Shown here piece by piece: positions 1 through 64,000 of a stretch of DNA of 64,000 nt. Location of the stretch: assembly GCF_029873255.1 (NCBI RefSeq), contig NZ_CP123622.1, forward strand, positions 2,951,001-3,015,000. Direction: 5' to 3'. The notes beneath the pieces were generated by a model that saw nothing but the letters and a program-made list of their open reading frames with translations, was not told the origin of the DNA and made no database searches. This DNA comes from Pigmentibacter sp. JX0631. GTDB lineage: Bacteria > Bdellovibrionota_B > Oligoflexia > Silvanigrellales > Silvanigrellaceae. The number at the start of each line of letters is the position of its first letter. The first letter of the stretch is position 1. The translations under genes were made by a program, and so were the position numbers.

Positions 1-611
1 AAACCAAATAAACCTATTGGAATAATTTTAATTATCCATTGAGTGATAGTTAGAAAAAGACTGTGCGCGCCTTGAAAAAAATATTGAATGGTTTCTTTTG
101 CTTGTTGATTAGGGATTTTTCGAATAGCAAGGCCAAAAATGATTGCAATAATCAAAATTGAGAGAACTTGATGTTCAATAAATGGAGAGAATAAATTGTT
201 TGGAATAATATTAGTGATATGGTGAAGATAACTTTTATCTGAGTGAATTAAATTGTCTTGAGTTGATAGTTGTACATGGGTATTAGTTGGAGATATTATC
301 AAGTAAAGAAAAAAACTTATTAATGCGGCTACTAAAGTGGTAGTAAGAGTATATAAAATAGTTTTTTTCCAAATGAACTTTGAAGAATTTTCGGAATTGT
401 AATTTGTTAGTGTAACTATTAAAGACAATCCTATTATTGGTAAGCTGATAAATTTGAATATTTTGATAAATAATTCAGATATAAAATTACCAAGGTTATG
501 GAGAAAAGAAATATCGCTTAATCCAGAGATTATCCCTAAAGATATCATGAGAAAATAAGCTAAAGGTTTTAAGTAACGATTATTATTTGACGTAGCATGA
601 TTTGCGCACAT
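1..611 (-). CDS. Dicarboxylate/amino acid:cation symporter, N-terminal part (truncated by window edge)
   Basis: Reading leftwards from an ATG at 609-611 gives an open frame of about 203 codons that runs off the window edge. It begins MCANHATSNNN and continues with repeated hydrophobic segments (for example SLPIIGLSLIVTLTNY), then a polar loop and a segment reading FGLAIRKIPNQQAKET. This layout matches the N-terminal half of the DAACS family (GltP/SstT-type), inner-membrane proteins that co-transport dicarboxylates or acidic/neutral amino acids with sodium or protons. The substrate-binding C-terminal half is outside the window, so the substrate cannot be judged. A second, more divergent family member lies at 57116-58354. 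Confidence 0.8.
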   Translation of the reverse strand, partial: MCANHATSNNNRYLKPLAYFLMISLGIISGLSDISFLHNLGNFISELFIKIFKFISLPIIGLSLIVTLTNYNSENSSKFIWKKTILYTLTTTLVAALISFFLYLIISPTNTHVQLSTQDNLIHSDKSYLHHITNIIPNNLFSPFIEHQVLSILIIAIIFGLAIRKIPNQQAKETIQYFFQGAHSLFLTITQWIIKIIPIGLFG

Positions 612-862
612 TTTTTATTAAGCCTTATTTTATTGTAATAAAAGAAAAATAATGAGAAAAATGGAAATTTAGCAACAACAACAGAAAATATTTTTTTGAA
701 AGGATTTTGGAAGTAATAACATTTCATTAACCTATCGTTTGCACAAGCTTTAGATGATACTAAAGGAAGCCAAAAATATATCTATATTCAGTAATTGTCA
801 AATAATATTCCAGAGAGAATTTCTGGGTCGGTATTAATATTTAATAATTTCAATATGTTATA

Positions 863-2245
863 TTAAGAAGCGAGTTTTTCTTTTACATGAACTATCTGAT
901 TTAACTTTGTTTTAATTAAATTGATATAATTTTTCATTTTTGAAACATTGCCGCTAAATACATGTAAATCATTTGCAACTTTATTTGTCTCAGTTAAAAT
1001 ATTAGCAATATTTTCTTTATTTGAAATAATAAATTGATGAATATCCAGTATTTGATTATCAAAATACCCTTCAATACTAGGATTTCTTGATATTTCAATT
1101 TTTGATAAATCTTTGGTTATTTCTAGGCTAAATATTTTTCCTTTTAAAGAATTTGAAATTTCAAGTAGATTTTTACACAGATATTGTGATTTATCAAGAG
1201 ATTTTATTAATTTTGTATTAGAATTGTCAATAAATAATGAAAAAAGAATACTTACATTTTGAGCTATAATATTTACATTACTATCACCAGAAGAAAAAAA
1301 TTCAAAATAATCCAGCAAATAATTTTCTATTGTTTGAATTTGAATAAAAGCAAGACAACCTTCTAATTCAATCATTTCTAGTAAAGTTCTGAGTTCTTTA
1401 GATATATCTTGAAATTTTCTAACCTGTGTTCTTATGGTTGATACCATAATTTGAAATTCTCTTGAGATAATAGAAACTGAAGCGGTTTGTTGTCCAAGAT
1501 TTCCTGAGTTAATCGACATATTCAAGGAAATGTAGTCTAGTTTATTACAGGACAATAAAATTTGATCTGTTTTTTCTTTTAATAATGGGGCAAATTCAAT
1601 CAGTAATTTCATTTTTTCGATAATTACGCTAAATTCTTTTTTGTTATTTAAAAAATTTCTGTTAACTTCAGAATATATTTCATTACTTACTTTTTTTGAA
1701 AAAATATTTTCTTTATGTGCAAGGAATTTTTTATTTAGAAATAATTCTGATGATAACGCTCTTGTCATAAATGAATCATAAGATTCAAATCCCATTTCAA
1801 TGATTTTCTTCATAAATAAATCATACGAGTTGTTTATATTCGAATTTTTTTCAGTTGATAATAATTCAATATATAAATCCTTAATTTTTTGGAACAAAGA
1901 GCTTTGGGGTTTGATGCGAATTGATAAATATCCATTTTGAATTGGTAAAACACTTGAAAGTACCCAGTAATAATTCCCCTTTGCATCTTTATTCTTGATA
2001 TATGCAACTATACCTTTATTATCTTTTAATTTTTCCCAAAGTAATTTGAAAACACATTTTGGCATTTCTGGGTGTCTAATAATATTATGTGGTTTATTGA
2101 TTAGCTCTTCTTTTGGAAAGCCACTTACTCGAGTAAAAACTTTATTTCCATCAAGGATAATACCTTTCTTATCAGTGATAGAAAAGAAAATTTCATCAAA
2201 GTCAAAATCAACTTCTTTACTTTGAGTATTTTGTAATGCGTTCAT
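863..2245 (-). CDS. Aer-type PAS-domain protein with degenerate signalling domain
   Basis: The first ~125 residues form a PAS domain of the aerotaxis-receptor class: the motifs HNIIRHPEMP and GNYYWVLSSVLPI are those of Aer-like PAS domains, which bind FAD or another small ligand and sense redox or oxygen. The remaining ~330 residues are helical, with no membrane segment and no HAMP. Around the middle, ISLNMSINSGNLGQQTASV sits where methyl-accepting proteins have the conserved hairpin tip ([16 protein letters not shown]), but most key residues are changed. It may be a cytoplasmic sensor that no longer couples normally to CheA/CheW. The ATG at 2243-2245 is preferred to the adjacent upstream TTG because GAGAGGG lies at good spacing. 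Divergent from the efflux genes at 2557. Confidence 0.75.
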   Translation of the reverse strand: MNALQNTQSKEVDFDFDEIFFSITDKKGIILDGNKVFTRVSGFPKEELINKPHNIIRHPEMPKCVFKLLWEKLKDNKGIVAYIKNKDAKGNYYWVLSSVLPIQNGYLSIRIKPQSSLFQKIKDLYIELLSTEKNSNINNSYDLFMKKIIEMGFESYDSFMTRALSSELFLNKKFLAHKENIFSKKVSNEIYSEVNRNFLNNKKEFSVIIEKMKLLIEFAPLLKEKTDQILLSCNKLDYISLNMSINSGNLGQQTASVSIISREFQIMVSTIRTQVRKFQDISKELRTLLEMIELEGCLAFIQIQTIENYLLDYFEFFSSGDSNVNIIAQNVSILFSLFIDNSNTKLIKSLDKSQYLCKNLLEISNSLKGKIFSLEITKDLSKIEISRNPSIEGYFDNQILDIHQFIISNKENIANILTETNKVANDLHVFSGNVSKMKNYINLIKTKLNQIVHVKEKLAS

Positions 2246-2556
2246 CAAACCCTCTCGTGCTGTTTTCGGAAAAAATAGTTAAAAATTAATTTTTCGAAGA
2301 ACTTAGCAGTCAATGTTTTGCAGTCACTTTCTTCCTATCTGTGACATTTAGTTGCCTTTAGGCATGCTCTATGTTAGATGTTCAAATGTAGGATCCATTT
2401 TAATTGCTATAGTAAGATATTTTTTCTTCAAGGTATGACTTGATGTAATAAAATATTGATCTTTTTTGATATTATGAATAATTTTAATTTACTAATGTGT
2501 TATCAAATCAATATATTGTTAAGTTAAAATAAAAAAATTGGGGATAATTACTTTCA
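2246..2556. other. Divergent intergenic region between PAS gene and efflux operon
   Basis: No gene is seen in these 311 bases. They must hold the promoters of the leftward PAS gene and the rightward emrA-like gene. A small hairpin (TGCC-TTTA-GGCA) lies near 2350-2365. No convincing -35/-10 pair could be singled out, and no regulator gene is adjacent. Confidence 0.5.
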
Positions 2557-3417
2557 ATGAAATTGACTAAAAAAAATATTTTATTACTAGTTGTTCTTTT
2601 TATTGCTTCTATATTAGCTACCTATTTTATTTATGATAATTATATTTACTTATCTACAGATAACGCGCAAATTGAAGGACATTCAACCATATTATCTGCA
2701 AAAGTAGGTGGCTATATTACTAAAGTAAATATCATTCAAGGGCAAAAAGTAAAAAAAGGAGAAATTTTAATTGAAATTGATGATAGGGACTATCTTAATG
2801 CATTGAAACAAGCAAAATATAATTTGTCATCCCTATCAGCAAAATTAAAAGATGCTGAATCTATTTTCAAGCGAACTGAAAGCCTTTTTAATACTGGAGC
2901 TTCTACAAAGCAACAATATGATACTAGTTTCGCTAATGTTTCAGATCTACGGGCACAAAAAGAAAGTTTAGAGACCATTATTTCGCAAGCTGAATTAAAT
3001 TTAGAATATACAAAAATATTAGCACCTACAAATGGTATTATTTCAAAAAAATCTGCTGAGGTCGGTCAATTAGCATCACTTGGAACAGCCTTAGTAGGAT
3101 TTGTAGATACTAATGAAAGATGGGTAACGGCAAATTTTAAAGAAACAGAAATTGAATACCTAAAAATTGGGCAAGAAGTTGAAATTGATGTTGATGCTTA
3201 TACTAATAAAAAATTTAAGGGCAACGTTTTTTCAATAAGTTCAGCAACAGGAGCTACCTTTAGTTTACTTCCTCCTGATAATGCAACAGGTAATTTTACA
3301 AAAGTTGTCCAAAGGGTTCCAGTAAGAATAAATATTAATTCATTAACGGAACAAGATATTATCCTGTTAAAAAATGGTTTATCCGCATTTATAAAATTAA
3401 AGAAACAACGGAATTAA
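2557..3417 (+). CDS. emrA: HlyD/EmrA-type membrane fusion protein of an efflux pump
   Basis: This 286-residue protein has one N-terminal membrane helix (residues ~6-26). After it come the biotinyl-lipoyl half motif STDNAQIEGHSTILSAKVGG, a coiled-coil hairpin (~80-150) and a second lipoyl/beta-barrel part with TNGIISKKSAEVGQ. This is the architecture of EmrA/HlyD periplasmic adaptors, which link an inner-membrane transporter to an outer-membrane TolC channel. The hairpin is shorter than in E. coli EmrA (about 390 residues in total). The stop lies 4 bases before the transporter start, so the two are one operon. No tolC homologue is nearby; the channel is presumably supplied from elsewhere. The substrate cannot be told from sequence. 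Confidence 0.85.
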   Translation: MKLTKKNILLLVVLFIASILATYFIYDNYIYLSTDNAQIEGHSTILSAKVGGYITKVNIIQGQKVKKGEILIEIDDRDYLNALKQAKYNLSSLSAKLKDAESIFKRTESLFNTGASTKQQYDTSFANVSDLRAQKESLETIISQAELNLEYTKILAPTNGIISKKSAEVGQLASLGTALVGFVDTNERWVTANFKETEIEYLKIGQEVEIDVDAYTNKKFKGNVFSISSATGATFSLLPPDNATGNFTKVVQRVPVRININSLTEQDIILLKNGLSAFIKLKKQRN

Positions 3418-3421
3418 CTCT

Positions 3422-4972
3422 ATGAATGCAAATTCTAAATTAATTATTTTTGTTGCAGTTATGGCTTCATTGCTTGAAATTATTGATACATCAATTGTAA
3501 ACGTAGCTATTCCAACGATGATGGGAAATTTAGGTGCAACATTAGAAGATGTTAGTATGGTTATAACAGGTTATACTGTCGCCAATGCAATCGTATTACC
3601 AATTTCAGCTTGGTTTGGAGAGCGTTTTGGAAGAAGACAATACTATTTAAGTTGTATTTTTATTTTTACAGTTACTTCGGTGGCTTGTGGTCTTGCTCCA
3701 AATTTAACCTCTTTAATTATCTTTAGAATTTTGCAAGGAATTGCTGGTGGTGCTTTGTTACCGACTTCACAGGCTTTAATTTATGAACAATTTCCTCCGG
3801 AAAAAGCAGGAATTGCTGGAGCTATTTTTGGAATGAGCGTTATGATAGGCCCTACTTTAGGTCCTGTAATGGGAGGATACTTAACTGATAATTATGGATG
3901 GCGATCTATTTTTAATATTAATTTGCCACTCGGACTTCTAACTTTAGCAGTCGGATATACTTGTATTAAAAATAGAGAAAATCATGGAAGCAATAAAGTT
4001 AGATTAGATATCTTAGGTTTTATTTTGTTAGTTCTAGGAATCGGTTGTTTGCAATTTATGCTTGAAAGAGGTCAAGCTGATGAATGGTTTGATTCAAAAT
4101 TAATTTTAGCTTGTGCAATTATTTCTTTGGTAAGTATAATTTCTTTTATATTTTGGGAATTTAAGGTTAAAAATCCTTTACTAAATTTACATTTGTTTAA
4201 AGAGCCTATTGTTGTTAGTGGTATTACTCTTATGGCTTGTTTAGGATTTTATTTATTTGGAATTGTTTTTATTTTACCAGTATTTTTAAATAGGGCTTAT
4301 AATTATGATGCCGTTCAAATTGGTGCAATGTTTATTCCTGGATCAATTTTAACAGCCTTTTGTATGCCTTTTATAGGAAAACAAATTCAAAAAACTGCCG
4401 ATCCTCGTCGGTTGATTTTTATTGGCTTAGTTTTGGTTGAGCTTTCATTAGTAATGATGACATTTTTTTCGTCTTTTACTTCAAAAGATTATGTTTTATA
4501 TATGCTATTTGTTCGAGGCGTAGCTTTAGCGTATTTATTTGTTCCTATAAATTCTACAATTTTGAGCCAATTTAGTGGCTACGAATTAGGACAAGTTTCT
4601 GGTTTTTTAAATTTATTTAGACAAATTGGTGGAAGTATGGGGATAGCCTTTATAGATACCATGTTGGCAAGGAAACTAAGTAGTAACTATAATGAATTGT
4701 TACCTAGTCTAAGCTCTTTAAATATTAATGCTGCAAATGAATTGAATGGAAATATCCACGGTCTGGCAACTAAATTTCCTAATCAAGTAGGATTTACAGA
4801 TTATATGACTGCAAGTGTTGCTAGTATTTATCATAGGGTACAGCAACAAATATTTATGTTAAGTTTCTTACAATTAGTAGGAATTATGATGGTTATTTTT
4901 TCAATTTCTTTTATTCCATTGTTTTTAATTAAGTTAAAAAAGAAAGTGGTTGCAGTTACAGATGCACATTAA
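3422..4972 (+). CDS. emrB: DHA2-family MFS drug efflux transporter (EmrB/QacA type)
   Basis: A 516-residue, strongly hydrophobic protein starting MNANSKLIIFVAVMASLLE. It has the family signature LEIIDTSIVNVAIPTM in the first helix, the MFS loop motif GERFGRRQYY after the second helix and the motif-C-like GMSVMIGPTLGPVMGGYL in helix 5. Its length fits the 14-helix DHA2 drug:proton antiporters. With the adaptor 4 bases upstream it would form an EmrAB-like pump expelling hydrophobic toxic compounds across both membranes. It ends 111 bases before the convergent mscS-like gene; no clear hairpin terminator is visible between them. Confidence 0.88.
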   Translation: MNANSKLIIFVAVMASLLEIIDTSIVNVAIPTMMGNLGATLEDVSMVITGYTVANAIVLPISAWFGERFGRRQYYLSCIFIFTVTSVACGLAPNLTSLIIFRILQGIAGGALLPTSQALIYEQFPPEKAGIAGAIFGMSVMIGPTLGPVMGGYLTDNYGWRSIFNINLPLGLLTLAVGYTCIKNRENHGSNKVRLDILGFILLVLGIGCLQFMLERGQADEWFDSKLILACAIISLVSIISFIFWEFKVKNPLLNLHLFKEPIVVSGITLMACLGFYLFGIVFILPVFLNRAYNYDAVQIGAMFIPGSILTAFCMPFIGKQIQKTADPRRLIFIGLVLVELSLVMMTFFSSFTSKDYVLYMLFVRGVALAYLFVPINSTILSQFSGYELGQVSGFLNLFRQIGGSMGIAFIDTMLARKLSSNYNELLPSLSSLNINAANELNGNIHGLATKFPNQVGFTDYMTASVASIYHRVQQQIFMLSFLQLVGIMMVIFSISFIPLFLIKLKKKVVAVTDAH

Positions 4973-5083
4973 ATTATTTCAATTTAAAGTAAAATCTTTA
5001 TATTTCATGTATTGTAACTTAAGTTTGAATTATCAACTATTATTTAAAAGAAGTTGTGACAAAAACTTTAGATTGAAAAGAAG

Positions 5084-5953
5084 TTACATAGTCGTTACAC
5101 CAGCTCTAATTTCATCACTTATGTTTTCAATATTTTTTGTTGTTTGCAATTCTAAATAGTAGCGAATAATATTTTGTTGTATTTGATTTGTTTGCAGAGA
5201 TGGACAAGGAATTCTTACAATTAAATTTATTTGCTTTGGAGAATGAATTACAATTTGTACCCTTGGTTCAATATTGACTGGTCCCAATACAAAAAAGTGA
5301 TCTTCGCTGGCGTAAAATTCTTTTGCATCGTTGTAAAAACCTTTACACGCGTTCTGCGCAGCAAGTAATAAATTTTTTTCAGCAACATGCCAATTTGCAT
5401 TATTTTCGATAGGAACTATAAACGAATAAAGAGTAAATTTTTCATGGTGACTTTCTTTTGCTATTGTATTTGTAAGATATAAACTATTTGGAATAATAAG
5501 CATTCTACCAGTATATTGCGAATGATCCTTACCAGGCCCAATTTCAATTATTTTAGTGCTTAGAAATTTAAAATCAATAACTTCACCACGGAAAGAAGAA
5601 ATTTCTATTCTATCCCCAACAGAAAAAGGTTTGGCTAACCAGTAATAAATTCCACCTATAAAGCATAAAATAAATTCTTTAGTGGCAATTGCAATGGCCG
5701 CAGCAATGGCAACAAAAGAAAGAGCCATTGTCTTTATTTCGTCAGACCAAATTGTAATTATGGACAGAAATATAATGATAATAAATAAGTTATTTACTTT
5801 AACAATAATACTTCTTTTAGTTTCAGCGGAAGAAATTTTTAAATTAGATATTTGCTTTATAACTAAAAATCTTAGAGCTAGAAAAGTTAAGAAGAAAACA
5901 AAGGTCGTAACAACATGCTGTAAATAAAAATCTTTTAAATCTAAAGAGAACAT
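5084..5953 (-). CDS. mscS: Mechanosensitive channel of the MscS family
   Basis: A 289-residue protein with about three N-terminal membrane helices (roughly residues 10-30, 50-67 and 72-105). The third is the Ala/Gly-rich pore helix (ALSFVAIAAAIAIATKEF). The cytoplasmic beta domain follows, with the MscS hallmark KPFSVGDRIEISSFRGEVID. MscS channels open under membrane tension to release solutes after osmotic downshock. Start chosen at the ATG preceded by TAGGAAG at about 6 bases. The POT transporter gene lies 27 bases upstream on the same strand, so the two may be co-transcribed. Confidence 0.88.
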   Translation of the reverse strand: MFSLDLKDFYLQHVVTTFVFFLTFLALRFLVIKQISNLKISSAETKRSIIVKVNNLFIIIIFLSIITIWSDEIKTMALSFVAIAAAIAIATKEFILCFIGGIYYWLAKPFSVGDRIEISSFRGEVIDFKFLSTKIIEIGPGKDHSQYTGRMLIIPNSLYLTNTIAKESHHEKFTLYSFIVPIENNANWHVAEKNLLLAAQNACKGFYNDAKEFYASEDHFFVLGPVNIEPRVQIVIHSPKQINLIVRIPCPSLQTNQIQQNIIRYYLELQTTKNIENISDEIRAGVTTM

Positions 5954-5980
5954 TTTCTTCCTAAAATATTAGAATAATTA

Positions 5981-7297
5981 TTATTTTTGATCTTTTGCTG
6001 CTTCATTAGCAATTTTGATCATTTTAGGGCGAGCAATAAAATAAACTACACCGCAAGTCAAAATTACAATACTCACAATCATAAAAGTTTCAAATGGTGC
6101 ATGTAGTGATTGGCTACCAATTTTTGCTGCTAAGAAACTGGTCAAACCAAAAGAAGCTAGGTAAAAAGATTGGAAAAGAGATTTAAATCTTAATGGAGCC
6201 ATTATACTTATGGCAGACATCATAACAGGGGAAATAATAGTCTCACTAATAGAAAGTAAAATGATAAATAACATAATTTGATAGTGGACAAAAGGTTTTG
6301 TGCCTTCTGTAATATCTTTTGCAATAAATGATAAATAAGTCAAATAAAATATTGCTAATACAGAAACAAATATGGCGAAATTCATTTGAGAGAAAAAATG
6401 TGGATATTTATTTTTAAGCGCTAATTTAGCTAAAGTATAAGTAATAATTGGTGTTACTACGATAATAGTAAAGCTTTCAAGTGACATAAAAAAAGTTGTT
6501 GGAATTTCATAATTAAATAACGTGCGATTAGTGAACTTTTCAATATATAAGCTTAAAGTGCCGGAAACTGCAAGATTATAAACTGTTGTCCAAATTGCAA
6601 AGAAAACAAATGCAAGAATCAAACAATACAAAGCTTTCTTTTGTATTTTTGTCATATGCTTTTTTTGAGCTTCTTTATTTCTTTTTGACTTTTTTGTAAA
6701 TTCAAGAACTAAATGTTTTTTTCCTAAAAAGAAAACTACCATTCCCAAGATCATTCCTACACCTGCAGAAGCGAGTGCGATAGGATAACCAAATTCTTTT
6801 GTCAAAAGACCACCGCTTATTCCTGCTACCATGGCACCAATATTTATCCCTAGGTAATACCAGTTAAACCCAGATTCTCTGCGGCTATCATTGGTTTTAT
6901 ATAAATCGCCAAGCAATGAGGGCATACATGGCTTGAAAAAACCCGTTCCTAGCGCAACACAGCATAAGGCTAAATAAAACATGCTTTCATTTTTTGAAAA
7001 AAGCATGAAAAAATGCCCCAAAATAATAGTAAATCCACCAAAAATAACTGCTTTGCCTTTTCCTATATAGTCATCCGCAATATATGATCCAATAATAGGA
7101 AAGGTGTATGCAGCTAAAGTATAAATACCAACTAATTCAAGTGCCCTTTCGTTGCTCCAGCCAAGCCCTCCAGAACTTATTGGTGAAGACGCATAGAGAA
7201 CTAACAAAAAAGAAAGAGTGTAGTAGCTAAATCTTTCAAATACTTCGGTAAACGCTAAGACATACATACCTTTCGGCTGACGTATTTTAGTAGTCAT
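5981..7297 (-). CDS. POT-family proton-dependent oligopeptide transporter
   Basis: A 438-residue multi-helix protein. It carries the POT (PTR2/DtpA) signature EVFERFSYY at residues ~18-26, which holds the ExxERFxYY proton-coupling residues, and the second family motif GTGFFKPCMPSLLGDLYKT followed by FNWYYLGINIGAMVAG. Members import di- and tripeptides with protons across the inner membrane. Upstream (7298-7518) is a non-coding stretch that should carry its promoter. It stands alone apart from mscS downstream. Confidence 0.87.
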   Translation of the reverse strand: MTTKIRQPKGMYVLAFTEVFERFSYYTLSFLLVLYASSPISSGGLGWSNERALELVGIYTLAAYTFPIIGSYIADDYIGKGKAVIFGGFTIILGHFFMLFSKNESMFYLALCCVALGTGFFKPCMPSLLGDLYKTNDSRRESGFNWYYLGINIGAMVAGISGGLLTKEFGYPIALASAGVGMILGMVVFFLGKKHLVLEFTKKSKRNKEAQKKHMTKIQKKALYCLILAFVFFAIWTTVYNLAVSGTLSLYIEKFTNRTLFNYEIPTTFFMSLESFTIIVVTPIITYTLAKLALKNKYPHFFSQMNFAIFVSVLAIFYLTYLSFIAKDITEGTKPFVHYQIMLFIILLSISETIISPVMMSAISIMAPLRFKSLFQSFYLASFGLTSFLAAKIGSQSLHAPFETFMIVSIVILTCGVVYFIARPKMIKIANEAAKDQK

Positions 7298-7518
7298 GTT
7301 TTTGATCTTTCTGATTCCAGAGAGGGTGAATATTTAATTTTCCCAATCTTAATCTCAAGAAGATAGCTTGACAACTATTGTTGTAATAATAAGCAAACTT
7401 AATTTTATTGTAAAAAGTAACTAAAATATTTAAATTATTGAATGAATTTAATAAAATAAAAAATAAATTAATTTTTTAAGATAAATTCTAAAATTATTTT
7501 TTTTATATTTGTCGCAGT

Positions 7519-8475
7519 TTATTTTGGATGAAGGGGGATTATTTTTCCAAATTCAAATGAATTTGGTATTGTATTTTTTACAGTTTGAACATGTTCTGGA
7601 GCCACAACTAGACAAAAACCCAATCCCATATTCCAAACATTGTAAGCTTCATCATCAGAAATTTTTCCTAGATCTTTAAAATATTTCATTATGGGAGGAG
7701 TAGGAATTTTACTTTTATCAATATCAAAAACAAAACTTTCAGGAAGAACTCTACTAATATTTGTGAGTCCACCACCTGTTATATGTGCCATTGCTTTTAT
7801 AGGAACAATAGATTTTAAATTTGTAATTTCTTTCACATATAATTTTGTTGGTTCCGTTAAGTATTCTCCTAAAGTTTTTCTTTCAAATGGAGTTTCTAAG
7901 GATAGTTTATGGTCATTCATAATTTTTCTTAAAAGAGAATATCCATTTGCATGGAACCCACTGCTAGGTAAACCTATTAAGCAATCACCTGACACTATTT
8001 TTTTTCCGTCTATAAGGTCTTTTTGATAGACTTCACCAACAGCAAAACCCGCCAAATCAAATTTATTATTATCGTAGAATCCTGGCATTTCAGCTGTTTC
8101 GCCGCCGAGTAAAATGCAGCCACACTCTTGGCAAGCTTTAACTATTCCTTTAATAACTCTGTGCGCAATATCGACATCTAGTTTTCCAGTTGCATAATAA
8201 TCCAAAAAAAATAAAGGTTTTGCACCACAGACTATCAAGTCATTCAAACTCATAGCAACAAGATCTTGACCCAAGTATTCGTAGCGTTGCATTTTAATTC
8301 CAAGTTCCAATTTAGTGCCCACACCATCAGTGCAAGCTACTAAAAATCTATCAGCATCAAGTTGATATAGTCCTGCAAAACCACCAATACTTGGGTTTAT
8401 TTTCTTTATTTTATCAACAAGAGATTCTCCTGCATGAATACTCACTCCAGCCTTTTCATATTCTTTACTTGTCAT
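7519..8475 (-). CDS. purM: Phosphoribosylformylglycinamidine cyclo-ligase (AIR synthetase)
   Basis: PurM makes AIR from FGAM with ATP, step 5 of purine synthesis. The 318 residues carry the expected motifs in order: ACTDGVGTKLELG, GQDLVAMSLNDL, GGETAEMPGFYD, GFHANGYSLLRK, HITGGGL and WNMGLGF. Length is close to the usual ~345. It is the last gene of the purine operon; its start overlaps the purN stop by one base (TAATG), suggesting translational coupling. No strong GC-rich terminator is visible downstream. Confidence 0.95.
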   Translation of the reverse strand: MTSKEYEKAGVSIHAGESLVDKIKKINPSIGGFAGLYQLDADRFLVACTDGVGTKLELGIKMQRYEYLGQDLVAMSLNDLIVCGAKPLFFLDYYATGKLDVDIAHRVIKGIVKACQECGCILLGGETAEMPGFYDNNKFDLAGFAVGEVYQKDLIDGKKIVSGDCLIGLPSSGFHANGYSLLRKIMNDHKLSLETPFERKTLGEYLTEPTKLYVKEITNLKSIVPIKAMAHITGGGLTNISRVLPESFVFDIDKSKIPTPPIMKYFKDLGKISDDEAYNVWNMGLGFCLVVAPEHVQTVKNTIPNSFEFGKIIPLHPK

Positions 8476-9050
8476 TATTTTTTATCTCCTAAGATTGAAT
8501 GGACGGTATCTATAAGAATTTGATGCTCTAAAGGACGTACTCTATTTATTAACTCTTGAGCACTTTCATAAGGAAACAAAGGAAAAGAAATGTATTTCAA
8601 AACCTCTCCTGAATCTAATTCAGGAATAACTTTGTGCACACTTAAACCCCAATGCGAAAATTTATTATTTACAGCATATTCATATGCATGAGCACCTTTA
8701 TAAAGTTGGAGTGGTGCTGGATGTAAATTTATAATTAATGGTAATGTATTATTAAAAGTTGTTTTAAGTTCTGAAAAAAAAGTAGCTGTTAATACTCGCA
8801 TATATCCAGCAAGAATAATAAGCTTTATTTCTTTATATTTACCAATACATTCAACTATTTTTTTTTCATGATCTTCTCTCGAAGAAAAGTTTTTATGCGC
8901 TATAATATGCACATTTATGTTTGAAGCTTTGGCTTTTTCTATCACTTTAGCTTCTGGATTATTACATATTAATCCAGAAATTTTTTGCTCAAACTCTTTT
9001 GCAAGAGCTGCAAAATTAGTTCCACTTCCACTTGCTAATACTAATATCAT
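8475..9050 (-). CDS. purN: Phosphoribosylglycinamide formyltransferase
   Basis: PurN transfers a formyl group from 10-formyl-THF to GAR. The 191-residue protein shows the N-terminal SGSGTNF loop, the catalytic Asn-His region (INLHPAPL) and the HKVIPELDSGEVL segment with the catalytic Asp. The usual PSLLPxFxG loop reads PAPLQLYKG, a mild variation. It lies 29 bases downstream of purC-purD, the largest gap in the operon, and is coupled to purM. Confidence 0.93.
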   Translation of the reverse strand: MILVLASGSGTNFAALAKEFEQKISGLICNNPEAKVIEKAKASNINVHIIAHKNFSSREDHEKKIVECIGKYKEIKLIILAGYMRVLTATFFSELKTTFNNTLPLIINLHPAPLQLYKGAHAYEYAVNNKFSHWGLSVHKVIPELDSGEVLKYISFPLFPYESAQELINRVRPLEHQILIDTVHSILGDKK

Positions 9051-9079
9051 TTTAAACCCAACTCATTTAAGCTTTGCAT

Positions 9080-11383
9080 TTATTCAAACTCTTGCCCTAT
9101 ATCAGTGCGATAATGTGGATCAACAAAAGTATTTTCAGCGTCTTTCAGTTTAATTTTTTGAATTTGGGAGTAAATATTTTTACGCGCAATTGAAATACTT
9201 TTACCAGAACTCAATAATCCAAAAGCTCTTCCACCACTAGTTGATTGGTCAGGTTCAATAGCTGTTGGTATAAATTGACATTCTTCAGAGATATTATTTG
9301 TAAATACAAGTTTTCTTTTTGGTGCATTTTTTTCAGGATATTCAGGTGAAGCTCCAACTACAAAAACTCTTTTTAAGGAATCTGTCAGAAAGGGAGTCGT
9401 ATTTTTTTCAGGAAATAAAAATGCTTGTTTTTTTGCAGTTCTATATAACTCAATATAAAATTCTCTTTGTAATCCTGGTAAAATAACTTGAGTTTCGGGG
9501 TCCCCAAGACGACAGTTGAATTCTAGTAACCAAGCATTTTGGTCTTTATCAATCATAAAACCAGCAAATAAAAAACCATGATAAGGAGTATTTCTTTGGT
9601 TTAATTCTTTTAAAATTTTTGTAAAAGTATCTTTTACCTGTTCCATTATAATATTTGAAAGTTCTACTGGGGAGACAGTTCCCATCCCACCAGTATTTGG
9701 ACCTGTTTGCTTATTGTTACGTCTTTTATAGTCTCTAGCAATTGGTAAAAGTCTGAATTGTTCATTATTGCATAATGCAATTACAGAAATTTCTTCACCT
9801 ATTAAAGTTTCTTCAATAAGAAAATAGGGTTCATTATTTTTATTACTATATGTTGGTGCTTCAACTGATTTTGTCATAATTTCCCAGTCAGGTAAATTAT
9901 TTTCAATAGTTATTAATGCTTGTTTTATATCTTCATGAGTTGAAAGAACAAAAACACCTTTTCCAGCTGCTAGACTATCATACTTCAAGACACAAGGTAA
10001 CGAAAAATCTTGAATTCTAGGATTTTCTAAAAAATTTAAGAGAAGTAATTTTAATTTACTCCATGAAATAACTTTTGATTTTGCTGTTTTTATTTTTGCT
10101 GCTTCAACGATTTCTTTACAAATTATTTTGCTAGCTTCTAAAGAGGCGCATGCCAAAGAGGGTGCTAACACAGGGATATTAAACTTTTCACAAGCCGGTG
10201 CAATACCATTTGCAATCGGTAATTCAGGACCGGCAATGACAAGCCCGACTTTTTCTTTTGCAGCAAATTGAGCTATTTCATTCACATCTGTTGCAGGGCA
10301 GTTTGCAAATTTTGGTGAATCCCAAAGCCTTTTTCCAGCAGCACAGAATACTGTGCTTACTTCTGGAAGTTTTTGAAAAGAAGAATAAATAGTATAATCT
10401 CTGCCACCATTACCAACGACTAAAACATTTTTTGGCATAATAGCTGCATTTATGATTTCTTTAAAAGTATCTGGAAAAATTGGCCAAGCAACTTTTTGTT
10501 CATTAGCAATTTGGAGAGGAGTCTTTTCAGAACCAATAAAGGTTTGATATAATTCTAGATACCTAGTTGTTACCTTTTCGATTAGTTCAGAAATAATTTT
10601 TTCATCTTTAAAAAAAGGATGATTTGCAGGATTATCTTTAATATTTTCTGGACTTCCAAAAAGCTTAATTAGTTCTTCACGAAGAAATTCTTTTGACATT
10701 TGTTTTGGATTAGATAAGTCTAATTTATCTGCAATCCAATACCGCGAAGAATCAGGTGTATGAACCTCATCTACTAATATAATTTTATCATCATATTCTC
10801 CCATTTCGTATTTTGTATCTACAAGGATGAGATTTTTAGCAAGAGCTTCTTTGCTACCAAAATGAAATAATTCAATAGATTTTTTTGCAATAAAATTCCA
10901 TTTTTCTGCACCAATTAAATTTTTAGCCATTTCTGCTGAAATAGGCAGATCGTGTCCCATTTCAGCTTTGGTGGTAGGAGTGATAATGGGTTCAGGAAAT
11001 TTTTGATTTTGTTGCATTCCATCAGGAAGATATATTCCATATTGACTAAGAATTTCTTTTGCGCCTTTTTCTTTATATAAACGCCATAGACTTCCAGATA
11101 AATATCCTCTAACTACAATTTCTATCGGGAAAACTTTGGCTTCTTTTACTAAAACATGAGTCGTATCCAGTGATCCAATTAAATGGTTTTCAATGATATG
11201 GCTTGTATTTTTAAAGTACCAAGTTGAAATAGCTTGTAATATTTCAGCTTTATTGTTTATTTCAAATGGAAAAATAAAATCAAAAGCTGATATTCTATTA
11301 CTTGTTTGAAGAATTCTTAATTTATTTGATAATGATATACTATTTCGAACTTTTCCGATATAAATATTTTGAATTAATGTCAT
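9080..11383 (-). CDS. purCD: PurC-PurD fusion: SAICAR synthetase + GAR synthetase
   Basis: One continuous 767-residue frame. Residues 1-~300 are SAICAR synthetase (PurC), with GKVRNSISLSNKLRILQTSN at the start, VRGYLSGSLWRLY, VDTKYEMGEYDD and DSSRYW. Residues ~316-767 are GAR synthetase (PurD), with the N-terminal Rossmann start NVLVVGNGGRD, an ATP-grasp core containing GPNTGGMGTVSP, and the metal-binding LEFNCRLGDPETQ. PurD usually starts with GGREHA; here it reads GGRDYT. The two enzymes catalyse steps 7 and 2 of the pathway, so they do not act in sequence. They are normally separate genes. Only one base separates the gene from pyrF upstream. Confidence 0.93.
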   Translation of the reverse strand: MTLIQNIYIGKVRNSISLSNKLRILQTSNRISAFDFIFPFEINNKAEILQAISTWYFKNTSHIIENHLIGSLDTTHVLVKEAKVFPIEIVVRGYLSGSLWRLYKEKGAKEILSQYGIYLPDGMQQNQKFPEPIITPTTKAEMGHDLPISAEMAKNLIGAEKWNFIAKKSIELFHFGSKEALAKNLILVDTKYEMGEYDDKIILVDEVHTPDSSRYWIADKLDLSNPKQMSKEFLREELIKLFGSPENIKDNPANHPFFKDEKIISELIEKVTTRYLELYQTFIGSEKTPLQIANEQKVAWPIFPDTFKEIINAAIMPKNVLVVGNGGRDYTIYSSFQKLPEVSTVFCAAGKRLWDSPKFANCPATDVNEIAQFAAKEKVGLVIAGPELPIANGIAPACEKFNIPVLAPSLACASLEASKIICKEIVEAAKIKTAKSKVISWSKLKLLLLNFLENPRIQDFSLPCVLKYDSLAAGKGVFVLSTHEDIKQALITIENNLPDWEIMTKSVEAPTYSNKNNEPYFLIEETLIGEEISVIALCNNEQFRLLPIARDYKRRNNKQTGPNTGGMGTVSPVELSNIIMEQVKDTFTKILKELNQRNTPYHGFLFAGFMIDKDQNAWLLEFNCRLGDPETQVILPGLQREFYIELYRTAKKQAFLFPEKNTTPFLTDSLKRVFVVGASPEYPEKNAPKRKLVFTNNISEECQFIPTAIEPDQSTSGGRAFGLLSSGKSISIARKNIYSQIQKIKLKDAENTFVDPHYRTDIGQEFE

Positions 11384-11384
11384 C

Positions 11385-12176
11385 TTAAGATCCTTGAAAA
11401 TACTTATTAATATTGGTTATATTTTCGTACATAGCATCTATCTCGATATTACCACCAGAAAAAACCGCTCTACTAAATGGAAAAATCATTTCATTTGGCA
11501 TTTTTTTGCATTTTGTAATAACATTCCAATCTGCACCTTGAGCTCCTATACCAGGACATAAAGCACTTAATCCGCTCGAGATAAATTCATGAGAAAAAAG
11601 AATTTCTTCTCTGTTTGCAGCAATTACAACTCCTGTTACTTGGGAATAAATGGGATCATTAAATAGAATATTTTCCCGAACTTTTTTGCAGGAAGTTAAA
11701 ATATTTCTCCAGTTATCTTGAATATAAGATAAATCTGAATTACTATTTTCACTAGTTGCGCAAAGAACATAAACTCTTCCCTTTTTTCCTACATGTTCAA
11801 CACATTGTTCAACAGCAAGTTCTATCGATTTTTCACCTAAAAAAGGACTAATGGTAATTCCATGAACACCTAACGTAACAAAAGCAAAATCTAAATAAGC
11901 TTTTAAGGTTGTAGAAATATCGTTAAATTTTCCATCAAGTATAATAGTATAATCTTTATGAAATTTAGCTACTAATTCTTCTAGAAGTAATAACCCTTTA
12001 CTTCCGTGCAATAAAAAATAAGCTAACTGTGGTTTTATGATATAATTACTTAATTTACCGCAACTAAAACTTAAAATTTCCATATGTTTATAAACAGAGC
12101 TTTTAAAGTTTTCAAAGTCTTTTACAATAGGATTTGGATCAATTCCTAAACACATTTTTGTATTAATCAGATTCAT
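11385..12176 (-). CDS. pyrF: Orotidine 5'-phosphate decarboxylase
   Basis: PyrF decarboxylates OMP to UMP, the last step of pyrimidine synthesis. The 263-residue protein begins with the barrel strand MCLGIDPNP and has the catalytic D-x-K-x-x-D signature at D81, K83 and D86 (LDGKFNDIST). Late strands include LCPGIGAQGADW, the phosphate-binding region. Length and motif spacing fit the longer group-2 OMP decarboxylases. It is the only pyrimidine gene in an otherwise purine operon. Its start lies 14 bases inside the end of purK. Confidence 0.88.
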   Translation of the reverse strand: MNLINTKMCLGIDPNPIVKDFENFKSSVYKHMEILSFSCGKLSNYIIKPQLAYFLLHGSKGLLLLEELVAKFHKDYTIILDGKFNDISTTLKAYLDFAFVTLGVHGITISPFLGEKSIELAVEQCVEHVGKKGRVYVLCATSENSNSDLSYIQDNWRNILTSCKKVRENILFNDPIYSQVTGVVIAANREEILFSHEFISSGLSALCPGIGAQGADWNVITKCKKMPNEMIFPFSRAVFSGGNIEIDAMYENITNINKYFQGS

Positions 12177-13356
12177 TTAAATCCTTTCTAAAGTTTTCAG
12201 AAAATTTATTGCAATCTGTAATGTTTTCTGCATGACAAATAAAATGCCCCATTTTTCTTTGTTTAGTTGCAGATTCTTTGCCATATAAAGTAACGGAAAT
12301 AATATTAGGATGATCTTTCCAACAACTTAAATTAAGGTTTTTTTCTTTCTTTTGATTAATCCAAGTAGAACCTAATAAATTACCCATACAAAAATATCCG
12401 GGATACAATTCAGGCTTATTTATTGGTATATCTAATAATATTCTTGCTAGAAGATCATATTGACTTATAGTGCATGAATTTCTTGAAATATGGCCAGAGT
12501 TATGCGGACGGGGAGCGAACTCATTAATATAAATTTGAAAATCATCTATTTCAATTGATTGCTTTACATTATCATTTTTTACTTTTGAAATAAAAAATTC
12601 AGTAGTTAACAAGCCTAAAACGTCCAATTTTTCAGCAGCTTGAATGGCAATATTTTGTAATTTTTGTTGTACAGTTATTGGTAATTGTGAGGGCAGATTT
12701 GTTTGGTATAATATCTGATTCTTGTGAATATTATCAAAGATAGGTAAACATACGGTAATATTTTGAGAATTACGGGCAACTATGCAACTAGCTTCAGAGA
12801 AAATATCAATTTTTTCTTCAATTATAAAAGACGTATTTTCTTTTGTAGTAATCTCAGAAAGAGTTTTATTTAATGCCGTAACATTTTCAATAACCCATTG
12901 CCCTTTTCCATCATATCCACCATACGCTGTTTTTATAATAAAAGGAAAAGGAAAATTTTTTGCCTTAGTAATGAGTTCAGATAAGTTTGAACAAGCAATA
13001 AATTTACAGACTGGTAAATTATTTTTTTGTAAAAAAGTTTTCTCTGCTATTCTATTTTGGGTTATTTTAAGAACATTTTCTGATGGAAATAAAGGTTTTT
13101 TTGTTTTTTCTATCAAAGAATTTAGGAGATCTGTTGCAACATTTTCAAATTCATAAGTAACTAAATCGCATTGTCGAAAAAAAGCTTCGAGTTTTTCAGC
13201 ATCATTCCAATCTCCCTGATAATGAAAAGCTGATTTATGAAAAGAAGGAGAAAGGGGATCGGGATCATAAAAAACTACTTTAGCTCCATAATTGTATAAA
13301 GCCTCAGATAGCATTCCACCGAGTTGCCCACCTCCTAAAATTCCTATGGTTCTCAT
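12163..13356 (-). CDS. purK: N5-carboxyaminoimidazole ribonucleotide synthase
   Basis: PurK converts AIR, bicarbonate and ATP to N5-CAIR. The 397-residue ATP-grasp protein starts with the nucleotide-binding GILGGGQLGGML and has VTYEFENV, the GGYDGKGQWV ATP loop and INEFAPRPHNSGH with the metal ligands. It overlaps purE by 4 bases upstream and pyrF by 14 downstream. PurK plus class I PurE is the standard bacterial two-step route to CAIR. Confidence 0.94.
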   Translation of the reverse strand: MRTIGILGGGQLGGMLSEALYNYGAKVVFYDPDPLSPSFHKSAFHYQGDWNDAEKLEAFFRQCDLVTYEFENVATDLLNSLIEKTKKPLFPSENVLKITQNRIAEKTFLQKNNLPVCKFIACSNLSELITKAKNFPFPFIIKTAYGGYDGKGQWVIENVTALNKTLSEITTKENTSFIIEEKIDIFSEASCIVARNSQNITVCLPIFDNIHKNQILYQTNLPSQLPITVQQKLQNIAIQAAEKLDVLGLLTTEFFISKVKNDNVKQSIEIDDFQIYINEFAPRPHNSGHISRNSCTISQYDLLARILLDIPINKPELYPGYFCMGNLLGSTWINQKKEKNLNLSCWKDHPNIISVTLYGKESATKQRKMGHFICHAENITDCNKFSENFRKDLNESD

Positions 13357-13883
13357 GGTTCTTGCTTTCCTTGATTTTTGCGAGTTTTCTCTTGAACTAT
13401 TTGATTACCTTCAAGGGCATTCATGCTTTTCATCGTGCGCCAGTGTTCTAATTTTTTAAATAAAGCATCATTTTCCATTGCTAAAATTTGAATTGCAAAT
13501 AACGCTGCATTTACTGCTCCTGCTTGTCCAATAGCAAACGTAGCCGTTGGAATTCCGCCTGGCATTTGGACAATCGATAATAAGCTATCTAAACCATTTA
13601 GAGCTTTTGATTGAACTGGAACAGCAAGAACAGGAACCAAAGTCAATCCGCTTACCATTCCGGGTAAATGAGCAGCTCCACCAGCTCCAGCAATGATTAC
13701 TTTAATACCTTTCGTTTTCACAGATTCAGCATAATCAAACATTAATTTTGGAGTCCTGTGGGCACTTATGATTTGAATTTCATAGGGAATATCAAATTCC
13801 GCACAAATGTTTTCACTATATTTTAAAGTTTCGTAGTCAGATTGACTTCCCATTATAATGGAAACAATTGGGCTGTTATGCAT
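13353..13883 (-). CDS. purE: N5-CAIR mutase (class I)
   Basis: PurE moves the carboxyl of N5-CAIR to make CAIR. The 176-residue protein has the class I signatures MGSQSDYETLK, ISAHRTPKLM (with the catalytic His) and GAGGAAHLPGM. A short basic/polar tail follows residue ~160. It sits between purF and purK with overlaps of 8 and 4 bases. Confidence 0.95.
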   Translation of the reverse strand: MHNSPIVSIIMGSQSDYETLKYSENICAEFDIPYEIQIISAHRTPKLMFDYAESVKTKGIKVIIAGAGGAAHLPGMVSGLTLVPVLAVPVQSKALNGLDSLLSIVQMPGGIPTATFAIGQAGAVNAALFAIQILAMENDALFKKLEHWRTMKSMNALEGNQIVQEKTRKNQGKQEP

Positions 13884-15333
13884 TTTTTAATTCCTTTATA
13901 AAGCCACATCCTTTTTGTTGTGCAATTTTATCTTGATAGTTTCCAGTAAAACAAGCAGTACACCATCCTCCATTTTCGTGGGCGGAATTTTCTAACTTAT
14001 TATTTTTTTGGAATTTTTGCATTACAATCAGAAGTTGTTTTTCAGAAAGAAAAGATAGAGAGTCAGATTTTAAATAATCATTCATTTCATTTGAGGTCAT
14101 GACTTGCGCCAGTAAATCTTGTCTTTTGGGAGTATCTATCCCATAAAAACAGGGAAACTTAACAGGAGGGGAGGCGATTCGCATATGCACTTCTTTCGCA
14201 CCTGCTTCTCGCAATAATTCTACTATTTTTTGGGAAGTGGTTCCTCTGACAATACTGTCATCTATAACAATAACTTTTTTGCCTTTGATCGTTTCCCGAA
14301 CAGGATTTAATTTTAATCTTACTTTGAAATTTCTAACATTTTGTGTTGGTTCAATAAACGTTCTACCGACGTAGTGATTTCTAATTAAACCAATTTTATA
14401 CGGAATACCCGAAGCGTTAGCATAGCCCATTGCCATTGGAACACCACTGTCTGGAACAGCAATAACCATGTCTGCTTGGACAGGATTATTCTTAGCGAGT
14501 TCTTCGCCCATCGCAAAACGCGTATCATTTGCTAACATATTCCAAACAAGGCTATCAGGACGAGCAAAATAAACATGTTCAAATATACATTTAGCCTGTT
14601 GCAGATTTTTACTTTGTTGAGTTGTTAAGTTAAAAAATACGCTTTCAATTTTTCCAGTAGTAAGCTCAATACTTAATATTTCTCCAGGAGAAATATCGCG
14701 GATAAATTCAGCGCCAACTAAATCCATTGCACATGTTTCACTTGCAAGAACCCAGCTAGGAATTTCACTCTCATTTTTTATTAAACCAAGAGATAAAGGT
14801 CGATATCCACAGGCATCTACAACGGCATACATATGAGTCGGGGTAAGGAGTAATAAAGAAAATGCTCCGAATAATTCTTCAAAAGCATGGGTAAGTTTTG
14901 CAATAAATTCTTTTTTACTACTTCGAGCCATTAAATGTAAAATAAGTTCTGTATCAGAAGTAGCTTGTAATATAGCGCCTGAGGATTCTAAAAATTGGCG
15001 CATTTCTTCGGAGTTAACTATATTCCCATTATGAGATAAGGAAACAGGAACTCCACCAATACGAGCAGTTAGTGGTTGAATATTTGCGTCAGAGTTTCCT
15101 CCAGCAGTGCTGTATCTAACATGCCCTATAGCATGATTACCTTTTAGTTTAGTTAAATCTGTTTCTTTGAAAACATCAATAACTAAACCAGAATTCTTAT
15201 GACTAATAATTTCAGTAGAATTGGTTGAGGAAATGCCAGCACTTTCTTGACCCCTATGTTGTAAAGCAAAAAGACCAAGATAAGCTATTTTTGAAGCATT
15301 TTCAGTATTAGTTACTCCAAAAACTCCGCACAT
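13876..15333 (-). CDS. purF: Amidophosphoribosyltransferase
   Basis: PurF makes phosphoribosylamine from PRPP and glutamine, the committed step of purine synthesis. In the 485-residue protein the nucleophile Cys is residue 2 (MCGVFGVTN), so no propeptide is needed beyond Met removal. The glutaminase domain has LQHRGQESAGIS and GHVRYSTAGG. The PRTase domain carries the PRPP loop VIVIDDSIVRGTTS. Near the C-terminus several Cys residues (WCTACFTG) recall the Fe-S ligands of the Bacillus-type enzymes. Start and stop overlap purL (1 base) and purE (8 bases). Confidence 0.95.
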   Translation of the reverse strand: MCGVFGVTNTENASKIAYLGLFALQHRGQESAGISSTNSTEIISHKNSGLVIDVFKETDLTKLKGNHAIGHVRYSTAGGNSDANIQPLTARIGGVPVSLSHNGNIVNSEEMRQFLESSGAILQATSDTELILHLMARSSKKEFIAKLTHAFEELFGAFSLLLLTPTHMYAVVDACGYRPLSLGLIKNESEIPSWVLASETCAMDLVGAEFIRDISPGEILSIELTTGKIESVFFNLTTQQSKNLQQAKCIFEHVYFARPDSLVWNMLANDTRFAMGEELAKNNPVQADMVIAVPDSGVPMAMGYANASGIPYKIGLIRNHYVGRTFIEPTQNVRNFKVRLKLNPVRETIKGKKVIVIDDSIVRGTTSQKIVELLREAGAKEVHMRIASPPVKFPCFYGIDTPKRQDLLAQVMTSNEMNDYLKSDSLSFLSEKQLLIVMQKFQKNNKLENSAHENGGWCTACFTGNYQDKIAQQKGCGFIKELKNA

Positions 15334-17843
15334 TACTTTGTTTCCTTTTCAGCGCATGAAAGTGTGTCAAAATATTTTTTAAGGGAACTAGAAAAATCTG
15401 AATAAACAAGATCATGATCATATATAGGCATACTTATATTAGATCCAATTGGTTTTAATTCTGCTATTTTAGTAACAACGATATCTGTGTGGATAGAAGA
15501 ATTAAATATTGATTCAAAGTTTTCTTCTTCTTTAAATCCTAAAATAAAGCCCATATTTCCTTCAGAAAATAATTCTTTGCTAGATTTTTTCCATAATGCT
15601 TTTTCTAAATCTATTAAACAATTTGAATTTAAAGCTAGAGAAATTAAAGAACCTAGCATTCCTCCATGTCCTATGGGTCTAGAAATTTTTGGTGACTTTA
15701 GTTGAATTGTTTTTAAAATGAAATTCCAAATATTTTTTTCACTACTTATATTAATTTTTGGACAATCAGAATTTTCTCCTCCAAAAATCCATGCCGTTTG
15801 AGAAGCAAGGTAACTTGAATTTTCAAGAGAATTACTTAATGAAATGTGATATAACTTTATTGATTTTTCTTTAGTTTTATCAAAATATCTTATAGGTAAT
15901 CTATCTAAAGGTACTTTGTTAACATCATCAACTCTGCCAACCATTCCTAACATCGGAGTAGGAGGAATTGGTATACCTTCTGTTTGATTGTTTAAACTTA
16001 CATTCCCACTTACTATCGGAATATGCATTTCTTTTGCTATTAAATTAATTCCATCAATTGCATCTGAAAATTGTCGCATTACATCAGGTGATTTGGGACT
16101 TCCAAAATTTAAACAATCAGTCATAGCTAAAGGAACAGCTCCACTGGCAACTAATTTTCTAGCAATTTTTAATGCAGTTAATGCTGAACCATGAAAAGGA
16201 TCTAATTCAACCCAACGCTCTTCGCAGCCTCCTGCGATTGCGATTCCTGTAGTACTTAACTTTCCATTAGAATTTAATTCTTGTGCATATTCAGGTAAAC
16301 GGACAACACCAGCGGAAGCTGTTTGTAAAGATCCACAAGCTGCAACACTATTTCCTTGAACAGTTGAGCAATAATTATGAAATACAGGTGATCTGTTTGC
16401 ATTCATCGGATGCGCAAAAAGTTTAGGAATTAAATTTGGATAACGTTCAATCAAATTTTCTAGTTGAATATCTGAAAGAATGTCATTATGAATATCTGAA
16501 TTTTTTAATGATAAAGACAAACTTAATTTATCTGTATCATTTTTTTGCTGCCAGATATTTTCTGTTGCTTCGTTTTTAATTATTTTTTTCTCTTGTAAGT
16601 ATTCTTCTTTCCTTTGAATTGGCCAATTGTATTTAGGTGTTTCATCCACTAAAATTGGAACTGGAGTTGCAGTTACAATTGTGTTATCAAAAATACATGT
16701 GAATAAACCTGTAGCATTTACTTTTCCAATTTCAGCATAAGTGATATTGAATTTTTCCAATTCAGATAGAACGGCAGAAACATTTTCGGGTTTTACTGCG
16801 CACAACATTCTTTCTTGTGATTCGCTTAAAAGTATTTCCCATGCTTGCATATTGCTTGCACGTTGAGGAACTTTATTTAAATCGATGGCAACACCGCAAC
16901 CAGAACGACCTGCCATTTCTACTGAGCTAGATGTTAAACCTGCAGCACCCATATCCTGCAGACCTATTGTTAATTTCTTTTCAATTAACGATAATGTAGC
17001 TTCTAATAAAACTTTTTCCGCGAAAGGATCCCCAACCTGTACAGTTGGTTTAAGAGTGTTCCCCGTGGATGAAAATTCGGAGCTACTCATCGTAGCTCCA
17101 TGAACGCCATCACGTCCTGTTGCAGATCCAAAATAAATTAAAACATTTTCAGATTCTGGAAACAAAATATTTTGCAAATCAGCATTTATATTTTGTTTGA
17201 TTTTTATCTTTTCAATATTTGTTACTTTACTTGTTGTTTCTTCAGAAAGAATTCCTTTAAAAATTTTATCTTTATGAATTAATCCAGCATTAAAAGCATT
17301 TACCAAAATATTTTTACTATACTTATTATGAAAACTAATATCGCCTGTTACTGTAGGTACACCAACAGAGTTTCCGTAGTCACCAATTCCACGAACGGTA
17401 TCGCGAATTAATTTTGCATTCCATGTTCCTTCACCAAAACGCAGACAATTTAAGCTTGCTATTGGATAAGCTCCCATACAAAACACATCACGCAGGATAC
17501 CGCCAACACCCGTCGCAGCTCCTTGATAAGGCTCTAAGTAACTAGGGTGGTTGTGAGATTCCATTTTAAAAGCAATTCCATAATTTTTATTTATTGCTAT
17601 TACACCCGCATTTTCTCCAGGTCCTTGGATAACCCAAGGTTCTTCTGTGTGAAATCTTTTCAAGTGAACTCTTGAAGATTTATAAGAGCAGTGTTCGCTC
17701 CAAAGTGCACCACAAACTGCTAACTCTTCATGACTTGGTATTCTATTTAATTTAGTGCAGAAATTTATTAATTCTTCTTTGTTTAAACCAAATTGCTGTG
17801 CTTGAGCTACAAATTCAGCTGTTAGGAGGTTTGAATCAAACAT
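15333..17843 (-). CDS. purL: FGAM synthase, synthetase subunit (small-type PurL)
   Basis: The 836-residue protein is the ATP-dependent synthetase subunit of the PurS-PurQ-PurL complex that converts FGAR to FGAM. Motifs seen are CGALWSEHCSYKSS, FKMESHNHPSYLEPYQGAAT, GGILRDVFCMGAYPIA, LQDMGAAGLTSSSVEMAGR and GGCEERW. It is somewhat longer than the typical ~740 residues because of insertions around residues ~200-230 and ~425-465. Small-type PurL lacks the built-in glutaminase and PurS-like domain, so it needs PurQ (adjacent, 8-base overlap) and PurS (found fused to PurB at 18636-18866). Confidence 0.95.
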   Translation of the reverse strand: MFDSNLLTAEFVAQAQQFGLNKEELINFCTKLNRIPSHEELAVCGALWSEHCSYKSSRVHLKRFHTEEPWVIQGPGENAGVIAINKNYGIAFKMESHNHPSYLEPYQGAATGVGGILRDVFCMGAYPIASLNCLRFGEGTWNAKLIRDTVRGIGDYGNSVGVPTVTGDISFHNKYSKNILVNAFNAGLIHKDKIFKGILSEETTSKVTNIEKIKIKQNINADLQNILFPESENVLIYFGSATGRDGVHGATMSSSEFSSTGNTLKPTVQVGDPFAEKVLLEATLSLIEKKLTIGLQDMGAAGLTSSSVEMAGRSGCGVAIDLNKVPQRASNMQAWEILLSESQERMLCAVKPENVSAVLSELEKFNITYAEIGKVNATGLFTCIFDNTIVTATPVPILVDETPKYNWPIQRKEEYLQEKKIIKNEATENIWQQKNDTDKLSLSLSLKNSDIHNDILSDIQLENLIERYPNLIPKLFAHPMNANRSPVFHNYCSTVQGNSVAACGSLQTASAGVVRLPEYAQELNSNGKLSTTGIAIAGGCEERWVELDPFHGSALTALKIARKLVASGAVPLAMTDCLNFGSPKSPDVMRQFSDAIDGINLIAKEMHIPIVSGNVSLNNQTEGIPIPPTPMLGMVGRVDDVNKVPLDRLPIRYFDKTKEKSIKLYHISLSNSLENSSYLASQTAWIFGGENSDCPKINISSEKNIWNFILKTIQLKSPKISRPIGHGGMLGSLISLALNSNCLIDLEKALWKKSSKELFSEGNMGFILGFKEEENFESIFNSSIHTDIVVTKIAELKPIGSNISMPIYDHDLVYSDFSSSLKKYFDTLSCAEKETK

Positions 17844-18639
17844 AAATTTCTCCTTGAGTCAGTTGTTCTACAAACAAAGCAAGTGGACTTCCTTGCTTTA
17901 TAGCTATATTTTTTGTTTGTGAAATTCCTAAAAGAAAAATCAAACCTTCATTTCCGCCTAAGATATCTTCAGATGCGCGTTCTGGATGGGGCATCATCCC
18001 AAAAATAGTGCCACTTTCATTTGTTAAGCCAGCAATTGATTTATAGCTTCCATTTTCGTTAAAATTATAATAAACAACTGCATTTTTCTCTGCTAAATTT
18101 TTATCTATTTCAGTAGATGGAGGTAACCAATTCCCCATGCCACAAGACATAGGTATGAATATTTCTTTACCAAAAACTTTACTTGCATTTTCTAAAATTT
18201 TACCTTTGAATTTAGGAATCCAAAGTGACTTTTTTACTTGGTTAGATTCATCTAAAAAACTAATATCTATTCTTATTGAAACTGGAAAATGGTGATGTTG
18301 ACGGGTTATATTTTTTATCAAAGCACCTGGCAAGAGACCACTTTCACATAAAATTTGAAAACCATTGCAAATTCCTAAGATAGGAATATTTTCAAGGGCC
18401 TTTTCTTTTACAAAAGCCATTTCTTTTGTTCTTGCTGCTAAAGCACCTGCGCGCAAATAATCACCAAAACTAAAACCTCCAGGAATAAAAATAAAGTCAA
18501 TTTCTTCTTTTTTTAATTGACTATGCTTTTCTAAATCTAGAAATTCAGCATTAGTTTCTAAATTATTTGCAATCCATAATAAGGATTCTTTTTCACAGTT
18601 TGTACCTGGGAAAACTGGTACTAAAGTTTTTTTCATCAT
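17836..18639 (-). CDS. purQ: FGAM synthase, glutaminase subunit
   Basis: A class I glutamine amidotransferase of 267 residues supplying ammonia to PurL. It shows FPGTNCEKE at the N-terminus, PGGFSFGDYLRAGALA, the nucleophile elbow LGICNGFQIL (catalytic Cys) and the C-terminal MMPHPERA with the catalytic His-Glu. It is longer than the common ~225 residues, with an added central segment at ~150-200. It overlaps purB-purS by 4 bases and purL by 8. Confidence 0.95.
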   Translation of the reverse strand: MMKKTLVPVFPGTNCEKESLLWIANNLETNAEFLDLEKHSQLKKEEIDFIFIPGGFSFGDYLRAGALAARTKEMAFVKEKALENIPILGICNGFQILCESGLLPGALIKNITRQHHHFPVSIRIDISFLDESNQVKKSLWIPKFKGKILENASKVFGKEIFIPMSCGMGNWLPPSTEIDKNLAEKNAVVYYNFNENGSYKSIAGLTNESGTIFGMMPHPERASEDILGGNEGLIFLLGISQTKNIAIKQGSPLALFVEQLTQGEIYV

Positions 18640-20246
18640 TGGACAACCTCAATCTTATACTGCTCAATCACAGGGTTGTATAAAACTTCTTGCGTGTATG
18701 AGTTAATATTTTCTGGAGAAGCGTGACCAGGAAGACGAACAAAAAACGATTTCTGTTGGCGCATATCGAGCACGTCTGTTCCAGAAGACCTCATATCGTT
18801 TGCAATTGTTTTAGCCTCTGTGTCAAGAACATCTGGAAGAAGTTCTACAGTTACCTTAATAACTTTTTGTAATGCTGGGATTTTCGCATTGATTGAGAGA
18901 TTATTTTTTCGTGCGAATTCCTCAGGAGTGATTCCAAAAACACGTTTAAAAGTAACAGGAACAGTTGTTAAATATCTTTCTGTATCAAATAAAGTATTTA
19001 AAGTATTATTTCCAACTATTTCGCTCACCTTTTTGTTTAGCAGGAGATCTTGTAAAAATTGTTTTTGTTCAACACCGACGGTTGAAACCTTAGCAGAAAT
19101 ATTTAATGCTATGGCCTGAACAAATTCATAAGCTTCTGTTCTGTTCATTCCACTTGAAACCAAAGCAGTAAGAACACTTTGGCTTGCCCATAATCCGCCA
19201 GATTTCCATAAATTAGCTAACATAGCTTCAGGACGAATCTGCATACCCTCGACAAGTGATGCGCAGCGTGCAAGCATAAAATCAGCTGTAACAAAAATAT
19301 CAGGTAAAGCTATTCGTTCGACACTGCTGTGGGAGATATCTCTTTCATGCCACAAAGCGACATTTTCAGAAAGCATTCCGACATATCCGCGAATAGATCG
19401 CGCTAATCCGCATAAATTTTCAGCTAAAATTGGATTTTTTTTGTGCGGCATCGCTGAACTTCCCTTTTGCTTTTTACCAAAAGGTTCTAATACTTCGCCA
19501 AGCTCTGTTCTGGCCCAATGACGCATATTAATAGCAAAACGATCAACTGCATTTGTAGCGGATAAAATAGCATTTGCTACCGTTACAATTCTGTCTCTTG
19601 GAATAACTTGTGTTGCTACAAGTTCTGGTTCTAAATTCAGTTTTGTTAACACAGCGGCTTCAAATTTAGGTGACATTTGGGAATATGTGCCAACAGCTCC
19701 GGAAAGTTTCCCAAAGGACATTATTTTTTGTGCATGTAGAATTTCTAAGTGCGCTCTTTGGAATTCAGCAAAATGACTGCAGAGAACTTGACCAAAACTC
19801 ATAGGTTCTGCATGAATACCGTGTGTTCTTCCAATGCATACAGTATTTGCATTCTCGAAAGATTTTTCGGCTAAATTTTCTCTGATTTTTTGGATTGTTT
19901 TTGTAAGGATTGAAAGAGAGGAGCGGATGCGAAGGGAAAGGCTTGTATCTAGAACATCGGAGCTTGTTAAACCTTTATGTAAAAAGTGACCTTTGTCACC
20001 CATAGAATCTCCGACTTCTGCAACAAAGGCAATGACATCGTGACCCGTTTCCTGCTCTCGCTTTAGAAAATCTTCTGGACCTTTGTTTTTTAAAGCTTTT
20101 TCAAAGATAGAAAGAACTTCTTGGGGGGCCTCACCAGAATCAACTAAAGTAGCTAAATGCGCTTTTTCTACTTCTGCCCAAGAGGCGTACTTGGCATCTT
20201 CAGTCCATAAAGCTTTCATTTCGGGGCGAGAATAACGTTCAATCAT
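18636..20246 (-). CDS. purB: PurB-PurS fusion: adenylosuccinate lyase with C-terminal FGAM synthase PurS domain
   Basis: Residues 1-~455 are adenylosuccinate lyase, which acts twice in purine synthesis. Motifs are HFLHKGLTSSDVLDTSL, GRTHGIHAEPMSFG and the fumarase/lyase signature SSAMPHKKNP, and ISHSSVER. PurB is normally 430-475 residues; this one has 536. The last 76 residues (461-536) read as a complete PurS: KVTVELLPDVLD at the start, a central VLDMRQQKSF, and an end with NPVIEQYKIEVVQ, matching the family ends NPVIEDY-IEV. PurS is the small scaffold subunit of the FGAM synthase complex and is otherwise absent from the operon. First gene of the operon; RBS CCGGAGG lies 8 bases before the ATG. 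Confidence 0.93.
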   Translation of the reverse strand: MIERYSRPEMKALWTEDAKYASWAEVEKAHLATLVDSGEAPQEVLSIFEKALKNKGPEDFLKREQETGHDVIAFVAEVGDSMGDKGHFLHKGLTSSDVLDTSLSLRIRSSLSILTKTIQKIRENLAEKSFENANTVCIGRTHGIHAEPMSFGQVLCSHFAEFQRAHLEILHAQKIMSFGKLSGAVGTYSQMSPKFEAAVLTKLNLEPELVATQVIPRDRIVTVANAILSATNAVDRFAINMRHWARTELGEVLEPFGKKQKGSSAMPHKKNPILAENLCGLARSIRGYVGMLSENVALWHERDISHSSVERIALPDIFVTADFMLARCASLVEGMQIRPEAMLANLWKSGGLWASQSVLTALVSSGMNRTEAYEFVQAIALNISAKVSTVGVEQKQFLQDLLLNKKVSEIVGNNTLNTLFDTERYLTTVPVTFKRVFGITPEEFARKNNLSINAKIPALQKVIKVTVELLPDVLDTEAKTIANDMRSSGTDVLDMRQQKSFFVRLPGHASPENINSYTQEVLYNPVIEQYKIEVVQ

Positions 20247-20290
20247 GATACAAACCTCCGGATATTTATGTTTGTTTACACGGTCAGTTT

Positions 20291-20319
20291 CTCATAGATA
20301 AAAATATTTCAATGTACAA
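20291..20319 (-). promoter_or_regulatory. Candidate sigma-70 promoter of the purine operon
   Basis: On the minus strand TTGTAC (20314-20319) is followed after 17 bases by TATGAG (20291-20296), 45 bases upstream of the purB-purS start. The match is only fair, but this is the only sizeable gap before ten tightly packed genes. No riboswitch-like fold was recognised. Confidence 0.3.
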
Positions 20320-20363
20320 GCTTTAATCTTAAAAAGAGAAAAAAAATAAAAAAAATAAAATAG

Positions 20364-21155
20364 TTACCAACTTAAGCCAACATCAAGAAAAAGCATTAAA
20401 ATAAATCCAAAGATAAATCCAGTTGTTGCTTTGGAACTGTTTATTTCTTCTTTGTGCAATTCTGGGATCATTTCTCCACAGATGACATAAAGCATAGCTC
20501 CGGCACAAAAAGCTAAACTAGAAGGTAATAATGCAGTAGAGAAAGAGGTGGTAATGCATCCTATTAATGCGCCGAAAGATTCGGCTAGTCCGGAGAGGAG
20601 GGTGGCAGTAATGGCGTAGCGGTTAGAATAGCCATAAGCTTTCAGAGATAAAGCAACAACAAGTCCTTCAGGCAAATCTTGGAGCGCTATTCCGACAATA
20701 ATCGGTAAGGCTATTTTCAATTCACCACTTCCTAGCCCGACTCCTACAGCCATTCCTTCTGGGAAGTTATGAATTGTAATTGCAAGTACAAATAACCAAA
20801 TGCGTTTCAAGGATTTTACATCTTTTCCTTCTTTTCCTTTTAGAAAATGTTCATGGGGAATTTTTTCATTTAAGTAACTGATAAAAAAACTACCCAGTAA
20901 AAGAAAAATAGAAACATATCCTGCAACAATTAGCTTATTACTAAATTTAGTTTCAGTTAAACTTATTGCAGGATTTATTAATGAGAAACAAACTGCTCCT
21001 AGCATTACTCCAGCGCTAATTCCCATTAAAATATTTCGAATTTTTAATGAAATATTTTTTGAGAAAAAAATTGGTAGTGCTCCTATGCAGGAAGCAAAAA
21101 AAGTAACAGAAGTGCCTATGATGATTACTTGAATAAAATGTGCATTATCTATCAC
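20364..21155 (-). CDS. ZIP-family divalent metal transporter
   Basis: A 263-residue inner-membrane protein with about eight hydrophobic segments. Helix 4 carries the ZIP metal-binding motif HNFPEGMAVGVGLG, and helix 5 carries LQDLPEGLVVALS, where Gln replaces the first His of the usual HDxPEG. This resembles ZupT/GufA-type Zn2+/Fe2+/Mn2+ importers. The start is a GTG (21153-21155) preceded by AAGGTGG. It begins 24 bases after the ahpD stop, so it is probably co-transcribed with ahpC-ahpD, which would link metal supply with peroxide defence. Confidence 0.85.
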   Translation of the reverse strand: MIDNAHFIQVIIIGTSVTFFASCIGALPIFFSKNISLKIRNILMGISAGVMLGAVCFSLINPAISLTETKFSNKLIVAGYVSIFLLLGSFFISYLNEKIPHEHFLKGKEGKDVKSLKRIWLFVLAITIHNFPEGMAVGVGLGSGELKIALPIIVGIALQDLPEGLVVALSLKAYGYSNRYAITATLLSGLAESFGALIGCITTSFSTALLPSSLAFCAGAMLYVICGEMIPELHKEEINSSKATTGFIFGFILMLFLDVGLSW

Positions 21156-21179
21156 TTAATTGAACCACCTTATCTATTC

Positions 21180-21728
21180 TTATAAGTAACTGAGACCTTT
21201 TGTTACTGCTGCAAATTTCATCACTGTATGAATTTTTTGGACAGGAACAGATAATTCTAAAAGTGCTTTTTCATGCGCAACAACACATTTCTCGCAACTA
21301 TTAAGAATACTAACAGCAATTGAAAGAAGCTCAAAGGTTTCTTTCGGCAATTTTGTATTCATTAAGCTTTGCATTCGTAAATTTGGTGCACCATAATTTA
21401 CATTATTGCTTTGAAAATTCTTTTCACTAAAATACTTAAATTTATAGTAAGTATTTAACATTCCCATTATAGCAGGAATTTGTATAGCTTCATTTATTAA
21501 TGAATGTTCTAGCTCACGAAGATTCGCTACTTCCAAAACAGAGTGATACAGATCTTGAAAGTTTAAACTTTTGCTAATGCATATTAATAAAAGTAACTTT
21601 TCGTCAGTAGTTAAATCTCCACTAGATAGAAGTTTACTAAAATTTAATTTTAAGTCTTTTGGAATAATTCCTTCTAAATTTCCAGTATACTTATCTATAA
21701 ATATATTTAAATATTCTAAATTTTCCAT
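21180..21728 (-). CDS. ahpD: AhpD-type alkylhydroperoxidase
   Basis: The 182-residue helical protein has the AhpD/CMD-family active site near its C-terminus, SCEKCVVAHEKAL, with the CxxC pair and the downstream His. AhpD proteins reduce peroxides directly or act as the disulfide reductant of AhpC. It lies 35 bases downstream of a Mycobacterium-type AhpC, the expected partner arrangement. Confidence 0.87.
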   Translation of the reverse strand: MENLEYLNIFIDKYTGNLEGIIPKDLKLNFSKLLSSGDLTTDEKLLLLICISKSLNFQDLYHSVLEVANLRELEHSLINEAIQIPAIMGMLNTYYKFKYFSEKNFQSNNVNYGAPNLRMQSLMNTKLPKETFELLSIAVSILNSCEKCVVAHEKALLELSVPVQKIHTVMKFAAVTKGLSYL

Positions 21729-21763
21729 AAGAAAGTCTTTCTGTATAAAATTTTAATTCTTAT

Positions 21764-22312
21764 TTAAGCTAACTTTATAGTATCTTGACCTTTTTCCCAA
21801 TTACAGGGGCAAAGCTCATCTGTTTGTAAAGCATCTAAAGTACGCAGAACTTCATTTACATTTCTTCCAACAGATAAGTCATTGACACTTACCCATCTAA
21901 TAATTCCTGTTGGATCTACAATATAGGTCGCTCTTAAAGGAACTTTTTCAGTCGGATGTAAAACTCCAAGTGCTTCGCTAAGCTCTTTTTTATTATCCGC
22001 CAGCATTGGAAATTGGAGATTCAATAAATCTGGATGATGTTGACGCCATGCTAAATGCACAAATTGGCTGTCAGTACTGACGCCATAAATTTGCGCTTCT
22101 CTATCTAGAAACTTTTTATTAGCTTGGTTAAATTCAGCTATTTCAGTTGGACAAACAAATGTAAAATCCATAGGCCAAAAGAAAAAGATAGACCATTTGC
22201 CTAAAGTAGAGGCTAAATTAATTGTGTTAAACTCTTTACCTTTTTCTAATGAAACAACTGCTTGGACACTAAAATCAGGGAATCTTTCGGCAATACTTAA
22301 TAATCTAGACAT
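21764..22312 (-). CDS. ahpC: Alkyl hydroperoxide reductase AhpC-type peroxiredoxin
   Basis: The 182-residue 2-Cys peroxiredoxin has the peroxidatic Cys54 in FTFVCPTE and C-terminal resolving Cys at 168/170 in ELCPCNW. The double Cys near the end resembles the three-cysteine AhpC of mycobacteria, which is reduced by AhpD rather than AhpF. That agrees with ahpD being the next gene. It reduces hydrogen peroxide and organic peroxides in the cytoplasm. Confidence 0.92.
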   Translation of the reverse strand: MSRLLSIAERFPDFSVQAVVSLEKGKEFNTINLASTLGKWSIFFFWPMDFTFVCPTEIAEFNQANKKFLDREAQIYGVSTDSQFVHLAWRQHHPDLLNLQFPMLADNKKELSEALGVLHPTEKVPLRATYIVDPTGIIRWVSVNDLSVGRNVNEVLRTLDALQTDELCPCNWEKGQDTIKLA

Positions 22313-22409
22313 AAAAACTCCTTAAAGGGCATTAATTTAATAAGAACAAATTTAGAATAAGTCTAAAATTAAATATTGTCAATATTTGCTCGTGAGTTTT
22401 TGAAATGAA

Positions 22410-22437
22410 AAAAGCCATAGAGTAACCTATGGCTTTT
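22410..22437 (-). terminator. Rho-independent terminator after the IS6-type gene
   Basis: A perfect 11-bp stem (22410-22420 paired with 22427-22437, core AGCCATAG/CTATGGCT) has a 6-base loop. On the minus strand it is followed by a T-rich stretch (TTTTTTCATTT). It lies 31 bases after the stop of the 22468-22842 gene and insulates ahpC. Confidence 0.8.
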
Positions 22438-22467
22438 GCGATTTTTATTTTAGGAAGGGGAAAAGAA

Positions 22468-22842
22468 TTAGTTACTTTCTAAGTTCTTTTTAAAGAAAGA
22501 TTTTGCAGAAGCAAGATTTTTCTTATCGCGCATACAAATGCTTAAAGTGGAATCTTGGCGATCACGCGCACGGTACATGTATTTCCAGTCACCGTTGCAT
22601 TTTACATAAGATTCTTCAACTTCGTAGCTAGGAATGCGTTTACGTGATTTTTTATCAACATTATCACCGAATTTTTGAACCCATTCATAAACAGTTTTAT
22701 GTGATACTTCAACACCATGAGCGAGCATTTTTTCAGAAACAGAACGAAATGTCATATTTTGTTGAAAATAAAGTTGAACTGCAGTTTCAATCACTGCCCA
22801 AGGGTAACGATGTTGTTTATCAATTCTTTCTTTGCTTGCCAT
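22468..22842 (-). CDS. Short IS6-type transposase-like protein (truncated, probably inactive)
   Basis: The 124 residues match the N-terminal half of IS6/IS26-family transposases: helix-turn-helix (TFRSVSEKMLAHGVEVS, KTVYEWVQKFG) followed by the first strands of the RNase H-like fold (EVEESYVKCNGDWKYMYRA). In active enzymes the segment reads VDETYIKV, so the first catalytic Asp is Glu here, and the second Asp and final Glu are missing altogether. No terminal inverted repeats were seen nearby. It keeps a good RBS (GGGAG before ATG) and its own terminator, so it may be expressed. It is either a decaying remnant or a DNA-binding protein derived from one. Confidence 0.7.
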   Translation of the reverse strand: MASKERIDKQHRYPWAVIETAVQLYFQQNMTFRSVSEKMLAHGVEVSHKTVYEWVQKFGDNVDKKSRKRIPSYEVEESYVKCNGDWKYMYRARDRQDSTLSICMRDKKNLASAKSFFKKNLESN

Positions 22843-22988
22843 TAGTAGTAGCTCCCATTCAAAATCTAGATGAATAAATGTATACGGACCTTAATCAAAA
22901 AGTAACGTAACAGTGCCCTTTTGATATCTCAAGTGTTTTTTATAGGCAAGCTTTATTTATATTATTTGTCTTTTAAAGGGATAAATAT

Positions 22989-23627
22989 TTAAGATATAAT
23001 CAGATTATTTGAGACTGTATTAATATCTAGGATTTGGGCAAATTTAGCACTCAATCCAATCCAGCGTTCTAAAGCAGGTTTTACCATACCAACTAAAACA
23101 TAACAGGCTTCTTTTGGGCTATCATGGACAGCTAATAATGTCGCATCTTCTACATGATTTGCAATGAGATCTAATTGTTTAAGACAATCTTGACCTTCTT
23201 CTTCAATATTGTGAGGATCTTTATTTAAGAGATAGATTGGTCTAGCGCCCAAAGAAAGAAAAAGATTACAATCATTTAAAAGGGTTTCTAAGCTTTTTTC
23301 ATAACTTTTTCCTGCTTCCCATAGCCTTACAGCAACAACTTTTAGATCAAATATTAGAAGCCCTGCCATATCTAGTGCGACTTGTAAACTTTCATAAGAT
23401 AATTGCTCTGGGGAGTCTATTTTAACTTCTACTGTATCTTCAGTCTCTAATTTTAGACGATGATATTCAGGGTTATCAATGTCAATTGCACTATTATTTA
23501 CAATGATAGAGGTTAAAGCACTATTGTTTTTTACTGCAATTGATTCCAGTTTACTTATTAAATTTGAAATATTATCAATGCTTTGAAGTGGCGGAACTCT
23601 TTTTCCGTTAACTCTAACATCTGCCAT
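22989..23627 (-). CDS. Unknown protein, last gene of a flagellum-associated operon
   Basis: I do not recognise this 212-residue protein. It is soluble and without a signal peptide; it starts MADVRVNGKRVPPLQ. Residues ~1-75 look like a small alpha/beta (ubiquitin-like?) fold ending in ETEDTVEVKIDSPEQ, and residues ~80-210 are mostly helical. RBS AAGGAGAGG is strong. It follows the glycosyltransferase-TPR gene by 41 bases on the same strand, and that operon is next to flagellin, so a role in flagellin handling or modification is possible but only inferred. Confidence 0.65.
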   Translation of the reverse strand: MADVRVNGKRVPPLQSIDNISNLISKLESIAVKNNSALTSIIVNNSAIDIDNPEYHRLKLETEDTVEVKIDSPEQLSYESLQVALDMAGLLIFDLKVVAVRLWEAGKSYEKSLETLLNDCNLFLSLGARPIYLLNKDPHNIEEEGQDCLKQLDLIANHVEDATLLAVHDSPKEACYVLVGMVKPALERWIGLSAKFAQILDINTVSNNLIIS

Positions 23628-23668
23628 AAAACCTCTCCTTCCAAAGACAAATCAAGTATTAATTATAA

Positions 23669-25747
23669 TTAAGCAGGTTTTTTCATAGTGTCTTGCTTTT
23701 GTATTTGTTGGATTAAACTATGTGCTCTGCTATTCATTGGATCGAGTGTTAAGATATTTTCCATTAATTGAAGAGCAATATCGTTTTTACCAGTCTTTAA
23801 TTCAATTGTTCCTAAGGTATAAATCATATTTACGTCGTTAGGATGGAGACCTAAATAACGAATTAATACTCTTTCAGCATCAACGAATTGTTCCATTTCA
23901 AAGGATAACTTAACTAAATTAAAAATAGCTACAGTATTATCAGCTTTTAAATGACAAGCTCTAACAGTCCAAGATAACGCTTGTTTTAATTCATTTAAGC
24001 CTTCAAATGCCAAACCTAAGCCTAAACTAGCCATATCGTCGTTTGGTGCCAAACTAACAGCTTTTTGAAATTGCGGAACAGCTATATTATAATTATTTCG
24101 TTGTAATGCAATTGTTCCAAGACCAATAAAACATTTAGCACAATAAGGATCTAGCTCTAAAGCTTTAGAATAATTTGATACTCCATTATCTAAATCTCCA
24201 AGTTTTGTAAAGCAATCTCCTATCAATCTAAATAAAGTTGCTTGTTGAATAACGGACAAATTTGTCTTTTGAAATGCCTGAGAAATTAAATTTATTGCAT
24301 CAATATATTGTTTTGCAATGACCATTTCCTCAATTTGAGCAATAAGTTTGCTGGTATTTTCTATCTCAACAGTAGGTAAAGTGATAATTAAAGATTTAAA
24401 TATTTCAGATATTTCATTGCAGTTTTTTTCGAATGGAAATTCATTTAGCAAAGCTTTTTTTATAGCATTTTTAACGTTAGTAACTTTATCTTGTTTCTCG
24501 ATGGTTTCTTGCATAAGGCGAGCTAGGCTATGAATACTTCCTGCTGAAAATGTTTTATAAAAACGACTGACCCATTCTCCTATCCAGTTATTACCATTAG
24601 AAATAATAATAATATCAGATGCTAATGCACACATTACATCATATGTACTATCTAAATGTTTGGTTGCATTTCCGTTTACTGGAGCAATTGGGGCATGAAT
24701 CACTGCATCACAAAGAGCAATAATGCTAGAAAATTGGTTTCCATGAATTTCTTTTAAACCTTCACCATTTGGATTTAAAAAATAAACATGATCATCCAAT
24801 CCTAATTCAACTATGCTCTGTCTTATGTCTGCTCCTGCAGAACCGGTACCACAAAAGCACAAACGCGCTTTGCCTTGAAATAATGGATTGCTTTGGAGCA
24901 AATTTTTAAAAGCAAAAACAGAATCAAGAGCGCCTGATTCAATTTCTAATGGCCCAAGGTGAAAAAAAATGAAATCAGTTTCAGGCAATCCTAGTGAAGC
25001 TCTTAATTCAAGTCTTCTAAGGGAAGATATTTCAGAGGAATATCTTTGCGAATTAATACCTCTAGAGACTCTTCTAATTCTTTGTGAACTGACATCTTCT
25101 AAATATGACCATGTTGCACCATCTTTATCAAAACATAGAACAACATCTGAATTCTTTAATACTTCTTTCCTAACTGTTCTTTCTCTTGCGATATTTGGCA
25201 AGGGTGAGCCGTTGGGGGATCTCGCTCCTATATTAGCATGTGGTGGGCGAGGTGAATTTTGCCAAATAATTAAACGTGAAAGGTGACTACGCTTCACTTT
25301 AGCGGCTTGATAGCTTGCGAGGGAATTTTCGCCTAAAGCTATAATTAATTGAAAATCCTCTAATTCTTTTTCTAAGCCGGATAGAAATGTTTTATTTTCA
25401 TTCATTGAATCTAAAGTGTAACAAGTTAAGTAAATAGGTGTATTTGAATTGTGTAATAATTTTGCAAATTGAATAAAATTTCTTTCTTCACTAATATGAG
25501 TATATAGTGAACCTTCTACACCTAGTTTTTTCACACATTGATTCCAGATTTCCAGTTCGCACGGATGGGGCAATTGAGGAGCGATAAAAGCCACTTTTTT
25601 TGCTTTAGTTAATGCTGCTTTTTCGTGTAGCTCTTGAATTTTAATTAAGGCAGCAAATTTATCGCTTTCAAGATATTCATGAAAGATTTGCGGTTCATAC
25701 ATTTTTGCTGCTTTTAGGATGCTTTCTATGGAACAGCATTTCATCAT
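23669..25747 (-). CDS. GT-B-like glycosyltransferase with C-terminal TPR repeats, probably flagellin-modifying
   Basis: The protein has 692 residues. The N-terminal ~460 resemble a GT4-type GT-B glycosyltransferase: Rossmann strand KKVAFIAPQLPHPCE, a linker-like SLGLPETDFIFFHLG that begins the C-terminal nucleotide-sugar domain, and FCGTGSAGADIRQSI. Residues ~475-680 are tandem TPR units (for example DLDNGVSNYSKALELDPYCA and NNYNIAVPQFQKAVSLAPND). GT-TPR proteins next to flagellin often O-glycosylate flagellin. The ATG pair follows GGGAGG. It lies 6 bases downstream of the FlgN/FliT-like gene. Confidence 0.75.
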   Translation of the reverse strand: MMKCCSIESILKAAKMYEPQIFHEYLESDKFAALIKIQELHEKAALTKAKKVAFIAPQLPHPCELEIWNQCVKKLGVEGSLYTHISEERNFIQFAKLLHNSNTPIYLTCYTLDSMNENKTFLSGLEKELEDFQLIIALGENSLASYQAAKVKRSHLSRLIIWQNSPRPPHANIGARSPNGSPLPNIARERTVRKEVLKNSDVVLCFDKDGATWSYLEDVSSQRIRRVSRGINSQRYSSEISSLRRLELRASLGLPETDFIFFHLGPLEIESGALDSVFAFKNLLQSNPLFQGKARLCFCGTGSAGADIRQSIVELGLDDHVYFLNPNGEGLKEIHGNQFSSIIALCDAVIHAPIAPVNGNATKHLDSTYDVMCALASDIIIISNGNNWIGEWVSRFYKTFSAGSIHSLARLMQETIEKQDKVTNVKNAIKKALLNEFPFEKNCNEISEIFKSLIITLPTVEIENTSKLIAQIEEMVIAKQYIDAINLISQAFQKTNLSVIQQATLFRLIGDCFTKLGDLDNGVSNYSKALELDPYCAKCFIGLGTIALQRNNYNIAVPQFQKAVSLAPNDDMASLGLGLAFEGLNELKQALSWTVRACHLKADNTVAIFNLVKLSFEMEQFVDAERVLIRYLGLHPNDVNMIYTLGTIELKTGKNDIALQLMENILTLDPMNSRAHSLIQQIQKQDTMKKPA

Positions 25748-25753
25748 TTTGGT

Positions 25754-26197
25754 TTATCCTCCCAAAGTATATTGAGAATATAAATATGCATTCGTAGCTT
25801 TTCGATACGCGTTCAATTTATTGAGTTCAGTTAATAGTCTAGTTAAAATTTGAGTTAGAATAGCTGTAAATTTTTCATCGTGTTCGGTTAAAATGTGTTT
25901 CAATAAAGTCACTTCATTTTTTAGTGAGGGTTTTTTTTTAATTCCTTGCAAAAAGGCAGAGATCATTCCAGTACGTTTATGCATAAATTGATCATTGAGT
26001 TGTTTGATTTCGATAAAATTATGGGTATTTGGATAACTAATTATTATTATTTCTTTTAGTTGAGCAAGATGAATTGTAGTCCATTTTTCCCAAAAATTAA
26101 TAAATTCATTTTTTAATTCAGAAAGTTCAAAGCCTTTGCTCAATTCTGCATTTAGTTTTTGGTAATGTTCAATTTCTGAAGATAAATTTTTTTCCAC
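25754..26197 (-). CDS. Small helical protein, FlgN/FliT-like export chaperone candidate
   Basis: The 147 residues are almost wholly helical with heptad character (EIEHYQKLNAELSKGF, ILTRLLTELNKLNAYRKAT), no signal peptide and no Cys. Size, helical content and the position at the head of an operon beside flagellin are what one expects of a flagellar export chaperone of the FlgN/FliT kind. No diagnostic motif exists for these families, so the assignment is contextual. It is divergent from thyX, with 162 bases between the starts. Confidence 0.5.
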   Translation of the reverse strand: MEKNLSSEIEHYQKLNAELSKGFELSELKNEFINFWEKWTTIHLAQLKEIIIISYPNTHNFIEIKQLNDQFMHKRTGMISAFLQGIKKKPSLKNEVTLLKHILTEHDEKFTAILTQILTRLLTELNKLNAYRKATNAYLYSQYTLGG

Positions 26198-26359
26198 TAT
26201 TAATACCTATTTATCAAAACATAAAAAGCTTTCTCTCCAAAGTTTATTAATTGCTATATAATTAATCAAATATTTCTGCTGTTGCTTTTTTGGCTGAACT
26301 ACTGCATTTTTTTCTTCTAAAGCAAGATACATCTATCTTGGCAAGTTGGAGGATAAATA

Positions 26360-27082
26360 ATGAATCAGAGTAAGTTTTGTGAAACTATTACTGTCGATGA
26401 CGGTAAAGTAACACTAGCAGATTACATGGGTAATGATCTATCTGTTGTGAACGCTGCTAGAGTAAGTTTTGGCAAGAGAAAAACTGAATTAGATGAAAAA
26501 GATATCAAGTTAATAAAATATTTAGCAGCTCATAAACATATGAGTCCTTTTCGGCACGTTGTTTTTTCGTTTACTTTAGAAGGAGTATCCGAAGTTGTTT
26601 GCCGTCAACTTTATAAGCATCAGGTTGGTTGTTCTTATACTAGCGGTGAATTTAAAGAAGCTGCCACAACTTGGAATGAAGTATCAGGCAGATATGTCGA
26701 GTTTGAACCTGAATTTCATATGCCAGAGTTATTTCGCAAGCAGCACACAAATAACAAACAGGCATCGAATGAAGGTGATGCTGTAGAGAAAAATGCAGAA
26801 GCACAAAAAATATATATGTCAGCTATTGAAAGTGGCTACTCTGCTTACAAGCAATTATTGGAATTAGGGGTTTGTAAAGAGCAAGCCAGAATGGTGATGC
26901 CCATCAGTTTTAAAAACTCCTTAGTCTGGACCGCTTCCTTAGAAGCCACTGTGCACTTTATCAAACTAAGGGATCATGAAGGAGCACAGTTAGAAATAAG
27001 AAACCTTGCGCGTGCTATCAAAAAATTGATTGACCCTATCTGTCCACACTCTATTGCCGCACTACTAGATTCTTCAAAGTAG
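26360..27082 (+). CDS. thyX: Flavin-dependent thymidylate synthase with variant signature
   Basis: ThyX makes dTMP from dUMP with methylene-THF and FAD/NADPH. The 240-residue protein keeps the family plan: ADYMGNDLSVVNAARVSFG at the N-terminus, HMSPFRHVVFSFTLEG, and C-terminal SFKNSLVWTASLEATVHF with HEGAQLEIRNLA. The ThyX motif (RHRxxSxNxxSxRY) is altered. The first half reads RQLYKHQVG (residues 82-90), followed by a ~14-residue insertion before WNEVSGRY (105-112). Similar split motifs occur in a minority of ThyX, which I recall mainly from phages. RBS TTGGAGG lies 8 bases before the ATG. Confidence 0.88.
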   Translation: MNQSKFCETITVDDGKVTLADYMGNDLSVVNAARVSFGKRKTELDEKDIKLIKYLAAHKHMSPFRHVVFSFTLEGVSEVVCRQLYKHQVGCSYTSGEFKEAATTWNEVSGRYVEFEPEFHMPELFRKQHTNNKQASNEGDAVEKNAEAQKIYMSAIESGYSAYKQLLELGVCKEQARMVMPISFKNSLVWTASLEATVHFIKLRDHEGAQLEIRNLARAIKKLIDPICPHSIAALLDSSK

Positions 27083-27168
27083 AAAAATTTACCTACAGTC
27101 CAAAAAAACTTTTCCGATATGCAAAATGTACGCATGGCAAAATGCCTACGATACATTTTTTCTTAGTA

Positions 27169-27184
27169 TGGCCAAGGATGGCCA
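27169..27184 (+). promoter_or_regulatory. CsrA-type hairpin in the flagellin mRNA leader
   Basis: TGGCCA (27169-27174) and TGGCCA (27179-27184) pair to a 6-bp stem that presents AGGA in a 4-base loop. The surrounding CAAGGATG is close to the CsrA consensus ACARGGAUGU. It is 55 bases before the flagellin ATG. A second GGA-rich site, ATGGAGGAG (27224-27232), overlaps the ribosome binding site. A leader hairpin plus a site over the SD is how CsrA represses flagellin mRNA in other bacteria. No csrA or fliW gene lies in this window. Confidence 0.55.
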
Positions 27185-27239
27185 CACCCTGTACCAAAGT
27201 GGTTTTGGTTTGCGGTGAGTTTCATGGAGGAGACCAACT

Positions 27240-28262
27240 ATGGGTTTGCGCATACAAACCAACATCCAATCCCTTAATGCTCAAAGAGCCTTGAGTATTA
27301 CCACTAAACAAAATGACGAATCCATTGAAAAGGTGAGCTCTGGATATCGCATTAACAAAGCTTCAGATGACGCTGCTGGCCTTGCCATCAGTGAAAAATT
27401 AAAAGCAGATATTCGTGGTTTAAATATGGCGAAAAGAAATGCGAGTGACGGTATTTCTTTGTTACAAACAGCAGAAGGTGGGATGAACGAAATAGGTAAC
27501 ATTCTTTCTCGTTTACGTGAGCTTGCCGTACAAGGTGCTTCAGATACCATCGGGAATAAAGAACGTGGATTTATTCATAAAGAATTTAATGCGTTGAAAG
27601 ATGAAGTTGATCGTATTACAAATTCTACTGAATATAACGGAACATTACTTTTAACTGGTAGTAATATTGATAATGTTGAAGATAAAGATCAATTAAATCT
27701 TCCAGAAGAAATGACTAAAAAATCAAACGTTCCACCACTAGAAGTTCAAGTTGGGAAAAACTGGGCTGCTGCTACAGATGGTATTAATGAAAGAAAACTT
27801 GATGGCCAAGGCGATGTCTTCAATGAAGAGTTCGCTCGTAACCCAGTGAACATTATTCGCTTGAATTTTGATAAGATTAATACCAGTACTTTAGGGTTAG
27901 GACTTGGTAGAGCAAGTGATGAATCTTATAATTCTACCGGTGTTTTCATGGAAGACGCTGATAATATGAATGGTTCAAAAATGCGTGCTCAAGCATCAAT
28001 AAATAAAATTGATGATGCTATTTCAAAAGTATCTGAATTCCGTGCAGATATGGGTGCGTTACAAAACCGTTTATACTCAACGATTTCAAACTTGTCAGTG
28101 CAATCTGAAAACTACGCTGCAGCGAATAGCCGTATTCGTGATACAGATTTTGCGGAAGAAACTGCTAAACTGGCTCAATCTAACATTCTTAAACAAGGTG
28201 GTGTGGCTGTACTTGCGCAAGCAAACCAAAGCCCTGGCGCAGCAATGCGTTTACTTGGATAA
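27240..28262 (+). CDS. fliC: Flagellin
   Basis: The 340-residue filament protein starts MGLRIQTNIQSLNAQRAL and has the conserved D0/D1 N-terminus (VSSGYRINKASDDAAGLAIS, LRELAVQGASDT). The C-terminal D1/D0 contains RADMGALQNRL, AAANSRIRDTDFAEETA and NQSPGAAMRLLG. The variable middle (~140-235) is short. Strong RBS GGAGGAG. The flagellin is followed by a hairpin terminator. The neighbouring GT-TPR gene suggests glycosylation, and the leader hairpin suggests post-transcriptional control. A divergent paralogue is at 43071-44027. Confidence 0.96.
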   Translation: MGLRIQTNIQSLNAQRALSITTKQNDESIEKVSSGYRINKASDDAAGLAISEKLKADIRGLNMAKRNASDGISLLQTAEGGMNEIGNILSRLRELAVQGASDTIGNKERGFIHKEFNALKDEVDRITNSTEYNGTLLLTGSNIDNVEDKDQLNLPEEMTKKSNVPPLEVQVGKNWAAATDGINERKLDGQGDVFNEEFARNPVNIIRLNFDKINTSTLGLGLGRASDESYNSTGVFMEDADNMNGSKMRAQASINKIDDAISKVSEFRADMGALQNRLYSTISNLSVQSENYAAANSRIRDTDFAEETAKLAQSNILKQGGVAVLAQANQSPGAAMRLLG

Positions 28263-28278
28263 GTTTTTTCTTGAAAGG

Positions 28279-28320
28279 AGTGGATTTGTTGCGGTTTAAA
28301 GTGACAAATCCGCTTTATTT
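28279..28320 (+). terminator. Flagellin terminator
   Basis: AGTGGATTTGT (28279-28289) pairs with ACAAATCCGCT (28304-28314), an 11-bp stem with one G-U pair and a 14-base loop, then a T-rich run (TTATTTT). It starts 17 bases after the flagellin stop. Confidence 0.75.
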
Positions 28321-28321
28321 T

Positions 28322-29080
28322 ATGGTTGAGATTATAAATTTTGCAAAAAAAATTTCGTTAATAATTTTCTTTTTATTTTCTCAAAATGTGCATGCAAAAA
28401 TAAAAATATTTGCTGCAGAAAATCCTCCTTTAATAATGCAAGATAAACAAAATAAAATAACTGGTATTGGTGGAGATATTTTTGTTAATTCTCTAAATTT
28501 GTTAAATGATGAATATGAAATAGTTTGGTTGCCATGGTTAAGAGCATTTGAAGAGTGTAAAAAAAATAAAAATTCTTTACTCATACCAATTGGTGGAAAT
28601 AAAGAGAATAAAAAAATTTTTAATTTATTTGGTGAACTTTATGAAGATTCTGTGCATTTTTTTACAATTAGTCCGCAAAGAGAAATAAAAACTTTTGCTG
28701 AGATTAATAAATTAACTTCTTTAGGAATGATATCAGGAGCACCATTTGCTGATATTGTTGAGAATTATGGATTAAAAGATAAGCTTGAAATTTCTTATAA
28801 TGGTGAATTGCTTATTACTAAATTAAAAAATAATAGAATTGATTCTATAATAATAACAAAACTATTAGGAACATTCAAACTGTTAAATGCTAAAGTAGAT
28901 TTTAATAATATTCAAAAAGGGATATCCATAGGGACTATGAAATGGTTTATTGCAGCTAATAAAGATTTTCCAAAAGGACAATTAAATAAACTAAAAAATA
29001 AACTAGAAAAATTTAGAAAAACTGAAAAATACCAGCAAATATTAACAAAATATTTTTCGGTAACAAAGAAAAAAGATTGA
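28322..29080 (+). CDS. Periplasmic solute-binding protein, family 3-like
   Basis: The protein begins with a signal peptide (residues ~1-25, hydrophobic run SLIIFFLFSQNVHA), then KIKIFAAENPPLIM, GIGGDIFVNSL and WLPWLRAFEECKK, the fold pattern of SBP_bac_3 proteins. Its length (about 252 residues) fits. No permease genes lie next to it, so it could feed a distant transporter or act as a sensor input. The ATG at 28322 was chosen because upstream in-frame TTG codons fall inside the flagellin terminator hairpin. No good RBS precedes this ATG, so the start remains uncertain. Confidence 0.7.
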   Translation: MVEIINFAKKISLIIFFLFSQNVHAKIKIFAAENPPLIMQDKQNKITGIGGDIFVNSLNLLNDEYEIVWLPWLRAFEECKKNKNSLLIPIGGNKENKKIFNLFGELYEDSVHFFTISPQREIKTFAEINKLTSLGMISGAPFADIVENYGLKDKLEISYNGELLITKLKNNRIDSIIITKLLGTFKLLNAKVDFNNIQKGISIGTMKWFIAANKDFPKGQLNKLKNKLEKFRKTEKYQQILTKYFSVTKKKD

Positions 29081-29092
29081 CTCAAAGATTTT

Positions 29093-29395
29093 TTAATTAT
29101 CTTTCATTTTATAAAAAGAATATTCTTTTACAGTGTTGTTTTCATTAAACACAACATATAATCTTTTTCCTGACAAACTTAATGAGGACCCAGTGATAGA
29201 TAAATATTCAAATATTAATATATTATTACTAAAACCAACCGAATCAGGTTCGCCAAATATTTTGATAATATCTTTTTGTGTAGTTATATTTGTTTTTATT
29301 TCTGTTGTTTTTGTTTGGTCAAATTTTTTTCCTACAGAAATACACCCTTGGAGGTTTAATAAGAATACTAATGATATTAATATGGTGATTTTCAT
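29093..29395 (-). CDS. Small BamE/SmpA-like lipoprotein
   Basis: About 100 residues with a lipoprotein signal (lipobox LQGC) and a segment TTQKDIIKIFGEPDSVGF. That segment matches the SmpA/OmlA (BamE-like) pattern of a helix followed by FGxPxx. Start taken at the ATG 29393-29395 rather than the TTG two codons upstream. It follows the similar lipoprotein at 29402-29770 directly, so the two are a tandem pair likely derived by duplication. Function unknown; probably envelope located. Confidence 0.7.
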   Translation of the reverse strand: MKITILISLVFLLNLQGCISVGKKFDQTKTTEIKTNITTQKDIIKIFGEPDSVGFSNNILIFEYLSITGSSLSLSGKRLYVVFNENNTVKEYSFYKMKDN

Positions 29396-29401
29396 GAACA
29401 A

Positions 29402-29770
29402 TTATCTTTCATAAGTTTTAAGAATTTTTTCTTTTTCTGCTGGAACAGTTGTATAATATGTATTGTCTAAGACTGTTTTATCATCTGCAAAAGTTATTAA
29501 AAGAATTTTTATTTCAGATGATTTTATTACAAAAAAGTAATGTTTAAAACCGGCATGAACATAAGTAAATGTTTCTTTTCCCATGATATAATGAATTTGC
29601 TCAGGTTCACCAAAGTTTTTAATGATTTCGTCTTTGGTTGTTACATTTTTAGTAATATTAAAAGCATCGCCTGTTATTTTTTTAGGGAAGATTTGGCAAC
29701 TAGCTAAAATAAAAATTGAAAAAAAAATGCTGATGAAATTTTTAAATTTTGGTAATCTATAACTCAACAA
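29402..29770 (-). CDS. Small BamE/SmpA-like lipoprotein
   Basis: A 122-residue lipoprotein (signal residues ~1-25, lipobox LASC). It contains VTTKDEIIKNFGEPEQIHY, the same helix-FGEP motif as its downstream neighbour at 29093-29395. Its promoter region ends 94 bases upstream at the insertion site of the Tn402-type transposon. Before that insertion, the small secreted-protein gene at 37358-37561 would have been its upstream neighbour. Confidence 0.7.
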   Translation of the reverse strand: MLSYRLPKFKNFISIFFSIFILASCQIFPKKITGDAFNITKNVTTKDEIIKNFGEPEQIHYIMGKETFTYVHAGFKHYFFVIKSSEIKILLITFADDKTVLDNTYYTTVPAEKEKILKTYER

Positions 29771-29863
29771 GATAAACTCCTATAAATCTATGACATTTAG
29801 ATACATATTGTATAAAATGTTAGTAGTCTTTACTTTAATTTTTTTTTAAAATCAATAAATGAG

Positions 29864-29868
29864 AAAAT
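29864..29868. repeat. Target-site duplication, left copy
   Basis: AAAAT immediately precedes the left transposon end (TGTCATTTTCC). An identical AAAAT follows the right end at 37234-37238. Five-base duplications are the rule for Tn402/Tn5053 elements. Confidence 0.85.
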
Positions 29869-29992
29869 TGTCATTTTCCAGAGTGAGTGTCATTTAGGCA
29901 GGAATGAAATTAGGTAGTTATCCATAGAGGATGTCAAAAGTTTTTTCCATAGATCCTGTCATAATATGTTAAAATTTCCATACTCCCTGTCA
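29869..29992 (+). repeat. Left transposon end with four ~19-bp TniA-binding repeats
   Basis: Copies lie at 29874-29892, 29918-29936, 29943-29961 and 29974-29992, with a consensus near TTTTCCATAGwggnTGTCA. Tn7/Tn402-type ends carry arrays of transposase sites like these. The last copy ends 13 bases before the tniA start, so TniA binding could also repress its own promoter. Confidence 0.85.
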
Positions 29993-30005
29993 CAGGATTA
30001 TAATA

Positions 30006-31724
30006 ATGGAAAAACAGGACGTTACCGAAGAAAACGAAAACTCTGGGACATCTTCTTTGGCAATTGGGCCAGTAAGATTGTCAGAACCAGCTTGGGAAGA
30101 AGCTCGCTGCAGAGCAAGAATCATCCAATCCCTTTTAAAGATACCAAAAATTTCAGAAAAAAAAAGACAAGCAGCCGCAAATGAGCTTGGCATCTCTAAA
30201 CGCACATTATCAAGATTGATTAAACGCTATAAAGCGTCAGGAAATCTTTTAAGTGCACTTGCGCCTCAGCCTCCGAGCGGTGGACTAGGTAAGCCAAGGA
30301 TAAATGAAAATGTTGAATCAATTATCCATAAAGTGGTTAGAGAGCTTTACCTAGATAAACAAAAAAGAAAAATATCTAAAATCGTACAAGAAATCCGAAG
30401 GAGATGCATAGAAGCAAATATTACGCCTCCTGGGCAAAATACTGTTCGTAGGCGAATCTCGCAACTTTCTTTGGAAAAAGTTTTTGAAAAAAGATCTGGC
30501 AAATTATCTGCTCATCCTTTTACAGCAAATCATGGTCCAGCCGTTACTGCTCAATATCCGCTTGAGATGTTCATGATAGACCACACAAAAGTAGATGTTA
30601 TTGTAGTAGACGAGCAACAACGCCTCCCTATTGGAAGACCATGCCTTACATTAGCAATCGATGTCTTTAGTAGATGCATTGCTGGTTTTTACTTAAGTTT
30701 TGAAGACCCATCAGCAGTATCTGTCGGCCTGTGTTTAACAAATTCAGTATTTGATAAAACAGATGTCCTTAAAAAATATAATATTCAACACAGCTGGCCA
30801 TTAAAAGGCAAACCAGAAAAAATCGTAGTGGATCAAGGAAGCGAATTTAAAAGCGAAGCATTGCGCAAAGGGTGCGAACAGCATGGTATTTCTATCCATT
30901 GGAGGAAAATTGGTTATCCACATCTAAATGGAGTTATTGAGCGTGTTATTGGTACTTTCATGAAAGAAATACATGAAATTCCTGGTACCACCTTTTCAAA
31001 TATATCCGAACGTGGAAATTACGACTCCACTAAAATGGCCGTTCTAACAATGCCTGAACTAGAAAAATGGCTCACCCATGCAATTGTTGGGAAATATCAT
31101 CTGGAAATTCATTCCTCGCTTATGGAAACACCGCTTTCGTTATTCCATCGTGGAATAGAAACGAGGAAAAAAGAAATAAATTTAGTGAAAAACCAAAAGG
31201 CTTTTTTAATCGATTTTTTACCCATAGAAAGAAGAACTCTTCAACGACATGGATTTGTGATCGATCATATTTTTTATTTTTCTAATGCATTAATACCTTG
31301 GATTTCATCAGGTAAAATAAACGAAAAATTTATGATTCGCAGAGACCCTCGTAATTTAAGCAGGATTTTTGTCCTTCATCCAAAAGAATTCCAGTATTTA
31401 GAAATACCATATAGAAATATTGCTCGTCCTGTCATTACATTATGGGAACATCGAGAATCTTTGCGAAGGCTAAAAGAAAGAGGCTTACGTCATTTTGACG
31501 AGGCTTTAATCTTCAGGACTCTTTTGGAAATGAAAGAAATTATAAAAAATGCTAAAAAAGAAACTCAATCTGAAAGAAAAAAAAGAGTAAAAAATGAAAA
31601 TGCTAAAAAAAATACGCTAGATATAAAAAGTAACAATAGTTATTATAATTCGAATAAAAAAGAACAGGAAGAATTCGACATACATTCCATTAAACCATTT
31701 GAAGATATTGAGGATTGGTCATGA
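30006..31724 (+). CDS. tniA: TniA transposase (DDE integrase, Mu/TnsB-like)
   Basis: The 572-residue protein has an N-terminal helix-turn-helix (~50-75, AANELGISKRTLSRLIKRY) and an RNase H-like core starting FMIDHTKVDVIVVDE. The catalytic triad is D192, D276 (VVDQGSEF) and E312 (NGVIERV), giving a D(35)E spacing. PIGRPCLTLAIDVFSRCIAG is typical of the TniA/TnsB group. A beta-barrel and a charged C-terminal tail (~500-572) follow; the tail probably contacts TniB. It catalyses strand transfer at the transposon ends. Confidence 0.95.
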   Translation: MEKQDVTEENENSGTSSLAIGPVRLSEPAWEEARCRARIIQSLLKIPKISEKKRQAAANELGISKRTLSRLIKRYKASGNLLSALAPQPPSGGLGKPRINENVESIIHKVVRELYLDKQKRKISKIVQEIRRRCIEANITPPGQNTVRRRISQLSLEKVFEKRSGKLSAHPFTANHGPAVTAQYPLEMFMIDHTKVDVIVVDEQQRLPIGRPCLTLAIDVFSRCIAGFYLSFEDPSAVSVGLCLTNSVFDKTDVLKKYNIQHSWPLKGKPEKIVVDQGSEFKSEALRKGCEQHGISIHWRKIGYPHLNGVIERVIGTFMKEIHEIPGTTFSNISERGNYDSTKMAVLTMPELEKWLTHAIVGKYHLEIHSSLMETPLSLFHRGIETRKKEINLVKNQKAFLIDFLPIERRTLQRHGFVIDHIFYFSNALIPWISSGKINEKFMIRRDPRNLSRIFVLHPKEFQYLEIPYRNIARPVITLWEHRESLRRLKERGLRHFDEALIFRTLLEMKEIIKNAKKETQSERKKRVKNENAKKNTLDIKSNNSYYNSNKKEQEEFDIHSIKPFEDIEDWS

Positions 31725-32644
31725 TAGAAGTGAACTTTAATAATGCTTGCTCACTTGAGCATCTTATCCCTCAAATGAGAAAAACTGCTTTGTTACCTAA
31801 TGAAGAACGCATTGCTTATATTCGTGCAGATAGATGGATAGGTTATTCAAAAGCACAAGAAGCAATTTCTAAGCTTCAGAAACTCATTGATCACCCTAAA
31901 CGCCAAAGAATGCCTAATCTCCTTATTGTTGGCCCTACAAATAATGGAAAATCAATGATTATCGAAAAATTTAAACGCATGCATAAAGTTATTTCTTGCG
32001 AAAATACTCCAAAAGAAACAATACCGATCGTAGCACTACAAATGCCAAGCGATCCGACCATAGCCAGATTTTATTCCATGCTTCTCTACAATTTGGGAGC
32101 ACCTGTTACTATGAAATGCAAAGTTGCTGACTTAGAACATGTTGCTTTAAAATTATTAAAACAATTATCTACCCGTATGATCATTATTGATGAACTACAC
32201 AATATACTTGCTGGTAGAATAAATGTTCAAAGAGAATTTCTTAACCTTATTAGATTTATTGGGAATGAACTTCAAATTCCTATTGTCTGCCTTGGTATTA
32301 GAGAAGCTTATCTTGCCATACGCACAGATGATCAACTTGAAAACCGTTTTGAACCACACATTTTACCATTATGGGAAGATGATAGAGAATTTTCAAGTTT
32401 GCTTGCAAGTATTATTTCAACATTTCCATTGAAAATGGCTTCATTTTTACTAGAAAAAGACATACGTCAATATATTTTAAGGAAAACAGAAGCTACTATT
32501 GGCGAAATTATTTCTTTGCTTTCTAAAACAGCTATTTTAGCTATTGAAAGCGGTCAAGAATACATCGATTTAAAATTGTTAATGCAAGCTGACTATGATT
32601 CTCCAACAGAAAGACGTAATAAATTTGAACGTGAATTACAATAA
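31721..32644 (+). CDS. tniB: TniB AAA+ ATPase transposition regulator
   Basis: This AAA+ protein of about 307 residues is related to TnsC and MuB. The Walker A reads VGPTNNGKSMI and the Walker B reads MIIIDELHNIL. LENRFEPHILPLW follows with the sensor/arginine-finger region. TniB selects target DNA and activates TniA. The ATG at 31721 overlaps the tniA stop (ATGA) and follows TTGAGGAT; this start is preferred to the TTG two codons earlier. Confidence 0.93.
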   Translation: MIEVNFNNACSLEHLIPQMRKTALLPNEERIAYIRADRWIGYSKAQEAISKLQKLIDHPKRQRMPNLLIVGPTNNGKSMIIEKFKRMHKVISCENTPKETIPIVALQMPSDPTIARFYSMLLYNLGAPVTMKCKVADLEHVALKLLKQLSTRMIIIDELHNILAGRINVQREFLNLIRFIGNELQIPIVCLGIREAYLAIRTDDQLENRFEPHILPLWEDDREFSSLLASIISTFPLKMASFLLEKDIRQYILRKTEATIGEIISLLSKTAILAIESGQEYIDLKLLMQADYDSPTERRNKFERELQ

Positions 32645-33852
32645 TGAAAAAGAGATTTCCAGTATGGCCTCATCCTTATAAATTGGAATCATTAAGCTCA
32701 TGGATTATGAGAATTGCTGATTATTATAGGATCAATGTTGATACTTTATTTGAAATTGGATTTTTGCTTCAAAAACCAAGTTCTTGGTGGGATATTGATG
32801 TTTCCCCAAGTGCAGAATTATTGAACAAAATTTCAATAAATACAGGATTGTCATTAAAATATTTAAATGAAATGACTGTTGCAGGAATTTCTCCTTGGGT
32901 TATTGATTCAATAAAACCAGTATATGATTTTGAGTTTACAAGATTAACTACTTCATTCTGTATATTAAATAGTAATTCCCCTTATTTTAATACAAATTCA
33001 AATTGTAAAAAATCTTTGCTACCGTGGATGCCTAATGTTCCATGGAAATCAACTAGGATAAATCGTTTTTGCCCTATATGTATAGAAAATAAAGACTTAG
33101 ATTTACCTAATCTACTTGTTTGGAGAACCGTATTAGTATCATCTTGCCTAAGACATGAATGTTTGCTTGTAGAGACAAAAAATAATTCTTGGGATCAGTT
33201 GTCTTGGAAAGAAAATATTATAAGTACAAAATATTTGAATACTTGGCTCGATGAAATCACACTTAATGCAATTGAAACAGGTTTTGCAAAACTTGGCAAT
33301 GAAAAAATAAATGTTAGTATTTGGGTCAGGTTTTTAAGAAGCCTTTTTCATGAACTTACGATAGAAAGCAGAGATTTTAAAGATCAAGAACGAATTAATG
33401 AAATTTGGCGGTATGCAGGACTTAAAAAACCAAGAAACAAAATATTTGAGCTTCTAGAAATAAAAGAAAGAGCTAATGTTACTAAATGCGCAGCATATTT
33501 ATTACAAGATTTTCCAAGACAGATAATTTCATTTATCCCAATTAGTAGAAATATAAATCAAATATTTTTGCCAAATTTTATTGCTAAATATTTTGGACAA
33601 AATGAAATATATTATGATCTCTTTTTAAAAGAAGAAAACTCTAAAATTGAAATGACTTACAATAATAGAAAAGGAGAAAGTTTTTTACCAGCCGCTAAAT
33701 TATTTGTTTCACTGATCCAAAATAAAATAAATAAACATGATAAATCAGTTGAAAAAAGAAATATTATAGGAGCTGAATATTTAAGTAATTTAAAAGAAAA
33801 TAATATTTTTGCAAGAGATGGAGAGAATACAAATTTTTGTAAAATGGATTAA
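32644..33852 (+). CDS. tniQ: TniQ target-selection protein
   Basis: The 402-residue protein begins with the TniQ domain (FPVWPHPYKLESLSSWIMRI) and carries zinc-ligand pairs, one as FCPIC around residue ~140 and one in SCLRHECLL ~35 residues later. C-terminal regions are divergent, as is usual. TniQ connects target recognition to TniB. It is coupled to tniB by a one-base overlap (TAATG) and ends directly against the convergent ASCH gene (stop codons adjacent). Confidence 0.9.
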   Translation: MKKRFPVWPHPYKLESLSSWIMRIADYYRINVDTLFEIGFLLQKPSSWWDIDVSPSAELLNKISINTGLSLKYLNEMTVAGISPWVIDSIKPVYDFEFTRLTTSFCILNSNSPYFNTNSNCKKSLLPWMPNVPWKSTRINRFCPICIENKDLDLPNLLVWRTVLVSSCLRHECLLVETKNNSWDQLSWKENIISTKYLNTWLDEITLNAIETGFAKLGNEKINVSIWVRFLRSLFHELTIESRDFKDQERINEIWRYAGLKKPRNKIFELLEIKERANVTKCAAYLLQDFPRQIISFIPISRNINQIFLPNFIAKYFGQNEIYYDLFLKEENSKIEMTYNNRKGESFLPAAKLFVSLIQNKINKHDKSVEKRNIIGAEYLSNLKENNIFARDGENTNFCKMD

Positions 33853-34245
33853 TTATTTATTTGGAACATAGCAAAATGACATAGGAGCTCGTTTTATCTC
33901 AGAAAATAGATCTTGTATAAAGGCTGGTTCGTTAAGTTTTATAGGATTTCTAATTTCTAAAACTATAAATTCTTGAAGTCCTCTTATATAATTTAATACT
34001 TCTTCTCTATTATCACCTGATTTCTGAATATAAAAATCTGCAAATTGAGCTTCAATTTTTTTAATACTTAAAATTTGACATTCTCCCAATATTTTTCCAA
34101 CTGGTTTTGTGGCATAAATATAAACTTTTGTTCCTGTCGGTAAAATAGGAAAACGACGTCTAAATTCAAGTCTTTTTTTTCCTTCGAGAATTTTTAAAGC
34201 AAAATCTGGATGTAGGCTTAATAAAATAGATTTATCTTTATTCAC
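33853..34245 (-). CDS. ASCH (PUA-like) domain protein, transposon cargo
   Basis: The 130-residue protein is a single ASCH domain: SLHPDFALKILEGKKRLEFRR at the N-terminus carries the conserved Lys/Glu/Arg pattern. A strand VYIYATKPVGKILGECQI and a C-terminal SFCYVP follow. ASCH domains belong to the PUA-like fold and bind RNA or modified nucleotides; some hydrolyse N4-acetylcytidine. It is the only leftward gene in the transposon and is divergent from the cargo genes at 34720 and 35752. Linking it to the Mom-like gene as reader or processor of a modified base is inference. Confidence 0.8.
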   Translation of the reverse strand: MNKDKSILLSLHPDFALKILEGKKRLEFRRRFPILPTGTKVYIYATKPVGKILGECQILSIKKIEAQFADFYIQKSGDNREEVLNYIRGLQEFIVLEIRNPIKLNEPAFIQDLFSEIKRAPMSFCYVPNK

Positions 34246-34719
34246 TGTAAACTCACTTAAATCATGTTAAATTTTAAAATACTGTTAAATTATTCAATTA
34301 TAATATATTGAAAATATTGCATTATATATAGTATTTTTACTCTATAAATACCATTTTATCAACCTTTGGAAGTGTATCAGAAAGTTACTGAAAAATAATC
34401 ATTTAATTTTAATATTCTAATTAATCATTATATATCAATAGTATAAATGTATTTTAACATTCCAATTAATCATTGAATAGAAAATAAGCTATTATATTGC
34501 TGATAGTATTGACATAAATAACAATCCGAGTCTCAATACATTTAAGCTTTTTCTTAAGGATTCTTTAAATCCCCGATAATAAAGAAATTATTCAAATTAA
34601 ATTTATGTACTAGTATTTTAATAATCATATCAGCAAATTCGTAGTAAAGCATTTGATATATTTAAAATTTTTTAACTTTGCCGATAACAAGAAGTCTTAA
34701 AATTAGAAGGATATAAAAA
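34246..34719. other. Divergent non-coding region in the transposon cargo, with a direct repeat
   Basis: 474 bases without a gene between the ASCH gene and the 340-residue cargo gene. A 24-base direct repeat is present at 34407-34430 and 34452-34475 (shared core CAATTAATCATT or TAATTAATCATT), 45 bases apart. It could be an operator for an unlinked or element-encoded regulator. The region is very AT-rich and should contain both promoters; I could not fix their boxes. Confidence 0.5.
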
Positions 34720-35742
34720 ATGCCTTTAGAAACAATTTTATTAACTGGAGAATTACACCATCGATATGTAGAAGATACTTTGACTTGTCTAGGTGCTCCT
34801 GAAGGTTTTGTTATTAGATTTGATTATCGCAAAAAATATAAAGATCCAGATATTTCTAATCCAAATATAGATGATACTGTTTACTTATTTTCTTATAAAG
34901 GAAAGATAGAAGATAAAAATTGGTTTCCTACACGGATTGCAAAAATTAAGCATTTTTTTGAAGATGAAGACTCTTATCATTACATATTGGAACTTAAAAA
35001 TTCTATAGTTGCAAATGAAAGTTGTACAAATCATTCAGGTACACTTAAAGAATTTCAGGGAAAACTCAATATTACAGCTGGTGATATGTATCATATTCGA
35101 AGAGAAAATATTTCCACAGAGCTTATTTTAAAAAGAGAATTACCAATAAATTTTAAAGAAATTGTAGATTATTCCCTTCGTCATTCAGAACTTTTAAAAA
35201 GTAAAGATATTATATTTTCCACAATTTATTTACTAGATAAGAATAATAAAAAAATTATTCTAAAGTATAAAACGAGAAAAAAAAATGTAGATAGTTTCAC
35301 ACCTAAATATCAGCTACCATTCTCACTTTGCAATTTAATTAATGAAATCAATATTAAGATTGAATTTTATTCTCCAAATATAGGTATATTTTCACATAAG
35401 ATGAAAATTGATGAAACTATTTCAAGTAGTAACAAAAAAACCCATAGTATTAATCTTGGAGCAAGGCAAGATATTTATATTACTCGTATTCCAATCAACC
35501 GAAGTTGGTTACCACGTGAAGCAAGTTTTGAATTTCTATCAGAATCTGAAAGTACATTTACTCAGCGTTTAAAAATAAAAATACCACTTCAAATAAATAT
35601 AGGAATTTGGATTTTGATTTCTATAACATTGCTCTCTTATGCATGTATTTCAAGTACAAAAAATATTTGTAGTTTTTATTGCGAATTTATTAAGGCCATA
35701 ATAACCGTTATAGTATTAAAAATTCTTACAAGAGATAAGTGA
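34720..35742 (+). CDS. Unknown transposon cargo protein with two C-terminal membrane helices
   Basis: I do not recognise this 340-residue protein. Residues ~1-285 appear soluble and beta-rich (PEGFVIRFDYRKKY, DTVYLFSYKGKIED, SYHYILELKN). Two hydrophobic helices lie at ~292-310 and ~320-336, and it ends TRDK. There is no signal peptide, so the large N-terminal part should stay in the cytoplasm, anchored by the tail. This topology recalls sensor/effector proteins of defence systems, in which a membrane tail is the toxic part, but no effector family was identified. RBS GAAGGAT is good. It lies 9 bases upstream of the Mom-like gene, so the two are co-expressed. Confidence 0.6.
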   Translation: MPLETILLTGELHHRYVEDTLTCLGAPEGFVIRFDYRKKYKDPDISNPNIDDTVYLFSYKGKIEDKNWFPTRIAKIKHFFEDEDSYHYILELKNSIVANESCTNHSGTLKEFQGKLNITAGDMYHIRRENISTELILKRELPINFKEIVDYSLRHSELLKSKDIIFSTIYLLDKNNKKIILKYKTRKKNVDSFTPKYQLPFSLCNLINEINIKIEFYSPNIGIFSHKMKIDETISSSNKKTHSINLGARQDIYITRIPINRSWLPREASFEFLSESESTFTQRLKIKIPLQINIGIWILISITLLSYACISSTKNICSFYCEFIKAIITVIVLKILTRDK

Positions 35743-35751
35743 CATATTTTT

Positions 35752-36357
35752 ATGTTTAATTCTAATGAGTGCGAAATTAAAATTATTAGTAGAAAAGAAT
35801 GTCTAGATTTTATTAAACTCTATCACTATCAGCCAGGGCTACCTGCAGTTACATGGAACTATGGAATATTTTATAATGGTATAATCATTGGTGCAATAGC
35901 TTTTGCACCACCCAGTTCACCAACTATATATAAATTATTTAGAGGGATATTTAAGAAAAAAACAATTTTTCAATTATCAAAATTTGCATTATCACATTTA
36001 GCACCTAAAAACACGGGTTCTTACGCTCTTTCTAAATGTCTAAAAATATTTAAAAAAGAAAGACCAAAAATAGAGTGCATTATTACTTATTGCGATATGG
36101 AAAGAGGTTACAAAGGAACTGTATTTCGTGCCGCAAATTGGATTGATATCGGCCTTTCTTGTAAAGGAGGCGCTCAAGCTTATTATCATGGGAGAAAAAG
36201 AATTACAGCGCGAGAATTTAATCGATTTAATAATTTAAATATTAAAAATCATTATAGAAAAGAGAAACGTACAATAAAAATAAGATATATATATTTATTT
36301 GATCGAAAAATTCACGATTTTCTTTTAGAATTAGATTCAAATTCTGTTAAGGAGTAG
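35752..36357 (+). CDS. Mom-like GNAT-fold protein (putative adenine hypermodification), transposon cargo
   Basis: The 201-residue protein follows the pattern I know from the phage Mu Mom family. An HY pair occurs near the start (LYHYQPGLPAVTWNYGIFY), then GIIIGAIAFAPPSSPTIYK, a QLSKFALSHLAPKNT segment, and the core IITYCDMERGYKGTVFRAAN followed by WIDIGLS and a YHGR motif. Mom converts adenine in DNA to a carbamoylmethyl form that blocks restriction enzymes. Mu Mom is a little longer (~230). If correct, the transposon carries its own anti-restriction mark, as Mu does. A different GNAT-related activity is the main alternative. Family assignment is from memory of motifs, not from a search. Confidence 0.7.
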   Translation: MFNSNECEIKIISRKECLDFIKLYHYQPGLPAVTWNYGIFYNGIIIGAIAFAPPSSPTIYKLFRGIFKKKTIFQLSKFALSHLAPKNTGSYALSKCLKIFKKERPKIECIITYCDMERGYKGTVFRAANWIDIGLSCKGGAQAYYHGRKRITAREFNRFNNLNIKNHYRKEKRTIKIRYIYLFDRKIHDFLLELDSNSVKE

Positions 36358-36424
36358 TTAAAAATTTGATTTATATATTTATTAAATTAAAGAGCCGTAT
36401 TTTTTTAGCTATAGAGTTATCATT

Positions 36425-36454
36425 TATTCTCACAAATGACCGTTTTTGAGAATA
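36425..36454 (+). other. Putative res (resolvase) site
   Basis: A perfect 8-bp inverted repeat, TATTCTCA (36425-36432) and TGAGAATA (36447-36454), spans 30 bases. This is the size of a crossover subsite for serine resolvases. It lies 120 bases upstream of tniR. The stretch 36499-36550 has partial copies (TTCTCAATAACC, ATTCTTGTTCTG) that could be accessory subsites. Confidence 0.6.
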
Positions 36455-36574
36455 TTTCTATGTGAAAATTCAGATCGCATTACCATTGGAAAACTTCTTT
36501 CTCAATAACCATTCTTGATTCTAAATTCTTGTTCTGATAACTTCAGATGAGTTTTGAGAAGGAGAAGCTATAAA

Positions 36575-37141
36575 ATGCTTATTGGTTATGCAAGGGTTTC
36601 AACACTAGAGCAAAATCTAGATTTACAAGAAAAAGCATTGCAAAAATCAGGTTGCAACAAAATCTTTGTGGATAAAGCAAGCGGAAGTCGCTCTGCACGA
36701 CCTGGATTAGAAAAATCTCTTGAACAATTAAGAGAAGGCGACACTTTTATCGTTTGGAAATTAGATCGTCTTGGAAGAAACATCAAAGATCTAATCGATT
36801 TTGTAAAAGATCTTGAAGCTAAAAAAATCGAATTTAAAAGTCTCACTGATAATATTGATACTTCGACTCCTTCTGGGCGTTTCTTCTTTCATACAATGGC
36901 TGCACTTGCTCAAATGGAACGAGAACTCATTATAGAGCGCACTAAAGCTGGTTTAAAAGCTGCTAAGGAACGTGGTAGAATTGGTGGCAGAAAAAGAAGA
37001 ATGACTGCAAATAAACTTGAATCTGCAAAAAAATTACTAAGCAGTGGAACCCCTCCAAAAGATGTGGCAATGAGTTTGGGTGTTTCTATTCCTACTCTGT
37101 ATCGATGGCTGCCAGCCCATACTCACTCTGAAGCTTCATAA
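36575..37141 (+). CDS. tniR: Serine resolvase of the transposon
   Basis: About 188 residues, a small serine recombinase: MLIGYARVSTLEQNLDLQ with the catalytic Ser, SARPGLEKSL, VWKLDRLGR, and the helix E segment MAALAQMERELIIERT. It ends in a helix-turn-helix (PKDVAMSLGVSIPTLYRW). It resolves cointegrates at res. The ATG at 36575 follows GAAGGAG and is preferred to a TTG seven codons earlier that lies upstream of this RBS. It ends 92 bases before the right transposon terminus. Confidence 0.93.
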   Translation: MLIGYARVSTLEQNLDLQEKALQKSGCNKIFVDKASGSRSARPGLEKSLEQLREGDTFIVWKLDRLGRNIKDLIDFVKDLEAKKIEFKSLTDNIDTSTPSGRFFFHTMAALAQMERELIIERTKAGLKAAKERGRIGGRKRRMTANKLESAKKLLSSGTPPKDVAMSLGVSIPTLYRWLPAHTHSEAS

Positions 37142-37188
37142 AATCATTTAAACTAAAGGGCGTTGATCTTATTCAGATATTTTAAAAA

Positions 37189-37233
37189 TGACATCCTCTT
37201 TGGAAATTTGGACATCCACTATGGAAAATGACA
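37189..37233 (-). repeat. Right transposon end with two TniA-binding repeats
   Basis: Two inverted copies of the ~19-bp end repeat lie at 37189-37207 and 37210-37228. The terminal GGAAAATGACA mirrors the left end. A 4-left/2-right arrangement is asymmetric, as in other Tn402-like elements. Confidence 0.85.
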
Positions 37234-37238
37234 AAAAT
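37234..37238. repeat. Target-site duplication, right copy
   Basis: AAAAT directly after the right end, matching 29864-29868. Confidence 0.85.
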
Positions 37239-37357
37239 ATTTTATTGAATCTTTTCTAAAAAATTAAAATTGTTATGAAAAGTGTTTTTCTGTGAGCTTA
37301 GTTTTCTAGATCAAGAAAAATTATTGAATACTATTAAAAAGAGAATAGATAAATGTT

Positions 37358-37561
37358 TTAATTAATAACTACAGAATTACTTGCCATTTTTTCATAAAAT
37401 GAATAAGTCATATAGTAAATACCATCTTTGTAATCTATTTCGTTACTATTTCCAGAATCTTCAAAAATTAAATTCGGGTTCTCTTCTTTTGCAACAGAAG
37501 ATAAAGATAAGGCTGTAAAAAATGTAACAATAGATATTTTGCACAAATTTGAAATTCTCAT
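37358..37561 (-). CDS. Small secreted protein of unknown function
   Basis: A 67-residue product with an N-terminal signal peptide (hydrophobic run SIVTFFTALSLSSVA, cleavage likely after VAKE or nearby). An acidic mature part of ~45 residues follows (FEDSGNSNEIDYKDG). A strong RBS, GGAGGGG, sits just before the ATG, supporting that it is real. No family recognised. The transposon inserted 120 bases downstream of its stop. Confidence 0.6.
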   Translation of the reverse strand: MRISNLCKISIVTFFTALSLSSVAKEENPNLIFEDSGNSNEIDYKDGIYYMTYSFYEKMASNSVVIN

Positions 37562-37696
37562 TTACCCCTCCAAATAAAATTTTAACTATTTTGAATAAGT
37601 TTAACTTAAAAGATTTTAATTACAATTGGTTATGTCAATATTTTTTTGTGAATAATCGGAAACAAGTATTTTTTTGAATTCTTTTTATATTGTGAT

Positions 37697-39100
37697 TTAA
37701 AAAAATTGTAATAATCCAAAATTAAATCCAAAGGTATTAAACGGATTTAAAGTATAAGCATAATCAAAGCGTAAAGCCACCCGATTAATTTTTAGGGGTA
37801 AGATCCTAATCCCAGTTCCCACACTTACACCAGTAAATTTATTAAAAATACCTGGAAAAGTATCAGCCGCATAACCTACATCGGAGAAAAATGCATGTTG
37901 TAAAGCTATGTATTCAGTAACTAAACTTGGTACTCTAAGTTCAAAATTACTAAACCACGAGTATTTTCCTGAAAACTCTCCATCATAAAAACCTCTTAAT
38001 TTATCTAGTCCCCCAACAAAAAATTGCTGAGAAGTAACATCACTTGAAGTGGCGCTTATATTGCTACGCATAGCAAAAACAGTATATTTAGGTAGAGGAA
38101 TAATTCCAAAATCAAAATTAGATTTATAATATAATAGAGTGCTATTTACTGAGGTATAATTATCTTCCTTACTGGGGTATCCTTGGAGAGTAGAATCAAT
38201 TATAGTAACATAACTTAAGCCATCAGATTTTAATCCATCATAATTTATTTTTCCAAGAGTTAATCTTGTTTCAAGTGCTAGAGATGAGGTAGAAGCTGGT
38301 ACATTATATTTTCGATTTTTATTGTTTTCTGAATCAGATGCTGCTATTCCTTCTTCAGAAATGTAATTATTAAGATATAAAAAGCCAAGACCAATAAAAA
38401 AAGAAGGTGTAATTTTTAAATCTGTAAATAAATTTATCATGTCTCTTTGATTTGAAAATGTTCCTAAAATATCTCGATCATGATTATAAACATGAAAAAC
38501 ATTATGTTCTTTAGTTAAATAACTCACAATATTAAAAGCACTACCTAAAACACTTGGATTTCTAAAGTAAACAAAAGTAGAGCAGTTATTATTTTTACAA
38601 CCATATGTAAAATTAAAGGTATATAATCTACCTATAAAATTGGTTTCGTAAAGTCCAAGAACTAAATATGAAGTACCACCCCCAGAACCGGCTAAAAAAT
38701 AAGGTAATAGGGTCCATTTTTCTTCTATTTCAAAGCGAACGATAAGCCTATTTTTATCATCTAAATATAAGGTGACATCTATTTTTGAAAATACTTGCAG
38801 ATTTTTTAAATTCTGCATAGAAACTCTTAATTTTTCTGAGGTAAAAGCTTCGTTTTCTTCAAGTTCTAAATTATTTTCAATGACATCATCACTAGTTCTG
38901 AAATTACCTTGAAAATCTAAGTCAGCTATAATCATACCTTCAGCTACTTTGGGTGTAATTATAGTATAATTTTTAATATCTAATTCGTTTGATTCTTGAG
39001 CGAAACATGAATTAATAGAATAGAATGTACAAGAAAGTAGAAGTTCACAAATAGTAATAAATAAATAAAATGAAATTACTTTCTTTTTAAAAATTAACAA
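37697..39100 (-). CDS. Omp85/BamA-family outer-membrane protein with one POTRA domain
   Basis: The 467-residue protein has a signal sequence (~1-34), then one POTRA-like domain (~50-130, DLDFQGNFRTSDDVIENNL and LKNLQVFSKIDVTLYLDD). A 16-strand-type beta barrel follows, with VGGLDKLRGFYDGEFSG in the position of the conserved VRGY/F motif of Omp85 loop 6. It ends FGLLQFF, an aromatic C-terminal beta signal. It is shorter than BamA (~800) and nearer to small surface-antigen proteins of unknown cargo. A TetR gene lies 15 bases upstream on the same strand. Confidence 0.75.
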   Translation of the reverse strand: MLIFKKKVISFYLFITICELLLSCTFYSINSCFAQESNELDIKNYTIITPKVAEGMIIADLDFQGNFRTSDDVIENNLELEENEAFTSEKLRVSMQNLKNLQVFSKIDVTLYLDDKNRLIVRFEIEEKWTLLPYFLAGSGGGTSYLVLGLYETNFIGRLYTFNFTYGCKNNNCSTFVYFRNPSVLGSAFNIVSYLTKEHNVFHVYNHDRDILGTFSNQRDMINLFTDLKITPSFFIGLGFLYLNNYISEEGIAASDSENNKNRKYNVPASTSSLALETRLTLGKINYDGLKSDGLSYVTIIDSTLQGYPSKEDNYTSVNSTLLYYKSNFDFGIIPLPKYTVFAMRSNISATSSDVTSQQFFVGGLDKLRGFYDGEFSGKYSWFSNFELRVPSLVTEYIALQHAFFSDVGYAADTFPGIFNKFTGVSVGTGIRILPLKINRVALRFDYAYTLNPFNTFGFNFGLLQFF

Positions 39101-39115
39101 AATACTTATCCTAGA

Positions 39116-39712
39116 TTATTTTTTAATAACTAAAAAACTGAGAATGGCTTCTTCACTGTTTTTTACTATTTCATCATAGTTAAAGACACCTTCGTCAAAT
39201 AGCCATTGTAATGCAATTCCATCGATCATTGCAATTATCATACTAGCAAATTGTAGGGCTTCGCCTTTTCTAAAAACACCTTGAGTGATTCCGTGTTGAA
39301 TGATGATAGCAATTGAATTTCTAAATTTTGCGTAATGACTCGCCACTTCTTGTCTTACTTTTTCTTTTTGATCAATTTGAGTCCAAAAGTCCATATTTAT
39401 TCTATAATACTCACGTTTATTTTGGACTATACTCGAACACATCCAAATAACATTAGAGAGCCGAGTAATAGGATCTGAATTTAGGTCGCCCGAGTGAAGA
39501 AGATTTTCTATATCCGAACTGACATGGTCGAGAACCGTCATCATTAAATCTTCTTTATTTAAAAAATAATAATGAATAATTCCTTTCGAAACATCGGCAA
39601 CTCTTGCAACATCTTGCATAGAAAAGTTACTGTAGCCATAACGAGTGATACATTCAATGGTGGCATTGATGATTTGAGTTTTTCTTTCTGAAGCAAGATC
39701 GGAGCGGCTCAT
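39116..39712 (-). CDS. TetR/AcrR-family transcriptional regulator
   Basis: The 198-residue protein has an N-terminal DNA-binding domain (residues ~10-55, IECITRYGYSNFSMQDVARV then DVSKGIIHYYFLNKEDLM) that is strongly TetR-like and close to the BetI subgroup. The C-terminal half is a helical ligand-binding domain. It is first in a two-gene operon with the Omp85-like protein and divergent from the 39860 operon. A short inverted repeat, TCTGGG...CCCAGA (39748-39775), in the shared upstream region could be its operator. Confidence 0.88.
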   Translation of the reverse strand: MSRSDLASERKTQIINATIECITRYGYSNFSMQDVARVADVSKGIIHYYFLNKEDLMMTVLDHVSSDIENLLHSGDLNSDPITRLSNVIWMCSSIVQNKREYYRINMDFWTQIDQKEKVRQEVASHYAKFRNSIAIIIQHGITQGVFRKGEALQFASMIIAMIDGIALQWLFDEGVFNYDEIVKNSEEAILSFLVIKK

Positions 39713-39859
39713 AATTATTATTCCTGTATTGAATCGTCAATTTCGTATCTGGGAAGGAACTGATACTCCCCCAGAATCTAAAATAGCTTAAGATCATAGT
39801 AGAATGAGTCAAGAGAATCATTTCAATTCAAAGGAAACTTAAGGTCTAGGGAAAGACAT

Positions 39860-41425
39860 ATGTACGATTTGCTTCAGGTTATGCAGCAAGATGGGTACCT
39901 GTCTTCTGGAGAACTCATAGCCTTAAGAAAAACATGCAAAGAACTAGGTGAAAATCCAGTTCGTATATTGCGTTCATTAAATATAGCTTCACCCGAGCAA
40001 ATACAAGAATATTTACAAAGATATTTTAGAGTTAATGCTTTAGGGGATCAGGCAATTACGTTGTTAAATGAATCATATCAATCATATATTCCTATTGATA
40101 TTGCCGTTCACTATAGTTGTTTTGGTTTGGGTGAAGAAAACTCTGCGATATATGTTGCAATGGAAGACCCTTCTGATAGGGGGACAGTTCAACAGTTACG
40201 TTTTTTTTTAAATAAACGAATCATTCCTATTGCTGCTACAGTCTTTCAATTGGCAGAAGGTCTGCATAAAATATATCGAATTAGTATTCCAAATTTAAAG
40301 TTAACAACCGTGATTGAACGCTCAAGAGGAGTGATAGGTGGATTAAGATATGAGGCTTCTTATGAAACTAGTGCTCTTGCCATTGATGGTGATAAACAAA
40401 TTAACAATCTTGCAAAATTAGAGGCAGATAATGTTAATGAATTTGTAAATAAAGGTTCAAAGAAAAATAAAACTAGTGCCCCAGGGCATGATGATGAAGA
40501 ACCATCACCAGAAATTGCATTTCCAGAGATGAATAACACTATTTATACACCAAGTCCGACTGTGGGTTTTATTGATGGAAGTAGTGGAGAAATTGCAAAA
40601 GGAGTTTTAGATGTTGAGGAGTCTAAAAAGGAAGTAAAGGCAGAAACAGGAAGTACGACATCTGAACCTGTGCAACCTTCCAACGCTTCTCCAAGCGAAG
40701 CTCCGGCAGAAGAAGGAATTAGTGAAGAGAGTGCAGCAGTTAGTGCAGCCCCAAGCGAAGCTCCGGCAGAAGAAGGAATTAGTGAAGAGAGTGCAGCAGT
40801 TAGTGCAGCCCCAAGCGAAGCTCCGGCAGAAGAAGGAATTAGTGAAGAGAGTGCATTAGAAAGTGCTGAAGTTAACGAAACAGCTAATAATGTACCGGCA
40901 GAAGAAGGAATTAGTGAAGAGAGTGCATTAGAAAGTGCTGAGGTTAACGAAACAGCTAATAATGTAACGGCAGAAGAAGGAATAAGCGAAGAGAGTGCAT
41001 TAGAAAGTGCTGAGGTTAACGAAACAGCTAGCGAAGCTCCTAGGGAAGAAGAAATTAGTGAAGATATTGAACTTACAGATTCAGATCAGGAAAATTCCAT
41101 ATCATCAAATGAGCCAATAATTACAGAAGAAAACTCAGATGAGCTTGATGATAAGCAAATATCCGAGTTATCTGCTTTGGCAAGCATAGCTTCAGTTAAG
41201 TTAACTATGCTTAGTAATCAGTCTCAAGCTATAAATTACATGAATTCAATTTTACAAAATCATAATATTTCAGTTTCATTTGATGGAAACAATACATATG
41301 AAATTAAAGGTCAAAATTTCTCATCAGTTGGTGATTCTAAATCCATTTTAAATCAAAGCGATAATAAAATTTACTATGCACTTGATCCAATTTTAAAACA
41401 AATTTTAAAAATGAAGTTAGAATAA
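39860..41425 (+). CDS. MshEN-type (GspE N-terminal) domain protein with acidic repeat region
   Basis: 521 residues. Residues ~1-150 resemble the N-terminal domain of type II secretion/type IV pilus ATPases ([39 protein letters not shown]-like end), a fold that in MshE binds cyclic di-GMP. No ATPase domain follows. Residues ~275-395 are acidic repeats built on [10 protein letters not shown] (five good copies), followed by a ~100-residue C-terminal segment with no recognised fold. It is followed by a methyl-accepting protein and a flagellin-like gene on the same strand, which suggests a motility-control module. Confidence 0.65.
40691..41045 (+). repeat. In-frame tandem repeats coding [10 protein letters not shown] units
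   Basis: 60-bp units at 40691-40750 and 40751-40810 are identical. A third begins at 40811 and then changes into 72-bp units ending ETANNV at ~40860-41040. Near-perfect DNA identity indicates recent expansion, so copy number probably varies between strains. Confidence 0.85.
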
Positions 41426-41444
41426 TTATTATTTGAGGTGTGAA

Positions 41445-43070
41445 GTGGAAAATGAACAAATGTCTTCGGATACAGGATTGTCGGCAGTTGATTGTATGGC
41501 ATCTATGTTGAATGCGCAAAGACAGTTGATTATTGCAATTCGACGTTTAAATGAATTGATTGCTTTTTCGCAAAGCACTGATATTGAAGGCGAACGTCAA
41601 TTGCTTCTTGCTCTCCAGGGGCAATTTAGAAAAATATCGGACAGTATTGCAAGTGTTACGGATAATTTAGGTAATTTACTTGAATTTAGAAAAACTAAAG
41701 ATCGAGAAATACAAAGAGCGTCATTTAATTTAGATAGTACAAGACAGGCTATTGGAGAAAGTATTGTTACTTTAAATGTTACTTCAGATTACATTCGGGA
41801 AAGTATTTTACTAAGTAGACACACATTAGCAGAAACCAGAAAAACAGCTGATAGAAGTAGAGCTTGGGGACGTTTAGGTTCAGATCTTTTGCATGACTTT
41901 AATACTTTTCAAGACCAAACAGAACAGCTTACTGAGGTTATAAAAAGCTGGGATGAGCTCATGAATAAAACACAAGTTTTGCAAAATGAAGTATTTCAGC
42001 ATTCGCAAACGACGCGTGAAGCAATTCAAGGAGTAACCTCTGCCATGATTGGCGGAAGAGATCGAATGAATGCGGTTCAAGAAAAAATTTCTATTTTAGC
42101 CAATCGGGTTGCTGACATTGGAAATATTATTGAAGTTATTGATGATATTTCTGAGCAGACAAATTTACTAGCATTAAATGCAAGTATTGAGGCTGCACGT
42201 GCTGGTGATCAAGGGAAAGGATTTGCTGTTGTTGCTGATGATATTCGAAAATTAGCTGAACGTTCTAGTACTGCAACTAGAGATATCTATGATCGAATAG
42301 AAGCAATACAAGAAGAAACGTCAGGCGCAATGGCAGCTATTCGAGAAGGACATGCTGTTATAGAGGCGGGAGTAAAAAAAGCGGATACAGCCGATGCTTT
42401 ATTAAAAGAATTGAGAGAAAAAATTGGCCAACTATCAAGACAAGCTATTGGATTAGATGATCAATTAGGAACAGCAAAAAATTTGAGTGAAGGTAACAAG
42501 TCGAGAACTAGAGAAATGTTTAGGACTATCAGAAAAATTACAGAAACAGCTACATTTGCCCGGGATTTAGTAACTCAAGTAGAAACAAGTTTAACAAGTA
42601 TTGTCGCTGCTGGAACCAGTAGTTTAGCAGCAATACAAGTAGAAATAAAAAAATTATTAGACATCGTTAGTAATCTTGAGCAAGCGCAAAGCGTTGTAAG
42701 GCAAGTTCATGATTGGGTTCATCATGTTTCAGTTACTTTAGGAGAAGCTAAATCTGATTCAGAAGTTGCAGCAAATCAATGTTCAAGTGGACTTCATCAA
42801 GTAGAAATTTCTTTTAAACATTTGGATACAGAGCGTTCTTCTTTAGAAACTATGCAACAGGTATGTAAAGATATATCTGGTTGTGTTGATAAAGTAATAT
42901 TAGCAAGTGAATATTTAAAAAATATGTTGAACCAAGGTGTATCTTTAAACGTAGGTTCACCTGGTGAAGTTTTAATTTTAAAAGAAGATGGAAAATTTAC
43001 TTTAGTTGATTATACAGTAAATAAACAAGATGAAACAAACAATTCAAGTGGTGTTAAGGAAGCAAGTTAA
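41445..43070 (+). CDS. Cytoplasmic methyl-accepting chemotaxis protein
   Basis: About 541 residues without any membrane helix or recognised sensor domain, mostly coiled coil. The conserved signalling tip is intact: [20 protein letters not shown] then [19 protein letters not shown]. It therefore should couple to CheA/CheW. The GTG at 41445 is chosen because GAGGTG lies 4 bases upstream; the TTG at 41433 lies upstream of that site. It starts 19 bases after the MshEN-domain gene and ends directly before the flagellin-like gene. The input may come from its partner gene product. Confidence 0.85.
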
Positions 43071-44027
43071 ATGGGTTTGAGAATTACTGGTACGAGCATT
43101 GTAGAATCAAATCTTACAAAAGCACAAAAAGATTATGACAATAGTCTTGAAAAATTGTCATCAGGTGTTCGATTTACTCGTAGCGAACCTATGCCAGCTG
43201 AACGAGCGCGTTCAGATATGCTAATGGCAAAAATGCGTGAATTAAACGTTTATAAGCAAAATGCAAACGAAGGTTTATCTTTTACAGAAAGTGTTGATTC
43301 TTCTTTAAGTGCAATTTCAAATACCGTTATAAGATTAAAAGAATTAGTAGCGCAATCAATAAATCCTGCATTATCTGATAAAGAAAGAGGTTTTTTATTT
43401 GTAGAATATCAAGCTAATTATGATTCACTTGTTTCAACTTCTTCAACAATTGCCCATGCTGGAAAAGAATTATTTAGCACAGATGCAAATGATGCATCTG
43501 AATTTCAAGGAATAGGGCGTGGAAATGGATTTAGTACCAAATCTATTAAAATTAGAGTTTCAGCACCAGCAAATTCCGATGGTAAAGATGTTGGGCTGAT
43601 AGAAATAAACGATTTAGATAAAATCAAAGTTCATCCTGAAGATTTGGGAATTAAATCAGCAGAAAATCTAGTTAATGCTGAAGATGGAGTGTCTATTGAT
43701 GATGTTTTGGATAATTTTGGTGCAAGCAATGTCAAAGAATTAGGGGAAAGTTTTAATCAAGCGCATTTACAGGTTTCGGAACAAAGGGCGAATATTGGTG
43801 CTGCCACATCTCGTCTTTCAAGCGCACTAAGTTCAATTAATGTTGCATATGAAAATACAGCCGCAGCAAATTCAAGAATTCGCGATGTAGATTATGCAAT
43901 AGAAATTACGAATCTTGCCAAAGCTAATATTTTAGTTCAGGCAAGTACAAGCTTATTAGCTCAAAAAAACCAGCATTCTACCCAAAATATCCTAACATTA
44001 ATTAAAAGTGTAGATAATAAATCATAA
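43071..44027 (+). CDS. Divergent flagellin-like protein
   Basis: The 318-residue protein starts MGLRITGTSIVESNLTKAQK and keeps flagellin N- and C-terminal helices (LEKLSSGVRFTR; AAANSRIRDVDYAIEITNL). Key N-terminal signatures are lost: flagellin has ASDDAAGLAIS where this has SEPMPAERARSD. The end is NQHSTQNILTLIKSVDNKS instead of QSPGAAMRLLG. It could be a minor filament or hook-junction subunit. The start abuts the MCP stop and follows AAGGAAG. Its co-transcription with a receptor gene is unusual. Confidence 0.75.
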   Translation: MGLRITGTSIVESNLTKAQKDYDNSLEKLSSGVRFTRSEPMPAERARSDMLMAKMRELNVYKQNANEGLSFTESVDSSLSAISNTVIRLKELVAQSINPALSDKERGFLFVEYQANYDSLVSTSSTIAHAGKELFSTDANDASEFQGIGRGNGFSTKSIKIRVSAPANSDGKDVGLIEINDLDKIKVHPEDLGIKSAENLVNAEDGVSIDDVLDNFGASNVKELGESFNQAHLQVSEQRANIGAATSRLSSALSSINVAYENTAAANSRIRDVDYAIEITNLAKANILVQASTSLLAQKNQHSTQNILTLIKSVDNKS

Positions 44028-44030
44028 TTT

Positions 44031-44651
44031 CTATTGAATATTAACAAGATTTGGATCGAATTCAATCTCTTCCAAATGATTTGGTATTATTTGAATAACT
44101 GGATATTTATAACTATTAAGTTCATTTACATAATTTCTATTTCTAAATTTTTGCAGAATTTTTACTACAGATTTAGCAATAAAAAAATATTCATCAGTTG
44201 TACATGGTTTGCTTGAAATCAGAAGTTTTTTTGATGTGAATAATCCTAAAGTTTTGTTTTGATATGAGATTTTTAATTTATTCATGTGATAATCATTCTC
44301 TATTATTTCTAAATTGAAGAATACATTATCTCCTCTATTTAATACGCACATATTTTTTCCGTTTAACATTAATTGTAGCCAAAATCCTTGAATAAAAATT
44401 GTTACTGTTGTTGCTGGAGAGTATAGTTTTATAAACTCTTTCTTTCCTAATTTAGCTATAAGATGTAAAAACCTTCCTTCCTTATCAAAAGAAGATTCAA
44501 CTTTTGTTACTTTAAATATTTCTTGCGCAATTTCAGATGCTGTTTTTTGTGCATTTGAATTCGACTTCATAAAAAATTTTCCTTGTGGCATTATGAATAG
44601 TTTTGATGATGGCAAATAATATATAATATTGTTTGTTTTTTCCTCACCCAT
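44031..44651 (-). CDS. Unknown protein
   Basis: I do not recognise this 206-residue soluble protein (start MGEEKTNNIIYYLPSS). It has alternating strand-like and charged segments (FIQGFWLQLMLNGKNM, NRGDNVFFNLEIIE) that recall a small beta-barrel, possibly PilZ-like, but the RxxxR motif of PilZ is not visible. It is convergent with the flagellin-like gene, with 3 bases between the stops. Confidence 0.5.
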   Translation of the reverse strand: MGEEKTNNIIYYLPSSKLFIMPQGKFFMKSNSNAQKTASEIAQEIFKVTKVESSFDKEGRFLHLIAKLGKKEFIKLYSPATTVTIFIQGFWLQLMLNGKNMCVLNRGDNVFFNLEIIENDYHMNKLKISYQNKTLGLFTSKKLLISSKPCTTDEYFFIAKSVVKILQKFRNRNYVNELNSYKYPVIQIIPNHLEEIEFDPNLVNIQ

Positions 44652-44771
44652 AGAGTTGTTTTACTCTATGAATGATTCTTAACTTAAATTAACTGATGAG
44701 GTGTGTCGAAGATTTGACTGGTAATATTTTAGACAGTTTTATGAAGATCAAAAGTATTTAACCCTCTAGTT

Positions 44772-45983
44772 TTAAGAAATAAGTTGTCTCCAACCAAAAG
44801 GATCTGGAAGTTTTCCGGATTGGATTCCGACTAGTTCATTTTTTAACAACATACTCACATCGCCAATTTTCCCATTATTTATTTCAATTTTTTCATCTCC
44901 ATCTAATAGGCAACCGACCGGCGAGATAACAGCTGCAGTGCCGCATGCAAACATTTCAGTTAATTTGCCTGATTTTGCATCAAGTATAATTTGATTGATA
45001 TCAACCTTTGTCTCTTCTATAGGAATATTTAATTTGTTAGCGATTTGAATCACAGAAGATCTTGTTATTCCATGCAAAATGCTTCCTGACAAGGCTGGGG
45101 TGAGAATTTTATCCTTGTAGACAAACATGACATTCATGGCTCCAGCTTCTTCAACATATTTGTGTTCCTTTGCATCAAGCCAGAGAACTTGCTCGGCACC
45201 TTTATCTTTAGCAATTTTCATAGGTAGTAATGATGAAGCGTAATTTCCTCCACACTTCGCTTCTCCAGCTCCACCTATGGCAGCTCGGGATAAATTTCTT
45301 TCAATATATACTGAGATTGTGGTTTCACTAGTAAAGTAATTTTTTGAAGGGCTTAGTATTATAAAAAAACGATAATCTTGGGAAGCACGATAGGAGACGC
45401 CTTTGTCTAGAGCAATCATTGAAGGCCTTATATATAGTGCACCAGGAGAAGGTAAAATCCAATCTTTGTCTATTTTTACAAGTTCTTTGATGCAATGCAC
45501 AAACATGTCTTCGGGAAAAGGTTCCATTCCCATTCTTTGTGCTGATTTAGCCATTCTTTCTGCATTTTTATCAGGGCGAAAAAGAAAGATTTCTTTCTCA
45601 TTGCATTCAGAACGATAAGCTTTCAACCCTTCAAATATCGTTTGTCCATAGTGAAAAACAACAGAATTTGGTGAAAATGAAAAAGGCTTATAAGGAAGAA
45701 TTTCAGGATTTTGCCACCCATTTTTTCTTGGTAAGTAATCACAGATCAACATGTGATTGGTTGGGATAGCTCCAAAAGGAATATGGTCGTTTAAAGAGGG
45801 GGGAGCTTTCCTTTTATGCCTAGGCAATAGATTTTTTATAATTTTGAAATGATTGATAAAATTTTGATTACCGTTTGTACTCTTTAAACTCATTTGTCTT
45901 CCCTTTTCTTTTATTTCTGGAAACGAGTCTAAGCCATGAACCTTGGCTATTAGATATGAAAGACTCCCTTCCACATCTAACAT
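44772..45983 (-). CDS. ilvE: Branched-chain amino acid aminotransferase (class IV PLP enzyme)
   Basis: It transfers the amino group in the last step of Ile, Leu and Val synthesis. Motifs fit the longer BCAT group: FGAIPTNHMLICDY, VFHYGQTIFEGLKAYRS, the PLP-Lys region GGAGEAKCGGNYASSLLP, and the C-terminal FACGTAAVISPVG and DPFGWRQ. The frame has 403 residues; Bacillus homologues have ~360. A second ATG at 45893 (residue 31) has GGGAAG upstream and may be the true start, giving 373 residues. It stands alone, upstream of which is tRNA-Gln in the opposite direction. Confidence 0.9.
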   Translation of the reverse strand: MLDVEGSLSYLIAKVHGLDSFPEIKEKGRQMSLKSTNGNQNFINHFKIIKNLLPRHKRKAPPSLNDHIPFGAIPTNHMLICDYLPRKNGWQNPEILPYKPFSFSPNSVVFHYGQTIFEGLKAYRSECNEKEIFLFRPDKNAERMAKSAQRMGMEPFPEDMFVHCIKELVKIDKDWILPSPGALYIRPSMIALDKGVSYRASQDYRFFIILSPSKNYFTSETTISVYIERNLSRAAIGGAGEAKCGGNYASSLLPMKIAKDKGAEQVLWLDAKEHKYVEEAGAMNVMFVYKDKILTPALSGSILHGITRSSVIQIANKLNIPIEETKVDINQIILDAKSGKLTEMFACGTAAVISPVGCLLDGDEKIEINNGKIGDVSMLLKNELVGIQSGKLPDPFGWRQLIS

Positions 45984-46063
45984 GTTTTTTCAATTAAGTA
46001 AGAGCCTTCAATCTCTTTCGAAAAAGGAAAAGGATTAACCTAGAAAAAAATTAGAATCGAAGC

Positions 46064-46092
46064 TTGACAAGATTTGTTAACGTTGGCATACA
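46064..46092 (+). promoter_or_regulatory. Sigma-70 promoter of tRNA-Gln
   Basis: A perfect -35 box, TTGACA (46064-46069), has a 17-base spacer and the -10 box CATACA (46087-46092). Predicted transcription start is ~46099, nine bases before the tRNA. Confidence 0.65.
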
Positions 46093-46107
46093 GGTTTCAC
46101 CACCGAT

Positions 46108-46182
46108 TGGGGCATCGACAAGTGGTAAGTCAACGGTTTTTGATACCGTCATTCCTAGGTTCGAATCCTAGTGCCCCAGCCA
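46108..46182 (+). tRNA. tRNA-Gln (anticodon TTG)
   Basis: The 75-base gene folds as a cloverleaf: acceptor TGGGGCA/TGCCCCA, D-arm with GTGGTAAGT, anticodon stem ACGGT/ACCGT around TTTTGAT (anticodon TTG), and T-arm CCTAGG-TTCGAAT-CCTAG. The CCA end is encoded. It reads CAA and, by wobble, CAG codons. Confidence 0.95.
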
Positions 46183-46237
46183 CATTTCCACAAGAAATAC
46201 CTTAGCTAAAACATAAAAAAATTTCATTAAAGAAACA

Positions 46238-47680
46238 TTAGTTACCTTCTTGATGGCTTAAAGGCAGTTCAATAATAACTGTAGTCCCTTCTCCCTCTTT
46301 ACTCTGTATTTCTATTGTTCCATTATGCATATTTACCATACTTTTTACTAATGAAAGACCTAAGCCCATATTTTTTGATGATGTATGTCGTGCTTTATCA
46401 ATTCGATAGAATCTATCAAATAAATGTGGGATATTTTTTTCTGAAATACCCACCCCTGTGTCTTTTACTTCTATATGTAAATAATTTTCTTTCTGGATAG
46501 CATTTATTTTTATTTTACCATGATCTTTATTATATGTTATTGCATTGGATAGAAGATTACTTATAATTCTTTGAAATAAAACTTTATCAACTTGCGCTGT
46601 AATATTTTTATCGCACTCTAAGCTTATTGTAATAAACTTTTCTTCAGCAATACCTTCATAAAGATCTTTCATATTGTTTAATTCTTTAAAGACATTAATT
46701 TCTTCAGCCTGTATTCTAATGTTTTGTTTTTCTGAACGAGATAAAAAAGTTAAGTTATCTATAATTCTTGTTAGTCTATGACATTCTTCTAAATTAGAGT
46801 GGAGGATATCAATATAGTCTTGATTTGTTCTCTTTTTTTGCAGTGTGACTTCAATTTCACCTTTTAAATTATTTACAGGAGTTCTAATTTCATGAGCAAT
46901 ATCATCAGAAAATTGACTTATTCTTCTAAAAGAATCTTCGAGACGTTCTAAAACTTCATTAAAAGAATTTTTTATTATTTTAATTTCTTGTGGAAGCCAA
47001 TCGATATCAACTCTTTCATGTAAATTAGAAGATGTAATAATACTTATTTTCTTCACAATTCTATGAATAGGGCTTAAAATAATTTTAGAAATAAATATCG
47101 AAAGAATGAGGAAAAATATTAATATAGCTAGTGAAATAAAATTAGAACGATTTTTAAAACTGGTTAAAATTGAAATTCTATTTGTTTTGTCTGATAATAC
47201 TTCAATATGTAAAACTTTATTATTATGAACAATTTCTTTTTTTATATAGTAAAAATATTTAGAATTTTTAGATCTAATATTAATATCATCATCAGGTGTA
47301 ACGAGGTTTTCTGTAATATTTTCTCGAAGAGAGTATAAAAATTTGAACATTCCTGGAGTTATAAACATAATCTTTCTGTTTGTAACATCTTCAACTAAAA
47401 AAAAGAGATTGTCATTAACCTCAAAAAAAAGACACTCAAAAGGAGATCTGCTTGGATTTTCACGTCTGTCAATAAGTCTAATAATTTCTTGGATGTTTTT
47501 TTCAAGTGTTACTTTTTCATTTTGGTTGTAAAAAGATGAGATAAAGCTATTAAATAAGTAATTTTGGGAAAAAATTAAAATGAGACAGGTTATAATGTAC
47601 CAAAATGAAAGCCAAATTGTAAAACTGATATTAAAGTTGTTTTCTCTTATATTCTTAATAAATAATGAGATTTTTTGCAT
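46238..47680 (-). CDS. Sensor histidine kinase (HAMP-containing, CusS/heavy-metal-like)
   Basis: About 480 residues. TM1 lies at ~18-42, a periplasmic sensor region at ~43-175 and TM2 at ~178-200, then HAMP. The HisKA box reads DDIAHEIRTPVNNLKGE (His phosphorylation site). The ATPase part has NLLSNAITYN, KDTGVGISEKN, FDRFYRIDKA and GLGLSLVK. The layout resembles heavy-metal sensor kinases such as CusS, but the signal cannot be read from the sequence. The ATG at 47680 is preferred to a TTG two codons earlier. It follows the response-regulator gene directly. Confidence 0.9.
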   Translation of the reverse strand: MQKISLFIKNIRENNFNISFTIWLSFWYIITCLILIFSQNYLFNSFISSFYNQNEKVTLEKNIQEIIRLIDRRENPSRSPFECLFFEVNDNLFFLVEDVTNRKIMFITPGMFKFLYSLRENITENLVTPDDDINIRSKNSKYFYYIKKEIVHNNKVLHIEVLSDKTNRISILTSFKNRSNFISLAILIFFLILSIFISKIILSPIHRIVKKISIITSSNLHERVDIDWLPQEIKIIKNSFNEVLERLEDSFRRISQFSDDIAHEIRTPVNNLKGEIEVTLQKKRTNQDYIDILHSNLEECHRLTRIIDNLTFLSRSEKQNIRIQAEEINVFKELNNMKDLYEGIAEEKFITISLECDKNITAQVDKVLFQRIISNLLSNAITYNKDHGKIKINAIQKENYLHIEVKDTGVGISEKNIPHLFDRFYRIDKARHTSSKNMGLGLSLVKSMVNMHNGTIEIQSKEGEGTTVIIELPLSHQEGN

Positions 47681-47682
47681 GC

Positions 47683-48354
47683 TCAACTTTCATCAAACAT
47701 ATATCCTATTCCTCTAACAGTTTTAATAAATTTCTTATTAAATCCGTCATCAATTTTAGCTCTTAGTCTTCTAATATGAACATCAACAACATTAGTATCT
47801 GTATCAAAATTAATATTCCAAATTTTCTCTGAAATTTCACTTCTAGATAGTGCAACATTGTGATTCCGAATTAACAAAGAAAGTAACATAAATTCTTTTG
47901 GAGTTAACTCAATTTTTTTACCTTCACGTGAGACTTTTTTCTTATTAAAATCAATTTCAAGGTCAGCAAAAGCCAAAATATCTTTTTGAATTGTAGGTTT
48001 TCTTCTCAAAACTGTTTGTATTCGTGCAACAAGCTCAGAAAATGCAAATGGTTTAACAAGGTAGTCATCTGCTCCAAGATTCAGACCTTTTACTTTATCT
48101 TCAATATCATCTCTTGCAGTGAGCATAATTATATGGGTTTTATTATCAGAAGCTCTTAGCTCTTTAAGAATAGACCAACCATCAAGTTGAGGAAGCATTA
48201 CATCTAATATTATTAAATCATAATTATTCACTTGTGCTAAAATAAGACCCTCTTGTCCATTTGATTCAACATCAACGACATAACCCTTTTCCGTTAATCC
48301 TTTTTTAAGAAAAGATGCAGTCTTTTCAGCGTCTTCAATAATTAAAATTTTCAT
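47683..48354 (-). CDS. OmpR/PhoB-family response regulator
   Basis: A 223-residue protein. The receiver domain has IIEDAEKTA, phospho-acceptor D51 (LIILDVMLPQ), the T/A switch LTARDD and K in LVKPFAFSEL. The winged-helix output (~125-223) has ELTPKEFMLLSLLIRN and VDVHIRRLRAKID. It forms a two-component pair with the kinase at 46238-47680. No obvious target gene is adjacent; the lipoprotein island upstream at 48915-55569 points the other way and is a candidate regulon only by position. Confidence 0.93.
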   Translation of the reverse strand: MKILIIEDAEKTASFLKKGLTEKGYVVDVESNGQEGLILAQVNNYDLIILDVMLPQLDGWSILKELRASDNKTHIIMLTARDDIEDKVKGLNLGADDYLVKPFAFSELVARIQTVLRRKPTIQKDILAFADLEIDFNKKKVSREGKKIELTPKEFMLLSLLIRNHNVALSRSEISEKIWNINFDTDTNVVDVHIRRLRAKIDDGFNKKFIKTVRGIGYMFDES

Positions 48355-48914
48355 TAGAAATCCCCTGTTGTTTCTTTATAACAAATTCCTATTTACCTTC
48401 CAATGTGCATATTTTGACTAATTTATAACATATTGAAAAGGTTACATAAAACCATCATTCTCGAAGTGTAAATAGATGAAAATACTGAGAAAATAGTGTC
48501 ATAAGAAGTTATTTTTTAATACTTCTTAAATAGAATATTACAAATAAAACTCTAAATTTGTAATCTTAATTTCAAGCTAAAAGAAGAAGGAAGTTTTTAC
48601 TTCATTGGAATTAGTATATTACAAAATAAAACAAAAAATTCTTAATTTTTAAGTCATAATTATGTAATTATTTAATATTTAATTGCTTAAAATATCAATA
48701 TTTTTATAGTGTTACTTTTATTTTGAGTAATAGAAATAAAATGCGAGTTTTTAATACCTGTTTAACACCTTTGTAATGACTAATATTCTATAAAAAAAAG
48801 GTGTTTTTAAAGTTATTTTAGAGGTTAATCAGGAATTATTCCTTTTTATAGCTTTATTTTTATAAAATTACTTAGTTATTTTTAACTAATTAATGTTGAA
48901 AGGAATTTCTATAA
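48355..48914. other. Long AT-rich non-coding region
   Basis: 560 bases with no gene on either strand. It separates the response regulator (leftward) from the lipoprotein island (rightward), so both promoters should be here. Many A/T runs and no GC-rich hairpin were seen. Confidence 0.5.
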
Positions 48915-49058
48915 ATGAAAAAAATATTGATTATTTTTTTAACTATTCCTGTTTTACTTGCTTCTTGTGAAAAGAAATCTTCACCAGCAGATAAATCAAC
49001 TTCTTCTATTAACTTTGAAGATTCTAATTTTTCAATTCCTTCAGAGTGTGAAGGTTAA
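48915..49058 (+). CDS. Very small lipoprotein (47 residues)
   Basis: The frame begins MKKILIIFLTIPVLLASC, a textbook lipoprotein signal with lipobox LASC. A 30-residue Ser-rich mature part follows (KKSSPADKSTSSINFED) and ends SECEG. RBS-like AAGGAA lies 11 bases before the ATG. It lies 44 bases upstream of the 748-residue lipoprotein and may be co-transcribed with it. After cleavage two Cys remain (the lipid-bearing one and one near the C-terminus). Its size and position suggest a real small envelope protein. Confidence 0.7.
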   Translation: MKKILIIFLTIPVLLASCEKKSSPADKSTSSINFEDSNFSIPSECEG

Positions 49059-49102
49059 TTATTTTAACATTTTTTCATCACAACTAACTTAAAGGGTTAT
49101 TT

Positions 49103-51349
49103 ATGAAAATTCGTAATACGAAATTACTTCAACTTACAATGTTGACAGTTGCAGGTGCTGCCTTTGCAATTTCTTGTAACAAAGGAAAATCTTCTTCCTC
49201 TGAACAGACATCTGATGTTGTAGCATCAAAATCTGATGCAGCTAAATTAACAGTTAGTGTTCCAGTAGCTCAAATTACTGCTAAAGTTGGTGCAAAAAAA
49301 GAACAAGTTATTTTAATCAAAAATGAAGGCACAAAACCAGCAGCAAATATTGTATTAAGCGGACTTAGTTCCCCATTTACAATAAAACCAGCAATTACTC
49401 CTGTAGAACCAACAAAAACAGACTCACCTGTAAAAACAGAATCTCCAGCAAAAGTAGATGCTTCAGCAAAAGCAGAAGTTCCAGCTAAACCACAATCTCC
49501 AGCAAAAACAGATGAAGGAACAACAGATCCTGCAAAACCTGTTGAAGCAGCAAAAAATTCATGCGAAATTAAAGCATTGGCACCAGGTGAATCCTGTGAA
49601 GTAACAATTGAATTTGCTCCTGAAAAAGTTGGAAGTGGGAAAGAAACTCTAACTGTACAATACATGAGCGAAGGAAAAGCGTTATCAGCTACATCAGATA
49701 TCGCATACTTAGCTAAGGGAAAAATTGAATTAGAAATTCCAAAACTTCCACAGTTTCAAGCAGAAGTTAGAAAACCTGTTACGCAAACACTAACAATTAA
49801 AAATAATGGTGAAGAAACAATAACAGGATTAAAAATAGCTGAATTAGCTGCTCCTTTAAGTTCTAAATCAACTTGTAAAGATACATTAGAAGTAGGCGCA
49901 TCTTGTGACATTGAAATTACTTTTAATCCATTAGAAGTTGTTAGTAGTTTAGTTGATCTAAAAATTTCTTATAATGATATTGATGAAGATGGAAATGAAA
50001 AGGCTGTTACGGCAACTTCTCAATTATCATATCAAACAACAGGAATTGCAAATTTAACAATTGAATCTACAGCGGATTATTTAATTGCAAATGTAAATTC
50101 TTCAGCTACTCGTACTTATACAATTAAAAATGCTGGAAATGGAAAAGCAACTAAATTAGCCCTTCCTGTATTAGTTTCTCCTTTAAAAATTGGGGCGACA
50201 ACTTGTAAAGCCGAATTAGATAAAGAGCAAAGTTGTACTTTTGATGTGGTTCTTACTGCTGATAAAGATAATTATGAAACTGCAGGATATGCAATGGCTG
50301 TTGTGTACAACGATGGGAAAGTACAAAAAACTGCAATTTCTAATATTAACTTTAAATCAGTTCCTGCAAATGTTTTAAATCTTTCTCAATACAAAGTTGC
50401 TACAGCAAGTATTGAAATTGGAACAATTTGTAAAACTGCAGAAGTATATGGTAATGGTTCTCATAATATTCCATTAGTTTCCACTTTCACAGGAACAGAT
50501 ATCAATGGTAAAAAAGTTGATGTTAAATTAGCTGATGTAATGAAATCTACTCAAGTGCAATTAGTAGCAGGTGGAGTTAGTATCAATGCACCAGGTATTA
50601 AAGCTGAGAAAGATGTTTATTCTAAATGTATTGATGGTTCTTCAATTCCTGAAGGTGTATCAGCAGTTTACTTAGCATCCAAAGCAAATGGACAAACTTT
50701 AGATGTTGGTGCAAAACTTTCTTATGTTGAAAAAGATGGAAAAGTTTCTTCTATAAGCACTGATAATTACCAAGCTGGACGTATTAAAGTAGATGTAAAA
50801 GACAATCCTTTCTTAAAGATTTCTGCTAGCTCTTTATACTCTATAGGAATTAAAGCTGATGATTATAGCGGTGGATTGGTAACAAGAGATAATTATAGAT
50901 TGTTTAAAATCGAACCTAATCTTAAAGATATCCCATCACTATCTATAGCTCGTGTTTCTCAAATTCGTATCACAAATACGAACCAAAATAAGAGTTCAAA
51001 CTGGTACCAAATTGCAGCTGATAAATTCAGTACAGATTTAGCATGGTTTGACCAAGGTCAAAGAAAAACATTTATGAACAATCAATATAGAAGAGAATTC
51101 TATTCAGGAAAATTCCTAAATGGTAGCTTAAAAGGTTCTGAAACTTCTGTTAATTTAAGCAAAAATAAGTCAACAAACTTATCTTTAGCTGAAATTACAA
51201 GCCAAGACTTTGCACTAGCTTCAATTTCCGACTCTGGTATGCCTAGCTGGGTAGGTAACTACCAATGGCATCTTCCATTTAAATTAGAAATGCAAGGTAC
51301 TGATTCATTTGGTAACCAATTCACGGCTGTAATGGGTGATAATTTCTAA
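49103..51349 (+). CDS. Large lipoprotein with three Ig-like domains and shared C-terminal module
   Basis: 748 residues. The lipoprotein signal has lipobox AISC at ~25. Three Ig-like repeats of the ASH/choice-of-anchor type follow at ~45-200, 205-310 and 315-415, each with a Cys pair (APGESCEVTIEFAP, EVGASCDIEITFNP, DKEQSCTFDVVL). A Lys/Pro/Ser-rich low-complexity insertion lies in the first (~108-150). The C-terminal ~330 residues carry GNGSHNIPL, KCIDGSSIPEG and a terminal GTDSFGNQFTAVMGDNF. These features recur in the lipoproteins at 51777 and 54265. Surface or periplasmic location is inferred; no enzymatic motif is seen. Confidence 0.8.
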   Translation: MKIRNTKLLQLTMLTVAGAAFAISCNKGKSSSSEQTSDVVASKSDAAKLTVSVPVAQITAKVGAKKEQVILIKNEGTKPAANIVLSGLSSPFTIKPAITPVEPTKTDSPVKTESPAKVDASAKAEVPAKPQSPAKTDEGTTDPAKPVEAAKNSCEIKALAPGESCEVTIEFAPEKVGSGKETLTVQYMSEGKALSATSDIAYLAKGKIELEIPKLPQFQAEVRKPVTQTLTIKNNGEETITGLKIAELAAPLSSKSTCKDTLEVGASCDIEITFNPLEVVSSLVDLKISYNDIDEDGNEKAVTATSQLSYQTTGIANLTIESTADYLIANVNSSATRTYTIKNAGNGKATKLALPVLVSPLKIGATTCKAELDKEQSCTFDVVLTADKDNYETAGYAMAVVYNDGKVQKTAISNINFKSVPANVLNLSQYKVATASIEIGTICKTAEVYGNGSHNIPLVSTFTGTDINGKKVDVKLADVMKSTQVQLVAGGVSINAPGIKAEKDVYSKCIDGSSIPEGVSAVYLASKANGQTLDVGAKLSYVEKDGKVSSISTDNYQAGRIKVDVKDNPFLKISASSLYSIGIKADDYSGGLVTRDNYRLFKIEPNLKDIPSLSIARVSQIRITNTNQNKSSNWYQIAADKFSTDLAWFDQGQRKTFMNNQYRREFYSGKFLNGSLKGSETSVNLSKNKSTNLSLAEITSQDFALASISDSGMPSWVGNYQWHLPFKLEMQGTDSFGNQFTAVMGDNF

Positions 51350-51376
51350 GATTGTGTAATATAGCCTAAAGCTTTT

Positions 51377-51416
51377 AAACTCCAAAAGTTCGGAAGAATT
51401 TTTGGAGTTTTTTTTT
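51377..51416 (+). terminator. Rho-independent terminator
   Basis: AAACTCCAAAA (51377-51387) pairs with TTTTGGAGTTT (51400-51410), an 11-bp stem with a 12-base loop, followed by a run of T. It ends the 49103-51349 transcript. Confidence 0.88.
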
Positions 51417-51776
51417 ATTTCTTAAACTTCTATTATTTTTTTCCAAAATACTTTTAAAATTTTCTCTTAGTTCCTTTTATTAGAAGTGTTTTTATTAAAG
51501 TTATACCATAATTATTTTTATTATAATTTTAAATTCTAAAGCATTATATTGATTTTTTTTATTTCTTTGTTTTTTCTTTTTTATATTATAAGAAATTTAT
51601 TTAAATTAATTAAAATATATTTATTTATAAAACTATTTTCAAATTTTAATATTTTTCAATTTAGAAATAAAATTGACATCTCTAGCTAACTTTAATTATC
51701 TATATAGCTTGTTAATATAAATCATTTTCTGATTTTTCTTTGTGTTAAATTGAGATTAAAAAATTATGGAGTAACA
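51417..51776. other. AT-rich non-coding region
   Basis: 360 bases with no gene. The preceding terminator means the next lipoprotein gene must have its own promoter here. A TTGACA box occurs at ~51672 (AAATTGACATCTC), with a TATATA-like stretch about 20 bases downstream; this is a weak promoter candidate. Confidence 0.4.
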
Positions 51777-53681
51777 ATGAAATATAAAATTAATTACAAT
51801 TATTGTATAAAAATAAAATACTTAAATTTTTTTCTAATATTTTTTCTTTATTCATGTAGTAATAAAAATAGTGAGCAAAACCAAAGCAATAGTAATAGTC
51901 AAGCATCTCCAGGGGGAACTCCTCCAATAGAGTTAGTAATACCGGAATTCAAAGATGAAGGTAAAAATCCAACAAATGATGAAAATACTGAAATAGATGA
52001 TATCAATGAAAATGTAGCAAATTTAGAAGATGAAAAAAACAAATTGCCAATTAATTCTTCAAGTATTGTTAATGACAATGAATTAACACATCTTTCAGAT
52101 GAAGATAGTGAAGTAGATAATCCAACTAAAAATACTTATCAAGTCAAAAATATCAAGCTATCTGATAAAATTTATCCAATTCTTGAAGAAGATTCAGAGT
52201 ATAAAAGTACTTTAGAAGAAAGTTTAGCTGATAAAAGTACTTTAGAAGAAAGTTTAGCTGGTAAAAGTACTTTAGAATCTGATTCAAACCAGAATGATAA
52301 TAAAGTTAAAAATGATAAATCCGTTGCAAAAAACATCTTTGAAAAAATAGTGAAAAAAATAAGTCATAAAAAAATCATCCAAAAACTAAAAAGTCATGGA
52401 GAAAAAGTAAAAAAACAAGAAAATATTGGAGAAAATGAAAATCAAGAAAATAATAATAGGGAAGTTGAACTTCAAGAAGAAAATAACGTTGAATCGAATA
52501 TTAAAATTGCTGGTAGTGAAAATGAAACAAAGATATCACTCCAAGAAAATAAAATACCTGAAAAATTTAATGAGTTAAAAAGTTCAACTGAGCTAAATGA
52601 GGTAAAATATTCAAATGATATTCAGCCAAGCGCTCCTTTAGAAGATGAAAATCTAATTACTTATGCACAATTGCAAAAAATACTTGAAAAAGAAAAATTA
52701 GTGCAACAATTAAATTCTATTAGTGGTCTACACTTAAAAGTTTGGTCTTTATGTAGTAATGCAGATAATATGAAAAACTCAACTTTGTTTGATAATAATT
52801 TTCATAAGATTCCATTAGCATTTGGTATTTATGATTCTAATAATAATCAAATATTTTTAAATGATAGTGATTATAGAATATTAAAAGATAATTTATTTAT
52901 TAAAGATATAGAAAATAGTAATATAAGAAGTATCATGGAATATGATAATAAATTTGATAGCTTTGTAAGGTGTGCAAATGGAGATATCCCAAGTAATGTG
53001 AATTTAGCAAATGTTTTCTTTATAAAAAACATAAAAAATGGAGCTAAAAAGCTTAAAATTTCAACTTTTCTTAAAATTGATGGCATGCATCAAGAAATTA
53101 CAGCGAAATCTAGCGATTATTTAAAAATTCCAGTTAAAATTAGTAGTCAAATAGAAAAGGATAATTTATTTGAAGATTTTAAACATGTTTTTAAAGTTGA
53201 AAATATATTAACAAAAGAAAAATTCAAATATATGACTTCAAAATACAATGGAAAATATAAAAACAATGATAAAGTTAATCTTTTTATTCAAAGAATAATT
53301 TTGACTGATAAAGAAAATAAAGTAATAAATTTTATAGCAAAAGATGCAAAATTAGAAAATAATATTAAAGACTTAAATTCGTTATTTATTGGTAATAATA
53401 AATTACTCCAAAATATTGCATTTTTTGAATTGAAAAGTAATAGAAATGAAGTTGAAAATATTTTTGAAAAATATTTTAGAGGTAGTAATTTGCTTTTTTC
53501 AGGAGTTAAAGATTACAATCAGGTAATAAATAGTATTCAAAAAGATAATAGTATTGGAATTTTAATTAAAATTGATAATAATTTTGGTTCAGAAGAGCAT
53601 GCAAAAATTACAATAGAATTAGAAGGAATAGATAGTTTTGGAAATCCATTTATGGCAAAAATAGAAGATAGTAAGTGGTAA
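51777..53681 (+). CDS. Lipoprotein with long charged linker and shared C-terminal module
   Basis: About 634 residues from the ATG at 51777, chosen because GGAG lies 5 bases upstream and the signal then starts directly. The lipobox is LYSC. A long Glu/Lys/Asn-rich low-complexity linker (~40-300) includes the KSTLEESLAD repeats and a Lys-rich block. The C-terminal ~330 residues match the 54265 protein almost throughout: HKIPLAFGIYD, RCANGDIPSN and a final GIDSFGNPFMAKIEDSKW. It is a paralogue in a three-member family. No catalytic motif recognised. Confidence 0.78.
   Translation: MKYKINYNYCIKIKYLNFFLIFFLYSCSNKNSEQNQSNSNSQASPGGTPPIELVIPEFKDEGKNPTNDENTEIDDINENVANLEDEKNKLPINSSSIVNDNELTHLSDEDSEVDNPTKNTYQVKNIKLSDKIYPILEEDSEYKSTLEESLADKSTLEESLAGKSTLESDSNQNDNKVKNDKSVAKNIFEKIVKKISHKKIIQKLKSHGEKVKKQENIGENENQENNNREVELQEENNVESNIKIAGSENETKISLQENKIPEKFNELKSSTELNEVKYSNDIQPSAPLEDENLITYAQLQKILEKEKLVQQLNSISGLHLKVWSLCSNADNMKNSTLFDNNFHKIPLAFGIYDSNNNQIFLNDSDYRILKDNLFIKDIENSNIRSIMEYDNKFDSFVRCANGDIPSNVNLANVFFIKNIKNGAKKLKISTFLKIDGMHQEITAKSSDYLKIPVKISSQIEKDNLFEDFKHVFKVENILTKEKFKYMTSKYNGKYKNNDKVNLFIQRIILTDKENKVINFIAKDAKLENNIKDLNSLFIGNNKLLQNIAFFELKSNRNEVENIFEKYFRGSNLLFSGVKDYNQVINSIQKDNSIGILIKIDNNFGSEEHAKITIELEGIDSFGNPFMAKIEDSKW
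52201..52280 (+). repeat. 30-bp in-frame tandem repeat
   Basis: Two identical 30-bp units (52201-52230, 52231-52260) and a partial third code for KSTLEESLAD-type decapeptides in the linker of the lipoprotein. Confidence 0.9.
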
Positions 53682-54264
53682 AAAATTTATAATTTTTAAT
53701 TAATAAAATTTTAAAATAGTTGATTAAATAATATCTCTATAAAATTTCAGTACTTTACAAACCAAATTTTAACACAAATGACTTAAAAATAAACTTTTAA
53801 AAATTAACAGTTTAATAAAATTAATAAATAATATTTTTTTTACAGATTTTTATTTTATAAAAATTTACTTTATTTACATTTTACAAATTTAGAAAAATAT
53901 ATTACTCAATAATAACATTTAATTTGTTCTGATAAAAAAAAAATTATATATCTGAGAATATTTGAATATAAACTATTATTATAAAATTAAATTTTTTATA
54001 TAAATTATGATTTATAAATATTTAATATTTCTATCTTTAATGAGTTAAATTATTTAATTTATTTAATAAAATTATTATATAAATCATAAAAAATCTATAT
54101 TAAAAGCGTATTTGTAATTTTATTTAATTCAAATATGTATAAAATTAATTTGACAAATATTGGAAAAATTAATTAATAAATAAATGTGGTTGTTTTATAT
54201 TAATCTTTTTAAAATATATTTTTATAATTTAATTAGATTTGTTAATTTATAGAATGGAGAAAGT
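53682..54264. other. Extremely AT-rich non-coding region
   Basis: 583 bases with no gene and almost no G or C. It holds A/T tracts and many near-palindromic ATTTAAAT-type motifs that would bend DNA. The promoter of the 54265 lipoprotein must lie near its right end. Confidence 0.5.
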
Positions 54265-55569
54265 ATGAAGGTAGAAATAACAAAAAATAAATTACTATCA
54301 GTTTCTTTAGTAGCTGTAATTGGTGCATCTTTTTTAACTTCTTGCAATAATAAAAAATCTGATTCAAAAGATCAAAATCAACAAACTTCTGCGCCTGGTG
54401 GTAATACAGGAACTGGAGGCGGGTCTACTGGTGGTGGCGGAACTGCTGGTGGAACTGTAGATCCAAGTTTAGTTGATGATGGGATTGGTGCTGATTTAGC
54501 AAATAATGAACTAAATTTAGATCTTTTAGATCAAATCGAGTTTAATGGATTAACTGGAAATGTTCCTCAAGAATTAGTAGATTTAGTTGCTTTGAAAAAA
54601 ATTTCAAGTATAAAACTAGCGCATTTATGTGAAGATTCTAAAAAAGATAAAAAAGCTCTAGGAGTATATTCCAATACTAAGCATAACGTACCAATACAAA
54701 TTAAACTTTATGATGATAAAAATAGTGAAATTCTTCTTTCAGAAGCTGAAGCTAAAACTATTAAAGATAATTTAGCAATTGATGATACTTCAAGACCAAA
54801 TGGATTAGTTAAATTGTCGGCAGATGAAAAGGTTTCAAATAACTATTCTAGATGTGCAAATGGTACTGTTCCAAAGCTAAATAATAATTTTAACGTAATT
54901 TATGTTAAGCCTAAAACTAATGACAACAAGGATATTAATTTATATGCTGCTTTAAAAATTGGTGATGATAATACTATTTTTAGTGTTGCAAAAGACGGAA
55001 GTCAGAGTCCATTATTAATTCCAATTCTAGTGCCAAAAAATGAAAAAAATATTTTCGATAAATTTAACCATGTATTTAAAGTAGTTGATACAAGTAATAA
55101 TGAAAAATACAAGTATATTTCAGCAAACTACGTAGGAAAGCATAAAAATAAAGAAGAAGTAAATCTAACTGTTACTGATATTAGTATTACTGATAGTGAA
55201 AAGCCAAAAAATACGGCTACTTTTACTGCTCAATTAGCAAAAATAGATCAAGATATTCCAGCACTAACAAATTTAAAAATTGGTGGAACTAAGGAACTTG
55301 CAGCTTTAGAGCTATATAACATGAATAAACCAAGAATGGAATTATTTACTGCTTTTAGTACATTGTTTAATCAAACTAAATTTGAATTCAAAGATGGCAT
55401 TAAGTTAGATAATTTAGTAGATAGTCTTCCTAAAGAAAAGAATGTTAGCTTTCTTCTTAAAATTAAAAATGCGGATTCAAATAAACATTCAGAAGTTAAA
55501 GTAAAATTAACTGGAGAAGATAGTTTTGGTAACCAATTCACTACAGTAATCAGTGATTCCAAATGGTAA
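54265..55569 (+). CDS. Lipoprotein with Gly-rich linker and shared C-terminal module
   Basis: 434 residues. The signal peptide has lipobox LTSC at ~27. A Gly/Thr linker (~45-66, GGNTGTGGGSTGGGGTAGGT) follows, then the module shared with the proteins at 49103 and 51777: an early Cys (LAHLCEDS), KHNVPIQIKLYDDKN, SRCANGTVPKLNN and the end GEDSFGNQFTTVISDSKW. The two conserved Cys may form a disulfide in the periplasm. RBS ATGGAGA is good. Function unknown. Confidence 0.78.
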   Translation: MKVEITKNKLLSVSLVAVIGASFLTSCNNKKSDSKDQNQQTSAPGGNTGTGGGSTGGGGTAGGTVDPSLVDDGIGADLANNELNLDLLDQIEFNGLTGNVPQELVDLVALKKISSIKLAHLCEDSKKDKKALGVYSNTKHNVPIQIKLYDDKNSEILLSEAEAKTIKDNLAIDDTSRPNGLVKLSADEKVSNNYSRCANGTVPKLNNNFNVIYVKPKTNDNKDINLYAALKIGDDNTIFSVAKDGSQSPLLIPILVPKNEKNIFDKFNHVFKVVDTSNNEKYKYISANYVGKHKNKEEVNLTVTDISITDSEKPKNTATFTAQLAKIDQDIPALTNLKIGGTKELAALELYNMNKPRMELFTAFSTLFNQTKFEFKDGIKLDNLVDSLPKEKNVSFLLKIKNADSNKHSEVKVKLTGEDSFGNQFTTVISDSKW

Positions 55570-56100
55570 TTTTTATATCCCAAAAAATTTAAATGTTGGG
55601 TTAATTTTTTTTCTGGGAAATTCCTTTTATTAATGATACCTGATGCATTAATGAATGACTATTAATATCTAGTCCTCCCCCTATGCCCGTATTTTCAGTT
55701 TATTCATTCTTTGCTTTCCCAGAAAAATTAATTTATTTATTCTATAAGTTTTTAAATTTTAAAAGTGTTCTCTTTTATCTTAAAAATTTAAAGTTAAATT
55801 ATTGTCATCACTAATCTTTTACTAACTTTCTTTTTAATAATAAAAATATTTCTGTATAAAATATTTTCAGCTAAATTGAAATTAAGCACATATAAAAGTT
55901 CTAATTTAAATTAGTTTAGTAATAAATAATTTTCTTTAATAAAAAGTTAAATTACTTATTTTATATCTTAAATTAATATTTTTTAAATATTTAACTAATT
56001 TGTCCAAATTTCTGCAAACTTTGTTCACATTCTATCAACCACCTTAAATTTCATAATTTTTTATTTATGCTCCTCTTCTGTTTACTTGAAAGGAGTCTTA
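55570..56100. other. Non-coding region with a distant inverted repeat
   Basis: No gene seen in these 531 bases. A weak terminator follows the lipoprotein (CCCAA 55579-55583 with TTGGG 55596-55600, then T-rich). A 13-bp perfect inverted repeat, TTTTTCTGGGAAA (55608-55620) and TTTCCCAGAAAAA (55715-55727), encloses 94 bases with further short complementary segments. It may be a structured RNA or a small MITE-like element. The rest is AT-rich. Confidence 0.45.
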
Positions 56101-56979
56101 ATGGAATTCGAATTACTTGATATTAAAAATGATTATGTCTTTAAACGCATTTTTGGGGAGAAAGAAGATATCTTAATCCACTTTTTAAATAGTGTCATAA
56201 ATTATCCAGAAGATGAAAAAATTACTTCCTTAACTTACTTAAATACTGAAATTAATAAGGATCATGAAGACGATAAGGAAACTAGGCTAGATGTCTTGGC
56301 AAAACTTAATAATGAAAGTTTTGTGAATATTGAAATCCAAGTACAAAATACCTATGAATATGAAAAACGGTGCTTGTATTACTGGGCGAAGCTTTATGAA
56401 CAACAATTAACTAGCGGAAAGAAATATAAAACATTAAAACCTGCTATTTGTATCCATATTTTAAATTTTAATTTTTTTAAGGACAAAGATTATTTTATGA
56501 CGAAAATTAAACCGTTAGATACAGAAACAAGAAAAGTTTTTTCCCATGATTTTCAACTTTATTTTTTAGAAGTTCCCAAAATCCCCGATCAGTATTATAA
56601 TGAACTGGATAAATGGATGCACTTTTTTAAAGGTGCTTCAAAGGAGACAATAATGGCTATGCAAACACCTGAAATTGAAAAAGCATTTAATACCCTTGAA
56701 TATATCAGCCAAGATCCCATTGCTAGGGCAAAATATGAAGCCAGAAGAAAATATGAGCTAGATTACAACACCGATATGGATGGGGCAAGGGAAGAAGGTT
56801 TTACTAAAGGTTTTCAAAATGGAAAAAATGAGGGAGAACAGCTAGGTTTTGCTAAAGGAAAAAATGATCAAAAATTTGAAATAGCAAAAAATCTTCTAGC
56901 CAATCATTTTTCAATTGAAATGATTAGTAAAATAACAAATCTACCTATTTCTGAGATTGAGAAACTAATGAACAATTAG
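56101..56979 (+). CDS. Rpn-family PD-(D/E)XK nuclease / transposase-like protein
   Basis: About 292 residues starting MEFELLDIKNDYVFKRIFGE, the usual start of Rpn (recombination-promoting nuclease, formerly transposase_31) proteins. The nuclease core has ETRLDVLAKL and VNIEIQVQ, the D...ExQ of the PD-(D/E)XK fold. A family-typical tail has repeated GxxxGxxxG (EEGFTKGFQNGKNEGEQ) and a short helix. Rpn proteins cut DNA with little specificity and promote RecA-independent transfer. The ATG at 56101 follows AAGGAG. The gene stands alone between non-coding stretches, which suggests lateral gain. Confidence 0.87.
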   Translation: MEFELLDIKNDYVFKRIFGEKEDILIHFLNSVINYPEDEKITSLTYLNTEINKDHEDDKETRLDVLAKLNNESFVNIEIQVQNTYEYEKRCLYYWAKLYEQQLTSGKKYKTLKPAICIHILNFNFFKDKDYFMTKIKPLDTETRKVFSHDFQLYFLEVPKIPDQYYNELDKWMHFFKGASKETIMAMQTPEIEKAFNTLEYISQDPIARAKYEARRKYELDYNTDMDGAREEGFTKGFQNGKNEGEQLGFAKGKNDQKFEIAKNLLANHFSIEMISKITNLPISEIEKLMNN

Positions 56980-56997
56980 TTTCTCAGCATCTTTTTT
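56958..56997 (+). terminator. Terminator overlapping the Rpn stop codon
   Basis: A 12-bp perfect stem (56958-56969 with 56975-56986, core GAAACTAAT/ATTAGTTTC) and a 5-base loop, then CTTTTTT. The last codons and stop of the gene are inside the hairpin. Confidence 0.85.
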
Positions 56998-57115
56998 AGA
57001 TATTCAAATTAAAATACTCCTCTCATTAAAAATGTTTTAAAGAAATGGTTTGTATTAGTAGAAATAACTGATTTTAATAAATCCATTATTTAATTTTTAA
57101 GTAAAGTTTTTCCAA

Positions 57116-58354
57116 TTACTTATTTTTACTAACTAGTACTGTTACCATGCAGTTACTTTGAATATTTAGCATACTTGTAATTGGATCAATAAGTGGTTCA
57201 ATACTAAGTAATAAAAATATTCCCACTGCTGGGGGGATTCCAAGAGGTGAAAGAACAACTCCAAAAGTAGTTGCGCTTAAAATTGCAGGTCCAGCCGTAC
57301 TTGCTATCGAAGATAAAAAGCTAGTAATTAAAAGAATGAATAGAGAATTAAAGTTGATAGGAATTTTATACAAATTCATAAGGAAAAATGCAATTGAAAT
57401 GCTTCTTATCATGATTCCTGGTTTAAAAATACTTATCCCCAAAGGCAGTATTAATTCAACATTTTTTTTCTCTAATTTAAATTCATTTGTTAAAGAGAGC
57501 ATAGCGGCTGGCATTGAAGCAAAACTACTTGAAGTTGCAAAAGCAATTAAATATGCACTTTTTAAATTGTTTATTGTCTTAATAATCGAAATTTTTTGTT
57601 TTCTACTTATTATTATAAGAAAAATAATAAATAAGGTCAAAATAGTAACATATATTAAAGCAATTAAATCAAAAAGAGATTTTAGTGTTTCCAAGCCAAC
57701 GCTGGAAATAAATCCAGATATTAAGAAAAATATTCCTATAGGCAATACATAAAGAAGAATATTTACCATTTTCATAAATGCGGAAAAAATAGCATCAAAA
57801 AATTTAATAGCTGTCGTTACATTTGGATTTTCAGCGCGCCCAAGACAAATTCCTAATAATATAGAAAACAGTAAAATAGAAATATCTTTTCTTTCATAGA
57901 TTGCTTTTACAATATTAATTGGTAATGCATTTTTAAAAAGTTCAATAAAACTTCCATTAGTATTTATATTTTTTGATAAAGTTTTCTCTGAATTTGCAAT
58001 TCCATTACTCAATAGTTCAAGTGTTTCTTTAGATAAATTATGTCCAGGAGAAATGATTAAAGAATATGAAAATGTAAAAAAACAAGTGAGAAGAATAAAA
58101 ATAAAATAATAAAAGGAAAGTTTTTTTAAATAATAAATAGAATCGCTATTATGAAAAATATTAAAAAATCCGCAAATTATTGCTGTCATCATAATTGGAA
58201 TAACTGAAATTTGGAGCAATTCTAAGTAAATTTCACCAATAAATGATAAATTTTTAGCTTGAAATGGAAAATATAAGCCAAAAGATACTCCTAAAATCAT
58301 AGTGATTAGGATAGTCCAATGATTTAGCATTATATTTTTAAATTTCTCAATCAT
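57116..58354 (-). CDS. Divergent DAACS-family symporter coupled to a solute-binding protein
   Basis: 412 residues with about eight membrane helices and two re-entrant loops. The Ser-rich loop reads FATSSSFASMPAAM, as in DAACS transporters. The usual sodium/substrate motif NMDGT is replaced (PLGISIFKPGIMI), and the later NVxGD reads NIQSN. Thus key cation and substrate ligands differ from GltP. It overlaps the upstream binding-protein gene by 4 bases (ATGA), so the two proteins are made together. This suggests binding-protein-dependent secondary transport or sensing. Confidence 0.8.
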   Translation of the reverse strand: MIEKFKNIMLNHWTILITMILGVSFGLYFPFQAKNLSFIGEIYLELLQISVIPIMMTAIICGFFNIFHNSDSIYYLKKLSFYYFIFILLTCFFTFSYSLIISPGHNLSKETLELLSNGIANSEKTLSKNINTNGSFIELFKNALPINIVKAIYERKDISILLFSILLGICLGRAENPNVTTAIKFFDAIFSAFMKMVNILLYVLPIGIFFLISGFISSVGLETLKSLFDLIALIYVTILTLFIIFLIIISRKQKISIIKTINNLKSAYLIAFATSSSFASMPAAMLSLTNEFKLEKKNVELILPLGISIFKPGIMIRSISIAFFLMNLYKIPINFNSLFILLITSFLSSIASTAGPAILSATTFGVVLSPLGIPPAVGIFLLLSIEPLIDPITSMLNIQSNCMVTVLVSKNK

Positions 58355-59193
58355 TTCATTTCTTTCATATATTTTTTTGCAAGAGTTTTCTCTTTTCCAT
58401 TGTTTTTCATTCTAGTGATGTAAAGATTAATCCAGTTGGCTAAATTTGGTGTTTTCCAATTCAAAATAATACAAATAGGGTCAACTGCGTCAGTAACTAT
58501 TTTTTTTCGCACAAATAAATTAGCACGTTTATCATTGGCTAGTAAATTATTGGCATAAATTTCATCTACATAAAGACCTAATATTTTTCCTTCAATAACA
58601 TCATTAAAGGCGTTTTCCAGAGAGTCATATTTCACAACCGAAAAATCTTTAAAGTTATTTTTAAAAAATTCATAATTTTGATTTGCAAAATCTTCATATG
58701 CTGCATTATTTAATATAGCAATTTTTCCATTCTCAGGAGGTATTTTAACATCATTATTAATTTTTAGTTCAAGTAATCTATTTGTTATTACTACTTGGTT
58801 TGGTAAAAAATATGGACTTGAAACCCTTACTGATATTCCGCGGTTTAAAGTTCCACTTAATGCACTTATTGCTAAATCAGCTTTTTCATTTTCTACTAAT
58901 TTAACAACATCTTTAAAAGTTTTAGCTGATCTATCGAATTCAACATTTACTCCAAGATACTTTCCTATATCTTTAGAAATGTCTACATCTATACCTTCTA
59001 ATTTACTATTTTTTGTTTCGTAGAAAAATGGGGGATAATCAATTCCATTAATTGCTATGATTATTTTTCCTCTTGATATTATTTTTTTTATATCTGGAGG
59101 TATTTCAGCTCTTGCATAGTTATTGCTTAATAATAAAATAAGAATTGTAAATGAAAATATTTTTATTATTACTTTGCTAGCTTTATTTTTCAT
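58351..59193 (-). CDS. Periplasmic solute-binding protein, family 3
   Basis: 280 residues with a signal peptide (~1-29, ending NYARA), then the SBP_bac_3 fold: RGKIIIAINGIDYPPFFYE, LEGIDVDISKDIGKYLGV, EKADLAISALSGTLNRG and LGLYVDEIYANNLL. Ligands of this family are mainly polar amino acids. Its gene is fused by overlap to a DAACS-type symporter instead of ABC permease genes. Confidence 0.87.
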   Translation of the reverse strand: MKNKASKVIIKIFSFTILILLLSNNYARAEIPPDIKKIISRGKIIIAINGIDYPPFFYETKNSKLEGIDVDISKDIGKYLGVNVEFDRSAKTFKDVVKLVENEKADLAISALSGTLNRGISVRVSSPYFLPNQVVITNRLLELKINNDVKIPPENGKIAILNNAAYEDFANQNYEFFKNNFKDFSVVKYDSLENAFNDVIEGKILGLYVDEIYANNLLANDKRANLFVRKKIVTDAVDPICIILNWKTPNLANWINLYITRMKNNGKEKTLAKKYMKEMK

Positions 59194-59375
59194 TTTTAAT
59201 CCAATTTTCTAAATGTAAAATAATAATAAAGCATAAATTAAAAAAAATATAGACAAAAATTTGATATACATTTGGCAAAAATTACCTAATTTAATTTTGA
59301 CAAACTGAAATTTTCTTCCTTAACAAGTTATAAATTTGGCATTAAATTTAAATAAATATCTACATAGGTGAGCAT

Positions 59376-60374
59376 GTGGCAATAAAATATACTGGACCGC
59401 AGAAAGCAGCAATTTTACTTTTAGCATTTGGTGAAGAAATTTCAGCTGAAATCTTCAAACATATGACTGAATTTGAAATAAAACGTATCGGTAGCGCAAT
59501 GAGTCGTTTAGGTAGAGTTGACAGTGATGTAATTGATATGGTTATGGAAGAGTTTTATCAAATACTTCAATCTAACAAAAAATATTTTCTTGGAAGCAAT
59601 GATTTTACAAAACGTTTGATTGAGTCTGCATTTAAAAGTGACCAAGCTAATGCATTAATTGATGAGCTTTCATTGACTTCAAATGCAAATTTAGAATCCC
59701 TAGAATTGATAGATCCTAAAACTTTAGCTAATTTTTTACGAAGTGAACACCCACAAACGATGGCATTAATATTAGCACATTTGGATCCAAAAAAATTTGG
59801 AGAATGTTTAAAAATATTACCTGAAAGTTTACATACGGAATTAATTTTACGGGTTGCCAGTTTAGAAAGTGTTTCACCTGAAATTATTGATGAAATTGAT
59901 GATGTTTTACGCAATGAAATCCAGCGTCTAGGAAACGTAACAAGTTCAAAAGTTGGTGGTATTGATCCTATTGTTGAAATGCTAAATTTAATGGATAAAG
60001 CTACTCAAGAAAATATTTTAGATAGATTAGAAGAAAGAGACCCTGATCTTGCTGAAAATATAAGAAAGCTAATGTTTGTCTTTGATGACTTGATCAAAAT
60101 TGATGATAGAGGAATTCAAACTGTTCTTCGTGAAGTTAAACCTGAACAATTAAAACTTGCATTAAAAACAGCTTCAGAAGGTGTAAAAGAATTAATTTAC
60201 AAGAATATGTCTCAAAAAGCAGCTGAAAATTTAAGAGAAGAAATGACAATAATGGGCCCTGCAAAAATTTCAGATGTGGAGCAGGCTCAATTTGCAATAG
60301 TTCAAGTTGCAAGAAGATTAAACGATGAAGGGAAAATTGTTATTTCAGCTAGTGGAGAAAATGCGTTAGTATAA
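59376..60374 (+). CDS. fliG: Flagellar motor switch protein FliG
   Basis: 332 residues. It forms the C-ring torque interface with stator proteins. Motifs: GPQKAAILLLAFGEE at the N-terminus, EHPQTMALILAHLDP with the EHPQ motif in the middle domain, and the C-terminal charged helix with DDRGIQTVLREVK and ALKTASEGVKELIYKNMSQ. The start is GTG with AGGTGA upstream. First gene of a fliG-H-I-J-motE run; fliF is not directly upstream, unlike in many bacteria. Confidence 0.95.
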   Translation: MAIKYTGPQKAAILLLAFGEEISAEIFKHMTEFEIKRIGSAMSRLGRVDSDVIDMVMEEFYQILQSNKKYFLGSNDFTKRLIESAFKSDQANALIDELSLTSNANLESLELIDPKTLANFLRSEHPQTMALILAHLDPKKFGECLKILPESLHTELILRVASLESVSPEIIDEIDDVLRNEIQRLGNVTSSKVGGIDPIVEMLNLMDKATQENILDRLEERDPDLAENIRKLMFVFDDLIKIDDRGIQTVLREVKPEQLKLALKTASEGVKELIYKNMSQKAAENLREEMTIMGPAKISDVEQAQFAIVQVARRLNDEGKIVISASGENALV

Positions 60375-60384
60375 TGGGAGAAAA

Positions 60385-61614
60385 ATGGCTAGCAAAAGTG
60401 GGAAATTAGTAAAAAAGTCAGATGAAAAAATGATGAGTTTATTAGATATGGATAGTTATCCATGGTTACATTTTAATGAGCAAAGTATAATTTTTCCTGA
60501 CAATGTGAAGCGCTCAGTTATTTTAGAAAAAATGCATGATCCTTTGGAGATAACTCAAAAAGTTATTTCAGCAAAAGAATTCGAAAAGCCATTTGCCGGA
60601 AAATCAAAACCATTAATTCCTAGAGACATGACTGAAGATTATAAGCGTGGGCAAAGAGAAGCATTGAAGAGAAGGCGGCGAACATTAATGGATGAAGAAG
60701 AAGCTATGGCGTTAGAATTAGCTGAATTAGAGCATGTTGAAGAAGTAAAATTAGGTAAAGAAAAACAAAAAGATAAAGAAAAAAAAATTAATAAAAAAGA
60801 AGATAACAAATTTGATCCAAATTTGAGCGAAAAAAAAGACATGGCATTAGGAGAAAGTGAAAATAAACTAAAAGTATTTCCTAAAGAAAATATTACAGAA
60901 GAGAAAAAAGAAGTTCAACCACCATTACTGCAAGAAGATAAAGTTAAAGAAAATGTAGATCCAAAAATTCTCGAATTAGAATTAAATAAAGCTAAAGAAG
61001 ATGGCTTTCAAGAAGGACGTAAAGAAGGTTTTGAACAAGGTGAAAAAATAGGAAAAGAAGAAGGGTATAAAGTTGGGATAGATGAAGGTAACAGAATGGG
61101 ATTTCAAGTAGGAGAAGAAAAAGGATTGGTAGCAGTTGAATCTAAATATGATAAAGCATTTGCAAATATTTCAGAAGCTGCATTGAAAATGGATGAATTA
61201 AAAACAACTTTAATATCAGAAGGAAAAGAAATATTTCTAGAAATATTAAAACTTTGTTCTGAAAAAATAATTCGTGAACAGATTAAAGCTAGTGATACTA
61301 CTCTTTTTCGAATTTTTGATGATGTTATTAAAGAAATAGATACTAATTCAAATCTTACAATCCAAGTTAATTCTCATGATGCTCAAAGGCTAAAAAAACA
61401 TTTAGAAGTTCAAAATTCAAAATATAAAATAAAAATAAAAGAAAATAATTCATTGGAAAATGGAAATTTTCAAGTTGAAAATGAAGCTGGGGCTTCATTA
61501 GTAGATATTAGAAAAAATGTAGATACTATAATTGATAATATAAAGGATGAACTATTTAAAGAAATTTCATCAAATAAAGAAGCTAATTATGATATTCCTA
61601 AAAAGGCAGGATAG
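60385..61614 (+). CDS. fliH: Flagellar export ATPase regulator FliH
   Basis: 409 residues, well above the usual ~230. The N-terminal ~200 are highly charged and low complexity. At ~205-250 come the Gly-spaced repeats typical of FliH (EGRKEGFEQGEKIGKEEG, GIDEGNRMGFQVGEEKG). The C-terminal domain (~260-400) binds FliI (LKLCSEKIIREQIKASD). It lies between fliG and fliI, with gaps of 10 and 2 bases. The extra N-terminal length is unusual. Confidence 0.88.
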   Translation: MASKSGKLVKKSDEKMMSLLDMDSYPWLHFNEQSIIFPDNVKRSVILEKMHDPLEITQKVISAKEFEKPFAGKSKPLIPRDMTEDYKRGQREALKRRRRTLMDEEEAMALELAELEHVEEVKLGKEKQKDKEKKINKKEDNKFDPNLSEKKDMALGESENKLKVFPKENITEEKKEVQPPLLQEDKVKENVDPKILELELNKAKEDGFQEGRKEGFEQGEKIGKEEGYKVGIDEGNRMGFQVGEEKGLVAVESKYDKAFANISEAALKMDELKTTLISEGKEIFLEILKLCSEKIIREQIKASDTTLFRIFDDVIKEIDTNSNLTIQVNSHDAQRLKKHLEVQNSKYKIKIKENNSLENGNFQVENEAGASLVDIRKNVDTIIDNIKDELFKEISSNKEANYDIPKKAG

Positions 61615-61616
61615 TT

Positions 61617-62960
61617 ATGTTTTCTAATAATGCATTAGCAAAAATTAAAAAACAACGTGAAGTACTACAGCCCCAAAATCATTTTGAAAATTTCGGAAAA
61701 GTTGTTCAAATAGTAGGAACAGTTATTGAAGTTACTTTAGCAGATGCTCCCTTAGGAGCTCTTGTTAAAATTTTTAATCGTGAAAAAACTTTTGCAATTG
61801 AAGGTGAAATTGTAGGATTCAGGAAAGAAAAATCATTAGTCATTCCTTTTTCTGATCCAGCTGGAGTGTGTGCGAATTCTTATGTTCAATGTATAGAAAG
61901 AGAGCCGAAAATACTGGTTGGTGATCATCTTATTGGAAGAGTCATCGATGGTTATGGAAGACCAATGACTGGAACTTCTTTCCAAATCGGGCAAGGGATT
62001 CCCTATTCTATTCATCGAGAACCTTTAAATCCTTTAGTAAGGAATAGAATAACTAAACACTTTGATACAGGAATACGTTCAATAAATGGGCTTTTAAGTT
62101 TTGGTGAAGGTCAACGGATAGGAATTATGGCTGGCTCAGGAGTAGGGAAAAGTGTTTTGATGGGAATGATTTCAAGATATTCTGATGCTGACGTTAATGT
62201 AATAGCTTTGATTGGTGAGCGAGGAAGAGAAGTCCGAGAATTTCTTGAAGAAAATCTTGGCTCAGAAGGTATGAAAAAAAGTGTTGTTGTGGTTTCGACA
62301 GGAGACCAGTCTCCATTAAGCAGAGTGAGAGCTGCCCATGTTGGAACGGCAATTGCAGAATATTTTCGCGAGCAAGGAAGAAAAGTATTATTACTTATGG
62401 ATTCTTTAACCCGGGTGGCAATGGCACAACGGGAAATTGGTTTATCAGTTGGCGAGCCTCCTACAACGAAAGGTTACACTCCCTCTGTTTTTTCTTTGTT
62501 ACCTAAGCTTCTTGAAAGAGCTGGAAACAGTCAATCTTCGGGTTCTCTGACTGGCATTTACACAGTCTTAGTTGAAGGTGACGATTTTAATGATCCTATT
62601 AGTGATTCTGCAAGAAGTATTTTGGATGGACATATTAATTTATCAAGAATTTTAGCAGAAAGAAATCATTTTCCTGCAATAGATATTCTTTCTAGTGCTA
62701 GTAGAGTTTTAACCGATATAGCATCACAAGAGCACTTAAAATATGTAGCATATATTAGAGATTTAATGTCAGAGTATCAGAGAAATGAAGATCTTATTAA
62801 TATAGGCGCTTATAGCAATGGTATAAACCCTAAGTTAGATAGAGCAATAAAATTACTTCCTAAAATTAATGAATTTTTAAAACAAGATAGAAATATCAAT
62901 TGTAATTACAATGAATCTTTGTTGTTATTAAAAGAATTAACAGGAGATGATTTAGCATGA
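61617..62960 (+). CDS. fliI: Flagellar type III export ATPase FliI
   Basis: 447 residues. The N-terminal beta-barrel is followed by an F1-beta-like ATPase core with Walker A at ~171-179 (GIMAGSGVGKSVLMG), LIGERGREVREF, and Walker B LLLMDSLTRVAMAQREIGL with the family GEPPTTKGY motif. It unfolds and delivers export substrates with FliH and FliJ. It overlaps fliJ by 4 bases. Confidence 0.96.
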   Translation: MFSNNALAKIKKQREVLQPQNHFENFGKVVQIVGTVIEVTLADAPLGALVKIFNREKTFAIEGEIVGFRKEKSLVIPFSDPAGVCANSYVQCIEREPKILVGDHLIGRVIDGYGRPMTGTSFQIGQGIPYSIHREPLNPLVRNRITKHFDTGIRSINGLLSFGEGQRIGIMAGSGVGKSVLMGMISRYSDADVNVIALIGERGREVREFLEENLGSEGMKKSVVVVSTGDQSPLSRVRAAHVGTAIAEYFREQGRKVLLLMDSLTRVAMAQREIGLSVGEPPTTKGYTPSVFSLLPKLLERAGNSQSSGSLTGIYTVLVEGDDFNDPISDSARSILDGHINLSRILAERNHFPAIDILSSASRVLTDIASQEHLKYVAYIRDLMSEYQRNEDLINIGAYSNGINPKLDRAIKLLPKINEFLKQDRNINCNYNESLLLLKELTGDDLA

Positions 62961-63415
62961 ATTTTAAATTCTCCTTGCAAAGAATTCTAAATCTACGTGA
63001 GCAAGAAACTCAAGAAGCTGAACTTAAATTAGAAAAGACTAGAAATATTATAGCTGATTTGCGAAAAATGGTGCACCAAGAGAGAGATATGTATTTTGAT
63101 GAAAGAGACGAATTGAATCAAAATTTAAAAACTGGAAATTTAAGTTCAGTTAAAATTTATGAACGATCTTTATTATTAAGACAAGAAAGAATTATTGAAT
63201 TACTTGATAATATAAGAACTTATCAGGCAGATTTAGAAGTTCTACAACAGATTTTAATCCAATCTAAACGAAATCAAAAAATACTAGAAAACCTAAGAGA
63301 TCTAAAGAAAAAAGAATTTTTTGATAGAGAAACGGCGAAAGAGCAAAGGATGATTGATGAAATAGGAAGCCAAAAATATATTCGAGCACAAATTAATGAA
63401 AAAGGTGAAGAATGA
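62957..63415 (+). CDS. fliJ: Flagellar export protein FliJ
   Basis: 152 residues, a continuous coiled coil starting FKFSLQRILNLREQETQEAE, the typical FliJ opening. It is the stalk-like partner of the FliI ATPase ring. It overlaps fliI (4 bases) and the next gene (4 bases), so this is a coupled operon. Confidence 0.9.
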   Translation: MNFKFSLQRILNLREQETQEAELKLEKTRNIIADLRKMVHQERDMYFDERDELNQNLKTGNLSSVKIYERSLLLRQERIIELLDNIRTYQADLEVLQQILIQSKRNQKILENLRDLKKKEFFDRETAKEQRMIDEIGSQKYIRAQINEKGEE

Positions 63416-63999
63416 GAATAGTGTTCATCTACTTTCTGATAAGTATTTCTCAAATTTTTAAAGCATTTGGAGAGGATTTACCTACAATACCAAAAGAATT
63501 AACAGCTTCTGAAGCGCTAAAAATTAGAGAAGAGCTGCAATTAATTAAAATAGATATCGAACAAAAGATTGTGAAATTAGAAGAAGCAAAGAAATCTTAT
63601 GATTTAGCCAAAAATGATGTTGAAGTACGGATAAAAAAAATAGAAGAAGAGAAACGTTTACTTGACGAAACCCTCCAAAAAGAGAAAAAACTAAAAGAGG
63701 ATCGGGTGAAAGAGGCTGTGGAGTTTGTTTCAAAAATGGAGCCAAGAAAGGTTGCTCCCGTTTTAGAATCTATGGATAGAGATTTAGTGATAGCTCTATT
63801 TAGCCGTTTGCCATCAAGGCAAGTTACTAAGCTTCTTGAAAATACTTCACCCGCAAAAGCGACACAATTTTTGGAGTACTACACTAGAATTCGCTCTGGT
63901 AGAGAATTTGAAATGCTACGTGAACTTGGGTTATGTTCTCCAGCTAAGGAAAAAAATGAAGAAAAAGGAAAACAAACATCTGAATCAGCAAAACAGTGA
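63412..63999 (+). CDS. MotE-like protein (signal peptide, coiled coil, MgtE-N-type domain)
   Basis: 195 residues. The N-terminal hydrophobic signal (~1-20, IVFIYFLISISQIFKAFG) is followed by a coiled coil (~35-100). A C-terminal MgtE-N-like domain follows (EAVEFVSKMEPRKVAPVLES, VIALFSRLPSRQVTKLLEN). Such proteins follow fliJ in many flagellar operons and act near the motor or stator in the periplasm. The gene ends one base before the window edge. Confidence 0.82.
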   Translation: MRIVFIYFLISISQIFKAFGEDLPTIPKELTASEALKIREELQLIKIDIEQKIVKLEEAKKSYDLAKNDVEVRIKKIEEEKRLLDETLQKEKKLKEDRVKEAVEFVSKMEPRKVAPVLESMDRDLVIALFSRLPSRQVTKLLENTSPAKATQFLEYYTRIRSGREFEMLRELGLCSPAKEKNEEKGKQTSESAKQ

Positions 64000-64000
64000 C

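Follow-up and report, generated by a model that had tools for sequence, protein, structure and literature searches.

The role for which Mom is chiefly known is the protection of phages against restriction. The locus described here raises the question of whether a protein of this family can also ride on an ordinary transposon and, if so, what it would do there. The stretch of DNA analyzed, hereafter the window, comprises 64,000 nucleotides of Pigmentibacter sp. JX0631. The reading favored here, with a probability of about 0.55, is that a divergent Mom enzyme is carried as cargo of a Tn402/Tn5053-like transposon, that it belongs to a module with a GevA-like ASCH-domain protein and a membrane-type orphan protein, and that it probably works like Mu Mom.

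The ORF at positions 35752–36357 of the forward strand encodes 201 amino acids, is intact, without stops, and contains all the motifs from which the earlier note had claimed membership of the Mom family. This membership is borne out by profile, sequence, and structure. In a profile search, residues 7–188 match Pfam PF25680 (Mom) with 96.8 bits and an E-value of 1.8e-27—the curated cut-off of this family being 27.1 bits—and PHROG 1384, “Mom-like DNA modification protein,” matches with an E-value of 1e-32. Mu Mom reaches an E-value of 4e-10 in BLASTP and is, as entry 8bv8, the sole sequence match in the PDB. The AlphaFold2 model, built with an alignment of 37 sequences, has a pLDDT of 89.5. Foldseek ranks both chains of 8bv8 first (E-values of 6.7e-13 and 7.6e-12, TM 0.69–0.70), and the top viral structural match is the Mom of a Salmonella phage. 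The best non-Mom structure is the GNAT Naa60 with an E-value of 1.3e-7, about five orders of magnitude weaker than 8bv8. A check for a stronger match to another GNAT subfamily, hence, found none, and such an assignment was rejected because Mom is best by profile, sequence, and structure. The ORF encodes a divergent, remote Mom-family GNAT protein; since it is remote within the family, enzymatic identity is not to be assumed. The gene is present in a single copy in the 3.65-Mb genome, which carries no other Mom, and a profile search of 58 genomes of the phylum found no other Mom among them.

An alignment of 38 Mom relatives shows no variation at H25, Y26, N87, S90, D115, G122, N129, G134, H146, and Y179, and G47 and L75 are likewise kept in the window protein. 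S90 aligns with S124 of Mu Mom. The inactivity of S124A is taken from the title of 8bv8, “phage Mu protein Mom inactive mutant S124A,” and the statements on the active site made here are based on the alignment and on this title. The other 37 relatives have about 17 invariant positions in common, five of which are changed in the window protein (G52A, E74Q, R77K, S112T, and Y125F); the invariant set is a conservation pattern and no formal rule of the family. Its terminal branch in the tree measures 5.45 changes per column versus a median of 0.47, about 10 times the median, and its placement in the tree is not firm. Because of the five changed invariant positions together with the long branch, substrate or activity may have changed.

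The gene lies within a transposon of 7365 bp (29869–37233), both ends of which begin with TGTCATTTTCC and are flanked on the outside by an identical 5-bp target site duplication, AAAAT, at 29864–29868 on the left and 37234–37238 on the right. The left end (29869–29992, forward strand) features TGTCATTTTCCAGAGTGAGTGTC followed by more TGTCA-containing sub-repeats; the right end (37189–37233, reverse strand) features TGTCATTTTCCATAGTGGATGTC as the reverse complement plus sub-repeats, so that extra TGTCA-containing repeats lie inside both ends. All four transposition genes are on the forward strand. The transposase gene tniA (30006–31724), with rve and Mu-transpos_C domains in Pfam, encodes a protein 43.5% identical to TniA of Tn402 on R751. 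It is followed by tniB, an AAA+ ATPase gene (31715–32644; PF05621, E 2.1e-72; 52.5% identity to Tn402 TniB), and by tniQ (32644–33852; PF06527, E 5.8e-16; 29.6% to Tn402 TniQ). A tniR-like serine resolvase gene (about 36575–37141; PF00239, E 4.1e-48; 48.7% to Tn402 TniR) closes the element, its start being set at the ATG after AGAAGGAG. Directly upstream of it, at 36425–36563 on the forward strand, repeated and inverted TTTTGAGAA motifs look like a res site. The earlier note had placed Mom on a Tn402-type carrier, and this holds for TniA, TniB, TniQ, and the serine resolvase as well as for the ends and the AAAAT duplications. Mom is, thus, cargo inside a precisely bounded, complete-looking Tn402/Tn5053-like transposon. 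The element has a G+C content of 30.5%, the same base composition as the window; no RNA families were found in it, and a scan for promoters and terminators gave no signal above chance.

Two relatives show the locus without the element. In G002, the flanks of which are 88% identical, synteny skips from 28371 to 37253, and in G006, it skips from 28266 to 37670, which indicates that the element is absent there along with some genes to the left of it. Because these left-hand genes are missing as well, the empty site is not base-exact. The genes concerned—one for a solute-binding protein and two small lipoprotein-like genes at 28372–29868—are absent from both relatives and apparently constitute a separate lineage-specific segment. 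To the right of the element, the ORF at 39860–41425 contains repeats of about 60 bp (40685–41012), for which alignment to a relative is possible in many registers; their copy number, hence, probably varies.

Three cargo genes lie between tniQ and the resolvase gene: an ASCH-domain gene on the reverse strand (33853–34245), a 340-residue orphan gene (34720–35742, forward strand), and mom. The orphan protein has two strongly hydrophobic C-terminal segments within residues 288–337, predicted as helices from hydropathy, and, hence, looks membrane-anchored. It matches no family, and searches of 56 genomes and of plasmids, phages, and viral contigs gave no relatives; its AlphaFold model, built without relatives, has a pLDDT of 37 and is useless. 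The orphan gene ends 9 nt before mom and shares its reading frame. Across 34720–36357, only one TGA and three codons separate the two genes—a shared frame is expected by chance in one case out of three—and readthrough would fuse the membrane-type protein to Mom.

The ASCH protein (PF04266, E 1.2e-6; PADLOC PDC-M11B, E 2.4e-22) is 36.6% identical to GevA, a protein of Escherichia phage PhiR47_2 annotated as the antitoxin that counters the toxin GevT; GevA matches PDC-M11B and GevT matches PDC-M11A. The ASCH gene is common to GevTA and the window. A relative of GevT lies within 200 nt in 77 of 80 viral ASCH loci, whereas the window has no GevT-like gene next to ASCH, the other cargo proteins here being the Mom GNAT and the membrane-type orphan. 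The ASCH gene of the window, hence, lacks the partner it usually has and lies near a mom gene. Neither Mom nor the 340-residue protein yields a PDC-M11A match, and a GevT-like toxin hidden in either gene was ruled out for lack of sequence similarity to GevT. Mom occurs in none of the 80 ASCH loci and ASCH in none of 88 Mom loci. Operons that combine GNAT-EVE and ASCH have been described, with the ASCH proposed to bind modified DNA (PMC7641849), and the name and gene order of GevTA fit these operons. GevT itself, which has no Pfam match, would be a GNAT-EVE protein as judged by its sequence and context.

In Mu, Mom serves to evade restriction, and its product is carbamoylmethyl-adenine, with a mass shift of +57 Da. 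An extension of restriction evasion to ordinary transposons, as raised in the earlier note, would be a possibility. The Mom GNAT fold would use a donor of the acyl-CoA type and would attach a bulky group to the exocyclic nitrogen of DNA adenines. The DNA of the carrier would then resist cleavage by restriction enzymes, or the mark would tell self from invading DNA, and the ASCH protein might read the modification or restrain the Mom enzyme. Proteins of this family are likely to attach an acyl-derived group to the N6 position of adenine in DNA (PMC7824862). The enzyme is predicted to be active, with adenine in DNA as the probable target and a putative benefit in conflict with phages or restriction systems. 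A role in conflict is supported by the surroundings of related Tni elements in the same host group, which include CBASS and type IIG restriction genes. The presence of mom as transposon cargo, beside a gene of a type usually found in a phage-conflict toxin system, suggests that an ordinary transposon has acquired a conflict tool that would modify DNA. Against this reading as a whole speaks that the element has neither a restriction enzyme to pair with the modification nor a Com regulator. The modification would, moreover, mark the whole replicon and not the element alone, and since the element has no transfer genes, a transposon gains less than a phage from protecting its own DNA.

An origin as a prophage remnant, with Mom lying by chance beside transposon genes, would agree with Mom being mostly a phage gene. 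It was rejected as extremely improbable in view of the element boundaries and the element-free locus in G002 and G006: Mom is located between tniQ and the resolvase gene, within ends that carry a perfect 5-bp duplication, and the element contains no phage structural or replication gene. The long branch (5.45 versus 0.47) and the changes at G52, E74, R77, S112, and Y125 would also suit a passenger that was acquired from a phage by the transposon and has decayed or been repurposed, being inactive on DNA or using another acceptor. The full-length open frame without stops, the confident model (pLDDT 89.5), the mostly conservative nature of the changes, and the retention of the remaining invariant residues, including the serine, argue against this, and it is considered unlikely.

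The association with ASCH points to a different alternative, in which the Mom GNAT replaces the GevT toxin of a toxin-like or defense module, the ASCH protein is an antitoxin or a reader of modified bases, and the membrane-type protein is a further effector; the outcome would be addiction or abortive infection rather than hiding of DNA. The ASCH protein is of the GevA/PDC-M11B kind, the viral genes of which adjoin a GevT-like gene in 77 of 80 cases, mom is the only GNAT-fold gene near ASCH here, the 340-residue protein carries its two C-terminal hydrophobic helices, and Tni-type elements of the genus adjoin CBASS genes with 2TM effectors. Yet Mom has no detectable sequence similarity to GevT, and the arrangement differs: GevA overlaps GevT, whereas here ASCH is on the opposite strand and the 340-residue gene lies between it and mom. 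Nor does any other ASCH–Mom pair occur in the 80 ASCH or the 88 Mom loci. This alternative is considered unlikely. A transposon-borne conflict system for addiction or phage defense, and not for hiding phage DNA—with the Mom adenine modifier as effector, ASCH as reader or antitoxin, and the membrane-anchored protein as a third part—is rather improbable; if true, it would constitute a previously undescribed ASCH–Mom module.

The discovery of mom among the cargo of a TniABQ transposon shows that ordinary transposons can carry genes for DNA hypermodification, and the element is a natural case for asking about the role of Mom where there is no phage to protect. The accompanying GevA-like ASCH gene makes it possible to test whether adenine modification is connected with the proteins that have been suggested as readers of modified bases.

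Tn402 (Tn5090) on R751, Tn5053, and the window element have in common tniA, tniB, tniQ, a serine resolvase, TGTCATTTTC ends, and a 5-bp duplication. The window element features the traits of the Tn402/Tn5053 type, namely terminal inverted repeats beginning with TGTC, a 5-bp target duplication, tniA/tniB/tniQ, and a resolvase. The ends of Tn402 on R751 are TGTCATTTTCAGAAGACGA, beginning with TGTCATTTTCAGAAG and TGTCGTTTTCAGAAG. The tni and resolvase proteins of the window are 30–53% identical to those of Tn402. The cargo of the window sits between tniQ and the resolvase gene, whereas in Tn402 the resolvase gene directly follows tniQ and the cargo lies beyond; unlike that of Tn402/Tn5053, the cargo is neither an integron nor mer.

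The nearest Tni relatives are an element of the same genus (L099; TniA 88% and TniB 94% identical) and one on a Pigmentibacter ruber plasmid (L101), in which TniA is in two pieces with 72% and 86% identity; both have an end nearly identical to that of the window element. The stretches read of these two relatives contain no ASCH, 340-residue, or Mom genes. By themselves, the TniA relatives point to a probable host among the Silvanigrellaceae. The host genome carries a second Tni-like transposase set (L134; G000:C1:1518500-1537500, about 4500–16600), described here from its gene content, with a resolvase 90% identical to that of the window. Its neighbors are an MmeI-type IIG restriction enzyme, PIN_12, a SMODS/AGS-C CBASS cyclase with a SLATT_6 2TM effector, and GmrSD_N-HNH. 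In the same-genus relative G005 (L135; G005:C4:538000-556000, 4999–7622), a broken, truncated tniA directly precedes the genes for a CBASS cyclase and a Cap15 effector. Among the known cargo classes of this transposase superfamily, defense genes are a leading one; its largest cargo survey mentions neither Mom nor ASCH in the main text (PMC8649781).

Compared with Mu Mom (8bv8, PF25680), the window protein has the same profile, a GNAT-type fold, the serine that is mutated in 8bv8, and the motif positions H-Y and D in common, both proteins comprising about 200–240 residues. The identity is 22% over 134 residues, and the ELNR motif, conserved elsewhere, is altered in the window protein by E74Q and R77K. 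Mu Mom is encoded by a phage, the window Mom by a Tni transposon. The Mu mom operon has an overlapping com gene, encoding a small zinc-finger translational activator, whereas the mom of the window has no com and is preceded by the 340-residue orphan gene; no GATC sites occur in 34246–34719.

The best sequence relatives are the phage Mom proteins of Bacillus phage Riggi, Acinetobacter phage JeffCo, Listeria phage A511, and Vibrio phage ICP1, with about 24–30% identity over most of the length. The viral Mom loci examined have no ASCH, tni, or 340-residue gene nearby, and none of the 88 Mom loci has relatives of these genes next to Mom. A single-protein scan of viral contigs found nothing. When genome contigs were scanned with the Mom alignment, just two further Mom loci emerged, both lacking tni. 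No second Mom-bearing transposon came to light, the genome-wide search consisting of a single pattern scan of contigs and a profile search within one phylum. With phage Mom as the query, tblastn matched 70 plasmid records, some of which may be phage-plasmids, and six that were tested or chosen for testing exceed the Pfam cut-off. The plasmid genes, among them those of Sphingobium sp. CAP-1 p3, Bradyrhizobium pCB82_1, and Variovorax, belong to other Mom branches and are themselves on mobile elements, some with no phage genes listed nearby and none with tni genes within the stretches read. The plasmid p3 of Sphingobium sp. CAP-1 is conjugative; its Mom-family gene (L122, 6926–7702) is annotated as hypothetical and is close to an N-6 DNA methylase gene, and other sphingomonad plasmids give similar matches. 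According to a review of jumbo phages (PMC7824862), both phages and bacteria encode momylation systems, and Mom outside phages is, hence, not new. What appears to be new is a bounded, complete-looking Tn402/Tn5053-like transposon that carries Mom as cargo, with a GevA-like ASCH gene alongside.
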